Part shown: positions 1 through 64,000 of the stretch, in pieces | How the letters are laid out: the number at the start of each line of letters is the position of its first letter | Numbering within the stretch: position 1 is the stretch's first letter | Assembly (NCBI GenBank): GCA_905147135.1 | Contig: LR990056.1 | Span: 3,916,001 to 3,980,000 of the forward strand | Source of the DNA: Blastobasis lacticolella | Lineage: Eukaryota; Arthropoda; Insecta; Lepidoptera; Blastobasidae | Direction of reading: 5' to 3' | DNA length: 64,000 nt | The notes under the pieces: generated by a model | The model's input: the letters and a program-made list of their open reading frames with translations, nothing else | Database searches by the model: none | Told to the model about the DNA's origin: nothing | Made by a program: the position numbers and the translations under genes

Positions 1-22
1 AGTTGTCATCATCATCATCGTC

Positions 23-270
23 CTAGCGCTTATCCCGGCCTTTGCCAGGGTCCGCTTTCCTACTCAATCTTCTCCACTTCGCCCGGTCTTCGGCATCCTC
101 TCGTCGTAAGCCGTTGGCTCTCGCATTCGACTCAGCGATGTCAATCCATCGCTTCTTGGGTCGCCCACGAGGCCTCTTTCCTGATACCGGCAGGTTCAGG
201 CACCTATTTCCCACGTATCCCTGAGGCTTACGCAACACGTGACCAAACCAGCGCAGACGACCAACCGTCA
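23..270 (-). mobile_element. Non-LTR retrotransposon ORF2 C-terminal remnant
   Basis: Read on the minus strand, an open frame begins with a GRLRWFGHVLRK segment, continues through GRPKKRWID and ends in AEDRAKWRRLSRKADPG. This string is typical of the C-terminus of insect non-LTR reverse transcriptases downstream of the catalytic domain. No catalytic motifs are present, so it is a 5'-truncated dead fragment. Related remnants sit at about 33410-33545 (+) and 36100-36410 (-). It lies in the bleomycin hydrolase intron that enters the window from the left. Confidence 0.75.
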
Positions 271-442
271 GTTGTAATCAATACTAATCCTTACGATGTA
301 CAAAATAAACTCGCCTTCGTATTAATTCGGATCCGCGGCCGAGTGAACCTTGGTCGGACGTCCGACCACGTCCCCCGAACATAAAAGCGACTTTATTTTA
401 TACCACGTAAGGATTAGTATCAACTGCAACTGACGGTTGGTC
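259..442. repeat. Inverted-repeat (MITE-like) insertion
   Basis: The left arm starting GACCAACCGTCAGTTG is repeated in inverse orientation at the right end. Both arms continue with an ACTAATCCTTAC block and its complement, so the unit folds into one long hairpin of about 184 bp. The left arm overlaps the end of the neighbouring non-LTR fragment and the right arm abuts a reverse-transcriptase remnant, so the exact borders are uncertain. No target-site duplication could be assigned. Confidence 0.5.
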
Positions 443-671
443 CGCTCCAGCCAAAACGGAACGTCCGTTACTAGTTAAAAGCCGGAGGTTGGTGTTAGGA
501 AGCGAGGTTGTTCTGGAAGACGTTGGCCGTCGAATGAAGGAGAGGGGCGGTGATCTCTGCTCAGGGTCATTCCTGTTGCAGAGGCTGTCCATCGCCATAC
601 AGTGTGGCAACGCTGCTAAAGTTATGGGCACCTTTGCACCGGGTAAGGCAAAGAGTGGGTTATACATCTAG
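443..671 (+). pseudogene. C-terminal remnant of an invertebrate reverse transcriptase family
   Basis: The open frame from about 489 to the stop at 671 reads VVLEDVGRRMKERGGD, then LQRLSIAIQCGNAAKVMGTF. I recognise this as the extreme C-terminus of a repeat-encoded reverse transcriptase family common in insects and marine invertebrates, whose central motif reads VWYLDDG. Only the tail remains. The larger decayed element at 7.8-9.2 kb appears to belong to the same family. The family assignment is from memory and unverified. Confidence 0.5.
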
Positions 672-982
672 TTTAAATTTTATGACGAAGTTATACGGAT
701 ATCTAGTTTTAAGTTTGTAAATTATGTTGATACCTATATAAGACTAAGAATAAGAAATGTTTATTTACACATAAACTCCACAACACGGTAATTAACAAAA
801 TACTCACAAAAGCAGAAGCTAATAAAAGCTAGCACAGGTGTGTGTTAGTAGTGCATGTGTAAAAGGGACCCCACTCAGCATTTTGCCTCGGTGCGAACCG
901 AAGCGCTGGTTTTCAGTGGGACCCGCTGAGTGAGGTACGGACGAAAGTGTGTAAATAAAAAATATAATCATCTAATACATAG

Positions 983-1267
983 AGCGTCGGTGGCCGAGCA
1001 GTTAGAGTATCCGACTCGTAAGTCAGAGGTCCCGGGTTCAATACTAACCGATGCTCTTACGGTGAGGGAAAACATCGTGATGAAACCTGCACATTCAGGT
1101 GACAGAATGTCCAATGATCCAATCTGATCAGGTTCCCCTGGTAGCAGGGTCACGGAGGTCAGATGGCAGTCGCTCCACTGTAATTACCTGATCTGCCAGA
1201 TCGTGGATCATGGTCAAGGCGGACCCCGGGCCCTCGTGCGCGAGAGCACAACCGGGACATTACCGCC
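983..1267 (+). repeat. tRNA-headed SINE, family A, copy 1
   Basis: The head (GTGGCCGAGCAGTTAGAGTA, then GTCCCGGGTTCAA) looks like the A and B boxes of a tRNA, with a CGT-like anticodon loop. It is followed by a shared body: GTGAGGGAAAACATCGTGAT, a GACCCCGGGCCCTCG block and an ACCGGGACATTA(A)CGCC tail. Copies or fragments recur at about 11390-11525 (-), 17505-17685, 18950-19175, 19690-19885, 23180-23400 (-), 28501-28760 (-), 42533-42845 (-), 46905-47210, 48050-48120, 50680-50935 and 52783-52870 (-). Confidence 0.8.
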
Positions 1268-1329
1268 TACATGTTTATTATTTTTATAATACTGACGTCA
1301 TAGCTAAATATAACTACGATCTCTCTCAG

Positions 1330-4300
1330 GTGTGTCTGGTGAGCGACCCTCGCTCCTCGAACCCTTTCGGTCGCCTGTACACGCTGCACTGCCTCGGGAA
1401 CGTGGTCGGCGGCCGCCGCACCGCCTACAACAACCAGCCCATCGAGACGCTCATGAAGTGGGTATACACTAGAGATGAAACGGGTATCCGGTTACTATCC
1501 GGTATCCGGCGTAACCGGCCTTAATTTACTATCAGGCCGTTATATAGTGCGTTAATATCCGGCCGGATACCGGATAGCAAAAATGTATGAAAGTACATAA
1601 AATTTACATTTTCTACATCGGAAAATGTAATCTCCTAAATGTAATCCAATAAATGATAAATATAAATTTAAGCACTGTTGACTGTAAGTTGTAAGTCAGC
1701 AAAAAACGATATATTTTTGCAAAGTCAATATTTAATTACGAATTGCTCCTACATTGAGTTTATCTTTAGCTTATGAGAATCTTTTACTGCAGTCTGGTCC
1801 ACGATGCTGGGCGCTAATGTTCAAAACTACGGAACCGTCCGAGGTCAGAGGAATTATGCAGATCAACGTTAAAATTATTCACATTAACCGAAGGATGGCC
1901 GTGTGGTGTCCGGCAGAGTAGAATAGCACCAACCCCTTACGCTCATGGGTGTCGTAAGAGGCGACTAATGTTTTCGAGGCAAAATATCAAGTCTCCGTAG
2001 TCTGGAAAATGGGCAGCAGCATTTTTCATTATTATATTTAAACACTGCGATCTCCAACCCGCCTGCCAAGCGTGGAGATTATGGCAATAACCTCCCCTTT
2101 CGTGAGAGAGGCCCTAAGTCCTGCAGTGGACTGTTACGGGCTGTGATGTGATGATGAACCGAAGACTGAAAATCAATGAAAACACATATAGTTGTTTAAT
2201 TTGCACAGACTTGGTCAGAGACTATGTCCTGTGGAATATCCGGCCGCCGGATATCCGGCTTATGGGGTGGCCGGATATCCGGTATCCGGCCAAACAACTA
2301 TCCGTTTCATCTAGTATACACTGTAGGGACGCCACACGCACTCGGTACACACACATACACACAGACACAGTAGTATAAAAGACAGAACCTCAACCCAATA
2401 AACAATCGGGCGGCTATACTCGCTGCACTGCCTCGGGAACGTGGTCGGCGCTGCAACGACCAGCGCATCGAGACACTCATGAAGTGGGTAACCACGATTG
2501 ACACACGAGATATGCCTACATATACTTTATTTTTTTAAATATACACTTCGAAGGAGGCAAGACAATTTAGCGTGGCGACGGACCGTGAAACCCCTAAGCA
2601 AAAGTAAATTGTATTGGAAAGTTACTTCAAAGGCCCGTTATGGCTTGTCAGACAGCCCAATTGAGCTCATAAAAATAATAATTACCGTGATGGGGGCGTC
2701 GGTTGTCTTTTCTTCAGTGTAGTTTCGCTTTGGGCGATGTTAGTTCTTTTTGATGCGACATTCAGTGTTATCGCGATCGCGATAAATGAACGTACACCAC
2801 ATGTAGGTACAGCCCTATTTTTGAACCGCTCGCATCGATTCGAACGGTTTTAAATTTTGATTTTCGGTTTGAAAAATTCAATATTTTGATGCATGATTTA
2901 TTTATTTATTTATTTAACATTTATTGTGCACAATAAATAGTATACAAAATAGACATACAGAAAAAAAATGCAAAATGAAAAAACATGATGTTGATTTTAC
3001 CTATTTTTAAACCGTGCTTTCGGTATTGCCAATGTTATTTAAATAATTTTGAATTTTTTATGCCCAAAATCAAAATTGAAAACCGTTCGAATCGAGGCGA
3101 GCGATTAAAAAGTAGAGCGCCTGGGGCCCTATTTTTAAACCGCTCGCATCCACTCGAGCGCTCGCGTGCGCTACCTATCTCCTTCACACTCGAGCTAAGT
3201 TACTAGAAACACACCCACCCACATACACAACCACGCACACACATGCACAGTAATGTACTTACGTTTCAGTAGAATCGATTCGGCGCTACAATGATAAACT
3301 TAATGTGGCGTAAAAATGAAATTACAAGGCAATAAGTACGTAAGGTCTACTGTCAAAATAAAGCCCTGTCATTGGCTGGAACATATTTGTCATTTTACAG
3401 CAGTTGTTACTGTCCAATATGACAATATTTTGACAAAAGACCTTACTCACTAGCGCCATCTTTAATAGTGATAACCCTCACTGTGTTGTCTGACAAGCCA
3501 TAATCGGCCTTGTAGCCTTTAAAATAACTTTTCCAATACTAATTTACGTTTGGCTGGGGGCAACACTCGTCAATACACAACCTCAAGTATCAAATTGTCA
3601 CATTGACATAGACGTTTACCAAAAATTGTCTGATTCCAGAGTAGTGAAGGACAGCATACAAGGCGGCGAAGCCGTGTGGTTCGGCTGCGAGGTGTCCAAG
3701 CGCTTCGAGAGGAAGAATGGACTCGAGGATCTTGACGCGTAAGTACTAAGTACCTATAAATTCCTTTCTAGAATTATATGAATCCCATCAAAAACATTTT
3801 TATGTGAAAATTCGGCAAGTCTCGTGACTCTCCCGGAAAAATGTAAGTATGAGATCTATGGTGGAGCCAAGTCCGGCGGTACTGTTTTATTAATAAATAT
3901 TCTGCAAATTGCACCGTACTTCTTTTTTAAACATATTGAGTAAATGATAAACTATACTACTTACAACCTATAATTAATATATCTTATGCATCTTTATTGT
4001 CTAGAACTTTTTGATCTCATTTATGAAGATATTTTTCTGACTTGGCAATCACGAAATGTATTTGTTTGCAAGAATATTCTTGCACTTTGGCTAATAATTC
4101 TCGCTAAGACCACTCTTTGTTTTTAGTTAGTTTTTTGACATGGTTTCTATTTTTCCAAATTCGATATATTTTATTATCATATTAGTAACCAAAGTAGTAT
4201 TATTAACTTAACTTAAGTATAAGGTTTAAACATGTTTATTCTCATAAAAGATATAATAAGAATAATAATAAGAATCATTTATTGCCTTAAACAAAATATC

Positions 4301-7300
4301 GTGCCTTACCACTACATCTAAACAATAAAAATAACTAAGGCAAATGGACCTGGCTTAATAACATCTCTTAGATGAGAAAATAATTTACCGTTCCTACCGC
4401 ACACAAACACCTTATAAATACACTGCATTGAATTAAGTACAATCACTTGGTATCTCTTTTCTTTAAATACGACATCCTTTTAATATATGTTCATTCAACT
4501 TTGTCTTAAATTCAATGTAATTTTCTATAGTTTTTATATTGGACTATAAAAACTATGGAAACTTACATTTCGCTATATTCATAGATACAATTCACTATCT
4601 TTTTTTTTATTACATACAGTAGGCAAACAGGCAAGCGGGCCACCGGATGGGGAGTGGTCACCACTGCCTAGACATTAGAAACACCACGAGTATCGCCAAT
4701 GCGTTGCCCACCTCTATAACACGTTCCAATCCCCATATTTCTGGTCCCCAGCCAAGACTACCGGCTGGTGTTCAACACTGAGGTGCAAATCGGGATGGCG
4801 AAGGCGGACCGGCTGCTGTACGGGGACTCGTGCATGACGCATGCAATGGTCTTCACCGCTGTCGGCACTGACGTAAGGATGACGACGGATTTTATAATTT
4901 TTTTTTAGTTATTGGTGAAACTAGCTTTAAAAAAATTAATACATGTGCTTGGACAAATTCACACAGCGCCCTCTAGCCCCGAAGTGAGGAAAGCTTGTTT
5001 TATGGGTGATAGATAACTGATAAACTACTTATATACTTTCATTTTTATAATACATACTTATCATACATATTACACCCAGACCCGTAACAGAAATTAAAAT
5101 TCATAATATCAATTTCTGCTCGGAAGGGAATCGAACCCGGGACCTCTGCGTGGCGACCGGTTGGTTAACCAACTGAATCACTCAGGTCGTCCCTTAGGTC
5201 AGGCTATATTGGAAAGATAATGAAATGCCATTTTTGTTTGAATGTTTCGGCCCTGTGGATTATTAGATTGATTTAATATCTCATTTTATATCATTACTAA
5301 ATCAATATTACTTTAATTATATAAATCTATGAAAGAAATTGTCGATAATTAGCATTATACATTATATAGGTTTTCTTAATAGATAGTAGACGCGTTTTGA
5401 GGGTAGAGTCAGCGCCAGATAAGTTTGCTTTTAGGTTATGGCGCCCCTGTCATTGTTTATAAGTTGGAGATCAAATTAAAGATAAAAAATGTAAACACAC
5501 AACTGTTCAGGGGTATAAAACCTTTGGTTTGCATCATGCACACTCATCAGTGCTCGTTACAATGGCTGGTAAACTTTCGAAAACGAAACAAATCGATTTA
5601 CCCCCATTTATTCAATTGATTAAAAACGTAATAAGTAACTTGGAAACTATTAGTCCAAAAACACTAGTTAGAAAACACTAGTAAGAAGTGGCCGCCATTT
5701 TGAATCTTATATTATTTTATGTATTATTATTTAAGAAATTATTAAATATGTCTCGGCGTCGGTCAATCCCTTACTTTCCAAGCCTTTGCAATAATGTACT
5801 GTAACAACGAACCAAAGGTTTAGAATTTCTTACCATTACCAGTAGCATAAATGAAAACTACCCATATTTTATTTAAACATCACAAATACGTAACAAAAAA
5901 CATTTAAGTTCCCTATTTAATTCAGTAAAATGTTTTAAAATATTCATATGATTTTATTTCATTATGAATGTAACATTTTTAATAAATATTTGTAAGATTT
6001 TAAAAAATCCACCATTTGGGTTATATTTTTTTATAGTAGCAACCCTTTGTTTATATTTCTTATCTTTAATTCGATCTCATACCTTAAGTTATTATTAGCT
6101 ATTTATCATAATTCGTTTCTTTGTCATCCGCGAGCAAACTGAAGATGAAGAAGTTCAGCAGGTGCTGAATTTCTTTGATTACAGTTAGGTCCTCTTAATA
6201 TTATCCTAGCTAGATAATCCGTATTTCTTCAACAGGAGAAAGGCAACCCTAAAAAATTCCGCGTGGAGAACTCCTACAGCGACAAAGAGTACGACAAGGG
6301 ATACCTGCTGCTCACAGAGCCTTGGTTCAGAGAGTTTGTGTTCGAGGTAAGTCTATGTTATCATCATATCAGGTGAAAGACGCCCACTGCTGCGCATAGG
6401 CCTCTCCCAAAGGCCGTGTGTGTGTATGAGAGTGGCGACTCGGCCTAAACTATTTTCGATGCGGTTATCTGTTTTATTGAAACACTTTTAGGCCAGTCAA
6501 ATCTTACAAAAAAATGGCCCTAAAACGCAAAGCGCGATGTAACGCTGCATTTTTGGTATGTTATTTGGACCCCTTAAGAGAGTGCGAAACTACATTTTGC
6601 AAGCAAAAAAAAATTGTGCTTCCTGCGTAATACGTGAAAAACTGCGAAATTTTGGGACATTTTTCACTTTCTGGTCTAAAAATGAAAAACTATGCATTTT
6701 TCGACCAATGAAGCTGAATGGCTTTTAAGTCCATTATATTTGCCACTATTTAAGCCCAAACGCAGCTCCACAAAATGTACAGTGACCAAGTTATGACTCT
6801 TCAAAGATGGTCAATTTTTCCGGAAAATTTACAATTTTAGGTTTTGCTCCCGTCCGGAGCAAATTATTGATAAAATCGCTAGTCCTATGATAAAAGCAAC
6901 TAAAAGAAAGTTGTAGTACATTTAATTTACTTTCATAAAAGTAGAAAACGAACTAAGTGAGACTAATAGTTTACTTACAATCTTGAAAATGGTTTTTTGA
7001 AGAATTCTGTGAATACTTATTTGCGTGAATGGTACGGTATGTTTTCAGCCAAATATCGGTATAACCACTTATGCTTAGAGAAAATTTGTTAGAAATTACG
7101 TTTTAATAATAATAAAATACTATCACAAGGTGCCAATCAGCTCCCGAGACCGTTCTATCAGTCTCAGGGTCCTGTGGAAGATATTAGTCAACCTCGCCAA
7201 TTGTATTAAGAGGCGCACCTAAGAAGTGGCGAGCTCGTCGCGGTGCTGAAATTGGACTTGCCTCAATGTACGAAACGGTCCTCTATCCAGTTCTCGGATT

Positions 7301-10300
7301 CGGTGAACGTGGCTTAATTTTGGTTATCGTTCTCACAAGCACGCTGCCGCCTATACCTATTTTTGAATTGCTCGCTTTGATTCGAACGATTTTCAATTTT
7401 GATTTTCCGCATAAAAAATGACATATTTTCATACATTATGTTAATTTTCCTTATTTTTGCCCATACAATTCAACATTGTAAATCGTTCGCATAAATGCGA
7501 GCGATTCAACAACGGAACCCAGGGCCGTTTGTATGTTACTTTTAAGTTGCTTCGTTTTTACCATGGGTTACTGATATTCTACCGAGTTCTATGGAAATCG
7601 TAATAATGTATTTTTTTGACATTGGCTTTAATGTTGTATATACATTCATACGACGACGACATTAGGGCCTTCAAGGAGCAAGCCTCTATAAACGAATTCT
7701 TGACACCACTGGCAGGCTCTGTAGAACAGTCCATAGTAAGTACGCTTTATGGCGCCTAAAACTAAAAAAATGATGGTTTCATTCGTTCTACTGCGGTAGG
7801 GACTACCTACCGACGCCGGTTTTCCATCCCCCAGCCCAGTAAATTAGTTCCAGCATATCCAGCTCGACTTTGGATCTAAAGGTGACTGCGAAGCCGCCGT
7901 CCACGCCATGAGAACTTTCCTCCAAAGTAATAGTGTTGAAGTCGTATTGAAGGGTGACGTAAAAATGGATTCAACTCCGTCGATAGAGGCGCTTTGTTTG
8001 GCCAAATACGATCTAAGCTGCCGGCCGCTTATAAGTTGCGGCAATGCTACAAAAAGCCGAGGAATCTTATATACAAAGGCTACCTCTTGCAATCAGTAGT
8101 CGGCTACCAGCAATAGGCGACTCTCGAGAAGCTAAATTCTAAATTTAACGTGTGGTAGTACGACCTACTTAGAACACGGGATCCTACGAGGGGATGCGAA
8201 CACGGTTTTACAGGATTCACAGCTCCTCATGCGCGAGTTGAGGGTGATTGGTATGCTGTCCAAGGGCTGGTACGATTTCTGCAGTTTTTGACGCTATTGC
8301 TATTACAATGTCGTCGACAAGGCGTGGCTTCACCTTCTAGGTAGTTTTGATTAATCTCGGACTTCGTTAAAGAAAAAATTCCAATTCTGTTGTTGTGTTT
8401 TGCGGTGTTGTCAACAACACAGTGAAACATATTCTTATATTTTAATTCTTAACATAAATCTCGATGATTCATCTTGGAAACAGATGGAGGTCTAGGCGTT
8501 AGGAAAGTTTCAGGTGTGTCCCTGTCAGCTTTTCTGTTCCGGTGCATAGTTCACAGTATCCAGTGCAGAAGTTATTATCTAAACTAGGGACTTTTATTAC
8601 GGCGTATTCTATCGAGGCCAAATGCCTTTGGCACAAAGCTTTTCCGGAAGCCGAGCTCCCGAAAAATTCCTGTTCCCAGTGGCTATGGCGAGCCTCGCTG
8701 CAGATTAGTGCGAAACAATATCTTAAGCACACTAACCAACTCTGCAGAGCGTGCCCGTTTGCTGGCTGCTGGCGAGTGTAAATCGGGTCTCTAACTTCAG
8801 TCAATGTCTTCTAAAAATATTGGGACACTTCTCGACCGCGTTACGCACTATATCATCCGCCGGACCTTCACCTCCGCTGTAGCACCCGCTAAGCTTGAGC
8901 CAGGTGGTTTAGCCCGTGATGACGGTACGGCGATACCTTTGCACAGTTACATCTTTCAGTAACGGCGTGTTATGCTGGGTCCGATGCCGTCTCAACTAAA
9001 AGTGTCAAACGGCGCAAGTGTTGGTGAAAGCCACATATTTACGCCGTTTGGTGTGGAAACCCTTGAATTCTAGTGTCCATGTGCACACTTCCTATTTCGG
9101 GAGCTAGCTAAGCGCTTGGTCGATATTACTAAAGACCCATAGTGCTGGCTTCCACTTCGGACGGGGGACAATGCGGCCAGCCTTTTGAGCAGCATTCAGC
9201 CTTGGACAAAATTAGTGATTATTTTATTAAGTGGGCCTTAATAACAACTATACAAATTTATTAAGTTAGTTGTTATTTGTAATTTGTATTATGTCAGATT
9301 AGTATTCATAATATGTATAATTGTTATTCATATCTTAATAAATACTTTATTCTTCAAAAATACATTTTTACGTTCTCCTCGTTTTTTTAAGATGGTGAAT
9401 GAACCATTAGTCTCACATAGTTCGTTCTGTACATGATTTAAAGCAAATTAAATGTACTACAACTCCCTTTTAATTTTTTTTTATCATAGAACTAGCAATT
9501 TTACCAATAATTTGCTCCGGACGGGAGCAAAACCTAAAATTGAAGTTTTTCGGGAAAAATAGACAATCTTTAAAGAGTCGTAACTTGGTTGCTATACGCT
9601 TTATAGAGCTGTGTTTAGGTTTAAATCCTTGCAAATTTAATCAATTTTAAAAGCTATTAAGCTTTGTTGGTCGAAAAATGCATAGTTTTTGATTTTTAGA
9701 CCAGAAAGTGAAAAAAGTCCCAAAATTTCGCAGTTTTTCACGTATTACGCAGGGAGCACAATTTTTTTTTGCTTGCAAAATGTAGTTTCACTCTCTCTTA
9801 AGGGGTCCAAATAACATACCAAAAATGCAGCGTTACATCGCGCTTTGCGTTTTAGATGTAAGATTTGACTGGCCTATTTTGCTGCACCCAAATATCAAAG
9901 AGTCAGGCGCGATGCTAACAAACACCGCCAGATGAGTCGTCCGCACAGCTGTAAGGCCGCCTAAATATACCATATGTGTGTGCGCACGCCCGGCCAGCTG
10001 AGTCCGCGATGGCCATAGCCTATTGAGTCCGATTGTGTTTGTATGGACCGGCCAAACGAGTCGTGCGCACTCGTGTGACGCCAATTACGACGCAAACGTC
10101 GAGGCGGCCGCAGCGAATGTTTCAATAAAATCGGTTATGTAGTTGAGATAATATTGGCGTGTATGTAAACTTGGTTAGAACCTTTCCGACATTTTCTGGT
10201 AAATTTAGATTACCTATATTATAAATCTTCCGACATTGAAGCATTTGATCTTGTCCTCGCAGTGCCTACGCAGCGGTTCTCCATTTTGGTTACTTGAAAC

Positions 10301-10754
10301 CCTGAAAATTATATGAATCATAGATGTTATTCTCCCTAAGTTTCTATCAGATGGTGAAAACCGTATCAAAATCTGTAGCGCGCGTAGTGTACAGGATTTA
10401 CAGACGGACTCAAAAAGACTTTCTTTATTATTCAGCAGATATCTAGTATTTTCTAATTTGTTAGAACCTACCTCACCTTATTCTACCTCATATTACTATT
10501 GTTTATCATGATATCTTCAGTGTTTTTTGCGCTTTTCGGCAAAGATTTTTTGTTAAGCTGCCTTGTCAGCTGTTCAGGTTCTTATTAACATTTGTTAGGT
10601 AGCGTGTTATAAAATGTGTTATTGTTCTCAGGTGGTGGTGGACAAGAAGTATGTGCCTGAAGATGTGCTTGAAGTATTCAAGCAAGAACCAAAGGTGCTG
10701 CCCGCTTGGGACCCCATGGGAACCCTGGCTTGCCCCGTATGCTGCCATGAATAA
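1330..10754 (+). CDS. BLMH: Bleomycin hydrolase, 3' part (five exons; 5' end outside the window)
   Basis: Bleomycin hydrolase is a cytosolic C1-type cysteine aminopeptidase that assembles as a hexameric barrel. The exons I join are 1330-1457, 3640-3738, 4752-4872, 6236-6346 and 10632-10754; they splice in frame to 193 residues and a TAA stop. Landmarks in order are VGGRRTAYNNQPIE, GGEAVWFGCEVSKRF, the catalytic-His segment CMTHAMVFTAV, the catalytic-Asn segment FRVENSYSD, and LPAWDPMG near the C-terminus. The active-site Cys exon is left of the window. Two departures from better-known homologues are visible: the usual NSWG reads NSYS, and the protein ends TLACPVCCHE rather than shortly after MGALA. 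The first donor must be GTGGGT at 1458, because this alone keeps frame with the next exon. The introns are loaded with transposons, including 3.4 kb in intron 6347-10631. Confidence 0.92.
1470..2313. mobile_element. Non-autonomous hAT-like element with 8-bp target duplication
   Basis: GTATACAC occurs immediately left (1462-1469) and right (2314-2321). The ends read TAGAGATGAAACGG and, inverted, CCGTTTCATCTA. An 8-bp target-site duplication with short terminal repeats is the signature of hAT transposons. The interior has subterminal CCGGATA/TATCCGG repeats at both ends and carries a nested family-C repeat at about 1900-2155. No transposase is visible. The insertion point is only a few bases into the bleomycin hydrolase intron. 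Confidence 0.75.
1900..2155 (+). repeat. Dispersed repeat, family C, copy 1
   Basis: The block begins GTGTCCGGCAGAGTAGAATA, contains GGTGTCGTA(C)AAGGCGACTAATG-like sequence and CAGCCCGCCTGCCAAGCGTG-like sequence, and ends GTCCTGCAGTGGACTGTTA. Further copies are at about 24265-24432 (-), 25577-25815 (+), 25863-26090 (+) and 29089-29325 (+), all in eIF3a introns. It carries no coding capacity that I recognise and resembles the 3' end of a lepidopteran retroelement. Confidence 0.7.
2411..2490 (+). pseudogene. Broken duplicate of the bleomycin hydrolase exon at 1330-1457
   Basis: This stretch repeats the 3' two thirds of the first BLMH exon, including CGCTGCACTGCCTCGGGAAC and the end GAAGTGGGTA with its donor. 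About a dozen bases in the middle are missing (GGCGGCCGCCGCACCGCC is reduced to GGCGCTGC), and the 5' part and acceptor are absent. It lies in the intron about 1 kb downstream of the true exon. The loss of frame and acceptor make it a dead exon copy. Confidence 0.8.
2545..3580. repeat. Inverted-repeat element carrying nested MITEs
   Basis: Near 2600-2660 a segment reads TTGGAAAGTTACTTCAAAGG, then TATGGCTTGTCAGACA. Its inverse is present at about 3488-3560 (TGTCTGACAAGCCATAATCG, then AAAATAACTTTTCCAATACT). The pair brackets a palindromic family-P MITE (2811-3120) and a second element at about 3310-3480 that is also found at 22213-22428. This looks like an old DNA transposon with later insertions. 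It lies between BLMH exons. Confidence 0.55.
2811..3120. repeat. Palindromic MITE, family P, copy 1
   Basis: The left arm (TTGAACCGCTCGCATCGATT, CGAACGGTTTTAAATTTTGA) and its inverse on the right (AATTGAAAACCGTTCGAATC) give a long hairpin. A T/A-rich insert (ATTTATTTATTT and CACAATAAATAG) splits the centre. Other copies or half-copies are at about 7360-7525, 20460-20570, 56059-56245, 58230-58283 and 59930-60130. The arms share GATTCGAACGGTTTTCAATT. Confidence 0.65.
4612..4728 (+). repeat. Dispersed repeat fragment in a BLMH intron
   Basis: The string AGGCAAACAGGCAAGCGGGC, followed by GTGGTCACCACTGCCTA and GCGTTGCCCACCTCTATAAC, recurs at 38790-38905. Shorter pieces occur near 22010-22060, 22935-22990 and 47210-47270. 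It is a common lepidopteran dispersed element with no coding content seen. Confidence 0.6.
5075..5195 (-). repeat. tRNA-like SINE, family B, copy 1
   Basis: On the minus strand the head contains a B-box-like GTCCCGGGTTCGATTCCC stretch, followed by AATTTTAATTTCTGTTACGG and GGTCTGGGTGT. Copies are at 40008-40110 (-), 45270-45380 (+), 47400-47530 (+) and 63420-63575 (-). The tRNA-like head cannot form a complete cloverleaf here, so this is a retroposon and not a tRNA gene. Confidence 0.7.
6490..9874. mobile_element. 3.4-kb element with about 500-bp terminal inverted repeats
   Basis: The left end GGCCAGTCAAATCTTACA runs inward for roughly 500 bp (to about 6990). The right end from 9874 back to about 9385 is its inverted, slightly diverged copy; both contain ACGCAAAGCGCGATGTAACG and TTTTTCACGTATTACGCAGG or its complement. 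The interior holds a nested family-P MITE (7360-7525) and a decayed reverse transcriptase (7845-9230). No target duplication could be assigned. The element accounts for most of the BLMH intron 6347-10631. Confidence 0.75.
7845..9230 (+). pseudogene. Decayed reverse transcriptase inside the long-TIR element
   Basis: Across shifting frames on the plus strand I read VEVVLKGDVKMDSTPSIEAL (the RT motif normally KGDVxNAFNS), then LNSKFNVWWYDLL (normally FNVWYLDDG), then PAKLEPGGLARDDG, FTPFGVETL and NAASLLSSIQP. The order and spacing fit the invertebrate reverse transcriptase family whose tail also lies at 443-671. Several stops and frameshifts make it non-functional. The remaining open pieces (for example 7908-8099 and 8542-8781) are shards of it. 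Confidence 0.6.
9875..10140. repeat. G+C-rich repeat patch beside the long-TIR element
   Basis: The stretch contains AGATGAGTCGTCCGCACAGC and, about 110 bp on, AACGAGTCGTGCGCACTCGT, which are imperfect mirror copies suggesting a small inverted-repeat element. The flanks TTTCAATAAAATCGGTTATG (right) and GGTTATCTGTTTTATTGAAA (6463-6482, left of the long-TIR element) also resemble each other in inverse orientation, hinting at an outer, older element around both. No coding content was recognised. Confidence 0.35.
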
Positions 10755-10933
10755 CCTCATAACATTACCATAAGTTAAGATATGTAGGTTAGGACTGTCC
10801 ACTGAATCCTAAAGGGATTTGGGTCATGAATTTCGGAATTGTATGACGAACTGTGGATTTGTATCCACAAAGTCATGTTACACGAATTTTGCAAACCATC
10901 CTTAGATCAATGAATTATTTATCATGTCACAAA

Positions 10934-10944
10934 AATAAAATAAA
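10934..10944 (+). terminator. Poly(A) signal of the bleomycin hydrolase gene
   Basis: AATAAA overlaps a second AATAAA about 180 bases after the BLMH stop codon at 10754, in A/T-rich sequence. It is the first canonical signal downstream, so the 3' UTR is probably about 200 bases long. Confidence 0.6.
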
Positions 10945-11389
10945 AATGTAATTCAACAATTTAAATAGGTCCATTTTAAATGTTCTTTACCTTGACAGTT
11001 ACCAATATAATACTGCATTGTACAGGGTGATAGGGTTTACTTACTATTACTGTATCTACTATATTATAAATTTAAAGTAGGTACTCTAATGAGCCATAGT
11101 TTCAGAAAGTAATAATATCATTATAATAGTTTACAGTTTGTAAGTGTAAATCACATGTGTATATTGGAAATGTTTTTTGTTACTTACAGCTTTCATTGTC
11201 CTAAGTTGCGCCCAAGCATTTGTCTGTCATGTTTATTATTTTTTGAGGTCAATAAAATTTTATTTTTGTATTATTTTCAAGTCATTAAAAAGTTACTTGA
11301 GAAGCTATTGTTTTTTATTATTGATCCATGATAATTTTATGGTTGGTCATCTTAGCCTATGACATTTGTTCATTTTCTCGCTTGCACTT

Positions 11390-11525
11390 GAGAGCACAGC
11401 ACAGATTAGACTCGGAGTCCGCCTTGACCATGATCTAGGGTTTGGCAAATTAGATAATTACTTTCGAGCAACTGCTATCTGACCTCCGTAACCCTGTTAA
11501 CAGGTGAACCTGACTATATTGGATG
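11390..11525 (-). repeat. SINE family A fragment
   Basis: The stretch reads, on the minus strand, as the 3' part of the family-A SINE: GGTTCACCTGTTAACAGGGT, GGAGGTCAGATAGCAGTTGC-like sequence, and GATCATGGTCAAGGCGGA. The tRNA head is missing. It lies just beyond the 3' end of the minus-strand gene at 11777-12994. Confidence 0.6.
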
Positions 11526-11583
11526 ACAACTTAACTTTACACGCAAATAAATAAAATACAGAACGTAACTTATAGTTGGAAAC

Positions 11584-11589
11584 TTTATT
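11584..11589 (-). terminator. Poly(A) signal of the minus-strand three-exon gene
   Basis: The plus-strand TTTATT is AATAAA on the minus strand, about 190 bases beyond the stop codon at 11777. It is the nearest clear signal, and a T-rich plus-strand context agrees with a 3' UTR end here. Confidence 0.45.
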
Positions 11590-11776
11590 TACAGCACCAA
11601 AAATACTCTTATCGTACACAACATTTTTCATTAATAACCAACAAAAATCAAGTACTATGGAATTATTTGTGTAAAATATCCATCCCATTCAGAATAATTC
11701 GTAAACCAGGCTGAATAACAATCAGCCTTGACAAGATCTAATTTGATCGTCACATCACAAGGTCATATTGACATTA

Positions 11777-12994
11777 TCAATTTGCAACTATCACTGTACC
11801 ATTTTGACTGGATACTGACTTATTTTGTAATACTGAATTATTTTCCAGTGATTTCATGTACGCTAGTTTCACCCAGACCCCTTGACACATTCTTATGAGG
11901 CGTTTGTCGCTGGTCTGTTTTCCAAAAGCCGCTACTCGTCTGACAATATGTCTGGCCAGTTTCAAGTTACCCTTTTGTGCATAAGAGAGTGCAGCGTACA
12001 AACAACTTCTGGCTGCCAGTCCATCATCTCCCAGCATTTTGGATAATTTGTATTGTCTCATTGATATCCTGCCTGCTTCTTCAGCCTAAAATTATAAAGC
12101 TATATTTAATCTATGTAACACTCTAGTGTTTAACACTATATGATAAGTGTTTGTTAGTTTGTATGTTGGGGGTAATCTCCGAAAATACAGGACCAATTTA
12201 GATAATTCTTACACTAATAGGAAGCTACATTATTCTTGAGTCATAGGCTATTTTCATAATGGAAAAATAGTGGCATCTCATGGGATTGTTCTTTGGGATT
12301 TGAATGTTTACAGAGATCTAAACTGCGTGCAGGTGAAAACTGAGAAACAGCTAGTGTGTGATTTAGCTATGACTGTATAATGTGAGTTATTTTATAGTGA
12401 GACTTACACAGTGTTCAAAATAATCGCCCAATGCAGAGTAAGCCCCTCCAAGTGTAGAAAGCCATGAGAAAGCATTCTCTATTTCCACCTTCATCCAAAT
12501 CAATTTCAACAATCTTTCATTCCTGAAATAATGTATTTGTGTGTCACATTTACATGTATCAGAGGAAGCTCAAATCGAAAAATGGACTATCATAGGCTGC
12601 TGATGATCACAATGACATCTAAAAACATATTTTGTACTTACCAGCTATAATCTATGACTTCTTTATCTGGTGGTTCCAAAATCAACTTCAGAAATACTAC
12701 ACCGTTTTCAGGGCAGCCACTTAGTTCGGAGAGGTGACCCAGTACATTAGCCCTGTACACGTCTGAGTTCAAACATTCTTTCATGAAAGGCTGCAAGAAC
12801 AGGGCTGAAGTAGTATATTTCAAAGGCTTTGTTTTCCTTTCATTCTCAACCTGTATTTCGCAACAGTCCCCTGTATTTACGCCTATGGATTTATAACATC
12901 GTTCGTCAGGTAACACAACACAGCCTTCAGATATATAACAAACTGTAAAAGGGCTTCGAAACAATCGAACCTTGGTCACCAATTGCATTTTCAA
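11777..12994 (-). CDS. Conserved-looking protein of unknown function, 258 aa, three exons
   Basis: Minus-strand exons 12994-12642, 12522-12408 and 12085-11777 join in frame, all with GT-AG introns, to 258 residues ending in TAA. The N-terminal half (start MKMQLVTKVRLFRSPF) looks beta-rich. The middle has WNERLLKLIWMKVEIENAF and GGAYSALGDYFEHCAEEAG. The C-terminal half is helical and repeat-like (MLGDDGLAARSCLYAALSYA, then GNLKLARHIVRRV), suggesting a short TPR-like helical pair. No signal peptide or membrane segment is apparent. I think it may be the metazoan family named after the worm protein F58A4.6 (DUF4807-type), but that is from memory and unverified. It is divergent from eIF3a with about 550 bp between start codons, so the two may share a promoter region. 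Confidence 0.85.
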
Positions 12995-13541
12995 GTAAAG
13001 GTTATAATTTAAATCATAAAGGATTTCTTGCTAAAAAACTATTGGGGCTATTACTTAGTATGCGTAATATAACACAGTATTCAAAAAGTAGACGTAATTT
13101 TGATGAACTTGTGAAGAAAAATTTGCCAAATTCACGTAAGTAAAAACACGACAATCAGCTGACATGACAGCCTTCAGTGACAGTGACAGCCAACCGTGCC
13201 CATGCCGTGACACCCGTTTTATTTTAAACGGCTCTGATACTTGGTCAACTCAATAAAAAAATTGCATGTTCGTTTCATTAAAAAAACCGACCAATTGTGT
13301 TTTTGTTGACCAATCCTAGTCCCAAGATCGATGATGGAGTGAGGTTAATAATTTTCATAGAGCGCTGTCTCTATCCCACTATTGAAAGCGTGGATAGACA
13401 TTGGAATTTTACTTCGGCCATTTTGAGTTTTGTCCTGTCTCATGACAGACCGGTGTTGAGGAATAATTTCGCTTTTATTTCTCTTCACCCTATTTTGTGG
13501 ACCTAAATTTGTTTTGATGAAGTGATAAGTGCATCTTCAAC
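12995..13541. promoter_or_regulatory. Shared 5' region between the minus-strand gene and eIF3a
   Basis: This 547-bp gap between two divergent start codons must carry both 5' UTRs and both core promoters. It contains a TGACAG-rich stretch (CAGTGACAGTGACAGCC, about 13174-13190) and no clear TATA box near either start, as expected of housekeeping genes. A pyrimidine run, TTTCTCTTCACCC (about 13477-13490), could be a TOP-like start for eIF3a; that reading is speculative. Confidence 0.45.
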
Positions 13542-16500
13542 ATGGCTCGATACGGTCAGAGACCGGAAAATGCCCTCAAAAGGGCAAATGGTAAGTAAAA
13601 TTTGATCTTATCATTCCACGTTGCACGCGTCGTAACAGGGCTAAATATTGCAAAATAAGAAATTTACTGAACCTATCTTGTTGCATGTTTGCCATTCGGC
13701 ATATATTAGCACATCCAAAATATTATTGATACCTCCAACGATTTGCTTACGTAAATATTTCACATAACCAAACAAAATATGCACCGACCTCCTTCCGTCT
13801 TTACCAGAATTCATGGACCTGGAGAAGCCCGCTCGGGCCCTGGACACGCTTCAAGAAGTGTTCCGGAACAAGAAATGGGCTTACAACTGGTCGGAGTCAG
13901 TTCTGGAACCAATCATGTTCAAGTACTTGGAACTTTGTGTGGACCTCCGCAAGTCTCACATTGCCAAGGAGGGGCTGTTCCAGTACCGGAACATGTTCCA
14001 ATCTGTGAACGTTGGATCACTGGAACAAGTGATAAGGTAATATTGTTTACTTTTAACTACAAAAACAAAAGATTTGCATTTGTCCTTCAGGAAACTGTTA
14101 CTCCGATAATTCAATAAGAAGTGCCCTATATCACTTTTTAGTGTTGTTTGTCTGGGTATGCTTAACACAAATGTTCGGGTTACATTATTAAAACTATAAA
14201 GAAGTACATTAGGTACCATTTGAAAGAAGGACTACCTACCATACAACTTTCACATATTGTAAGTTTAGTCAATTTATTGTTTCTTAAAGGTGAAGGTGGT
14301 TTGAGTGTTATTGAACTTACAAAAATGTCTTCAGCAATTTTACAATGAAACAATATGTCTATAGCTTTACACATTTTTTGGCTTTGTTGAAAGCTTAAAA
14401 ATAATTTGGCACCTAGTTACTTGGTTTATCTATGAACAAATCTATGTATAAATAAAAAAAATTATTAATAGTTTCATATATCATTCATAATTTTATGTTG
14501 GTACTGCAATCTTTCAATATTATAAGATGTCTAAATCTAAATGCCTGTTAAATATTATAATTAAATGTCTGAATATTATTTTTTATATATATAACAAGTC
14601 TTGTATGTATGCAAAGTACAAATGAAATGCAAATAAACTATTGTCTGCCTCTCTACCATCAGAGGATACCTGCGCATGGCTGAGGAGAGGACTGAAGCTG
14701 CTCGGGCACAATCAACCCAAGCTGTCATTGATACCGATGATCTTGACAATCTTGCGACTCCAGAGAGCATCCTTCTCAGCGCCGTGTCAGGCGAGGATGC
14801 CCAAGACCGGTCCGATAGGACTATTCTTACACCATGGGTAAAAATCTGTTCATATTACTACTTATTTTAGTTTTGCAGACATGTTTAGATAAGCAGCTTG
14901 TGTCATAATTTTGGAAAGTATTTTGATCGGTGACTTAGATAATTATTTACCTTCTAGCAAAAAAAGGTATGAATAATTTTTTTGCATGTAACCGGTACCA
15001 ATCTTTATGAACATTAAATTAAAGTGTAGTTTACTTGCATATTATGCATGTAGGCATAGCCAAATTGGCGTCACTTAAATTTTTTAAACATACAAACAAA
15101 TGTAAGGGCCATTGGGGGTTATTTGCTCATATAATGTTCTTTATTTAAATTATACTTTGTTTCACATAAATTTATACCATTATACATTAATCTAATACAG
15201 GTGAAGTTCCTGTGGGAATCGTACTGCCAGTGCCTGGAGTTACTACGTACCAATGCTCATGTGGAGACACTGTACCATGACATTGCACGCATGGCATTCC
15301 AATTCTGCCTGAAGTACTCGCGCAAAACGGAGTTTAGAAAACTCTGTGACAAGTTGCGCAAACATCTTGAGGATATATGCAAGCCCACTGTGAGTATCTC
15401 TGTTCTCAATAACTTTTTTGAGTAAAAAATAATGCTTGAGTAGTTAATTGTTCTGGAAACAGTTTTAATCACAATATAAACAGTGAAGCCTCTGAAATAA
15501 ATCCCATTTCTAATACTGTTATTATGAATTGGTAGGCCTCAGAGGCAAATTATTTTTGTTAGTTTGACGCGACAGGCTTTAATTGTGATTTATAGTCTGT
15601 GTTAATTTATTCTAGCACATGTTTTTTCCTGTAAACAATTTGTTTATCAACTGTTTCCATTCAATTTTGATATATCAATTACTTTCATATTTGATACCTT
15701 GATTTTTAATTTGTCAGTCAAATGGTTCTAAATGTTTACTACTTTACTATAAGTACTTAGTAGATTTTCATTTTTCGAAATATTAATTTAGACTCATTTT
15801 ACTATCTCTTAAAAGCCAAGGTGCAATACAAATTCTGTACTAAAATTCTTTACGAATGTATAGCACCAACAGTCTCAATACTAAATATACCATTATTATT
15901 ATTCACGTAGTTTCAATCTGGACGTCAGGCGCAAGCGGGTAATGTGAGCATCTCGAAGCCTGAGACGCAGCAGCTGAACCTGGAGACCCGTCTCTTCCAG
16001 CTCGACAGTGCTATACAAATGGAGTTATGGCAGGTCTGGACCTAACTGTAGCATATGATTTGATTCATTTACTGTTATTATGAATCATGTGTTGGGTTTT
16101 TGAATTTATAGCATTAATAGTTTTATCAACATCATGAATTGTGATCTTTAATTTTTATATTGAATAACTTCTAACCTTCATAGTGTTTACCAACTCATCC
16201 ATTAGATTACACTATCACAAACCATGATTGCATCACTCACCTTGCTTTAAACTGGCTTTAGATTTAAATGAACTGCGAATATGTTTTTGTATTATACCAG
16301 CCAGGCATTTTCCTGCCGTATATGTTGACAACTGTTGCCAGTTGTTTGACAACTGCTTGCCTGCTTAATATATTAATAATAATATTTCATAAACATGACA
16401 ATTGTAATGTAGGTGAAATTTTAACAATAATTATGCAATGGACCCTAGAGAAGTAACGCAATGTACATTGAATTTTAATAGTAACTTTAAATCGTCAGTT

Positions 16501-19500
16501 TTGAGTCCAAGTACGGAAAATGGGAGCCCCAAAACCTAAACCTAATTGTCAATTTATGAAATGGCCCCGTGGTGGTAAGTGACGACGCGGCCGAAGATGG
16601 AGCATGCCTGTCTAGGAACAGCCTATTGATCAAGGAACACACTCTCAGTCAATCTGCTCCAATGTGGCATAGTGCCATATGTGGCTACACTATGCCACAA
16701 AAATAACTTTAGAGTGCGGCCGAAAATTGCAACTACATACTGCAGTAAAAAATTTGCCCATTTAGAAGTCCCTTATTGATATTGTCTACCTATTTATACT
16801 TAGTGTGGAACTGATTTGTGCATGCATAGCTGCCACAAAAATCTAAGGATATTTACAATTTCACATACTTATAGCGTCACGCGCACTCATACGCCTTAGA
16901 ACCATCTTTATCATAAATTTCATGAGCATGGTGGGAAGCCTCTGAAATAAATCCCATTTCTAATACTATTATTATGAAATGGTAGGCCTCAGAGGCAAAT
17001 GATGTTGTTAGATTGACGTGACAGGTGGTAATACCAGTTTACCATCTGTGTTAATTTTTTCTAGCACATTTATTTACTACTTGCTAAGTTCACAAAACCA
17101 TACTCATAACATAAAAGTTGATAACATTGCAAACTAAACCAGCTTTGTAAATCCAAAACAAAAATTCGCATTACTCTCACTTGGCAATGTGCCACTTCGA
17201 GCATCATTGTAAAAACTATCTAATTTTGTATCATGACACAATACAGGAAGCCTACAAGGCCATTGAGGACATCCACAACCTGATGAACATGTCAAAGAAG
17301 ACACCTGTGGCAAAGACCATGGCCAATTACTATGGGAAGCTGGCCCTAGTGTTCTGGAAGGCTGGCCACTGCCTGTTCCACGCTGCGGCACTGCTCAAGC
17401 TCTTCCAGTTGTCGAGGGAGATGAAGAAGAACATCACCCAGGAGGAGTTGCAGAAGTAAGTCTTACTGATATATTAATCCGTTTGAGTATCATATCTTTG
17501 CTCTTACGGTGATGAAACCTGCTGATCCATTTTGGTCGGGTTCCCCTATTAACAAGGTCACGGAGGTCAGATGGTAGACTCCAGTGTAATTACCTGATCT
17601 GCCAAATCCTTCATCATGGTTATCCTTTATTATGGAGCCCGGGCCCTTGTGCCCGAGAGCACGACCGGGACACTAACGCAAAGATGATTTTATTTTTTTA
17701 GATATAAGGTGTTAAATAGTATTTAAGCCCCTCCGAAATAAATCCCGTATCCAATAGTCCAATGTTGTGATACGGTAGGCCTCGGAGGGAAATTATTGAG
17801 CAGCCTAGACGCGACAGGACGCGTCTACAGTGCGCGGTCTGTGTTAATAAGTGGCTGTACAACCATATTTCACGAAATATGTGACGCGCGTCCTTAATTT
17901 TGATATTTAGACACACGTACGAACTCAAAGTAAGCGGTTTTTAAGTTCTCGAACTTATCCGATTGCTCTTTTATGAATTTCGTAAATAATTCGGAGTCAA
18001 TGGCTTCGAATAGCTTCGAGTCGAAACCAAAAATGCTGTTAAATCGACCTCCCGACTAACCAACCCCACGCTTCCAGGATGGCGTGCCGAGTACTAGTGG
18101 CTGTGCTGTCGGTGCCTCTTCCGTCGCTTCATCCAGAGTTCGACCGGTTCGTGGAGACGGACAAGAGTCCCGTGGAAAAGGCGCAGCGGCTTGCCGTACT
18201 GTTGGGACTGGCTCAGCCGCCGACGAGGGCTAGCCTGCTCAAAGGTAGGATGCTGAAAAAATTATTGCAAATGATATACCATTACCGAATCGGCTTCCGA
18301 GACTATTCGACTCAACTCAGGGTCCCCAGTAGACCTTGGTCCTTGCTAGAGACTACTGAAGTTTTAAACCGCAATTTAAGTTGGTAGTGTTTGGGGTATC
18401 TGTATGTGTATCCATGTATCTTATTTGTGACATTGTAACTTCTTAATGGTTTCATTTTTAAATTGATAGTTAGTTAAATGGCTTTTAGCTTTGTTTACAA
18501 ATACGGTTATCTTCAACCACCTAGGATATACCCAGTAGATATGCAATCTACAGCAATCACTTTCTTATATCAGTGATTTTACTGGCACTTATTGTCACAC
18601 CTACAAGGCAATGACATTGCCACACCTACAAAAACGAAATGTTTACTGAACTGCCTTAAGTTTCATATACATTGTGGTGAAATTTCAATACTTATTTAGG
18701 TTCACATCAGCTAGTTTACACAACAATGTCGATTTAGACCACTAGCAAACTAGACATCCGAATACAGTACAACTTGTTTTTCATACAAATTTTATGTAAC
18801 CGTATTTTGCCATTCTTTCAAGGTTTTCACGTTTGTAATGTATGTTTGTGCAATTGGCCATTAGTAAATATATCCAAATGAACGTGAAATGGATTTATAC
18901 ATGTTAATAATATAAAACAAAGCACAGTGTATATTAGTTGAATACTGACCAATGCTCTGAGGTGAGGGAAGTCGTGATGAAACCTGCACATTCAGGCGAC
19001 TGGAAGTGTAACCATGATCCAATCTGGTCCGGTTCCCCTGGTAGCAGGGTAATGGATGTCAGATGGCAGTCGCTCCACTGTAATTACCTGACCTGCCAAA
19101 TCCTGTATCATGGTCAAGGCGGACCCCGGGCCCTCGTGCGCGAGAGCACAACCGGGACATTAACGCCAAGATGAGATGAATAATATAAAACAAAGCAATG
19201 AAAAATAATTAATAAATTCTCAACGCCATCTGGCGGCAAATAGTGTTTTTTATTTTCTATTTAACTGCTTTATTTTATATTATTAAGCTATAGAAAGCCA
19301 TTTGCCACACCTTTGAATACATTTACTAAGAGTATAAACCATAATTCAATTACTAAACACTCAAACGAATGAAAGAATAGAAAATAAATATAGTATAGAA
19401 ATCGAACCCCCATTAACTAGTTGTAACTACTTCCTCAGATGTGGTCCGCCTGAATGTGGTGGGTCTGGCCTCTCCTGGCCTGCAGCAGCTGTACTCCTGG

Positions 19501-22500
19501 CTGGAAGTGGAGTTCGACCCGCTCACCATCTGCCACAACGTGCAAGGCGTGGTCACCGCACTGAAGGAGGAGCCTAGTATGTATCTGTTGATTTCGTTTT
19601 AGTTTAGAATTGCAGCTCGTCGAGAGATGGTAATGGTTAACTTTTAGACTCGAGACTCCTGCACATTATTGGAGGGCATTACGTTGACAGGTGTGAGCGT
19701 CGGTAAACTAGTCGTAGTCGGTAGGGGTCCATGATCCAATGTGGTCAGGTTCAAATGTTAACAGGATCACGGAGGTTAAATGGCAGTCGCTCCATAGTAA
19801 TTACCAGATCTTGCAAATCCTGGATCACGGTCAAGGCTGACCCCGGGCATCGAGCGCGAGAGCTCAACCGGGACATTAACGCCAAGATGATTATTTTATA
19901 AGGTAGGCGGGTTCGAGATCGCAGTGCTCAACAGAAAATAGGCACCATTTGACACCCTGGCGACATTTTTGAACTACTTTTTTGTGCTACCTTCTTGGTT
20001 CTTCTTCCACGACAGTTACCAACGGAAGTGGGTTGGCCTCTATTCATCCTACTCTGCCAGACACCACAGGGCTCGACGAGAATGAGCCAGGCCTTTGTTA
20101 ACCCATATATGTTGTTAGTAATGTAACATAACAAAACTTCATACATTCCATGTATTTTTATTGATAAATACGACTATAACTACCATACAAATAAATATAC
20201 AAAAAAATCTCTTTCAGACTCTCCGCTAGCCCAATACACGTCGGCCCTAACAGACGTGGCATTAGTCCGGTTGATTCGCCAAACGGCGCAATGCTACGCC
20301 TGTATTCAATTCGTTAGACTGCTGGAACTGGCTGGAACCGAAGATCTGTTCCATCTGGAACGGCTGCTCGTGGATTGCGTGAGGCACAACGATATGCAGA
20401 TTAGGATCGACCACGCCAACAAGTGAGTTGTGTATGGTGTTTTTACAAGCTTTACCTGTCCTGGGGCTCTATTTTGTAATTGTTAAACTTCGATTCGAGC
20501 GGTTTTCAATTTTGATTTTCGGCAGGAAATATCTATATTTTAAATCACATTGGCAACACCGAAAGAGTATGCTACAAAAACAGAGAAAATCACCATCGAA
20601 ATATCGAATTTGATGGCTGCTTGAGTTATGAATGATCTAAACTTAAAAATAGTTTTACATTATTAGAATTGAAACTCCTCTTGAGGTATTTTCTGTAATA
20701 CTACTAAAAATACCTAATTCTTAAACGCATATAAGTTGACACTTGAACAAAAAACTTCATCCTTAAAAACGCTAAACGTCATAATATCTGTTTATTCTGA
20801 CTTGTCTTATTTGGTGAACAAACAATGCCCAAAATCTCCGACTTGCCGTATCAATCACGCTACGTATATACGTATATTTCAACGAATACTACTGCACATT
20901 ATCCATTTAAATACATAATTAGCTGAACCAAATAGGACAAGACAGAATAAACAGATCATACTTGAACGCGTTTAAGAAATGTAAAGCCGGACTAATTCTC
21001 TATTCGTCTTCACAGATGCGTGCATTTCGGCGTAGAAGCCGGCGGCGGCGAGTGGTGCTCGGCGGCCGACGAGGCGTGCGGCGGCGCCATACTGCAGCCC
21101 ACGCCCGCCGAACAGGCGAGTCACCATATGACACATTTATGTTTCAAGGAGTGAAGTGATATTAGGGGCAATATTGAGCAGTTTTTAACCCCCAACGAGA
21201 AGAGAAGACGTGTGTCTGTCGACGGAGATGTGACATCTCGAATTCGACATTTTTTTAAGCCAAAAATCCATTAATGATTCTGAAATGTTCAACAACATTT
21301 TCTCAGTTCTCTTCGACAATCGTGTAATGTCGAATATGGCTATCAGTGATGCTTTTCATACAGATATTGTAGCTGTGAGATGTCACAGTGCGAGTATAGG
21401 GCTCCAAGCCGACGGGGTAGTAGAGTGTAATGACGTCGGCCCGTTAAGAATGAGCGCTTATAGGACTGGATTGTAGCTATAATAACAAACAGCACGGCTA
21501 GCACAAGTATGCCTGCGACATGTCGCGCGCCGCAAGCGAGCCTGTGTTACCTTCAATACTAAAATGAAAGAGATAGCAGTATATATATATCGCGCCTTTC
21601 GCATATCGCGCGTTAGAGCACTTGTGCTCCGTGCAGTACCAATGAAACCCCCAAAAACTTGTAGTAAACAACCTCTATACCACTAACAGAGTCAATGAAT
21701 AATGAACCCGGACTAATCAAGCTCTACCCACTCCCAGGTCCGCGAGCAACTGGTCCGAGCCGCCTCCGTGCTGTCTCGCGCCGCAGCCACACTCTGCCCG
21801 CTCCGCCGGCGCGGCGAGCGCGAACGTGCTCGCGCGCACATGGTCGCGCACTACCACGAGAACAAGCACGCCGAACACCACCGAGTGTTGCAGCGGCATA
21901 AGATTATTGAAGAGAGAAAGGAGTATATCGAGAGGTTGAATACTGTTCGGGAGGAGGAGGAATTGAGGTGAGAACGATTTTTTTTCTATGCTACTCAGTG
22001 ACAAACGAACAGCCCACCTGATGGTTAGTGGTAACTGTCGCCCGTAACATATACAATTCATGCAATTAGGTTGTAGGTAACAAAAATACAGAACCGCAGG
22101 TTCACTTTGAGGTCAGTTGAAATGCCTTATGCCTCTAATTTCGCTGGCTACCTTATCCTTCAAACCGGAACACAATGCAAGCTTTCCCGAGGATAGCTAC
22201 AGCGTTTAAGGGCCGACCCAAAGCAAAGAGGGTCTTCGCGATTAAAAAATCCGCGAGATGGCGCTACGGAGACGTGGAGCCTTATGTCAAAATGAAGTCG
22301 TCATTGGCTGGAATAGATATGTCATTTTACAGCAGTTGTTTCTATCCAATAGCACGATAGTATTTTGACAACAGACCTTACGCCTTACTAGGGCCATCTG
22401 AGACCGCGAAGACCCTTATTACTATACTTATGGCTTTATTCGGCTTGCGCCGATCGGGTAGTTTATTCGAGTCGACACATCATTTGATTCGGCAGTGCTC

Positions 22501-25500
22501 TACATATAATAGATTTTACCGCCCGGCTGTTCTAATTAATGCCGGCGCATAGTAATATATGTGTATATAGCAACCCTAACAGTATTAACCATCAAGCGGG
22601 CCATACGCTTGGTTACCACTTCAGTGATATAAATAACCCTAATTACATAACTTATTCATATTTACAGACGCCAAGAAGAGCAACTGCGCATAGCCGCGGC
22701 TGCCGAAGCGCGCCGTCTAGAGGCCGAGCGAGAGGAGCGAGAGAAGCGACGCCACGCTTCAGAGATGGCAGCGATGAGGGAGCGGCACTTGAGGGAGCGA
22801 ATGGCGCTCATCTCGATGACTAATGTCGGCAAGAAGGTGCTACAGAAGCTGGATGAGGAGGTTCGTTTGAAGTTCGCTGTTTTCTTTTGTGAAATTAATT
22901 TTTCTTTAACATTTTTTGACGGAACGGGTAGAAAAAGAGGCAAGTGGCACCTGATGGAAAGTGGTCACCGCTGCCTATAAACATGATTAGCAACACCAGT
23001 ACATTGCACATCTCTAAAATCCTGAAATACTTCCATCTGGCAGCAAAAAGACAATCCACTGCTAAAATCACTGGAGATATTACTCTACGTAGCTCAGTAA
23101 CCTGTGGATGGATGAAGCGTGGATGTTTATAATTTCTTCACGCATAAACTACTGAACGTATATATCCTGAATTCCAATGTCATTACCGCGGAATATTCAG
23201 TCGCCAGAATATGCAGGTTTCATCACGATGTTTTCTCTCTACTTAGAGCATCAGTTAGTATTCAACTAATGGACGTAACTTAGAAAAGTGTCATTGGCAT
23301 AATTATGACCGCAGTGGAATTCGAAACCGGTACCTCTCGCTTACTAGTCGGATACCTCAAACACTCGTCCACCGACGCTCCTTACACCCACTACACCCAA
23401 CACTCTTCTTCCCCCAGGACTTAAAGAAAATGGACGCGGAAGCAATCGCCCAACGCGAGGCCGAGGAATTGCTGAAGGAGCGCCGCGAGCTTCAAGCCAG
23501 GCTCAAGTCGCAGGAGAAAAAGGTACCTTTTGGCCAAGGATATAAATACTCCTTTTATTTGCCCATCAATATTTTTTCTGCTTCCTATCGATTGCTTCTG
23601 GTTTGTTCGGGGTAGACTTGGCCATTATCCATGAACGGAAACCTGATCATATTGGACCATACATTCAGTCGACTGAATGACCATGATACATATGTTTTCC
23701 TTCACCAATTAAAAAATTGGGTTGGATGGCTACAACAGCATCCACACACTAGAATGCGGTCGCGGTGCATAAAACAATTAGAATTATGGAGGATTACTAC
23801 TTTTCTCTGTCGCTCCCGCGTCAATAAGTAAGTATAATATAAATGATTCGTCACGCTCGAATTTATTTTTGTTCCGCGACCGCAGTTTAGCATATTTCCA
23901 TTACACATTGACCTAAAGCCAACCACTTACACATCTGAATTATTCGCAAATACATAACATGTCTCATAATTTCCAAGGTGGACTACTTCGAGCGTGCCAA
24001 GCGCCTGGAGGAGATTCCTCTTCTGCAGAAGAGTCTTGAAGAGAAGCAGGTCCAGGACAAGGCGTTTTGGGAGCAGCAGGAGGCGGAACGGATTGCGCAG
24101 CTCATTGGTGAGTGGGGGTGGATTTGTGGTGTATGAGTGTATGTGTTGTCCTTTTATGGGTGGATGTGACTTTTGCAATGAGGAAAGAAACGACTTTTAA
24201 GAGGATAGGGTGTACTGTCAAATAATGCGTGTATACCTTGGGCTTTTGATATATACAATGGCCGTTCATCATCGCAGTCCATTACAGTCCACTGCAGGAC
24301 GTAGGGCCTCTCTCACGAGAGAGGAGGTCATTGCCGTAATCTCCACGCTTGGCAGGCGGGTTGGAGATCGCAGTGTTCTAAATACAACAGTGGAAAATGC
24401 TGCTGCGCATTTTCCAGTCCACGGAGACTAGATCTTTTGTATTGAAAACATTAGTCTAGACATAGACATTATTTATTTTGACATCACAATACACATAATA
24501 CAAAACTCATTGAGCAAGTTACAGTTAATTTGTAAGTTAGTCGCCTTGTACGACACCCACGAGTATATAAGGGGTTGGTGCTACGAGTATTCTACTCTGC
24601 CGGACACCATACGGCCAAATGCACCGACAAAATGGCCGATGCATGTGCCCAAAAAGAACTAGAAGTTAGGAACTAAAACCAGGCACACTATATGGCGAGT
24701 CGGCACGCTTACATCCTGTTGTGGACAAAATTAAATTATAGAGCCTGACCGTATGGAATAAGGAGTTTCTTTCGTCATTGGACTTTTGTGAGTGCTTCCA
24801 TTTTACTACTGCATAAAAATATTAATATGATCTTGGATATTTTTGACGTTTGAAGTTCACCCAGAACGGCTAGCATACGTGTGCCCGTGAAGGTCGCGCC
24901 TTTGTTTCCTACTAAGATGAAAGAGATGGTAGTATCTATGTCGCGCCGTTTTTCACTTGTCGCAAGACTTATTGCTAAATTTCATGATTATAGGTCATTG
25001 GTAACTGCCCCAGAAGTTAGTTATCAAAGTTGTCATTCAACTTGATACTCACAAAGCAACTTTCCATTACTTATAATTAGGAAATTTGGCAAGAAGCAAG
25101 GATTTACAGCACATGTATAGATAAAAAAAGTTGGTAATTTGTATATCACATAAAAATACATGTATAATTTCTTAAGAAAAGGCTATCTTATTTACTGCCA
25201 CAACCAGGAGGACTGTTTTGCTCGTAAATGGTTGAGAATTTGAAAAACGGTGTATAGTAAAAGTTATAGATAATTTTATGTAGATCACCTTAGTGTAAGA
25301 GCATTTTTTGCTATAGCCTGCCATTTTTGAGTTATAAGCAAAAGAACTGTAAAATGTTCACAAAGTTCGAGGGTTTTTGTGTCCCCCCAAGCTAGCACAG
25401 GCTCTTCGAAGTCGAAAACTTAAATTACGCACCCCACACTATTCCGGACAAACTCCCAAAATTTCATTAAAATCGGATGTGCGTCTAGGCCGAAAGTACT

Positions 25501-28500
25501 CGCCGATCGGGCCGATAAGTCCATGTAAACATTTTTTACCGCCAGACTTGAACTACCAAAGTTTTCGTTTAGCGATGTTATGGTTACTCCATTACACTCC
25601 TGGGTGTCGTACAAGACGACTAATGTTTTCCAGACAAATGATCTAGTCTTCATAGACTGGGAAATGTACAGCAGCGTTTTCCATTGCTATATTTATAACA
25701 CTGCTATCTCCAGCCCGCCTGCCAAGCGTGGAGATTACGACAATAACCTCCCCTTTAGTGGGATAGGCTCTAACTCCTTCAGTAAACTGTTATGGGTTTT
25801 GGGGGATTATGTACTGTGACGATGACGATGACAAACACCCTCTCGTCCTGCAGTGTGGACTTAGGTTACTCCATGGTTACACTTCTGGGTGTCGTACAAG
25901 GCGACTAATGTTTTCGAGGAAAATATCTTAGAATCTCCGTTTTCTGGAAAATGGACAGCAGCGTTTTCTATTGTTATATTTATAGCATTGCTGTCTCCAA
26001 TTCGCCTGTTAAGCGTGGAGATCATGGCAAAATCCTCGACTTTCATGGGAGAGGCTCTTAGTCCTGCAGTGGACTATTATGGACTGTGATGATGATGTTA
26101 TGGGCTTTGGGTTGTTACTGCGACGATGACAAACGCTCATCTCTCGTCCTGCAGAGTGGGCTTATGAGTTTTGGGGATTATGATGACAAACGGCCTCATC
26201 TCCCGTCCCCCGCACCCGCGACGAGGGGGTGTTATGTACTGTGACGACTATAATGACAGCATATCTCGTCAACAGAGGCGCGCACCCGCGACGAGGCGAC
26301 GGCGGCCCGGCTGGTGCGCATGCACGGCGCCCGCGACGCGTTCGTGGCGCGCGTGCTCGCCGAGCGCGGCGCCGCGCACCGCCAGCGGCTCGCCGCGCAC
26401 CGCCGGAAGCTGGACGCGGAGCGGGAGCGGCGGCTGGCCGCCAGGAGGAAGGAGAGGGTCGAGAAGCGGCGGCAGGACGTGAGTATCGCATGCACGGCGC
26501 CCGCGACGCGTTCGTGGCGCGCGTGCTCGCCGAGCGCGGCGCCGCGCACCGCCAGCGGCTCGCCGCGCACCGCCGGAAGCTGGACGCGGAGCGGGAGCGG
26601 CGGCTGGCCGCCAGGAGGAAGGAGAGGGTCGAGAAGCGGCGGCAGGACGTGAGTATCGCATGCACGGCGCCCGCGACGCGTTCGTGGCGCGCGTGCTCGC
26701 CGAGCGCGGCGCCGCGCACCGCCAGCGGCTCGCCGCGCACCGCCGGAAGCTGGACGCGGAGCGGGAGCGGCGGCTGGCCGCCAGGAGGAAGGAGAGGGTC
26801 GAGAAGCGGCGGCAGGACGTGAGTACGCTGGTAGTAGGCTCGACGCCGAGAGAGAGCGGAGTTTGCAAAAGGGCGAGAAGCGGCGGCAGGATGTGAGTAG
26901 CTACTGTGGACGCGCGGGTTCATGGCACGACCGCTTCAATAATTCGAGTAGCAATTATTGAAGGCTCGATAAATCGCCATCTCACTCGCTTGCTCTTTGA
27001 GCAAGTTCTGTTTGAGAAATTGGGATGTATAATCCGTTCTCCTACATGCGCTCTGTAGACTCATCATTATGGTCTATAGTAGGGATGTTACGGAGGTGGT
27101 TTTATCGGAGCCGAAGTCGGAGTCGGAGTTTCTAAATTTGGTTTTTCGGAGTCGGAACCGGAATCGGAGTCGGAGGCGGAGTTGGAGATAGTAGCGGTGA
27201 AGAAAGATGTGTAAGGGCAGGCAATAAAATAAAATAGTAAAAACATTAATCAATCAGCCTCTTTAATTTCAATTAAAAAATAATAAACCTGTATCATATA
27301 GGTGTCACAAATAAAAATAAACACATTTTTATGACAGTTAGCAAATTAAATCAAATTGATTGACTCCAGAAGTAGCAAATTGTATTTAATAAACAATAGC
27401 TTTGCAGCTTTGTCTCCGTTCAATATATGTTTTAACGGATCATAGATTAGGCGAGTACCACAAAAAGTTGTTCGCTTGCTACTGAGCCTGGTGGACACGA
27501 TAAATATTGGAGGACAATCGGTTTAAGGGATTGGAATTTTGTATTTCCATTCACTTTCCACTAGTTCCAAATGAAAAACAGATAACTTTAATTGACACAC
27601 CGCACAAAACAAAACAAACCATCCGTATTGAGTAACAACAAGTAAAATATTAATCGATGACAGAACGCGTGCTTTTTCAACGACATGCATTAACCTTCGT
27701 TCGTTCGTACACGTTGACCGCAGCCGCCGCGCGTCGCCGCCGCCGCTATCTGCTATGGTTCGACCTCCGATTAATACCTCCGATTTAAAAGTATCGGAAC
27801 CGAAGTCGGAACCGGAGGTGTAAGATCAATCGGAAGCTCCGACTTATCGGAGTCGGAGTCGAAGCTCCGTAACATCCCTAGTCTATAGATCATAGAGCGC
27901 TTGCGCTTATTATAGTGTACAGTGGAAGAGCATAAATGCATGACCACCTTAAGAATCATAATCCTTTGCACTACTGTGCAGTTGTTAAACGGTTCTTATG
28001 GCATTCATGAATAAATTTTTTATTTATTATGTAAAAAATACCTTAGGGATAAATGACGAGTCCTTTGGGCATAAAAGACAGCTAATGCTTCCTTCTTTTA
28101 TTAAAATACAGCACTTAACGGCAAAGGAAAATTTTCTTGAATTGGTAATGCACTTATTTATACTCTTGTACTATACAAACTATAACGTTTTCCCGTCGTG
28201 TTATACCACTGATGTACCACCTGCACGATGGTGGGGCCACCCTCGATGTTTTCACCGAACTACCACCCAAAACCTAACCCTCGCTCCCTCCCCAGTGGCT
28301 CGAAGAAAAGCGTCTAGTGGAAGAGAAAGCAGCGGAAGCTCTCAAACTCGCTCGCGAGGAAGAAGAGAAACGGATCCGCGAGGAAGAGGAGCGCAGGATC
28401 CGCGAGCAGAGAGACAAGCGACAGCAGGAGGAGAAGGAGCGGAAGGAGAAAGAGGAGAGGTAAGAGTTAGACACCGCTCGGTCTGTAGAGGGAGTCTTGA

Positions 28501-31500
28501 TTAATCATCTTGGCGTTAATGTCCCGGTTGTGCTCTCGCGCACGAGGGCCCGGGGTCCGCCTTGACCATGATCCATGATTTGGCAGGTCAGGTAATTACA
28601 GTGGAGCGACTGCCATCTGACCTCCATGACCCTGCTACCAGGGGAACCTGACCAGATTGGATCATGGTTACACATCCAGTCGCCTGAATGTGCAAGTTTC
28701 ATCACGATGTTTTCCCTCACCGTAACAGCATCGGTTAGTATTCAACTAATGTACATAACTCAGAAAACAGTCTTGACAGAGACACTTGAGCCTTATTTTA
28801 TTCAAGCTCAGTGTTCTTGGTTATGATTTCGCTTTCTATAAATAAATAAATATTTGCGTTATTAGTTCACACTTAATCATTTACAAAGGTTTCCTAACTT
28901 ATAAGGCAACAGAAAACTACACAGAGACTGTGTGAATAACGATGTTCTTTGTTAGGGTCTCTGTGTTACGATAGTGCATGCTATTGTATGGCAGCTTTGC
29001 CATTAGAACGATCACTTTGATCGATTTAATTCGTTTGGAAGTCGCTTCGCATCGCCCGATTCCGTACGTTTATAGAGCACACCTCGTCCGTGGTGTCCGG
29101 CAGAGCAGAATAGCACCAACCCCTTACACTCGTGGGTGTCGTACAAGGCGACTAATGTTTTCGAGGCAAAAGATCTATAGTCTCCGTAGTCTGGAAAATG
29201 GGCAGCAGCATTTTCCATTGGTATATTATAACACTACGATCTCCAACCCGCCTGCCAAGCGTGAAGATTATGGCAATAACCTCCCTTTTTGTGGGAGAGG
29301 CCCTAAGTCCTGCAGTGGAATGTAGATCTGTAAAAAAATTTAAATCTGTTGGCAAATTAAATAAATAAATAACCTTGCTCTCACAGTGTAATTTGACAGC
29401 TCCCTATTTCTCAGCTAACGTTCCTTTGTTCCCCCAGGGATCACCAAGAGATGCTGGCCCGCACCGAGGCCAAGAGGGTCGCCAGGGAGGCCGAGGTCCA
29501 ACGCAAACTGGAAGAACAGAAGGCTCCGGCCGCCGGCGGCGGTGGGTCCAGCTGGCGAAGAGACGCTCCTCGCACCGAGCCAAGGGCCGAGAGGCCCGAG
29601 AGGACCGATGACTCTTCCGCCTGGCGGAAGCCGCCAGAGAGGGACGCTAGAGACGCCAGAGAGCCGGAGAGGCGCCCCGCCGAGCCGTGGAGGCCGAGTA
29701 AGTGATTGCTTTTTGTTTTCATTCTAGTGGCGAGCTAAAACCGCGCGTAAGAGTGAACTTTGTGTTGGATTCACACGCTTTCGACATTATAATTCGATAT
29801 TTTCCCTAGGTAATTAATTACATTTTCAATAGAGATATTTAGAAAAAATGTCGAATTTCAAGATATCATAGCGCCATAGAGACTAAGACCCCTTATAGAG
29901 ATAGTCCACCTAATGGGTAAGTACCGATTCATAGGTGTGGGAATACGTGCGTTATTCTGTTGACGAATTAAGGTGGCTTCGCTGGCTATTTCTTGTTGAG
30001 ATACTGGATTTTATTCAGACTTCAGTCGGACGCGAGCGATGTTAATGTCACCGCACAGTTTACGCTTGTGGTGCTGTCTGCTACGATGCTCTAGGAATTT
30101 ACCCGTCGATTGAAACACTGCTAATGGATATTATTCTATGAGCAATACATTCCACTTTGATTTCGCTCTCACGCTTTCTTCTTCAGAACTTTGCCAAGTG
30201 TTCAAAAGCCTTTAATTTAATATTTTCGAACTCTTATATTGTATTTGTCAGGCCGCGGGCGCGAGCCGCCTTCGCGCTCGCCGGAGCGCCGCCGCGAGGA
30301 CCGCTCCCGGGAGGACAAGCCGCCGGCGCCCAGGGAGGACAGGTATGCCATTTATTGGATTTTCTTTTCTTTATGCAACAAGCTACAGCACATTACACCA
30401 TAAGTAAACAAATAACAAGTTATATGCAAATAGACCAGTTACAGATTCACACTATGTAACTTTATATTTTATACAAACAAAGAAGGTGCATATATGAAAA
30501 AAAGCAGTACTTATCAAATAGTACATAACGCATTGCACATACCGTAGCGAGAGCAAAGCGACTTGGCATCTTGGCTAGACTGTCAGACTAGATTCTGATC
30601 AGTAAAATTCGAGTCGGTAGCGCATGAGACTCTTGATCCTCAGGGTCGTGGTTTAGTGCCCCATATTGAGCCAATTGTAATGTGCAATTTCTATGAACGT
30701 CCCCTTTAAGTTTGTTTTTTTAAGGCCCAGCACGTCGCTTAGACAAATTCAAAAGTTATATAAAATTATCTTACCTCCGAGAAGTAAGGTCCGCTGCCAA
30801 AACACTGCAGTGCAGAGCTCACGTATCGCGAAAATCCTCATTTCTATTGACGCATGACCTCTGATTTGTAAATGTTCATTTGCCCCATTAAAAAGATACA
30901 ATGGTAACAAGTAACTCCACATCAATGACACCCACATTCTTCCGTAGACGCGAGGACCGCCCACCACGCGAAGACCGCTCGCGAGAGGATCGTGCCCCAC
31001 GCGACGACCGCTCGCGGGAGGATCGTACGCCACGCGACGACCGTCCTCGCGACGATCGTCCACGCGACGAGCGACCTCGCGAAGAGCGTCCACGCGACGA
31101 ACGTCCTCGCGAGGACGCGTGGCGGTCCGCGCCGCGCGACGCTGACCGCGACCGCGACCGTGACCGCGAACGCGACAGGTGAGTGGCATTTTACCTCGCC
31201 AGTGACGTGAATGAAGTCTTCTACACTGCTTAACAACTACAAATAACAGGGGCCTAATAATGTTACATCTCGAATTCGACATTTTTCTAGCCACACATCT
31301 CCATTAACAATAACTTTGAAATGTCTGTTGTAGCCAAAAAAAATCGACTCTTCGACTGTTATGTATTACGACAATCAATTTCAGTAACGTTTTAATATCG
31401 ATTTTGCGGCATCTCATAAAACTTATGCCAATCGATAGCAAACTTTAATATCTGTCGATCATTTTATGTTTAAAAATGTCGAAAACGGTATATCTTGCGA

Positions 31501-34304
31501 GATAACGTAACAAACAGATCGTAGATGTACATTAACTACCGACACATGGGGAACAATTCCATGAGGTCATGATAATTATTTTATAACAATTGTATATTAT
31601 TATCTTTCTTGATGACTACATTTTAAATTGAAATTGAAAACAAATATCGTGGGTATTTAAGTGTAGTATTGTCTGTTGCAGGCCTCGCTACTTAGGGCGT
31701 ACCAGCGGCCCCGAGGGCGGCAGCTGGCGCCGCGGGCCCGCCGACCCGCTGCCTGCGCCCACTGTGAGTACATATACACATATACTCGTACATACATACA
31801 TAACGTCACGCCTTTTTCAAGCAGGGGTAGGCATATGAATGAATGAATGAATGAATGATTTATTTATTGCTCTAAAATGTGGTGCATGGTAGATGTTACA
31901 ATTTTTATACTCGCTTCTCACACTTTACCAGTATCTGGCATGCAATATTAGAAACATAATTAATCTAATTGTTATTGAAATGTCTACAACAAAATTTATA
32001 AATCTCCAAAATAACCATGTCACTACAAATAATTAATAATATTAGTTAGTCATAACACGTTACAATGTCAAAATAAGAATCAACGCAACCAAACGCAAAC
32101 TTGACCCACATTGTTCTACTTGCTACGGTCCTGACAGATCGCTCTCGTTTCTTCCACATGTATTTACCTTTTCATATGTGAACGTCGGTTGGGTACTCTT
32201 GACGTGAGTTTGAACCGGCAGTCAAAATTATAGAAATTCGGTTCAAAATTTCATCATCTTAACCGAAAGATGCCTAATATTTGACATCCCCATGAAGATC
32301 TCATCTTTGTCCTACAGTGAACGTTTTTTTGCTGGTATGACGATGATAGTGGCCCAAGTTATCCAAATTGATATTCCATTCATCCATTTCACATTCATTA
32401 CAGTAGCAACATATCCAATTGGATATGAGCGTTATGTAAGTACATTTCCTCTAGAGAGTTTGAAGTGAAATATTGGCTTTGTTTACATTTTATCCTTATG
32501 GCGAGTCTACCAAGTAGTACACAATGCCTATTAACAACATTTCAAATACATCTATTAACCAAGTACAAATTTACACAAAAAAAAGGCGAACGTCACAAAC
32601 GCTAACCTACCAACATCTGGGCAATATTACCGCCATTAAAGATTTCTTGGAAAAAATATAAATTATTTTTGTACCTCGTCTCGGAAAAGCAAAGTCTTCT
32701 AACACTATAACACAGTCTATTTATTTTACTTATAACGGACTTCATCAATGGGAAACATGTACAAATGAGTAATGAAAATAAAAAAAAATATTTTTGGTTG
32801 TGACTGAGCCAATACATTGTTCACCACTATCGACCACTCACTCCTACACCCCTTATACCCAGGAGCGCTCGTCCACCTGGCGTACGAAGGACGGCGCGGG
32901 CCGCGAGCCGCGCGACCGCGACGGGGGCCGCGACCGCGAGTTCCGCGACGCGCCGCGCGACCGCGACCGCGACCGCTTCCCGCCCAGGAGGGACGACCGG
33001 TGAGTGGGACTACATTGCCATAATCTCTGTAGCGACATCTATCGCTCCACTAGGGAAACTCTACGATACTCACATTACGAGTACACGAACACAAGGTTGG
33101 CAAGCATCCGCACATAGATGGCGCTAACCGTCCTGCATCGCGCTAGAGAAATGTGCCAACTTCCACGGCATATATACAACTGTCGGACCCTTGGTCCCCT
33201 GGTCACAACGCCCGGCCAGGTGAGTAATTACCCTTTTCTACCAGAAGGTAGAACACCATCTTCGCTTGCCAACATTGGCGGCAACCTTATCCTGCACCGC
33301 CAAAATCTCCACCTGGCGCACGAAGGACTCATGTGTAACAGAGCGGCCGGCCGGCTGGTTATGCTGGACTCGCAAGAGATCAAGGCGTCCAGCTTAACTC
33401 CGCCTTGCAGGAAGCGATGATACGAGGGCCAGCGGCCTACGTTTACGATAAGAGGGTGCCGAAGACCCGGCAAAATGGAATAAAGAGTAGGAAAGCGGAC
33501 CCTGGCAGAAGCTGACCGATACGATAATGATTATGAATAGCAATAATCACAAACTTCTGCAAGAATGTTTATAAATAAATGAGGTTCTGAGGTTTTCTAT
33601 GGCTCTTAGTTAGACGATGTCACATTTACTCAATTCATCGCAAAAATTAACCTACTTTATTCTTCATCAGCGACGGCCCACGACGTGACGACCGGGATGG
33701 CCCACGCCGCGACGACCGCGATGGACCACGGCGCGATGACCGCGACGGACCAAGACGCGACGACCGCGATGGCCCACGCCGCGACGACCGCGACGGACCG
33801 AGGCGTGACGATCGCGACGGTCCACGTCGCGATGATCGCGACGGTCCGAGACGCGATGACCGCGATGGTCCCAAGCGCGATGACCGCGACGGACCGAAGC
33901 GTGAGGAACGTCGCCCGCCGGCGCCGCGCCGCGAGGAGAAACGTTAGTATTTACCACATTATTAGAGGATAATTACCAAAGAAATTGGACATAGAAGGAG
34001 CCTACAGAAGTCCCAATCTATATTTTATTTATCTTTTTAATGGCCCAAAAAGGACGGCTATGTAACTGGTCTGATGATGGAGTCGGAAGGTGTTCGCAAT
34101 AAGATAACCCCATCGTGTTTGGACGCTTTGGAATGGTCTTGAATTGTAGGCATGTACCATAGGTACTATACCGCGCTAAAACAGCTCATGATTTTCTATT
34201 TATTTCATTTGTGTACTTATTTATACAGCTAGGTATAATCAGTCATTCCTATTACAGCACGCGATCCGGACGGCGACGACTGGCAACCCGTCACCAGGCG
34301 TTAA
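13542..34304 (+). CDS. eIF3a: Eukaryotic translation initiation factor 3 subunit a
   Basis: eIF3a is the scaffold subunit of the eIF3 complex, which binds the 40S ribosome. The exons are 13542-13590, 13808-14036, 14663-14837, 15201-15389, 15911-16033, 17247-17455, 18078-18244, 19439-19576, 20218-20422, 21016-21115, 21738-21967, 22668-22860, 23418-23522, 23978-24107, 26276-26478, 28296-28459, 29438-29697, 30252-30342, 30948-31178, 31682-31763, 32863-32999, 33671-33942 and 34258-34304: 3729 nt, 1242 residues. Family landmarks are [13 protein letters not shown] (N-terminus), [50 protein letters not shown], the PCI region (about residues 315-500), [14 protein letters not shown] in the charged helix (about 530-900), an Arg/Asp-rich tail (about 900-1227) and the conserved end [11 protein letters not shown]. 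All junctions keep frame. Intron 10 uses a GC donor. Introns 4-6 hold snoRNA candidates. At exon 15 only the first of three repeated donors keeps frame. Confidence 0.97.
15485..15622 (+). ncRNA. Candidate H/ACA snoRNA, copy 1 (eIF3a intron 4)
   Basis: H/ACA RNAs guide conversion of uridine to pseudouridine. About 138 nt fit a hairpin-H box-hairpin-ACA layout. The 5' hairpin has lower stem GCCTCTGA/TCAGAGGC and upper stem CCATTTC/GAATTGG (one mismatch). The putative pocket strands are AATAAATC and TAGGCC. The H box is AAATTA at 15547-15552 (fits ANANNA). The 3' hairpin has outer stem GTTAG/CTAGC and pocket strands containing GACGCG and GTTAAT. ACA at 15617-15619 lies three bases before the assigned end. 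It is in host sense, 95 bp from the donor. Two paralogues follow in introns 5 and 6. It could instead be a mobile hairpin repeat, but box placement and covariation argue for an RNA. Confidence 0.78.
16570..16720 (+). repeat. Dispersed repeat fragment in eIF3a intron 5
   Basis: The string GGTGGTAAGTGACGACGCGG, followed by AAGATGGAGCATGCCTGTCT and GAACAGCCTATTGATCA, recurs at about 54187-54300 with a few changes. It is a shared retroelement fragment. A short inverted pair around GGCATAGTGCC (16665-16700) follows it. No coding content was recognised. Confidence 0.55.
16935..17071 (+). ncRNA. Candidate H/ACA snoRNA, copy 2 (eIF3a intron 5)
   Basis: This has the same architecture as the intron-4 copy, about 137 nt. 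The lower stem GCCTCTGA/TCAGAGGC and upper stem CCATTTC/GAAATGG are both fully paired. Pocket strands AATAAATC and TAGGCC are identical to the other copies. The H box is AAATGA (16997-17002). The 3' hairpin has inner stem CAGGTGGTAA/TTACCATCTG with one G-U pair, outer stem GTTAG/CTAGC, and conserved GACGTG and GTTAAT strands. The ACA box is 17066-17068. The sense matches the host gene and the 3' end is 175 bp before the exon-6 acceptor. Of the three copies this folds best by eye. Confidence 0.8.
17505..17685 (+). repeat. SINE family A fragment in eIF3a intron 6
   Basis: The body of the family-A SINE is recognisable (GATGAAACCTGCTGATCC, AAGGTCACGGAGGTCAGATG, GAGCACGACCGGGACACTAA). The tRNA head is missing. 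It lies just upstream of the third snoRNA candidate, in the same intron and orientation. Confidence 0.65.
17725..17864 (+). ncRNA. Candidate H/ACA snoRNA, copy 3 (eIF3a intron 6)
   Basis: This is a diverged paralogue of the intron-4 and intron-5 copies, about 140 nt. Lower stem CCCTCCGA/TCGGAGGG and upper stem CCGTATC/GATACGG are fully paired although four positions on each side differ from copy 2. The pocket strands AATAAATC and TAGGCC are unchanged. The H box is AAATTA (17790-17795). The 3' hairpin has outer stem GCAGCC/GGCTGT, replacing the GTTAG/CTAGC pair of the other copies, with GACGCG and GTTAAT strands retained. ACA is at 17859-17861. Paired changes in stems with invariant pocket strands are what selection on a guide RNA would leave. 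Confidence 0.8.
18950..19175 (+). repeat. SINE family A copy in eIF3a intron 7
   Basis: The element runs from the GAGGGAAGTCGTGATGAAAC body through GCGGACCCCGGGCCCTCG to the ACCGGGACATTAACGCCAAG tail, closely matching the copy at 983-1267. The tRNA-like head is lost. The 3' end AAGATGA is followed by sequence shared with other copies. Confidence 0.75.
19690..19885 (+). repeat. SINE family A copy in eIF3a intron 8
   Basis: A diverged 3' portion of the family-A SINE: CCATGATCCAATGTGGTCAG, then GGCAGTCGCTCCATAGTAAT, GATCACGGTCAAGGCTGACC and GGGACATTAACGCCAAGATG. Next to it (about 19925-20090) is another repeat piece containing TCTACTCTGCCAGACACCAC-like sequence related to family C. Confidence 0.6.
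20735..20996. repeat. Palindromic MITE in eIF3a intron 9
   Basis: The left arm ATCTGTTTATTCTGACTTGT continues into CTTATTTGGT; the right arm is its inverse (ACCAAATAGGACAAGACAGA, then ATAAACAGAT). Outer parts also pair (ACACTTGAAC with a CTTGAACGCGTTTAAG region). The right end AAAGCCGGACTAATTC resembles the end of the small palindrome at 52154-52265, suggesting one family. Confidence 0.55.
21486..21644. repeat. MITE-like repeat, family D, in eIF3a intron 11
   Basis: The ends CACGGCTAGCACAAGT and, inverted, ACTTGTGCTCCGTGCAG bracket a body with AAAATGAAAGAGATAGCAGT. The same body motif recurs at about 24870-24965 and, inverted, at 47280-47405 (GATACTGCTATCTCTTTCGT). It is a short non-autonomous inverted-repeat element. 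Confidence 0.5.
22213..22428. repeat. MITE with AGGGTCTTCGCG ends in eIF3a intron 11
   Basis: AGAGGGTCTTCGCG near 22229 is mirrored by CGCGAAGACCC at about 22405-22417. The interior GTCATTGGCTGGAATAGATA, then GTCATTTTACAGCAGTTGTT, is shared with about 3370-3410, where the BLMH intron carries a related copy. No coding content. Confidence 0.5.
23180..23400 (-). repeat. SINE family A copy, reverse, in eIF3a intron 12
   Basis: Read on the minus strand: a tRNA-like head with a GGTGGACGAGTGTTTGAGGT A-box region and an ACCGGTTTCGAATTCCAC B-box-like region, then the body with GAGAGAAAACATCGTGATGA. The 3' part is cut short. Confidence 0.6.
24265..26090. repeat. Repeat-rich intron 14 of eIF3a, with three family-C copies
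   Basis: Intron 14 (24108-26275) holds family-C repeats at 24265-24432 (minus), 25577-25815 (plus) and 25863-26090 (plus), a family-D piece at about 24870-24965, and A/T-rich sequence between 24970 and 25560 in which I recognise nothing. The last two family-C copies are near-tandem and share CTGCCAAGCGTGGAGATTA-like and GTCCTGCAGTGGACT-like blocks. No gene is visible in this stretch. Confidence 0.65.
26317..26825 (+). repeat. eIF3a: Threefold 170-bp tandem repeat of eIF3a exon 15 and its donor
   Basis: The 3' 162 bp of exon 15 plus the first bases of its intron (GTGAGTAT) occur three times head to tail, at 26317-26486, 26487-26656 and 26657-26825, with no difference that I can see by eye. 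Each copy ends in the same donor. The unit is not a multiple of three, so using the second or third donor shifts frame and meets a stop. Copies 2 and 3 have no acceptor. A worn partial fourth copy follows at about 26828-26895. Either a very recent duplication or an assembly error would give this pattern. Confidence 0.85.
27080..27880. mobile_element. Non-autonomous hAT-like element in eIF3a intron 15
   Basis: The 15-bp ends TAGGGATGTTACGGA and TCCGTAACATCCCTA are exact inverses. They are flanked by the exact 8-bp duplication GTCTATAG (27072-27079 and 27881-27888), diagnostic of hAT transposition. Both subterminal regions are packed with GTCGGAGTCGGAG-type repeats in opposite orientation. The 801-bp body has no transposase. 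The intact ends and duplication imply a fairly young insertion. Confidence 0.9.
28501..28760 (-). repeat. SINE family A copy, reverse, in eIF3a intron 16
   Basis: On the minus strand: ACGGTGAGGGAAAACATCGT, the GTAGCAGGGTCATGGAGGTC block, and a GGGACATTAACGCCAAGATG end. It closely matches the copy at 18950-19175. It starts 41 bp after exon 16. A family-C copy (29089-29325) lies further along the same intron. Confidence 0.75.
30608..30672 (+). pseudogene. Degenerate tRNA-Lys(CTT)-like sequence in eIF3a intron 18
   Basis: GTCGGTAGCGCATGAGACTC, then TTGATC, CAGGGTCGTGG and GTGCCCC, match the D-arm, anticodon arm and T-arm of animal tRNA-Lys with a CTT anticodon. Several changes break it: an extra base in the anticodon stem, TTTAGT where the T-loop needs TTCGA, and no matching acceptor stem. 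It is a tRNA relic or retroposon head, not a working tRNA. Confidence 0.6.
33410..33545 (+). mobile_element. Non-LTR retrotransposon 3' fragment in eIF3a intron 21
   Basis: In the plus direction the stretch ends GTGCCGAAGACCCGGCAAAA, then AGTAGGAAAGCGGACCCTGG, which parallels the AEDRAKW...RKADPG tail of the fragment at 23-270, with frameshifts. Upstream, 33110-33410 may belong to the same element. It contains a 21-bp segment at about 33308 with one mismatch to exon 21. Confidence 0.5.
33672..33911 (+). repeat. eIF3a: Ten 8-residue repeats in eIF3a exon 22
   Basis: Within exon 22, ten successive 24-bp units encode DGPRRDDR or near variants (the last two start DGPK). Most differences between units are silent third-base changes (CCA/CCG/CCC, CGC/CGT/CGA, GAT/GAC), so the protein repeat is kept while the DNA drifts. 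This corresponds to the decapeptide DDDRGPRRG-type tail of vertebrate eIF3a. A looser Arg/Asp repeat fills exon 19. Confidence 0.9.
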
Positions 34305-35361
34305 ATCGCCGCGCCCTGCAACGGAGGGAAGGGCCCTTCGAGGCCCCACACGTACCAACCGCGGCATAACTTTAGGGAAACCCCAAAACCTTTAGAGGCC
34401 CCAGCGTAGCAACACCAGGGGGCTTGCCATGAGCTCCTATAGCAGGACCTAAACAGAACGAGACAAGCTTATGTGACACGTATAGCGCTGTTTCTAAGCA
34501 GGGCAGTTCTGTTTAGGCCCTGCTACATATAAAACCTTATAATAAGCCCTCAGTAAGGTATATTATTGGGCGTTATTTACTGATCGCATATTTTTTCCCA
34601 TTGGCTGGACATATGCTACGGTGGTGCCATCTAGTATCATATTCCCTTTTAGTGGCAGGTTCACTTAAAGCTTTTCATTTTAACATTTTGTATCGATTAT
34701 TATGTTAGACTTCAGTTTTTATTACACTCTAACAGTAGTTATTGTTACTTATTGACGCTGACTTGTTTATGCTTCGCGTTAGTGTAATATCCGTCTAAAA
34801 AGTCAAGAGATTTGGGTATTAGGGACGTTGAATGTAATTTCGAATCGTTCAGTTCAGAAATCATCAAGTTGCTCGACTTTCTAGACAGATCTAGTCTGTA
34901 AGATTCTTTTCAATGAGCATCTTACTACAATCGTGATGTTTTTGATCGATCAAATGTTGATCGGAGACGGAAGAGAGGTGCTCGTTCTAAACAATCGGAT
35001 GATAGAGACGTCACAATACCCAATTGGTACTTTCTTATATTTTATTAGGTGGATACTATAGCTACGATGCACCTTGTGTACCATATGTAATCCAATGTAT
35101 TATGACATTTATTTTATACGGAATAGGGGCGTTTATTTTTTATTTCATTTACGCATACAGTACCTGTGCGAAGCGAAGTTCATTTATACAGCATTTTTAC
35201 GAGACATTTTTATAACAGCCTATTTAAGTTTGTAATGTTTAAATTGAATGATAGCAGTGCCTAGATGCGTGCTAGATAAGGGCGAAAATCTAAACAAATT
35301 ACTGGATGCTTACATGAAATAAGCTGTGTAGTTAGATGACTATTTTACTCGTATTTCTGCC

Positions 35362-35367
35362 AATAAA
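35362..35367 (+). terminator. eIF3a: Poly(A) signal of eIF3a
   Basis: AATAAA lies 1058 bases after the stop codon, in the text CCAATAAATGATTG, followed by T-rich sequence. No better signal was noticed between the stop and here, so the 3' UTR would be just over 1 kb. The UTR sequence 34305-35361 shows no repeat family seen elsewhere in the window. Confidence 0.55.
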
Positions 35368-35435
35368 TGATTGAATCGGTTCATAAATCGTTTCTTTTTT
35401 CTTCTTATTCTCATCCTTATCCTATCCTTTCCATA

Positions 35436-35748
35436 AGGGTCAATTCATGCTAGCGCAGGGTCGAAGCCTAGGTTGGACTTTTGACAGGAGTTAATATAGC
35501 AAATTATTTTGATTTTAATATTTATTTAATAGAGCAAATATAACTTTGTCTCAAAAACCTCTTGAGATAAAAAAGACGTACGAATTCGCGCGCATTCTAC
35601 GATTTGCGCTCGCCTGCGTGCGACCAACGTTGACGGATACGTCTCGTACGCGAACCAACACGTCGTCAGGCCAGTATCCGCCTGCTAAACAATTCAATTG
35701 CGCAACTTGTGAAGAATTTGATGATTCGCTAGTTTGAATTGGCCCTAA
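35436..35748. repeat. Inverted-repeat element after the eIF3a gene
   Basis: AAGGGTCAATTCATGCTAGCG on the left resembles the inverse of the right end CGCTAGTTTGAATTGGCCCTAA (about 15 of 21 positions). The interior is C/G-richer (CGTACGAATTCGCGCGCAT, then ACGTCGTCAGGCC). The borders look like a small TA-inserting DNA element, but the ends are imperfect and the family is not identified. Confidence 0.4.
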
Positions 35749-36099
35749 TTTAATAACTATGTTATCTGGAAGCCTCCATGGTACGGGTCGCCTTGTAGAC
35801 ACGCCCTCACCTAAGAATCTTAACGACAGTATGCGGTAAGCTTGGTCCACATAAACGACATTGGATTTGATTTCAAGAGATAATTCGGAAGCTGCTGGAC
35901 TCTGTGGACCATGCCATTACCACAACTACAAAATATTACTATACTATTAAGGTTCTGTTGCCACTTAATCATTTGAATCTTCACAATATTTGCAATGGCT
36001 GCTGATTACATAGAGAAAAAAATATACTACTAAGGTCGCAGGTACCAGCCGGATACGGAAGGCCTTTGTAGAGATCTTGGGGGATTCGGCTAATCATCA

Positions 36100-36410
36100 T
36101 CATTTTGGCGTTAAATCCCGGTTGTGCTCTCACGCGGCACGTGAAAGAAATATCCGCCTTCCTACTCCTCTTGGTCTACTTTGCTCGACCTTCGTCATCC
36201 TTGGTGGTGAGTTTACTTGGTCGCATGTCACTCTTTTAACGACGGGTTGCCATCGCTTCTTGGGCCGGCCTCTTCTTTCAGTGCCGTGCCTGGCGGTCCG
36301 TTAAGCCACCGGTCCGACGTGGCATGGCCAGACATATTCTCTAATTTGCCGATCTGCGCAAGACGTGGCCGTACCATCGAACACGACACTCTTGGACGTT
36401 TTCTGCGATG
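36100..36410 (-). mobile_element. Non-LTR retrotransposon C-terminal remnant
   Basis: On the minus strand: RWYGHVLRRS, a frameshifted stretch, then RGRPKKRWQPVVKR, the same C-terminal landmarks as the fragment at 23-270. It ends beside a short piece of family-A SINE tail (about 36106-36130). The 156-codon plus-strand frame across this region is an accident of the antisense. Confidence 0.55.
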
Positions 36411-36580
36411 TCACGGAAGCCAAGGCTGCCACGAATGTGGGCGTTTCGGATACGATATTTGCGTGAAACTCCACACATCCACCCGCCTTTCGGCTAACAT
36501 TATGACGGAATACCGTAATGATAGAAGACTGGTTAAACTATCTGGTAGTGAAATAGGATTCGCGGACTCCGATCGGCAGG

Positions 36581-36783
36581 TCACCAGAGGGCCTAGTGTG
36601 AGTTCCGCTTCGATTTTACTTAACTATCGCGTTTGCGTTTACGTCGAAATTAGTATGAAGAAAAAAACTTCATTTACGTACCACTAGGCGGCGCTATACA
36701 TTTTTTCATACTAATTTTCACGTAAACGCAAACGCGATAGTTAAGTAAAATCGAAGCGGAACTCACACTAGGCCCTCTGGTGA
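36581..36783. repeat. MITE with about 62-bp near-perfect inverted repeats
   Basis: The left arm starts TCACCAGAGGGCCTAGTGTG and runs through TTTGCGTTTACG; the right arm is its inverse to CTAGGCCCTCTGGTGA with no mismatch that I can see over about 62 bp. The loop carries ACGTACCACTAGGCGGCGCT. No target duplication is obvious. Such well-kept arms point to recent activity. Confidence 0.8.
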
Positions 36784-37023
36784 TGTGGACTCGAAAGGTC
36801 CGAACTCGGAACCACCCAAAGCGTACTAGAATGTGAGGGAGTTCTATAGATATGGATTGTACAAAACCGGTCGTATCTCGGAAATAGTGGTTGCACCCAA
36901 AGGGACTTAATCAGGGCATTTAACTCGATAACATATCAAAATTAACTGAAACCACAATTTCCAAAGAACTTTTGCGGGGTCCTTTTGTCTGATCCTATCA
37001 CGTACAGAAACTTCCATGTTTAA

Positions 37024-38222
37024 CCCTTTAACCGCCAAGGTCGGATATATCCGACAAAAATTTTCGTGCTCATTTCGCCAAGGACGGATATTTACGACCA
37101 AATACCACTACTCGGTTAATCTGCCTTTTTGTTTGATAGCACTGTATTATATTAAAATTATGTTCATAATTTGGTAAATAGTTGATGAAGTAATCATATA
37201 CAATTGCTTACGCTTTAGTTTCTTAATTAGAAGACTTAAAAATAATGTCTAAAGTTGAATAAATTACTGATAGTATTATTCGAAAAGTGTATTGGTGTCC
37301 AGCGCCAGTGACGGAAAAATCCGACAATAAGGATGGGACATAAGCAATGATTTACTGGTAGAAAAATCCACATAAATTAAATTATTTCTGTTTATACTTA
37401 CTAATTTATAATAAAACAAATAAAGCAAATGTTACTCTATAGTAAACACATTTATTTCTATAAATAAATGTGTTTATTTTGTTTTATTTATAATAAATAA
37501 AGCTTAAAAATGTCAGTGACTGAATCGACAATTCCCATCCCTAGTCTGCATGTTTAGAAACTAATGTTGCTAGTACACCCAGCGCCACGGACGGAAAAAG
37601 ACGACCGCTTCTGACGTCATAAACGAGTGCCGCCTTCTGGATTTTTCCATTGGTGTTGTGCTTATGCGTGTTATTATTATGTTCGTGTTATCGATTAATG
37701 TGATTAAACATGATTACAGCTGAAGAATTAATACGTATTCTGGAAGGTGATCTGTAGTTAAATATCATTAGAATCTGTCAAGGTTCGATTCGGTAAACTG
37801 ATATTAATATTGTTAAAATAAGTATAATCATGTTTGTTAAAAAACTGACCAATGTTGTTTGTTAACTATTGCATTTAGATAAAGAATACTCTATAGGACT
37901 GCATTGAAAAATAAGAATAACAAAATTCTTTTCATGACCAATTTTATTGTGCGGAAATCAATAAATCTTTCAATATCTGTAAACGCTTTTTGTTTCATTG
38001 TGTTACCAAAATACCTGCTAATATTAGAAATAAAATTACAAAGTAACGTTTTCTATCTACTGTCTGTTACGATATTTAGATGAAATTGTAAGCGTTTGAA
38101 GGGGAATTACCCATATCGATATACTATTGAACATCACTATTTGTTGTAGGTATTTATTTTTCGTTTTACTGTGCGTGGCGCTGAGGGCACGCCAACTGAT
38201 TCTAAGCGTGGCGGTTAAAGGG
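37024..38222. mobile_element. Non-autonomous piggyBac-like element
   Basis: TTAA stands at both borders (37020-37023 and 38223-38226), and the ends are exact inverses over at least 13 bp: CCCTTTAACCGCC and GGCGGTTAAAGGG. TTAA target duplications with CCCTTTA-type ends are characteristic of piggyBac-like elements. The interior has internal repeats around CCAGCGCCAGTGACGGAAAA and CCAGCGCCACGGACGGAAAA, a hint of nested insertions. No transposase frame was seen. Confidence 0.85.
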
Positions 38223-38413
38223 TTAATCCATATCTTCAGTCGTAGGATTGAATAATAATTTATTTACGAAAATACAGATTGCAACCGGAAAAGGTCTTAT
38301 AATAGTAAAAAATTATTACGCATTCATATTCATTTATCTCAGGCAATATCAAACAAAGAGAGGCAAAAGATTAGAGTCTTGTCAGACAGTTTACGGCGCT
38401 GCGTTGCCGAGAT

Positions 38414-41158
38414 TTACAGCCTCTGCTGGATCCAGGCGGCGAAGGAGGTGACGCGGGCGAACCCGGCGGGGAAGCCGAGTGAGCAGCCCCAGATGGAGCC
38501 AAAGGACGTCACTCCGATCTGAAAACCAAGTTGAGTTGCAGAGACAGAAAGTAAAGGAGTCGGGAGCGGTGACGTCAATTATCAATGCTGCAGTGGCACC
38601 GGCGTTTCCGCTAGGTATACTGTTTTGAGTGGCGTGGCACCGATTTTATTGTTGCGCCTACGGTTTTAATATCAGCAAAGGCTCCTGTTTATGTAAGCAT
38701 GGATAATATCATAGCAGGTAAGTACGTTTATGCATTTTAATCTGATTCACACTTAAGCACCTACAATTTTGTAAAAAAATTTATGTCATACGGTAGGCAA
38801 ACAGGCAAGCGGGACACCTGAAGGAAAGTGGTCACCACTGCCTATAGACATTAGTAATACCAAGAGTATCGCCAATGCGTTGCCCACCTCTATAACACGT
38901 TGCTCTGGCAGCAAAAAGGCAAATGCCCCTCCATTGCCAAAGCCACGTTCTAAAAAATACTATATTAAATGCTACATCTTTAACCGCGATAGTTAAAGTA
39001 ACATTCCATTAAATTTTTGTGGCTTCGGACTTGAATTTATGAAAAAGAAGTTAAGTAGTAAGTAATTTACATATTTGTACCCAATATTAAAACTCAACTT
39101 CATAGGTACTGAGCTGGCTGTTAAGTTAATTAACAAATCCAAGTATTAAATCTCATGGCTATTCTATAGACCTCAGTCAACGAGCATGAGCGTCAGTGTC
39201 ACTCCCACTCACCAGCACGTTCTGTCCGCCGGTGGTGATGGCCAGCGGGCCGCCGGAGTCCCCGCCGCAGGTGCTCTGGCGGTTCTGGCCGCTGGTGCAG
39301 AGCGTGGACGCGATGATCGAGTTGCCGAAGGTGGACTGGCAGACGGCGTTGGTGATGACCTGCAGCGACACGTGGCTCTGCACCTGGCCGGTGGTGCTGG
39401 CGCCAGAGATGGCTGAGGGTGGGAAAACATTATTGGATTTACGATGCAATTGGACCGAGGTTGGAACCTTGGGGTAGACAACCGTTTATTAAATTTTAGA
39501 ATAGTCTCAAAATTGTACTATGGTTAGTTGATATACTACTTAATATATCTTTATATATATAATTCTTCTGTGAGTGTGTATGTCACTGAACTTCTCTCAA
39601 ACGACTGGACCGATTTTGATGAAATTTTTTGTGTGTGTTCAAGGGGATCTGGGAATGGTTTAGATTCACACCTAAGGTGTAGGGTAGGTGTAGGGTAGGT
39701 GTAGGGTAGGTGTAGGGTAGGTGTAGGGTAGGTGTAGGGTAGGTGTAGAGTAGGTGTAGGGTAAGTGTAAGGTAGGTGTAGGGTAGGTGTAGGGTAGGTG
39801 TAGGGTAGGTGTAGGGTAGGTGTAGGGTAGGTGTAGGGTAGGTGTAGGGTAGATGTAGGGTAGGTGTAAGGTAGGTGTAGGGTAGGTGTAGGGTAGGTGT
39901 AGGGTAGGTGTACGGTAGGTGTAGGGCAGGTGTAGGGTTAGAACGCTACGCGAACGAAGTCGCGCCGGGTCCACTAGTATACTTATAAAGACATAATTAT
40001 ATAGTAACACCCAGACCCGTAATATAAATTAAAATTAATCAACTGCCCGGTCGAGAATCGAACCCGGCGTCTTTTGTGGTTGACCACTGAACCCCTCACG
40101 TCGTCGTAAAATACCTTTAGTAGCGGATTCAAGTAATTTACAAGCTTGACATAGGACTGCCTGAGTATCAAAATTTAGTGATCGCCGCTGTAAGTTCTAG
40201 AAGATAGAAGTTACAAGTAGGTATTGAGCGAAATATGTAGATACTTACTGTCACCAGTCCTGCCGTAGCCGGCGGCGACGGCCCACTGTCCGGCGAAGTT
40301 GTTGTTCAGCAGGGCGCCGGTCGGCAGGTTGACGTTGCGGATGTTGTCTGTAACACAAGGTGGAAGTATATCCCACATACCCTGCTTTCAGGTATATGCT
40401 GCGCAGTAGGCTGTTGATTATGTATTATTATCTAATAGACGACAGCAACTGCTTACTCACAGACAGCCTGTACGCTTGCCACCTTAGTGGTAAATGGGTA
40501 TATAAAACAAAAAAGAGTTAAACAATTGTGTTGTAACTCACTGGTGTAAGTAACCCAGGGGATAGTGATGATGGCGACGTCGTTCTGGATGGTGCTGGGA
40601 GTCCAGTTGGCGTGCATCACGTCGTTGTTGGTGTTGAGTCTGGTGCCTCCGGTGAAGAGGGTGGTGGAGCCAAGCACGACGGTGAAGAGGGAGGCCTGGT
40701 TGCGGCCGTCGAACCAGCAGTGGGCGGCGGTGATGGAGCGCGTGTTGGTCAGCAGCGAGGAGCCGCAAACGGAGGTAGCGCCCGACGTCAGGGTGATGAG
40801 CAGACCGCCCTGGGTTCGAAAAGAATACATGATATAACTATGAGGCTGTTGCGTAAATAACGGTAAGATGTGATGTGTCTGAATCTAAATAAATGGTTTT
40901 CAAGGCTTCGCAATGAGGCTAAGTTAAGATGCACGGCAGTTGACGGCAGCATCAACTTACCAGCCAGGGGTTAACTCCGAGGGCGGACTGCTGCCCGCCG
41001 GTGATCCTGGAGCCGGAGAAGTCGATGGCCTCCTCGGCAGCCTTGATCCTGGCGGCCTCGGCGATGCCGACAGTCTCGTGATAGTAGGTGGTGATGGGAG
41101 ACTGCGGCGGCGCCGCGGAGGCAAGCGCCAACAGAGCTGCGAGGATGAACACCTTCAT
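38414..41158 (-). CDS. Chymotrypsin-like serine protease, minus-strand copy
   Basis: A secreted digestive-type S1 protease of 289 residues. Minus-strand exons 41158-40961, 40809-40542, 40347-40249, 39412-39213 and 38518-38414 join in frame. The signal peptide is [15 protein letters not shown], and zymogen cleavage is expected at SR/ITGG (residues 50-51). The catalytic triad is His96 (ITAAHC), Asp143 (QNDVAI) and Ser241 (GGDSGGP). The S1-pocket residue equivalent to 189 is Ser, giving chymotrypsin-type specificity. The reading frame is intact, but compared with its twin (44230-46217) the TATA box reads TGTAAAAATAG and the AATAAA downstream is lost. Introns hold a SINE B relic shared with the twin and a Helitron found only here. 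Confidence 0.95.
39548..39977. mobile_element. Lep1-like Helitron with internal 11-bp minisatellite
   Basis: The 5' end TCTTTATATATATAATTCTT, followed by AACTTCTCTCAAACGACTGG, and the end GCGAACGAAGTCGCG...CCACTAG match lepidopteran Lep1 Helitron termini as I remember them. It sits between A and T as Helitrons do. At 39675-39939 it carries about 24 tandem copies of an 11-bp unit (AGGTGTAGGGT). It lies in the third intron of the minus-strand protease gene and is absent from the same intron of its twin. Confidence 0.8.
40008..40110 (-). repeat. SINE family B relic in protease intron 3 (minus copy)
   Basis: On the minus strand: GGGGTTCAGTGGTCAACCAC, a CGGGTTCGATTCTCGACCGG B-box-like region, then TTTATATTACGGGTCTGGGT. 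The matching position in the twin gene (45270-45380) holds the same relic, so it was present before the genes duplicated. Confidence 0.75.
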
Positions 41159-42532
41159 TGTCAGAGATATGCCAAAACACGATACTCGCACTCTTCAGTA
41201 CAGACTATTTTTACAAACCTTTCATTGGGTTGTTGATACTGATATGATCGTAGATATAGTTCGATAAAATTTCAGTACATTTTGATGACGGTTTGGGTTA
41301 ACCCGGCTTATAAGGGAGTCTGAAAGTCGTCAAAGCTGCGACAGACGATACGTAATGACTCTTGAAAATAACCTAAAGGTGTGGATCAGAAGTGTAACAC
41401 GTCTGTTGTCGAGGGGGGTAGGAGCCTTTCTTTAAATGACACCACCAAGCATTTTCTCCACTTCTGAGGGCACAAGCTTGCTTGCTCTTGCTTTCAGAAC
41501 CCCTTTCGTCGTCACCGAATAATTGAACAGATATTTTAATTGTGTGTCGGCTGACGTCGAGAATAACGTCAGTGTATTATCGGCTTGATTTAGCTGATTT
41601 ATGTAGACTTTTAGAATCACTGGTCAAAATGATAATATTTATTGCTCTTCCTAAGGTCAAACTCTCCACAGGAATTTTCTATACAATTGGATACGTTGCT
41701 ACTGTAATTAATGCGAAAATGAATCTCAATTTGGATAACTTACAAATAAATTGGTCGAGAGTGACCAATGATTGAAGTTTAACCGATTTAGAATAAGATC
41801 GAAATTTACATTCATCATGGCAACGTACCCCGAGTTTTAACTTGGGAAGTGAGATGTTGGCGTTTTATACATTTTATCGTTTTGACAAGCAACTGAGAAC
41901 GCTACTTTACTAGTTTGCTTCGGTACAGGTTAGACTCGTTCAAGAGTTCAAGACCTCGCCTTGTTGTGTTCCGATTTGGTTTCCAGGATAAGATAGCCAA
42001 CGCATTTACAGGCATAAGGTACCTGTATCATCATAGTTTTCACAGTGACCGCACCGGCTGTTTTAAATTTTTTAAACCGGAAGAAAAAAAAGAGAGATGT
42101 TATTTAGAATTAACGTGTGTCGTGTATGTTTGTGGCATAAGTTTAATAAAACCTAGGGCGCTGTTAATAAACCTATCACCACACAACTTGATCGCGTTCT
42201 CGCGTGCTTATTATTATACCTATCGTATCTATAAGTGACTGAGTTCGGAATTTATTTGGTTACATTACAGCATTACTCAAGTGATATCCTGAATCAAAAT
42301 ACAAACTTAACTCAAGTTTCTATATAAAACCGTACCGATACCTGCAGGACACTTTACGGCCAGGTGGAGTGACAATTTCCGAAAGGCTGTAGATGGATGC
42401 TGCTAATTGGAGGAGGCATATGTCCAGCAGTGCACTAGTATAGGCTGATGATGATGATATTAATACCAAATACAGCACCTGATACAGCGATCTTAAGTGC
42501 GGAAGTTGATTGTAGTTAAAATAAGTAATCAT

Positions 42533-42845
42533 ATTGGCGTTAATGTCCCGGTTGTGCACTGCCGTACGAGGTTCCCGGGTCCGTCCTGACCATGATCAGG
42601 ATTTGGCAAATCAGATAATATCAGATACAGTGGAGCGACTGCTATCTGACCTCCGTGACCTGTGACCCTGCTACCAGGGGTGCAGGTTTCATCACGATGT
42701 TTTCCCGCACCGTAAGAACATCGGTTAGCATTCAACTAATGTACAAAACTCAGAAAAGAGTCATTGGTACATGGCTGCAGTGGGATACCCGGTACCTACC
42801 TCTCGCTCACGAGTCGGATTCCTTAACCACTCGACCACCGACGCT
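42533..42845 (-). repeat. SINE family A, near full-length, reverse
   Basis: Read on the minus strand: a tRNA-like head (GGAGCGTCGGTGGTCGAGTG, then a GTGAGCGAGAGGTAGGTACC region), the body GTGCGGGAAAACATCGTGAT, the CACGGAGGTCAGATAGCAGT block and an ACCGGGACATTAACGCCAAT end. It is one of the few copies here with both head and tail. Confidence 0.75.
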
Positions 42846-43180
42846 CCTAGTTTATCAATAGATACATCGGGTAAAATTTTATGGGTGACAGACAGTTCTT
42901 TACCGCTTTTCATCATGTAGGCTGTCTGCCACCAAGTTTGTTAGTAAGTGGAAGGTATAAGAAATATAGATGAAGATCATCAAGCAACGAAAAGCCACTT
43001 TCAAGTGCGACAGGTTTTAAGTTCCGAAACTTATGGCGGACTAATTCATTGGAACTTGTTTCATGCAGTGTTTCTAGAAGTAATAAAATCAAATTGCGGA
43101 ATAAAATTAATTTAAATAAATAAAAAGTTTATTAAATCTTGTGAAATACATTTCAATTTTAGATGTAAAAAAACACAAAT

Positions 43181-43277
43181 TTACAAATTGGGCAAATTTG
43201 ATAACATATGGTCGAAATCTGCGAAATAGGGGTCTTCTTCTAGATATTCTTGTGCCATCTCTTGTCGGCATCCTCGG
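43181..43277 (-). other. Possible terminal coding exon or retrocopy fragment
   Basis: On the minus strand, after an acceptor-like CCTTGAAACAG, a 97-base stretch reads EMAQEYLEEDPYFADFDHML, then SNLPNL and a TAA stop. An AATAAA signal on the same strand lies about 65 bases further on. The acidic composition looks protein-like, but no upstream exon was found. A different frame gives a repeat-like peptide, so a transposon fragment is the main alternative. Confidence 0.25.
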
Positions 43278-44174
43278 CTGTTTCAAGGTCACAGCCCCGA
43301 AAATTAGGAATGACGTGCCACCCCCGGTTCGTAGTGCACTGTCGGTGACTTTAGTCGCTACGTTCCATAAAAAATGTTAGTCGTGGCTGCTCTTGAAGCA
43401 GTCGAGGGATGCCAGCAATCTTCAATATTTGTGGTGGTGGCAATGTTGTATAGGGTTTGGGGTATTGGTGTATTGGAACATGTTTATTTTGAATATTATT
43501 AGTTTAAAATAGATTGTGTATTAATGGGTGCATAAGGTTTAATTTACATGTCATACAAAGTACGCAATATGTTCTTAGAAAAGTGTGTGATGTATGTGTT
43601 TTATTGTTATCCTAGCCTAAGCATTGTGTGGTTGGACTAAGATGACACTTGGCCATGGTAGAATATCAGCTCCTGGTGGTCTCACTTGCAGCCGCAGCTG
43701 AGCCATGGACCACTTTGTTTTGTATTTCTAGTTGTTTTTTATGGTCGACAGCAGTCGAATTTATTTAAATTGTTGTCTTATGCAAAACAAATTAATGTTT
43801 TTATTTTAATTTGCATTTATCTAAAGCCGGGGTAACTCGCTAGTCATTTATTATAAATCTGATAATGAAGCAGAAAGAAGGGAAAACCAATCAGTTGTTT
43901 AAATCGTCGAAATCCTTCCTAACACCATTGAAATTTGCACTTTCGTATCGAATCGGTATTCCCACGCAAATAATTATCATTACTATATTATTGAAAACCC
44001 CGATGAGATTAGTACACTATAATAAGACAATTTTTATCAAAATTTCCTAAGATTATCTAATAACTATGATGGATCGTCTTTGAATCCCAATTAACCCAAT
44101 TTTTATCAAATTTTTGTATTAAGAGATTATATGACTCTATCATTATTATAATCGACAATCAACAAGAAGGTTTG

Positions 44175-44182
44175 TATAAATA
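44175..44182 (+). promoter_or_regulatory. TATA box of the plus-strand protease gene
   Basis: TATAAATA stands 48 bases before the ATG at 44230, in GGTTTGTATAAATAGTGTGT. The spacing fits a transcription start around 44205-44212 and a very short 5' UTR, typical of gut protease genes. The twin gene has the same context with one T to A change that destroys the box. Confidence 0.75.
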
Positions 44183-44229
44183 GTGTGTACTGAAGAGTGC
44201 GGGTATTGTGTTTTGATATATCTCTGACA

Positions 44230-46217
44230 ATGAAGGTGTTCATCCTCGCAGCTCTGCTGGCGCTAGCCTCCGCGGCGCCGCCGCAGTCTCCCATCACCAC
44301 CTACTATCACGAGACCGTCGGCATCGCCGAGGCCGCCAGGATCAAGGCTGCCGAGGAGGCCATCGACTTCTCCGGCTCCAGGATCACCGGCGGGCAGCAG
44401 TCCGCCCTCGGAGTTAACCCCTGGCTGGTGAGTTGATGCCGCCATGCATTTTAACTTAAACCTTTAACCTCATTGCGAAGTCCCTTGAAAACTATTTATT
44501 TAGATTCAGACACATCACATCTTAACCGTTATTTACGCAACAGCCTCACAGTGTTATCATGTACTCCTTTCGAACCCAGGGCGGTCTGCTCATCACCCTG
44601 ACGTCGGGCGCCACCTCCGTTTGCGGCTCCTCTCTGCTGACCAACACGCGCTCTATCACCGCCGCCCACTGCTGGTTCGACGGCAGCAACCAGGCCTCCC
44701 TCTTCACCGTGGTCCTTGGCTCCACTACCCTCTTCACCGGAGGCACCAGGCTCAACACCAACAACGTCGTGATGCACGCCAACTGGACCCCTAGCACCAT
44801 ACAGAACGACGTCGCCATCATCACTATCCCCTGGGTTACTTACACCAGTGAGTTGTAACGCAATTGCTTAATATATACCTACTTACCACTAAGGCGTACA
44901 GCCTGTATGACATTAAGCAGTTGTCGTCTATTAAATAATAATACATCATCAACAGACTACTGCGAAGCATATACCTGAAAGCAGGGGATAGTGGGATGTG
45001 GGATAGACCAGCATTTTGACCCCTATCACCTTGTGTTACAGACAACATCCGCAACGTCAACCTGCCGACCGGCGCCCTGCTGAACAACAACTTCGCCGGA
45101 CAGTGGGCCGTCGCCGCCGGCTACGGCAGGACTGGTGACAGTAAGTATCTACATATTTCGCTCAATACCTACCTGCAACTTCTATCTTCTAGAACTAACT
45201 GCAGCGATCACTGAATTTTGATACTCAGGCAGTTCCATGTCAAGCTAGTAAATGACTTGAATCTGCTACTAATGGTATTTTACGACGAACGGGTTCAGTG
45301 GTCTACCACGCAAGAGATCCCGAGTCCCGTTCCCGACCGGGAAGTCTGGTGTTACTATGTGTATCTCATGTCATCATGTCTTTAAAAGTATACGAGTACT
45401 ATATCACCAGTATACGAGTACTATATCAACTAAATATCAGTTATCTAGCAACCGTAGTACAAGTTTGGGCTATTCTAATATCTAACAAACTGTGGTCTAC
45501 CCCAAGCTTCCAACCTCGGTCCAATTGCATCGTAAGTAAAATAATGTTTTCCCGCCTTCAGCCATCACCGGCGGCATCACCACCAGCCAGGTGCAGAGCC
45601 ACGTGTCGCTGCAGGTCATCACCAACGCCGTCTGCCAGTCCACCTTCGGCAACTCGATCATCGCGTCCACGCTCTGCACCAGCGGCCAGAACCGCCAGAG
45701 CACCTGCGGCGGGGACTCCGGCGGCCCGCTGGCCATCACCACCGGCGGACAGAACGTGCTGGTGAGTGGGAGGGACACTGATGCTTATGCTCGTTGGCGA
45801 GGTCCATATAATAGCTAAGAGCTGGATAGGTCTTCTTTATCTTAACAGCCAGTCAGTACCATAATGAACATGAGGTTTTCTAAAAGGCTTCTATTACGTA
45901 AAATTCAGTAAGAGTTAGTCTATTGTCCATAACTTTATGAAGAACACTATAATTAATTCAAAAACTCAGATTTCCAAATAAAAATCTTTCAATAATATCG
46001 ATACCTAGTTAGTCCGTTTTCTTGATGTCCCCTACCTACTTAACTAGACGTCATTGTCACTTCACGTAACCGTCACTTTATGTACCACTCTAAAACTCAA
46101 CCTGTTTTCCAGATCGGAGTGACGTCCTTCGGCTCCATCTGGGGCTGCTCGCTCGGCTTCCCCGCCGGGTTCGCCCGCGTCACCTCCTTCGCCGCCTGGA
46201 TCCAGCAGAGGCTGTAA
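44230..46217 (+). CDS. Chymotrypsin-like serine protease, plus-strand copy
   Basis: Exons 44230-44427, 44580-44847, 45042-45140, 45562-45761 and 46113-46217 join to 289 residues. The layout is signal peptide (about 1-15), propeptide to Arg50, mature enzyme from ITGG, triad His96, Asp143 and Ser241, and a Ser at the specificity position (Ser235, in [11 protein letters not shown]). Six cysteines pair as usual for insect chymotrypsins. It differs from the minus-strand copy at only six residues: Ser102 for Arg, Val129 for Asp, and four within residues 191-197 (ITGGITTS versus ISGASTTG). A TATA box, a short 5' UTR and AATAAA are all in place, so this copy looks fully expressible. Its place and activity are inferred from the family: secreted, probably midgut. 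Confidence 0.96.
45270..45380 (+). repeat. SINE family B relic in protease intron 3 (plus copy)
   Basis: GGGTTCAGTGGTCTACCACG, then CCGACCGGGAAGTCTGGTGT, correspond to the relic in the minus-strand twin at 40008-40110. The AATTTTAATTTCTGTTACGG part has been deleted here. A nearby 20-bp tandem pair (ATACGAGTACTATATCA, twice at about 45390-45430) is unique to this copy. Confidence 0.65.
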
Positions 46218-46246
46218 ACCTCGACGTAAAGTCTGTGATACTCTTG

Positions 46247-46252
46247 AATAAA
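46247..46252 (+). terminator. Poly(A) signal of the plus-strand protease gene
   Basis: AATAAA stands 30 bases after the stop codon at 46217, in CTTGAATAAAATAATT. The aligned position in the twin gene (about 38374-38380, minus strand) reads CTCTAATCTTT, without the signal. Confidence 0.75.
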
Positions 46253-49200
46253 ATAATTAAATCTTGCTAAATATTGACTAAAATAAATGGTTGTGATTGT
46301 ATGTTTCTTTTTCTATTTAGCACCTTTATCGATTATTTATAACTAGGTATTTTCATTTCTTTTCTTTTCTTTCTGCCACAAAACGAGTAGTTATCTCCTC
46401 AAATTGGGACGACAGATGTTTATCAATTCACTCAGAAGTTACTGCGATCAGAAGGTAGAATAAAAGAAACCACGGTAAATAGTCCTATCTTATCCTATTT
46501 ACTCTTTCACGTATAAACTAATAAATAATTTATAATCAAACTTTGACTGGTGTAGATAACCAGAAGTAGACAATATAAGCACAGTTTAAATAAACCCCTC
46601 ACTTTAGCTATAATTAATATAATTTATACGGAATTTACGGTAATGTACGGGATTCCGCTACAACGGAATTTAGGTGGATCTAGCGTAATGATTTACCTAT
46701 TGTACAAGTTAATTGAGTTTAGTATTTCTTTTCTTGCATATTTTACGACGTTCCCAAACACGTAACGGCGTGGAAGAGAGGAAATTATGCGCAATTGGTG
46801 ATATTCGTTCCCATAGCACCAGCTCGAGACCATAGTCTTAAGAAATAAGTTCGCAAAATGGAAAGTGATCGCCTATAAAACCTCGGAGCACATTGCTCTG
46901 GCAGAGCGTCGGTGGCCTAGTGGTTACGGTATCCGACTCGCATTGCGAGAGGTACCGGATTCGAATTCTACTGCCGCCATGTATCAATGACTCTTTTCTG
47001 AGTATGTTGAATACCTTCCGATGCTCTTTCGGTGTGCGGGAAAACATCGTGACTGAATGTGTAACTATGATCCAATCTAGTAAGGTTCCCCCCGTAGCAG
47101 TGTTATCGAGGTCAGATGGCAGTCGCTCCTCTGTAATTACCTGATCTGCCAAATCCTGGACCCCGGGCCCCCATGCGCAAGAGTATAACCGAGATATTAA
47201 CGCCAAGGTGACCACCACATAGCTCTGGCAACAAATAGACAAATGCCCCGCCACTACCAGAGCCACGGTAAGGTACACTGTACGGCTAGCACAAGTTACT
47301 CTCGCGCGCGAAGAGCGAGAAAAGGCGCGACATAGATACTGCTATCTCTTTCGTCGTAGTATTGAGAGAAGAAAACAAACGCTCTCTCGCGGCGCGAGCT
47401 ATGTTCAGTTGGTTAACATGTCGATCTGCCACGCAGAGGTCCCGGGTTCGATTCCCGGCCGAGCAGAAATTGAAATGATGAATTTTAATTTCTGTTACGG
47501 GTTTGGGTGTTATGTGTAAGTATGTATTTAAAAGTATATACGTAGTTTATCGGTTATCTTGCACCCATACAAGCTTTGCTTACTTCAGGGCGCCGTGTGA
47601 ATTATCCAAGCATATTTATTTATAACTATATAGTCTGATGGTTTGTTATTTGACTTTCATGTGACAGAAAACAGAAAATAGATTTAACGGGATGAACGGT
47701 CTATTCTATATCGATCTAAGTCTGTGAGTGAAACCATTGCCAATGATAAACGCTGCGCCTGCGCTGCTTTCGCCAACACTACAGACCTACATAATTTCTG
47801 CGTGCGCCGGCCGGCGGCGCCTGGCTCGTTTCGCGTGCTTACTTGCCGGACCTTTGAGGGCACGACTGTATTGAAAATTATATTTTAAATATTGGTATCT
47901 GTATATAGTATTAAAACAAAGTCGCTTCCCGCCGTCTGTCTCCATATCTGTATCTATGTACGCTTCGATATTTTAAACTGCGCAACGGATTTTAATGCTG
48001 TTTTCAACAATAATAAGTGTGATTCAAAATTCTTATAGGTAGGGGTAAAGTAGGCGGACCCTGGGCCCTCGCGAGTCGCGTGAGCGCGCAACCGGCATAC
48101 AACGCCAAGATGATGATGATGGAGGGGTTAAGTAGGTGTCCGAGAACGAAGTAGGGCTGGGTCCACAAAATGTTTATAAAATTTTATGACATTTATTTCA
48201 GGTGGTAGGACTCTGTCAAGCCTGAGGTGGCCTGAGGTTTGTGAGTCATCACCATTTTGTCGTCAAAGTCAAAGTCATTTATTTGTGTCACAGGTAGGTA
48301 TACAGTTCATTAAGATATTATAATGTTTGTGAGTATCTCTGTGTTAACCCCAATTGTGGACATACCAATATTATAATTACACAAATAAAATCATAATGGC
48401 TAATACTAATTAAATCATTTCATAGTAATTTTTAACATAACTATGTATTACACGGCACCATATCTCAAAAATTTATGTATTCATTCATATCATACAAACA
48501 ATATTTGAAAAGCTACTCTGTTAACTTATTATTAAACTCTCTACACACACACATATTATAGACATTCTTTTTATATATGTAGGTTTTACACGGAGGTTTA
48601 TGCAACGTGTTTATATATTGCGCTCTTTGTGTCCTCCGGCTAACATCTGATACACTTTTAATATATTCCGGATGAGATTTCGTAAATACACATATATTTT
48701 TAATGTACATACATGGCAAATCAATCCCGGTTGGGCCCCGTTTGCCGGGTTCCCCATAAGTCTGGGTGAATATTCTACGGCTTATTTCTACTGCCAAGTA
48801 ACAATGCTTGCATTGTTGTGTTCCAGTAGCCGGCGCAGTTACAGACGTGACGCATCACAGACAACACACCTGCGGTTCTGCATTTTTTTGCATGAATCGT
48901 GGATGTTAGGAGAAACTTAGTTACCGCTTACTATCATGTGCGTCTGCTGGTTTGTCACCAAAGATTTTAAGATATACATAGTGGTTTGTCACTGACTAGT
49001 ATAATAAAAATAAAGTCGGTTCCAACACTATTCTATCTTCGGTGTTCCAAGATGGAGGTCATTTTCTGATGCGAACCGCAAGGGACACATGTATGTTTTC
49101 CCGGGGCGCTATAACTTAGAACAATAGGTATATAATAGACAGGTATCCTTCCTAGACTGCATACGTGACTGACTAAAAACAGACAAATTGCAGGTATCGG

Positions 49201-51500
49201 CCATAAATACTGCACATCGGCTAGTTTCGGCTTCGTATTTACTCACACGGCACACTCTACGAGCCGAACTAGCCGATGTGTATTTAGTACCGTTACCATC
49301 AGAGGTACATTATTCGTGGGTAGAGTTTGTAGAGACACAGGTACAAATATAATCTTTAGATATGCCTGAGGCTTGATGTCTCTCTGTATTAAAATGCCAC
49401 CAATTTATCTGAACTACTTAGCTTGTTTGAGTAGCTTGTATTAAAATGGCACTGACACCATTGACATGGCATTTTCAAATAGTAGGTATAACAATTTCTA
49501 GTTCAGATGTTATTACTGAAGAGGAGTAGCTAGAGAGTTTAGGAAAGCGCTTTGATATCTTTAATATGATGGATTTTGATAGATATGGGTTTGAAACCTT
49601 TAGTGTGACTGTGGTTTGGAATAGTGCAACTTTTGCATCGTTCATCTTTTGTAAAGCTGGTTCAGAGAGCGCGTTGATATCCTATATGTCTCCAAACCAG
49701 CCTTACAAAGGACAGCAAAGCGCTATCCCAATCCGGCCTGGATAGCGCTTCGATGTCCTTTGTAAGGCTGGTTTGCAGAGCGCGTCGATGTCTTTTATAC
49801 GACTGGTTTGAGACACTGGAATAACGATTGTTCCCTTATTCAAATATTATTTAATTATTTATTAAAACGGTCAGTCTTTAATGTAACCTACATAAGATAT
49901 GGTATACATACATCCAAATTCGCCAATATCAATTCGCATTTGGTACTCGAGCAGCCATCACTGTATTAGTTAGTATTATATTTAACTTGATTGTAACTGT
50001 GTCTCTATTTTATAATTATTTTACAAGTTATTGTCAACGTCGTGGTTTTAATCAGTGAATAATCCACTTCACATCCAAGAAGAGTGGGATTTCCACACCT
50101 AACATCAGTACCTTAAACTAGTATCCTGTCGAATACACGTCCTCCAATCCATAGATGTTTGTTTTGGACTTACGCAGCTGCATCTTGCCGTTCAGCAAAT
50201 ATATAGCTTTGGCAGGGCAGGCATTCTAAAAACAGTTTTCCATCAACACTGAAGCCCACCACTGCAGTCGTACGAGACGCAGTCCCATGTCCTTGAGATC
50301 ACCTCTGCAGCAGTCCATTTCCAGAGGCGACAGACCAAAACAAAATGAATTGCCTTAGACCACTAACTTGACTAATAAATGTCTTAGCCAAAACAGACTT
50401 TTCTCAGGACACAACAATTTATAGACTACTTCTTTGTGCGAAATTATCTGAATAGAAAGTAGTCAGATAAATTATTAACAGTTCAACTTTCTTTCGTAAT
50501 AAACTTAACAATCTTATGTAAAATTAAAATAAGCTGAGGCCGACTCTACATCCTCTTGATAAGGCTTTGCATCCGATTATTCATTTTTATTTGTGTTTAT
50601 TTATGTTTATCTTTTCATTTTCGCCCAAAACTTACACATTCCAATTGAGCGGCAGTGGCCTTGATTAATCGTAATAAATCGTACCGAGTTCGATCCACTG
50701 TGCCGCCATGTGACTACTAATAACTTTTACTCTTACGGTGAGGGAAAACATCGTGATACAACCTGCCCATTCAGGCAACTGAATATGTACTTAATAATTA
50801 TCCAATCTCGTCAGGTTCTCCTTTTAACAGGGTCACGGAGGTCAGATGACACTCGCTCTACCGTAATTACCTGATCTGCCAAATCCTGGATTATTGCAAA
50901 GTGGACCCCGGGCCTGGGATATCGGCGCCAAGATGCAATAAACCGCATTCAAATTGATGCACTTGACGTGTCATCAAGTGATCATCATAATTCCTTAGGT
51001 CAATCCCGGTTTGTGCTAGGATCGTGTTGTACGTCCCGAAAAAATATGTTAGTAGATTAGAACCTAACGAGATAGGAAGTTGAATTAAAAATTAGTAGCC
51101 TTCCTAATTCCTAAGTACTCAATTCTAACTTCACAGCCATTCATGGCGAAGACCGGTTCAAAATTAGTTAAGTAGTTTTGCGTGAATCGTTCATCCTTCA
51201 ATTGTAAACAATTTTTAACCCATTAAGTATTAAATATACACAATATTGGGTGCATATGTAATACTCAGTGACGATGCGGTTATGTCGGTATTAAGCAACG
51301 TTCTATAAAAATCTAGATCGACAATTTGACCTAGGTATCTGCTCTGAATTACGTTATATATCTGTTACATTCACTACCTAAGAATTATGCGATTCTGCAC
51401 AGCGCAACACAATGGCGATATCAATAAACAACTCGATCGTGTCCCCAAGCATTCGGAGCTCGAACCCAGTCGGCCGGTTGTGAAAGTTTTTATTCTTTTT
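46253..51500. other. Repeat-filled spacer after the protease pair
   Basis: No gene recognised. Identified content: SINE A at 46905-47210 (with tRNA-like head) and 50680-50935; a family-D piece at 47280-47405; SINE B at 47400-47530; a Helitron-like 5' part at 47918-48050 (AACAAAGTCGCTTCCCGCCG) joined to a SINE A tail at 48050-48120; two strong hairpins at 49200-49290 and 49694-49774. The remainder is A/T-rich sequence with no long open frame that looks coding. Confidence 0.55.
49694..49774. repeat. 81-nt near-perfect hairpin
   Basis: The arm AAACCAGCCTTACAAAGGAC, then AGCAAAGCGCTATCC, pairs with the inverse TTTGTAAGGCTGGTTT side with two or three mismatches over about 35 bp and a loop near ten bases. 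Degenerate copies of the same arm (GCTGGTT, then GAGAGCGCGTTGATATC) flank it on both sides. The size suits a small-RNA precursor, but the flanking copies make a small repeat element equally likely. Confidence 0.5.
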
Positions 51501-51514
51501 ATCAACAGAACCTC

Positions 51515-51733
51515 AGTCGCGAACCAACTCCCGCGTCGGAGGCACGCGCGTTCACGTACGCGGTTGGGTAATAGGTAACGTTACCGGTTCCGCTATTTTA
51601 CTTCTTAAATACTAGTGTCGGTAAAGCCTCGGGAAGAAAGTTGAGTGTTTGTGCCTATTTTTTTTAAATACCTACGCCAGTGGACTGCGGTCGGAATCCT
51701 GAAGTGCCTTGAAAGCAGCTGTGAAAAATGAAC
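51515..51733 (+). other. Candidate first exon (5' UTR plus start codon)
   Basis: An initiator-like CCTCAGTCG is followed by a G+C-richer leader, then GAAAAATGAAC directly joined to a strong donor GTAAGTCG at 51734. The ATG context fits insect starts, and the exon would encode only Met-Asn before a long first intron running out of the window. No further exon was found in the remaining 12 kb, so this is a prediction from local signals only. Confidence 0.25.
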
Positions 51734-54700
51734 GTAAGTCGCCGGGCATTATTTGTATCGCTTAACCAAGGCTGTTTGGTGATTTAATGCAGCTAAACTG
51801 TGCGAACTAAGTTGGTTTTGGGCAGTTTATTTTAAGCAACTTCAGTTTTTGTCAACTTGTAAGCATCATTCAATAAAGTTTGTAAGGAAACATCTAAACA
51901 TATTTAGATGAGTAATTAAGTTTCATTGCGAGTGTAAGTCAAAATTTACTACCTCATTCTGCGACCATCTTTTGGTATAATAATGAAAAACTTAAGTAAC
52001 TAAGCACAAAACGTGACTAACTTATGAAAACTACGTGATATCCCTATACCACATGATAGGCACGCATTTTTACTATGTAAAATGTGTATGTGTGTATGTA
52101 TGCGCCTAAGTGCATCGCAACCACTTCCGGTTACATACATACAACAAACATTTAGAGCGGCTTGCATCAAATTCTTAAACACATTTAAGCAAAGCTGATA
52201 CTTAAACAAAAAAATGTATACAAAAAACCTTAAACGTCATTAAGAATTTGGTGCAAGCCGGGCTTAATTCGTGTATTGCTTTCGACTTGCAAAAAATATT
52301 ATGTCAATTAAATTAGTTTACGCCTTGTCTCACCATGATAATAGATGTAAGTAAGTATGAACCATGTCATTAAAAACCGGAAAAGAATACTATAATTCGG
52401 CCTGAACCGAAGCGTCGAATCACCAATGACGGTGGGGTCAAAATTCCTGTCAATAAGTCACTTATGAGTCAGCTGCGGTTGCAGTAGACTGAATTTATAA
52501 ACTGGCTCCATTGTAAACACACATCTTACATGTTAGCGATAACTTGTAGCTATTTTAAAATGGAATTTATTTCTCTGTCAACTATGATGAGTACCGTAAT
52601 ACAAGGTAATAACGTAATACAAATTATTACAATCGTCTGAGCAAAATATAACTCAATAATTTTATGAGTTTCATTCGCATATCGGTTAATAAGGTTTCCT
52701 TCGGAGCCGGTCATTTGTATTTAATTCAATATTTATCTAAGAATAACTGTTTATTAACAAGTACCTAATTAATAAAATAATAATCTTGGCGTTAATGTCC
52801 CTGTGGTGCTCTCGCGCACGAGGACCCGGGGTCCGCCTTGACCATGATCCAGGATTTGGCAGATCAGGTAACAAGTACCTAATTATATTATATTATTGTA
52901 TTCACATCTGGGAGAAAACCTATCTTATTTCTTGGACGGCTTGAACACCTCGCTTCACTCAGTACTCTACAAACCTTCCTTAAGACACTGCTTTAACCCC
53001 TTGTTGTATCAATTATCTTCTATTACTTACTTTGTAACATTCTGTAGGTACCTATTTACCTTTTTGTGCCTGTGCAAAGCAAACAAAGGGATGAAAACAA
53101 ATTTAGATATGGATATGCGTCAATTTCTAGCGTTTTCGAATAATTATATTTTACTAGCCGCGTCTCCCGCGATTTTCACCCTCTGGGTCCGCAGGATGCT
53201 GCTCTTTTCAGGGATTAAAAGTACCTTATGACATTCGATGATACGAGGAATGTTTTCAAGTACAATAAAACTGTTTTGTTATTAAGGAATTTGTACACAA
53301 AATATTCGTTATTTACTACCAAACACAATTTCCGGTTAAAAAGTATTATTCACATCGTTATATTTTAATGTATTAGTGTTAGTCAGCTCCAATTTGAATC
53401 TTAATATGTAATTTGTTGATATGTTGTTATATTCATCAGATTGGTACCTATTTTGAATGTGGCTTACATTTTCTCGTTTACCATTACCCCCAGGGGGGGG
53501 GGTCCGGGTAAACTGTACTCAACTGAAATCTTGAGATCGCGTTCTCAGGATGTATTGATACGTCTTTCAGTTAATTAGTTAAACACTTGACGACTTAATA
53601 ATATGAACAAAGTGGTCAGCTAATTCAGTTATTGAGTTCAGTATCTAAATTGTAACATAAAAATCCAGTTGAAACAAAATATCGGAAACGATAAACGTAA
53701 TCCAAAAACGTTCTTTGGATACCCTAAACTATTTCAAAAGACCTATCCAACGACACCCCACACAATGAACTATACGCGAAAAAAATTCATCCCCCGCTTT
53801 ACGTCTAGGGGTATTTTTAAAAGATTTTATTTTATAACTTGTACGTATAATTGTATATGCATATCAAATTTCAGCTTTCTGACAGACAGATGAACAGACA
53901 GACTTGGCGAAGCTAGGTTTACTACGGAACCCTAAAAAAAGCAGTAAAAAAAATTACAACTGGCCATATCCCCCCCTCAGTAGGTAGATATCTCGCCTCA
54001 GAGGATTTGCACGAAATATAACAACATAATATTGATAAGGAAATTTTTTATACCAGTATGTTGAAATCCGTTCCCAGTTTTTGAGAGACAAAATTACCTA
54101 CACAAGTTTCTGGTTAAACTAAACTAACACGGAGGTGTACTGCTAGTTTTATTTTAGTCTAGCCAGACAATTAAGCGCCATCTCTCCTGGTGGTAAGTGA
54201 CGATGCGGTCGAAGATGGAGCATGCCTGTTGAGAAACAGCCTATTCATTTCAGCCGTGGAGGCATCCGGATTATAATGATCAGGGAACGCACCTAGAATA
54301 GGACCATGATAAGTTCGAATCACTTATTAACAAAAATAAATAAAAATCTCTTAATGGCAACTTATGGCTAGTTTTTTAAACGTTACAGAACGTAATTAAT
54401 TGATGTCATAACAAACAATTTGATTCCTATAGGATTGTTTATTTTCGTGAGTTATGAAAAATCTTATTAAATAATGGGCAAAACAATAAAAAGGAAGTGT
54501 GAGAGATAATGTTTAGCATGATTAATAATTTAGACAAACTAAAAGTGCAAGTTTAAGCTAATAGTGACGAAATAATGTGTTTGTTAGAATGTGGACAAGA
54601 AAGACTGACAAGGACAGATTATCCAATCGATATTGCCATACCCACACTTTATAATTTTACCGCTGTCAGTTAATACGGACTAATCGTGGTCCTATTCTAG

Positions 54701-56058
54701 CACCATGCAAAATATCTTACGACAAAAAACAACCTCACCACGAAAAGAGAAACCTTTTATGCCAAAATCTCTTGAGTTGACTAGTTTATTGCTAATTTGG
54801 CAAGACTGGGTCATTATAACTCGTTTCCACGCATGCAGAAATGTAACGGTTAAATTTATTTAAAAAAAGAACACAAATAGCTGCCAGTAGGTAAGTGGAA
54901 GTGAATAGTTCACGCTTATTGGGTTGTGAATATGATTCGATTACAAGCTTGCCTGCCTTGATTTACGACAAGCTGTTCCGGAGTAGGTTAGTAAAGTAGT
55001 ACCTACCCACTTTTATCAAATTTGGGACCTTTTTGGTATGGATAGGTAGGGTCAAACTTACCTACAAAGACAGTGGAATACAACTTTCTCCTTTTTGAAG
55101 ATTTTTGAAGTATTCAACCTCCGTTTTGTGTCGGTCTATGAGGAAGATGTTTTAACGCGTTACGAAACTTGAAAATATTCGGGTTAGGGTATAGATAGAC
55201 GGAATCACATTATGTAACAAAAAATAACTCAGTTACTATCAAGAATGTTTATATGAAAATACCTATCTATCTATTCTATAAAACTATAAAAAGTCATGTT
55301 TGTACATTGAAGATATTTGAGATAAAAATAGTCGGATTCTGGATTTATTTGTCAAATAATAAGTATTATATTCAGCTTAAAGGAAAAACAAACATCACGT
55401 AATAATAAGACAGGGTATTCCTAAGTTATAGGTAGTTAGTACATAAGTTCCTAGTACCTATATTTCCTTATTTTATGTTGGTTTAACCGCAAACCAAGGA
55501 TGATCGAATAAAGTAAAAATTTAGGTCGGCATTTGCTATGGCTGCTAGGTTACAAATAACGCTTTTAAACAAAAAGCATAAAAATACGCGTGATTATTAA
55601 CTATTAAACGACACTTATTAATTTTGCTTACACTTATTATAATGCTTCATGGTGTTAATATGCACTCTGCAACAATTGAGCATAAAATCTCCTTGGGTAC
55701 CACTTTCACGTGTATGGTTCAGTTTAATGACTTCATATAAAATGTCTACAACATGTCCAGTTTATTATTATTATAGGTATTTAATAGCTACTTACCTCTA
55801 GAATTATAGGGGCATAATTATACGGCTACTACTAATTTATTAAATTTTATTTAACGACTTTAAAGACTTCCTTCCGCACTATCTCTACTTGTACTAAAAA
55901 ATCGAGCCACTATATTAGCCGCGGAGGACATATATCTAGACGGGAGACAAGCAAATAACATTTTGGATTCATAAATAAATTAAAACTTTAAACTATGGAG
56001 TTGGTAATCCGGAGCGATCTGCGCGCCCTACGGCAAATTCTCGCGTTGCCACATCTAG
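51734..56058. other. A/T-rich spacer with scattered repeat pieces
   Basis: No gene recognised. Identified content: a small palindrome at 52154-52265 (CGGCTTGCATCAAATTCTTA and its inverse), a SINE A end at 52783-52870 (minus), a repeat end with ACAGACAGATGAACAGACAG and TACGGAACCCTAAAAAAAG near 53875-53940, and a copy of the intron-5 repeat at 54187-54300. The rest shows no coding-like frame. Confidence 0.5.
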
Positions 56059-56245
56059 GGCCCAATTTTTGAAACGCTCGCCTCTGGTCGAACGGTTTTT
56101 ATAAATTTTTATTTTCTATAATATTTCCTTTTTTGGAATCGTTAGCCTTCGGCGTTGTCAATGTATTTAAAAGATATTGAATTTTTTATATCGAAAATCA
56201 ATATTGAAAACCGTTCGACCAAAGAAGAGCTGTTCAAACTAGAGC
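56059..56245. repeat. Palindromic MITE, family P, near-complete copy
   Basis: AGGGCCCAATTTTTGAAACG, then GGTCGAACGGTTTTTA, on the left are mirrored by AATTGAAAACCGTTCGACC and a decayed GAGCTGTTCAAACTAGAGCT on the right. In this copy the arm base reads GGTCGAACGG where others have GATTCGAACGG, and the opposite arm carries the matching change. That suggests the arms have been kept complementary, or come from a distinct subfamily. Confidence 0.6.
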
Positions 56246-57136
56246 TCCCGATATCGACATCCGAATTTCATTATTCTGTAATAAAAATGTCACTCAAAAC
56301 CATCTTCGAAATCATTTAGACTCGTACCTTCAAATTATGGGAGTGCCGTTCCCATCGGCCACAAAATAGAAAACTAACAGAAGGTCCACTCCCGTCGTCT
56401 TCGAAAATTATTGTATATATTCTGTTTTTTTTTTTAAAGTAATTAAAAGGTCGCAAAGAATTTTAAAGATCGTTCACAATAACACGTCCCTTGCAAAGGA
56501 ACAATATCTAATCCATGCCATAGTGTGATCATAACTTTCTTCCCAAGCTGTTCAGATTCTGTTCAAGATACCAGATTCCATACCAGCTTCAGACATGATA
56601 CCTTTAGTAAGCGTAATAAGAACATACAATTTATTTACTTTTTTTAAATTCATCGCTACCTGATTATATCATCAGACCCTGAGTGAATATCCTTTGCCTG
56701 ACCTGGGATTTCTAGCAAATCAGAAATCCACAATCCGTATCGATGTTACGTATCGCGATAAATATCGTGTGTATAGCAACCCCCTTATGGGCATGCGTTC
56801 CTGTTACAACATAGCATAATAAACCTCGACAGTTGTATTATCGATGACAATACATATAAGTAGTATTTTTCGTACTACCTATATTATTTTTCTATAATAT
56901 ATAGTACAAATGACTAAAATATAGTACCATACTATATATTATAGTACGGGTGGCAACCCCTAGCCTCAAAGTCTGAAATGGTCACCCATCAGTTCTGCTT
57001 GAGAATGCCTGTAAACGCAACGTCAATGTGTGCGTGACGGAAATGGCGCATTGTGCTTGGGGCGGGCCGTTCTATATTTTGTGGCACGGCCGAGGGTGCA
57101 ATCTGACGTAAGTAACGACGATTTCCGGCTAGCAAT

Positions 57137-57211
57137 TGACGTCACCGCACGCACTGCCCCCGTATTACTCCCGAATTTCAGGAACCTACTAGTCTTCCGC
57201 GGCTTATAAAG
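57137..57211 (+). promoter_or_regulatory. CRE plus TATA cluster in a G+C-richer island
   Basis: A perfect cAMP-response element, TGACGTCA, at 57137-57144 is followed by TATAAAG at 57205-57211, within sequence less A/T-rich than its surroundings (about 57000-57220). A second perfect TGACGTCA is at 57820-57827. No start codon with a coding frame or donor was found downstream, so promoter function is a guess. Confidence 0.25.
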
Positions 57212-57494
57212 TTTTTTTCTCCATTAAATCTCTCTCTCATGATGGCTCAGTCTATCAAAGCAATTGTGGGAATATTTCCAAACACTGTCACGATAAGTTT
57301 TCGTGATGGCAAAAATAAGCGCCATTTTGAACTCGCGTTTTGGCGCGCTCTGCTAATGCAATCGAAGGCCGCCACAGAGTCGTGACATGAACTTTGTAGA
57401 ACTACTTAGAGGGATTGTCCAAGTCATTTCTTACATAAAAAATTGCCACATTTGTTTTTTCGTATATTGAGTTTGGGTTGTCTTGAGTGTGTGT

Positions 57495-57740
57495 TTTAAG
57501 GATGACATTTGCTACACAAATTTTTGCCGTAGCACGGTTCAATAATATCCCTTAAATTTTAAATGGATACGCTCATTCTATACCAAGGGACAACCGAGTG
57601 GCGGCCGAGCAATGACAACTAGGTTGCCCCTCGGTATAGCATGAGCGCGTCCATACAAAACATTTAGGGATATTGGTTGACCGAGCTACGGCCGAGCCTC
57701 GGCTCGTACCCGGCTCGATGTGGCGTGAATCATCCTTAAA
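57495..57740. repeat. Palindromic element with TTTAAGGATGA ends
   Basis: The left end TTTAAGGATGACATTTGCTA and the right end TGGCGTGAATCATCCTTAAA are inverse copies. Inside, GGATACGCTCATTCTATACC pairs with CGGTATAGCATGAGCGCGTC and CGTAGCACGGTTCAATAATA with TATTGGTTGACCGAGCTACG. The whole unit folds back on itself. It is a non-autonomous DNA element of unknown family. Confidence 0.6.
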
Positions 57741-58229
57741 TTGTGGTACAACGACAAATTAACCTTCTACGTCTTAAAACAGAATGTGAGACTACCTGGG
57801 TGTTACATTACAGCGGTTGTGACGTCACAGTCGGTTACAAAATAGCTGTCAATCAAAAAAGTTAGCGAGATCTTCAAAGGTTTTGTCATTTTTAAGGTTT
57901 TACATAGGGATGTAGGATAGGTTCTATAGTGGTTTTACTTTGAGTTTACGAATTAACCATACGGCCTATCTAGGACAATCGTAATTTGTGTGTCATGTCA
58001 TTGTCTAAAATAAATAAAGGTGCAAAATATTATCGCTGAATGAATCATGGCCACAATCACAATGTGCCATAGAACTGCAGCCGCGACACACATTCTGTAT
58101 AGAATTCACACTAGCTTTTTAGAGTAGAAAGATTCAGATATCTGGATTGTACTGATTTATTCCCATAGGTAGGCTGGCATAGCGTAGGTAGATCACGCAA
58201 TATATACTATGAATATGCTTGGTAATATT

Positions 58230-61200
58230 CAGGGGCTCAATTTTTGAACCGCTCGCATCGTTTCGAACGGTTTTCAATTTTGGTTATAACGTTCCGAACC
58301 CGTTCCATTGCGAATCCCGTTCTAAATCACATTGAATTTTGGAATAAATTATAGATTATGCGCTATCCTGTGCTAGAAGCTACGTTACTCCCGTTCATCA
58401 AATTCCATTAAGGAGTTTTTGCGTGAAGGAGTAACAAACATCCACTTACCGCCAGATGAGATGGCGGTCAAATGCCTGGTTACACAAATTTTCGCGCCAA
58501 CACCTAGTCATCTTCGCCAGGACATGAAATGAAATGAATGAAATGAAAATACATTTATTGTCTCAGGACACCACATCACAAGTTCACAATACACATATAA
58601 TTACAGACAGTAAACAATACACAATACAGATAGCATCGGAACTGCTGTAGTGGTACCCCTGACGACAATAGGACCTCGCTCAGCGTATGCCACGGCCTGA
58701 GCCGCGGTGCTGGTCTTCCGCGAGTCCCGCGGAGTGAGCATGAAGCTGAGTGATGTCCCTTGTATATGCTTTTATACACCACACCACATCCACATGCAAT
58801 GGCTCTGTCTCTCATTTTTCTGCTATTCATGTATGTTTGTCTAGCTGTTGTTTCATCATTTCATGTTGTTTGTTGTTAAATGGTTTTGTTTGTGCATTTT
58901 ATATAACGTTTCACGGCTCTGGATTCGTACCACTGTCCCCAAATGATACCTTGCAGGTCAGTGATTCGAACCCTTTTTGAGCCATTATTTTATGTGTTTG
59001 TGGTGTTGTTGTGTTAATCAATGTATTTTATTCTATTCTACTATAGTAGAATTTGTAGGATACGATGTGCTGTAACTAATATTTATGTGACGCAGTGAAT
59101 ACTGAGTAGATATTGAATTCATGTCTATTAAATCAAATGTTTAAACGGCGTCATACGATGAACTAACAAGTTCTCCCATGCAACTAAAGTTAACCATACG
59201 GAATATCGTTTTTTTAAACGTCTCATGCCATGGTAGAACATTTTTCTTTGACATAATTTTTTTTAAATCTACATTTATAGTATTCCTATCAATTGTAAAA
59301 ATGTCAATATAAATACATAAATGTTATTCTTAATTTAGCCCTTATCTAGATATTCTATCTAGATATTGAGTTCACGTCATTTAAATTCAATATCTCATTA
59401 TGCCGTTTAGACATAATAATTGATCTCCCAGCCACAGTGTTTCCTTTGGACTATGACATGGGATCGTTCAAGAGGTATATAAGAGGTCTCTTCAGCGGCG
59501 GGCAACACATTAGTAACTCCCCTGGTGTTGCTGATGTCCATAGACGACGGTGATCACTTTCCATGAAAAAAACACATAAAAAGAAAATAATTAACAAGTT
59601 GTCCCATGCAACTGTTAACCAAACGGAAGAGCTCACATAATTTACACAGCAACCTACAATATTGTCATTACAATACAAATATGGCGCCAACAATTTCATC
59701 CGATTGTTTCCGACGCAGTTTCTTTTAGAAAAAGTCCTTTCACAGGTCGAGTTGTTTTTGTGAAGACCTCGTCTGTGACCGATTGTTTTCGAATCTTGTT
59801 CGACTGTGAATACCTACCTCACTTTCACTTAATTCTTTTTCGTGTATTTTCATTCCATCTTTCAGTACCTAAAAAATGTGATGAACACGAATATCTATGC
59901 ATTATGTTTAATTTTAATAAACTTTTGGTGACCAGTATTTTTGAGTTGCTCGCTTTGATTCGAACGGTTTTCAATTTGGATTTTAGGAGTGAAAAATTCT
60001 AAAGTTTTGAATCACATTGGTAACATCGAAAGTCAACGGTTCAAAAATAGGGGAAATCAGGATCATGCATCAAAATATTGAACTTTTCATGCCGAAAATC
60101 ATAATTGAAACCCTGACAAAAATAGAGCTTACTAAATTCTATGGTTGCCAAATGGACACCGATTTGCGAATACGTCAACTGTAGCATATTATGTAGTTGT
60201 CTTCGATTATATACCTGTAGTTGTCGAGATTTAAAAGGCCCACTTTGAGAGGTTACGCGTGACTGCGCATAATAGAAAATGAAACTCTTAAATCGTGAAC
60301 CATCGTGGACACAAGGAATTGATGGCATTTCTATCAAATTGGGCCTTAGATCTTGACAGCTGTCTAAGGAAAGTTCTCTCAATAGTTTTACGTTGACCTA
60401 TTTGACTATTGACATTGAATTACTAGCCGTCTAGCTGGCCCATCCTTTCACCACGATGGACCTAAACTCGAGGTAATAATAAAATATGTAAATAGCTCTC
60501 TCTTACCAAACGAGCACAAAGAACGACACTTAACTCTGCCTGACAATTAATTATAGACGAAACACGGACATGATGGCTGTAAGGTTGCCGACTCCTTGAT
60601 CACTTCCGAATCGAGTCGTGAATCGCATCCAAAGTCGGATGTGCCATTGTTTATCCGTGTCTGTGACCGCGGCTTTACCCAACAGCTGACACGAAACTTA
60701 GATGTTTTACTACGTAGGTTTCTGTTTTTAATCCCCGACGAAATAAGAGGGATGTTATAAGGTTGACGTGTGTATCTGTTTATCTGTGGATTTGTGTATC
60801 TGTCTGTGACATGAACTCTCGAACGAATCTACCGATTTGAATGCGGTTTTATCTATTTGAAAGCTAATTTAATCGAAATGTTAATTAAAATCGGTCCAGT
60901 ATATAAAATATTTGAATATATGTAAACTAGGTCGTGGGATATCCGACTTTTTCTCTCGGTTAGGTTATTAGTATTATAATAAAGACTAGGCTAGACATAT
61001 CTAGAGCGAACTCAGACTTTTAAGTAACTACAGAGTGGCGTAAATGAAAATGACCTAGACTCAGTTAGCTTAGCTTTAGTTTGAGTGACAGTGCGGTGTG
61101 TCCTCACTGACTCAATCAATTTGTTTCAAATGTTGGCTGGAAGAGATATCTAAAAAGTGAAATAAACACATTGGAAATTATCAGAATTCTTGTGAGCAAA

Positions 61201-64000
61201 AATGAGTTTTAACTTTTTGCTCAATTTCGCGGTTGATTAGTTATTCCGTAGATTTGACAAAAACAAATTGCCGTTTTGTATTATGAAGGTAGTTTTTATT
61301 AAATTATGACGTGAACACATGGACGGTTGCGTAGACATCCCTTTATTATTTTTCCAAGTGAGAGTGGTCAAGGAAGTGCATGTAGACAGCCAATAATGCA
61401 CTGCTGATCATCGCACCGTGACCACCGTTGCGATTGCGCCATAATCATAATGGAATAGAGTCGCTATTGGATTGCGCAAACGCATGGAGACCTCTGTGCC
61501 TTCGACCGTATACTGCACGTGTTTCGCTTTTGTTTTTAGTCTTTACTTGGCGTATTGAAGCATTAGTATCAGATTAGTATAGAGTTTGATTGATTAAGTC
61601 ATTAGGTGGTGCGTATTATCCATTTTTTTACCCAACAATACTCTGAATTTCAACTTCTTAGAGGTAAGACGTAATATTAATCTACTTATGACTGCCGTAC
61701 GCGGCGAATCTGACTGACCCAACCTGGTTTAGCGAATTTGCTGCCTATCGGTTCTCAGGACGCACACACGTCCCTGCAGTCACTCTTTGATCGAAGTAGA
61801 GTCTGTGTGAAGAGTTTTAACTCTCCGTTAAGAGCACGCATCTAACTTAATAAATTACTGCGTGAGGTACTAGACTGCGATCTGTTTGCCGATACTCTAG
61901 CGAATATGCATAAAAATTGTAATGTTCTCTAAATATTTAATTAGCTATAAGTAAGTATGTATATTAGCTGTAATTTATTACCTAATTTGTGCAACGCATT
62001 CGTTTTTAACTGTAATGTTGTACAAAAAATGAATTAATAAATAAATCTATTAATTATTTCACTCCTTTTTAATAGGTAGTATTATAATGGTTATAATAAT
62101 TCTACCGCCGTCTCAGTTTGAAATCATCCACCCGCAAGCTAAATTAGTACCCACAAAAACTGCGAAGTTCAATTAGAAAATATCGTAATTTCATTCATTA
62201 GGTGCCTACATAACATGTTTTTTTATATAGCAACTAGTTAAACTCGATAAACATAACTTTAAAAATTACACTCTCACCACACACAAATTACACATCTAAA
62301 TCAAAATACAGAAACGTTTACACCTCGCGTGATTCCAGCACTTATCTTTCACTGGGTCACTCTCAACTACACTCTTGCGCAACATCGGACGGAACTAGCG
62401 GCCATTGTTTCCTGGAATGTATCATTCGGCGATCATCTCAGGAAGTGCATAACACAATGACTTAGGAATTACGTGACGCGATTTAGCAGGCCTTCCCAGA
62501 ATTGTGTTTAGCGGAATTAGAGTGCCAGACGCTTTCCCGCCATTTCGAGTAACGATTTAAGATGGTTGCAATTTTTATAGTACATACGTAAAGACCTAGA
62601 CCAGTAGGCTAATAACGTAACTCTGATACTAACAATTGTCCGATTTCAATGATTGAAATTGTTACTTTTGCGTCTGTTTCATTGATTTCATGGGTTCAGT
62701 TGCTAACAAATTCCATTCCATTGTCATAAACTGAAACGATTAAATCGATCATATATAATCACAAGTTTCAATTTCAATCATTGAAATCAGAATGAAAAGG
62801 TCCGGTGTAGAGAGAATGCATGCAAATGTTGAGCATATCTGTTGTATTTAATAATAATAAAGTCTTTATTTGATAAGCCAGTTAAAACTCAATACAATAA
62901 TTATATCTTATTAATAGAACTTATTACGGCCTGTATTTTAAATACTTACAAATTATTGATGTCCCCTGATTCTCAAGCTAAGTGAAACTTGTGTTATGAG
63001 AATCAGTGGTTACACACTGTGTCTGCCACAATAAATTATGCCTGTTCTTATGTACATTATAAAACAAACAAAGAGAAAATAAAAAAAAGTATGTAATACA
63101 AAGTCAAGTACAAAACAAAGTCGCTTCCCGCCGTCAGTCCCTATGTATCTATGTACGCTTAGATCATAAAAACTACGGATTTTAATGCGGTTTTCATCCA
63201 TTGATGAAGTGATTCAAGATTAAGGTTTATAGGCAAGATAAAAAGGTTAGGTGGTGTTAAAGTACGTGTAGGGGCGCCACGCGAACGAAGTCGCGACGGG
63301 ATAGCTAGTTTTAAATATGTTGTCAACAACAGCAATGCCGTCACCGGTTCAAACAAGTTTGTAGCGTAGAATGCTGCCAGAATCAGTAGCTAATAAAATA
63401 ATAATACTCTAATTAATAAACTACTTATATACTTTTAAATACATATTTATTATACATAGAACACCCAAACCCGTAACAGAAATTAAAATTCATCATTTCA
63501 ATTCTGCCCGGCCGGGAATCGAAGCCGGGACCTCTTGCGTGGCAGACCGGCATGTTGACCACTGAACTAGACCACTAGCTAGATACTACAACGAAGCGTC
63601 GTTTTAGAGTTCCGTAGTAAACCAAGGAACCCTTACAGTTTCGCCATGTCCATCTATTTATCCGTTAGTCCATCTGTCTGTCCGCGACTTATCTCAAAAA
63701 TATATTGTACAAGGTTATGGTATAGTTGTACATATTAATCACACCGAAACTACTGACCCGATTTTAATAAAAAACCTACTCGACTTAACTGCCTTTAAGG
63801 AAACCGTATCGAGACACAGACAGACACACAATTCCACATATACATAGAGCCATAGATAAACACCCCACTTATAACACCCCTCTTTTTCGCCGGCGGTTAA
63901 AAACACCATCAATGGTTACGAAGTTACGAAACGACATTTAATTGAATTAATTAACGAAATACGTTTTCGCCCGATTGGAACACTTATTAATTGTTGTGTA
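58230..64000. other. Repeat-rich right end of the window
   Basis: No gene recognised. Identified content: a half copy of MITE P at 58230-58283; a retroelement-like segment at about 58510-59000 starting GAAATGAAATGAATGAAATG; a MITE P copy at 59930-60130; a mixed repeat with TATCTGTCTGTGACATGAAC at about 60730-60900; a Helitron-like unit at 63105-63313 (AACAAAGTCGCTTCCCGCCG to GCGAACGAAGTCGCG and GCTAGTT); SINE B at 63420-63575 (minus); and a repeat end with AGTTCCGTAGTAAACCAAGG at 63600-63900. Sequence at 60900-62860 is A/T-rich with nothing recognised. Confidence 0.5.

Follow-up and report, generated by a model that had tools for sequence, protein, structure and literature searches.

The paralogy of box H/ACA snoRNAs has been described for chicken where, in one account (PMC2653536), about 90% of the H/ACA RNAs are singletons, and cis-duplication inside a gene, with retention of the guide strands and the structure, is on record. 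According to the same account (PMC2653536), introns 6, 7 and 10 of PABPC4, a translation-related host, together hold three copies of chicken GGgACA4, which targets position 36 of 18S rRNA; GGgACA1, for which two isoforms with RPL30 and an EST as hosts are given, is listed together with mammalian U72 (SNORA72) as targeting position 55 of 5.8S rRNA, with the chicken guide located in the 5′ hairpin (7+5 nt). In human, SNORA19 is an H/ACA snoRNA found as a single copy in an intron of EIF3A (PMC8759569). For paralogous H/ACA RNAs in different introns of a single host gene, precedent exists.

Here we analyze three candidate H/ACA snoRNAs (copies 1, 2 and 3) encoded in introns of eIF3a within a stretch of 64,000 nucleotides (hereafter, the window) from the lepidopteran Blastobasis lacticolella. 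In copy number and in the translation-related function of the host, the locus resembles GGgACA4, from which it differs in the host gene itself and in the target, predicted here to lie in 5.8S rRNA. With GGgACA1 and U72, it shares the predicted guiding of the aligned 5.8S uridine; the differences from chicken GGgACA1 are that the guide is in the 3′ hairpin (7+7 nt, or 6+6 in copy 3), that the host is eIF3a and that three copies are present instead of two isoforms. SNORA19 has the same host gene but a single copy, compared with three here.

Detectable kinship with U72 or SNORA19 is lacking in the Rfam comparisons. No family reached the gathering score anywhere in the window, and this applies to both U72 and SNORA19, the relationship to the latter having been sought through Rfam only. 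At E values up to 10, neither of them matched the sense strand of the copies; of five weak matches in the region 15000-18300, two overlap a copy, both on the opposite strand and to families other than H/ACA. Rfam holds a U72 model, and fast-diverging guides can escape it.

Structured units in the introns of eIF3a

The sequence-only reading of this locus had placed the three units in consecutive eIF3a introns, on the strand of the host, and the coordinates are correct for all of them (Table 1). The structured units are 134-136 nt long (n = 3), one per intron, in the sense orientation relative to eIF3a. In translation, the exon that separates the copy 2 intron from the copy 3 intron matches the Pfam family eIF3a_PCI_TPR-like with 77 bits; for the exon on the 3′ side of the copy 3 intron, the score is 19.3 bits, below the 27-bit cut-off.

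Table 1. Positions in the window of the candidate snoRNAs, their predicted elements and the host introns as delimited here
Feature	Positions	Strand	Remark
H/ACA snoRNA copy 1 (candidate)	15488-15622	+	150.0 bits, own model, by construction
H/ACA snoRNA copy 2 (candidate)	16938-17071	+	158.4 bits, own model, by construction
H/ACA snoRNA copy 3 (candidate)	17729-17864	+	144.8 bits, own model, by construction
5′ pocket left strand, AATAAATC	15496-15503 (copy 1); 16946-16953 (copy 2); 17737-17744 (copy 3)	+	identical
5′ pocket right strand, TAGGCC	15533-15538 (copy 1); 16983-16988 (copy 2); 17776-17781 (copy 3)	+	identical
H box (ANANNA)	AAATTA 15547-15552 (copy 1); AAATGA 16997-17002 (copy 2); AAATTA 17790-17795 (copy 3)	+	
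3′ pocket left strand	15563-15571 (copy 1); 17012-17020 (copy 2); 17805-17813 (copy 3)	+	predicted pairing with 5.8S downstream of target U
3′ pocket right strand	15601-15611 (copy 1); 17050-17060 (copy 2); 17843-17853 (copy 3)	+	predicted pairing with 5.8S upstream of target U
ACA box	15617-15619 (copy 1); 17066-17068 (copy 2); 17859-17861 (copy 3)	+	
eIF3a intron with copy 1	15390-15910	+	GT...AG ends
eIF3a intron with copy 2	16034-17246	+	GT...AG ends
eIF3a intron with copy 3	17456-18077	+	GT...AG ends
eIF3a exon between copy 2 and copy 3 introns	17247-17455	+	PF22591, 77 bits for 17250-17450

The two hairpins, the intervening ANANNA box and the terminal ACA noted previously are present with box H/ACA geometry in all three copies. 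Each copy consists of two pocketed hairpins, with 36 stem pairs in the shared structure, and ends 3 nt after the ACA, the 3′ end being derived from the sequence by the position of this box. Box H/ACA snoRNAs are stable RNAs that associate with dyskerin, Gar1, Nhp2 and Nop10, and in them about 13-16 nt separate the base of the upper stem from the H or the ACA box; the distances observed here, 14 nt to the H box and 16 nt to ACA, are the same in the three copies and fall inside this range. A scan of the window for this geometry returned 13 matches, among which the copies rank 1-3 with scores of 75.5, 75.0 and 64.0, above the top score of 60.0 over 100 simulated Markov windows; the limits of the scan were set after the copies were known and were loosened once, the stricter first version having recovered copy 2 only. 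The mean number of matches per Markov window is 3.84, so that the real sequence gives more low-scoring matches than the Markov control.

Folding of each whole copy yielded z-scores of -3.1, -6.6 and -5.2 for copies 1, 2 and 3, respectively. Taken alone, the 3′ hairpin is weak in copy 1 (z = -1.9, with equal stability in 6 of 200 shuffles) and in copy 3 (z = -0.95, 33 of 200 shuffles); furthermore, the minimum-energy fold of copy 3 departs from the conserved fold, for which its isolated 3′ hairpin shows no preference. Energy alone thus backs the 3′ hairpins of copies 1 and 3 poorly.

Covariation between the copies

Standard pairing is found in 105 of the 108 pair cells over the three copies (97.2%), the mismatches being one T.T in the upper stem of each of the two hairpins of copy 1 and an A.G in the 3′ upper stem of copy 3. 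The four compensatory changes reported earlier between the 5′ hairpins of copies 2 and 3 are all present, and a fifth, T-A to C-G, is located near the apex of the same hairpin. Altogether, copies 2 and 3 have different nucleotides at both partners of 12 of the 36 stem pairs with pairing kept, 5 in the 5′ hairpin and 7 in the 3′ hairpin, compared with a random mean of 2.55 double compensatory changes; at least 12 were obtained in none of 200,000 simulations. Over all three copies, 13 of the 36 pairs carry changes on both sides, and shifting the pairing partners by 1-3 columns reduces this number to 1-2. Covariation among paralogues inside one gene can therefore reveal a structured RNA without any second genome.

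The invariance that had been claimed for the pocket strands AATAAATC and TAGGCC holds in all three copies, which agree at 14 of 14 positions of the 5′ guide despite the divergence of the copy 3 stems. Copies 1 and 2 are already close in the 5′ hairpin, where 39 of 40 stem positions are alike (29 of 40 between copies 2 and 3), so that the invariance of the 5′ strands is most telling for copy 3.

Predicted targets and alternative explanations

For each copy, the best partner of the 3′ pocket is one and the same uridine, nucleotide 54 of the 5.8S rRNA of this species (site L022:2420, context AGUUAAC[U]G-CGCGUCA), which aligns with vertebrate Ψ55. At zero offset, the pairing comprises 7+7, 7+7 and 6+6 bp in copies 1, 2 and 3, with scores of 32.5, 30.0 and 28.5 as opposed to 16.5, 17.0 and 15.5 for the respective zero-offset runners-up in the same rRNA; when an offset of 1 nt is allowed and the whole 10-kb rDNA locus is searched, the next-best scores are 22.0, 21.5 and 20.0. 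The duplex of the right arm with 5.8S rRNA is weak (-3.3, -3.3 and -4.0 kcal/mol). Given the common ancestry of the three copies, their agreement on the target does not amount to three independent results. A site in 18S rRNA preceding GCGTTGATTACG was considered as a target of the 3′ pocket and rejected (18.5 with an offset versus 32.5 for 5.8S, copy 1, own genome).

The 5′ pocket found no target in the 18S rRNA, the 5.8S rRNA or the readable two thirds of the 28S rRNA of this species: the best score there, 13, was reached by 98 of 100 shuffles. The stretch GGCCTATCGATCC, which we take to belong to 28S rRNA, was proposed as the 5′ target and discarded, being absent from the rDNA loci examined, in which 28S ends at the second insertion site. 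A search with the 5′ guide in viral_contigs gave 0 matches.

The best explanation of these observations, to which we assign a probability of roughly 0.85, is that the three units are paralogous H/ACA snoRNAs that are released from the eIF3a introns and guide pseudouridylation of U54 in 5.8S rRNA, with a second site addressed via the 5′ pocket. One eIF3a pre-mRNA would give rise to three box H/ACA snoRNAs freed from consecutive introns; once assembled with the RNA, the dyskerin/Cbf5 complex would convert U54 into pseudouridine, the strands of the 3′ hairpin bracketing the U-G dinucleotide. The 5′ pocket would guide a second site outside 18S, 5.8S and the readable two thirds of 28S, for which the unread 3′ third of the latter is the most likely place, and the copies would have arisen by duplication inside eIF3a. 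The pseudouridylation-guide family proposed by the sequence-only reading is supported by the geometry, the covariation in both hairpins, the invariant 5′ strands and the fit of the 3′ pocket to 5.8S, so that, at the sequence level, the three intronic units make a convincing case for a putative new H/ACA guide family, of a kind already known.

It is improbable that the units are H/ACA snoRNAs whose match to 5.8S is coincidental, the real targets being elsewhere (unread 28S, snRNA or mRNA). Shuffled rRNA attained the scores of the 3′ pocket in 0, 1 and 1 of 100 cases for copies 1, 2 and 3, such that a chance match is conceivable for a single copy, and the lack of a target for the 5′ pocket in the rRNA searched points in the same direction; however, the zero-offset match, summed over the copies, scores 91 versus 46 for the runner-up (about twofold), and the site corresponds to a known vertebrate pseudouridine with a guide of its own (PMC2653536). 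A rather doubtful further reading is that the 5′ guide has a target absent from the rRNA list, which may be an rRNA site specific to insects or else lie in an snRNA or mRNA, and that the gene was tripled to increase the dose of this activity along with 5.8S pseudouridylation.

A mobile element or a family of snoRNA retroposons, some of them dead, would account for the fact that the homology ends at the RNA boundaries, with none found among the flanks of the three copies, but appears very unlikely. A search of the 577-Mb assembly with copy 1 recovered copies 1 and 2 only, both in this gene, which indicates that there is no close dispersed repeat; copy 3 was missed, and the reach of the search is accordingly limited to close copies. 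Within this reach, the pattern of many unrelated loci expected of a mobile repeat is absent. The location of all three copies in the same gene on the same strand also tells against this reading, as do the compensatory changes that keep the stems, which would not be expected of dead copies, and no clear target-site duplications were found at the copies, the longest flanking direct repeats being 4-6 nt and located at unequal distances from the ends. Two further candidates were dismissed: a blastn match at 4941-4966 (minus strand) that corresponds to the 3′-terminal 26 nt of copy 1 and has no hairpin (z = +0.8), and a match to our own model at 50285-50409 (minus strand; 14.5 bits, E = 0.38), taken as chance. 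The intron-to-intron spread suggested previously stands in part: duplication would fit the data, with neither flank homology nor clear target-site duplications to trace its route. Least probable of all is a role of the intronic structures in eIF3a splicing without release of a snoRNA. The sense orientation of all copies in three consecutive introns of one gene would suit such a role, for which, however, H/ACA boxes and spacings of 14 and 16 nt are unnecessary; moreover, the invariant parts are the strands of the 5′ pocket, not the stems, and the distance between the 5′ splice site and the unit amounts to 98, 904 and 273 nt for copies 1, 2 and 3, respectively.

Among the matches listed by a literature search to which most subscription papers were external, none referred to snoRNAs in insect eIF3a by title or start of the abstract. 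The silkworm catalogue of Li et al. (2011), an experimental insect set of 141 snoRNAs as cited in PMC3849828, may hold an orthologue of the eIF3a copies. The paralogous H/ACA snoRNAs proposed here provide a concrete candidate guide for an insect 5.8S pseudouridine, the position of which is common to vertebrates; the host and the guide layout differ from the vertebrate ones. If orthologues confirm this assignment, the family would represent a clean case in which a modification is kept while its guide RNA switches hairpin, host and copy number.

Architecture and covariation of the predicted eIF3a intronic RNAs

Three related stretches on the plus strand, described in a sequence-only reading as paralogous box H/ACA snoRNA candidates in consecutive eIF3a introns, are present at the proposed places, and all three contain two hairpins with an ANANNA box between them and an ACA near the 3′ end. 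In each copy, the 5′ hairpin consists of an 8-bp lower stem, a pocket of 8 + 6 nt and an upper stem, is directly adjoined by the ANANNA box, and is followed by a second pocketed hairpin and then the ACA plus 3 nt. All three copies share the same spacing between upper-stem base and box, 14 nt for the first hairpin and 16 nt for the second; the mismatches are a T.T in each upper stem of copy 1 and one A.G in copy 3.

Coordinates of the snoRNA copies, their introns and the next-best H/ACA-like geometries in the window
Feature	Position	Strand	Remarks
snoRNA copy 1	15488-15622	+	135 nt, element-by-element reading
snoRNA copy 2	16938-17071	+	134 nt, element-by-element reading
snoRNA copy 3	17729-17864	+	136 nt, element-by-element reading
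Intron with copy 1	15390-15910	+	GT...AG ends
Intron with copy 2	16034-17246	+	GT...AG ends
Intron with copy 3	17456-18077	+	GT...AG ends
Next-best geometry	24371-24492	-	55.5, within random-window maxima
Next-best geometry	43161-43314	-	53.0, within random-window maxima
Next-best geometry	54356-54488	+	49.0, within random-window maxima

A scan of both strands of the window for H/ACA geometry, with limits chosen when the copies were already known, gave 13 matches, of which the copies rank 1-3 (75.5, 75.0 and 64.0; next, 55.5); 100 Markov windows scored 60.0 at most and had a mean of 3.84 matches each. The stricter first scan, with no mismatch allowed, recovered copy 2 only, and 20 random windows gave nothing.

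Comparison of the copies shows selection on base pairing. Between copies 2 and 3, 12 of the 36 pairs carry double changes and are still paired, 3 carry single changes and are still paired, 1 is broken and the remaining 20 are the same in both copies. When equally many substitutions were placed at random, double changes averaged 2.55 and reached 12 in none of 200,000 trials. The four compensatory changes originally noted between these copies are thus real but an undercount: the 5′ hairpin has five and the 3′ hairpin seven. Comparison of copies 1 and 2 contributes a further 2 double changes with pairing kept, along with 1 double and 1 single change that break it. When pairs are counted over the three rows, 105 of 108 cells are standard (97.2%) and 13 pairs are changed on both sides, a number reached by 0 of 500 shuffles (by 3 of 500 for the number of further pair types); when the partners are slid, pairs changed on both sides drop to 1-2. 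The whole copies 1, 2 and 3 fold with z of -3.1, -6.6 and -5.2, respectively, with none of 200 shuffles equally stable for each. The 3′ hairpin folded alone yields z of -1.9 in copy 1 and -0.95 in copy 3, where it prefers another fold, so that the conserved 3′-hairpin fold in these copies rests on covariation, not on energy.

Predicted pairing of the pockets with ribosomal RNA

Potential targets were sought in about 4.8 kb of the species' own rRNA at the ribosomal locus L022 (18S, 90-1992; 5.8S, 2367-2523; approximately the 5′ two thirds of 28S), which was located with L012, a eukaryotic 18S stretch picked out of bacterial records by a pattern search, with 40 of 52 candidates scored. The 3′ pocket fits 5.8S: in all three copies, the best match is the same uridine, nt 54 (AGUUAAC[U]G CGCGUCA), paired at zero offset over 7+7, 7+7 and 6+6 bp in copies 1, 2 and 3. 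The scores of 32.5, 30.0 and 28.5 (zero-offset runners-up, 16.5, 17.0 and 15.5) were matched by shuffled rRNA in 0, 1 and 1 of 100 cases; with a 1-nt offset allowed across the whole 10-kb locus, the next best are 22.0, 21.5 and 20.0, and summed over the copies, nt 54 scores 91 and the next site 46. The left arm of the duplex has energies of -11.1, -9.2 and -11.0 kcal/mol, and the right arm is weaker (-3.3, -3.3 and -4.0 kcal/mol). In the 5.8S of L010, nucleotide 54 has its counterpart at GCTAGC[T]GCGAG, a uridine that, by our count, is U55 of human 5.8S. Table 2 of PMC2653536 lists 5.8S-55 as the target of chicken GGgACA1 and mammalian U72.

All three copies carry the same 5′ pocket strands, AATAAATC and TAGGCC, as previously noticed for copies 2 and 3, while 11 of 40 positions in the surrounding stems differ between copies 2 and 3 (1 of 40 between copies 1 and 2). 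In 18S, 5.8S and the readable 28S of L022, the best score of this pocket is 13, equalled by 98 of 100 shuffles, and the target therefore lies outside these sequences, most likely in the unread part of 28S; a bolder reading is an unconventional target. Two breaks, after 5713 and after 9903, interrupt the L022 28S, and in other units the rest is covered by N runs or inserts.

Inserts occur at two nearby 28S sites (L022:5714-9835 and after 9903; L037 after 3784) that resemble the R2 and R1 retrotransposon sites. Exactly 5,000 N lie inside the rDNA units at L024:3116-8115, L025:2591-7590, L026:1502-6501, L028:2758-7757, L033:3116-8115, L035:816-5815 and L036:1546-6545, and 10,000 N span L030:58 to L031:57, also inside rDNA; the N runs of L032, L037 and L038 extend to the end of the stretch examined. 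These runs may be gaps of the assembly or letters that were withheld. Among the 40 of 52 candidates scored, 18S matches fall on seven contigs of the species (C1, C3, C12, C15, C21, C26 and C29), so rDNA is found at several places in the assembly. Eukaryotic rDNA is also present in ten records (L005-L014) from the collection of bacterial and archaeal genomes, presumably as contamination; L009 additionally carries two group I introns.

Copy number and host introns

When the B. lacticolella assembly (577 Mb, 45 contigs) was searched with copy 1 at a limit of E = 10, copy 1 itself and copy 2 were the two matches; since copy 3 was missed, the search reaches close relatives only. Within this reach, the dispersal at many loci that had been set against the snoRNA reading is not seen, and the copies are no close dispersed repeat. 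A model built from the three copies, run against the window and, as controls, against the loci L005, L006, L012 and L014, returned the copies and one weak window match of 14.5 bits. We infer a duplication route for the copies. Outside the RNA, no homology was detected among the three introns (of 300 shuffles, 109, 92 and 71 scored at least as high as the best flank matches), nor were clear target-site duplications, the longest flanking direct repeats being 4-6 nt at positions unlike at the two ends.

The region 17250-17450 matches the Pfam eIF3a_PCI_TPR-like profile (77 bits), and 18082-18300 matches its next part at 19.3 bits, below the cut-off of 27. The eIF3a introns also contain a repeated element on the plus strand (17523-17687, 19012-19174 and 19729-19890; blocks 74-90% alike), the first occurrence of which lies just upstream of copy 3 and is unrelated to it; a minus-strand copy at 28505-28741 is known only by its translation in the ORF list. 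Inside the apparent eIF3a gene, 26187-26935 holds near-identical tandem units of a charged peptide and two ORFs with the same opening whose starts are 170 bases apart.

Relation to known guide RNAs

Once splicing is complete, intronic H/ACA RNAs are cut out and bind dyskerin, Gar1, Nhp2 and Nop10; the complex isomerises the uridine left unpaired between two guide duplexes. By the same route, the three copies would be excised from the eIF3a introns, form the complex and modify the uridine at 5.8S nt 54. No Rfam family matches the copies. A preprint on Drosophila S2 cells places 95% of the expressed snoRNAs in introns and assigns 73 of 239 to ribosomal protein host genes (PMC13228274). Human EIF3A hosts one H/ACA RNA, SNORA19, in a single copy (PMC8759569). 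In chicken, snoRNA paralogues are known in separate introns of one gene, and the H/ACA RNA GGgACA4 occupies introns 6, 7 and 10 of PABPC4 (PMC2653536, Table 2), so that three copies within introns of one gene have a precedent. Given the silkworm catalogue of 141 snoRNAs, as cited in PMC3849828, an orthologue may already have been published. The likeness to U72 is so far one of predicted 5.8S target. With their arrangement precedented, the three predicted snoRNAs may be placed as new guide RNAs of an established class that would act like U72 at 5.8S.
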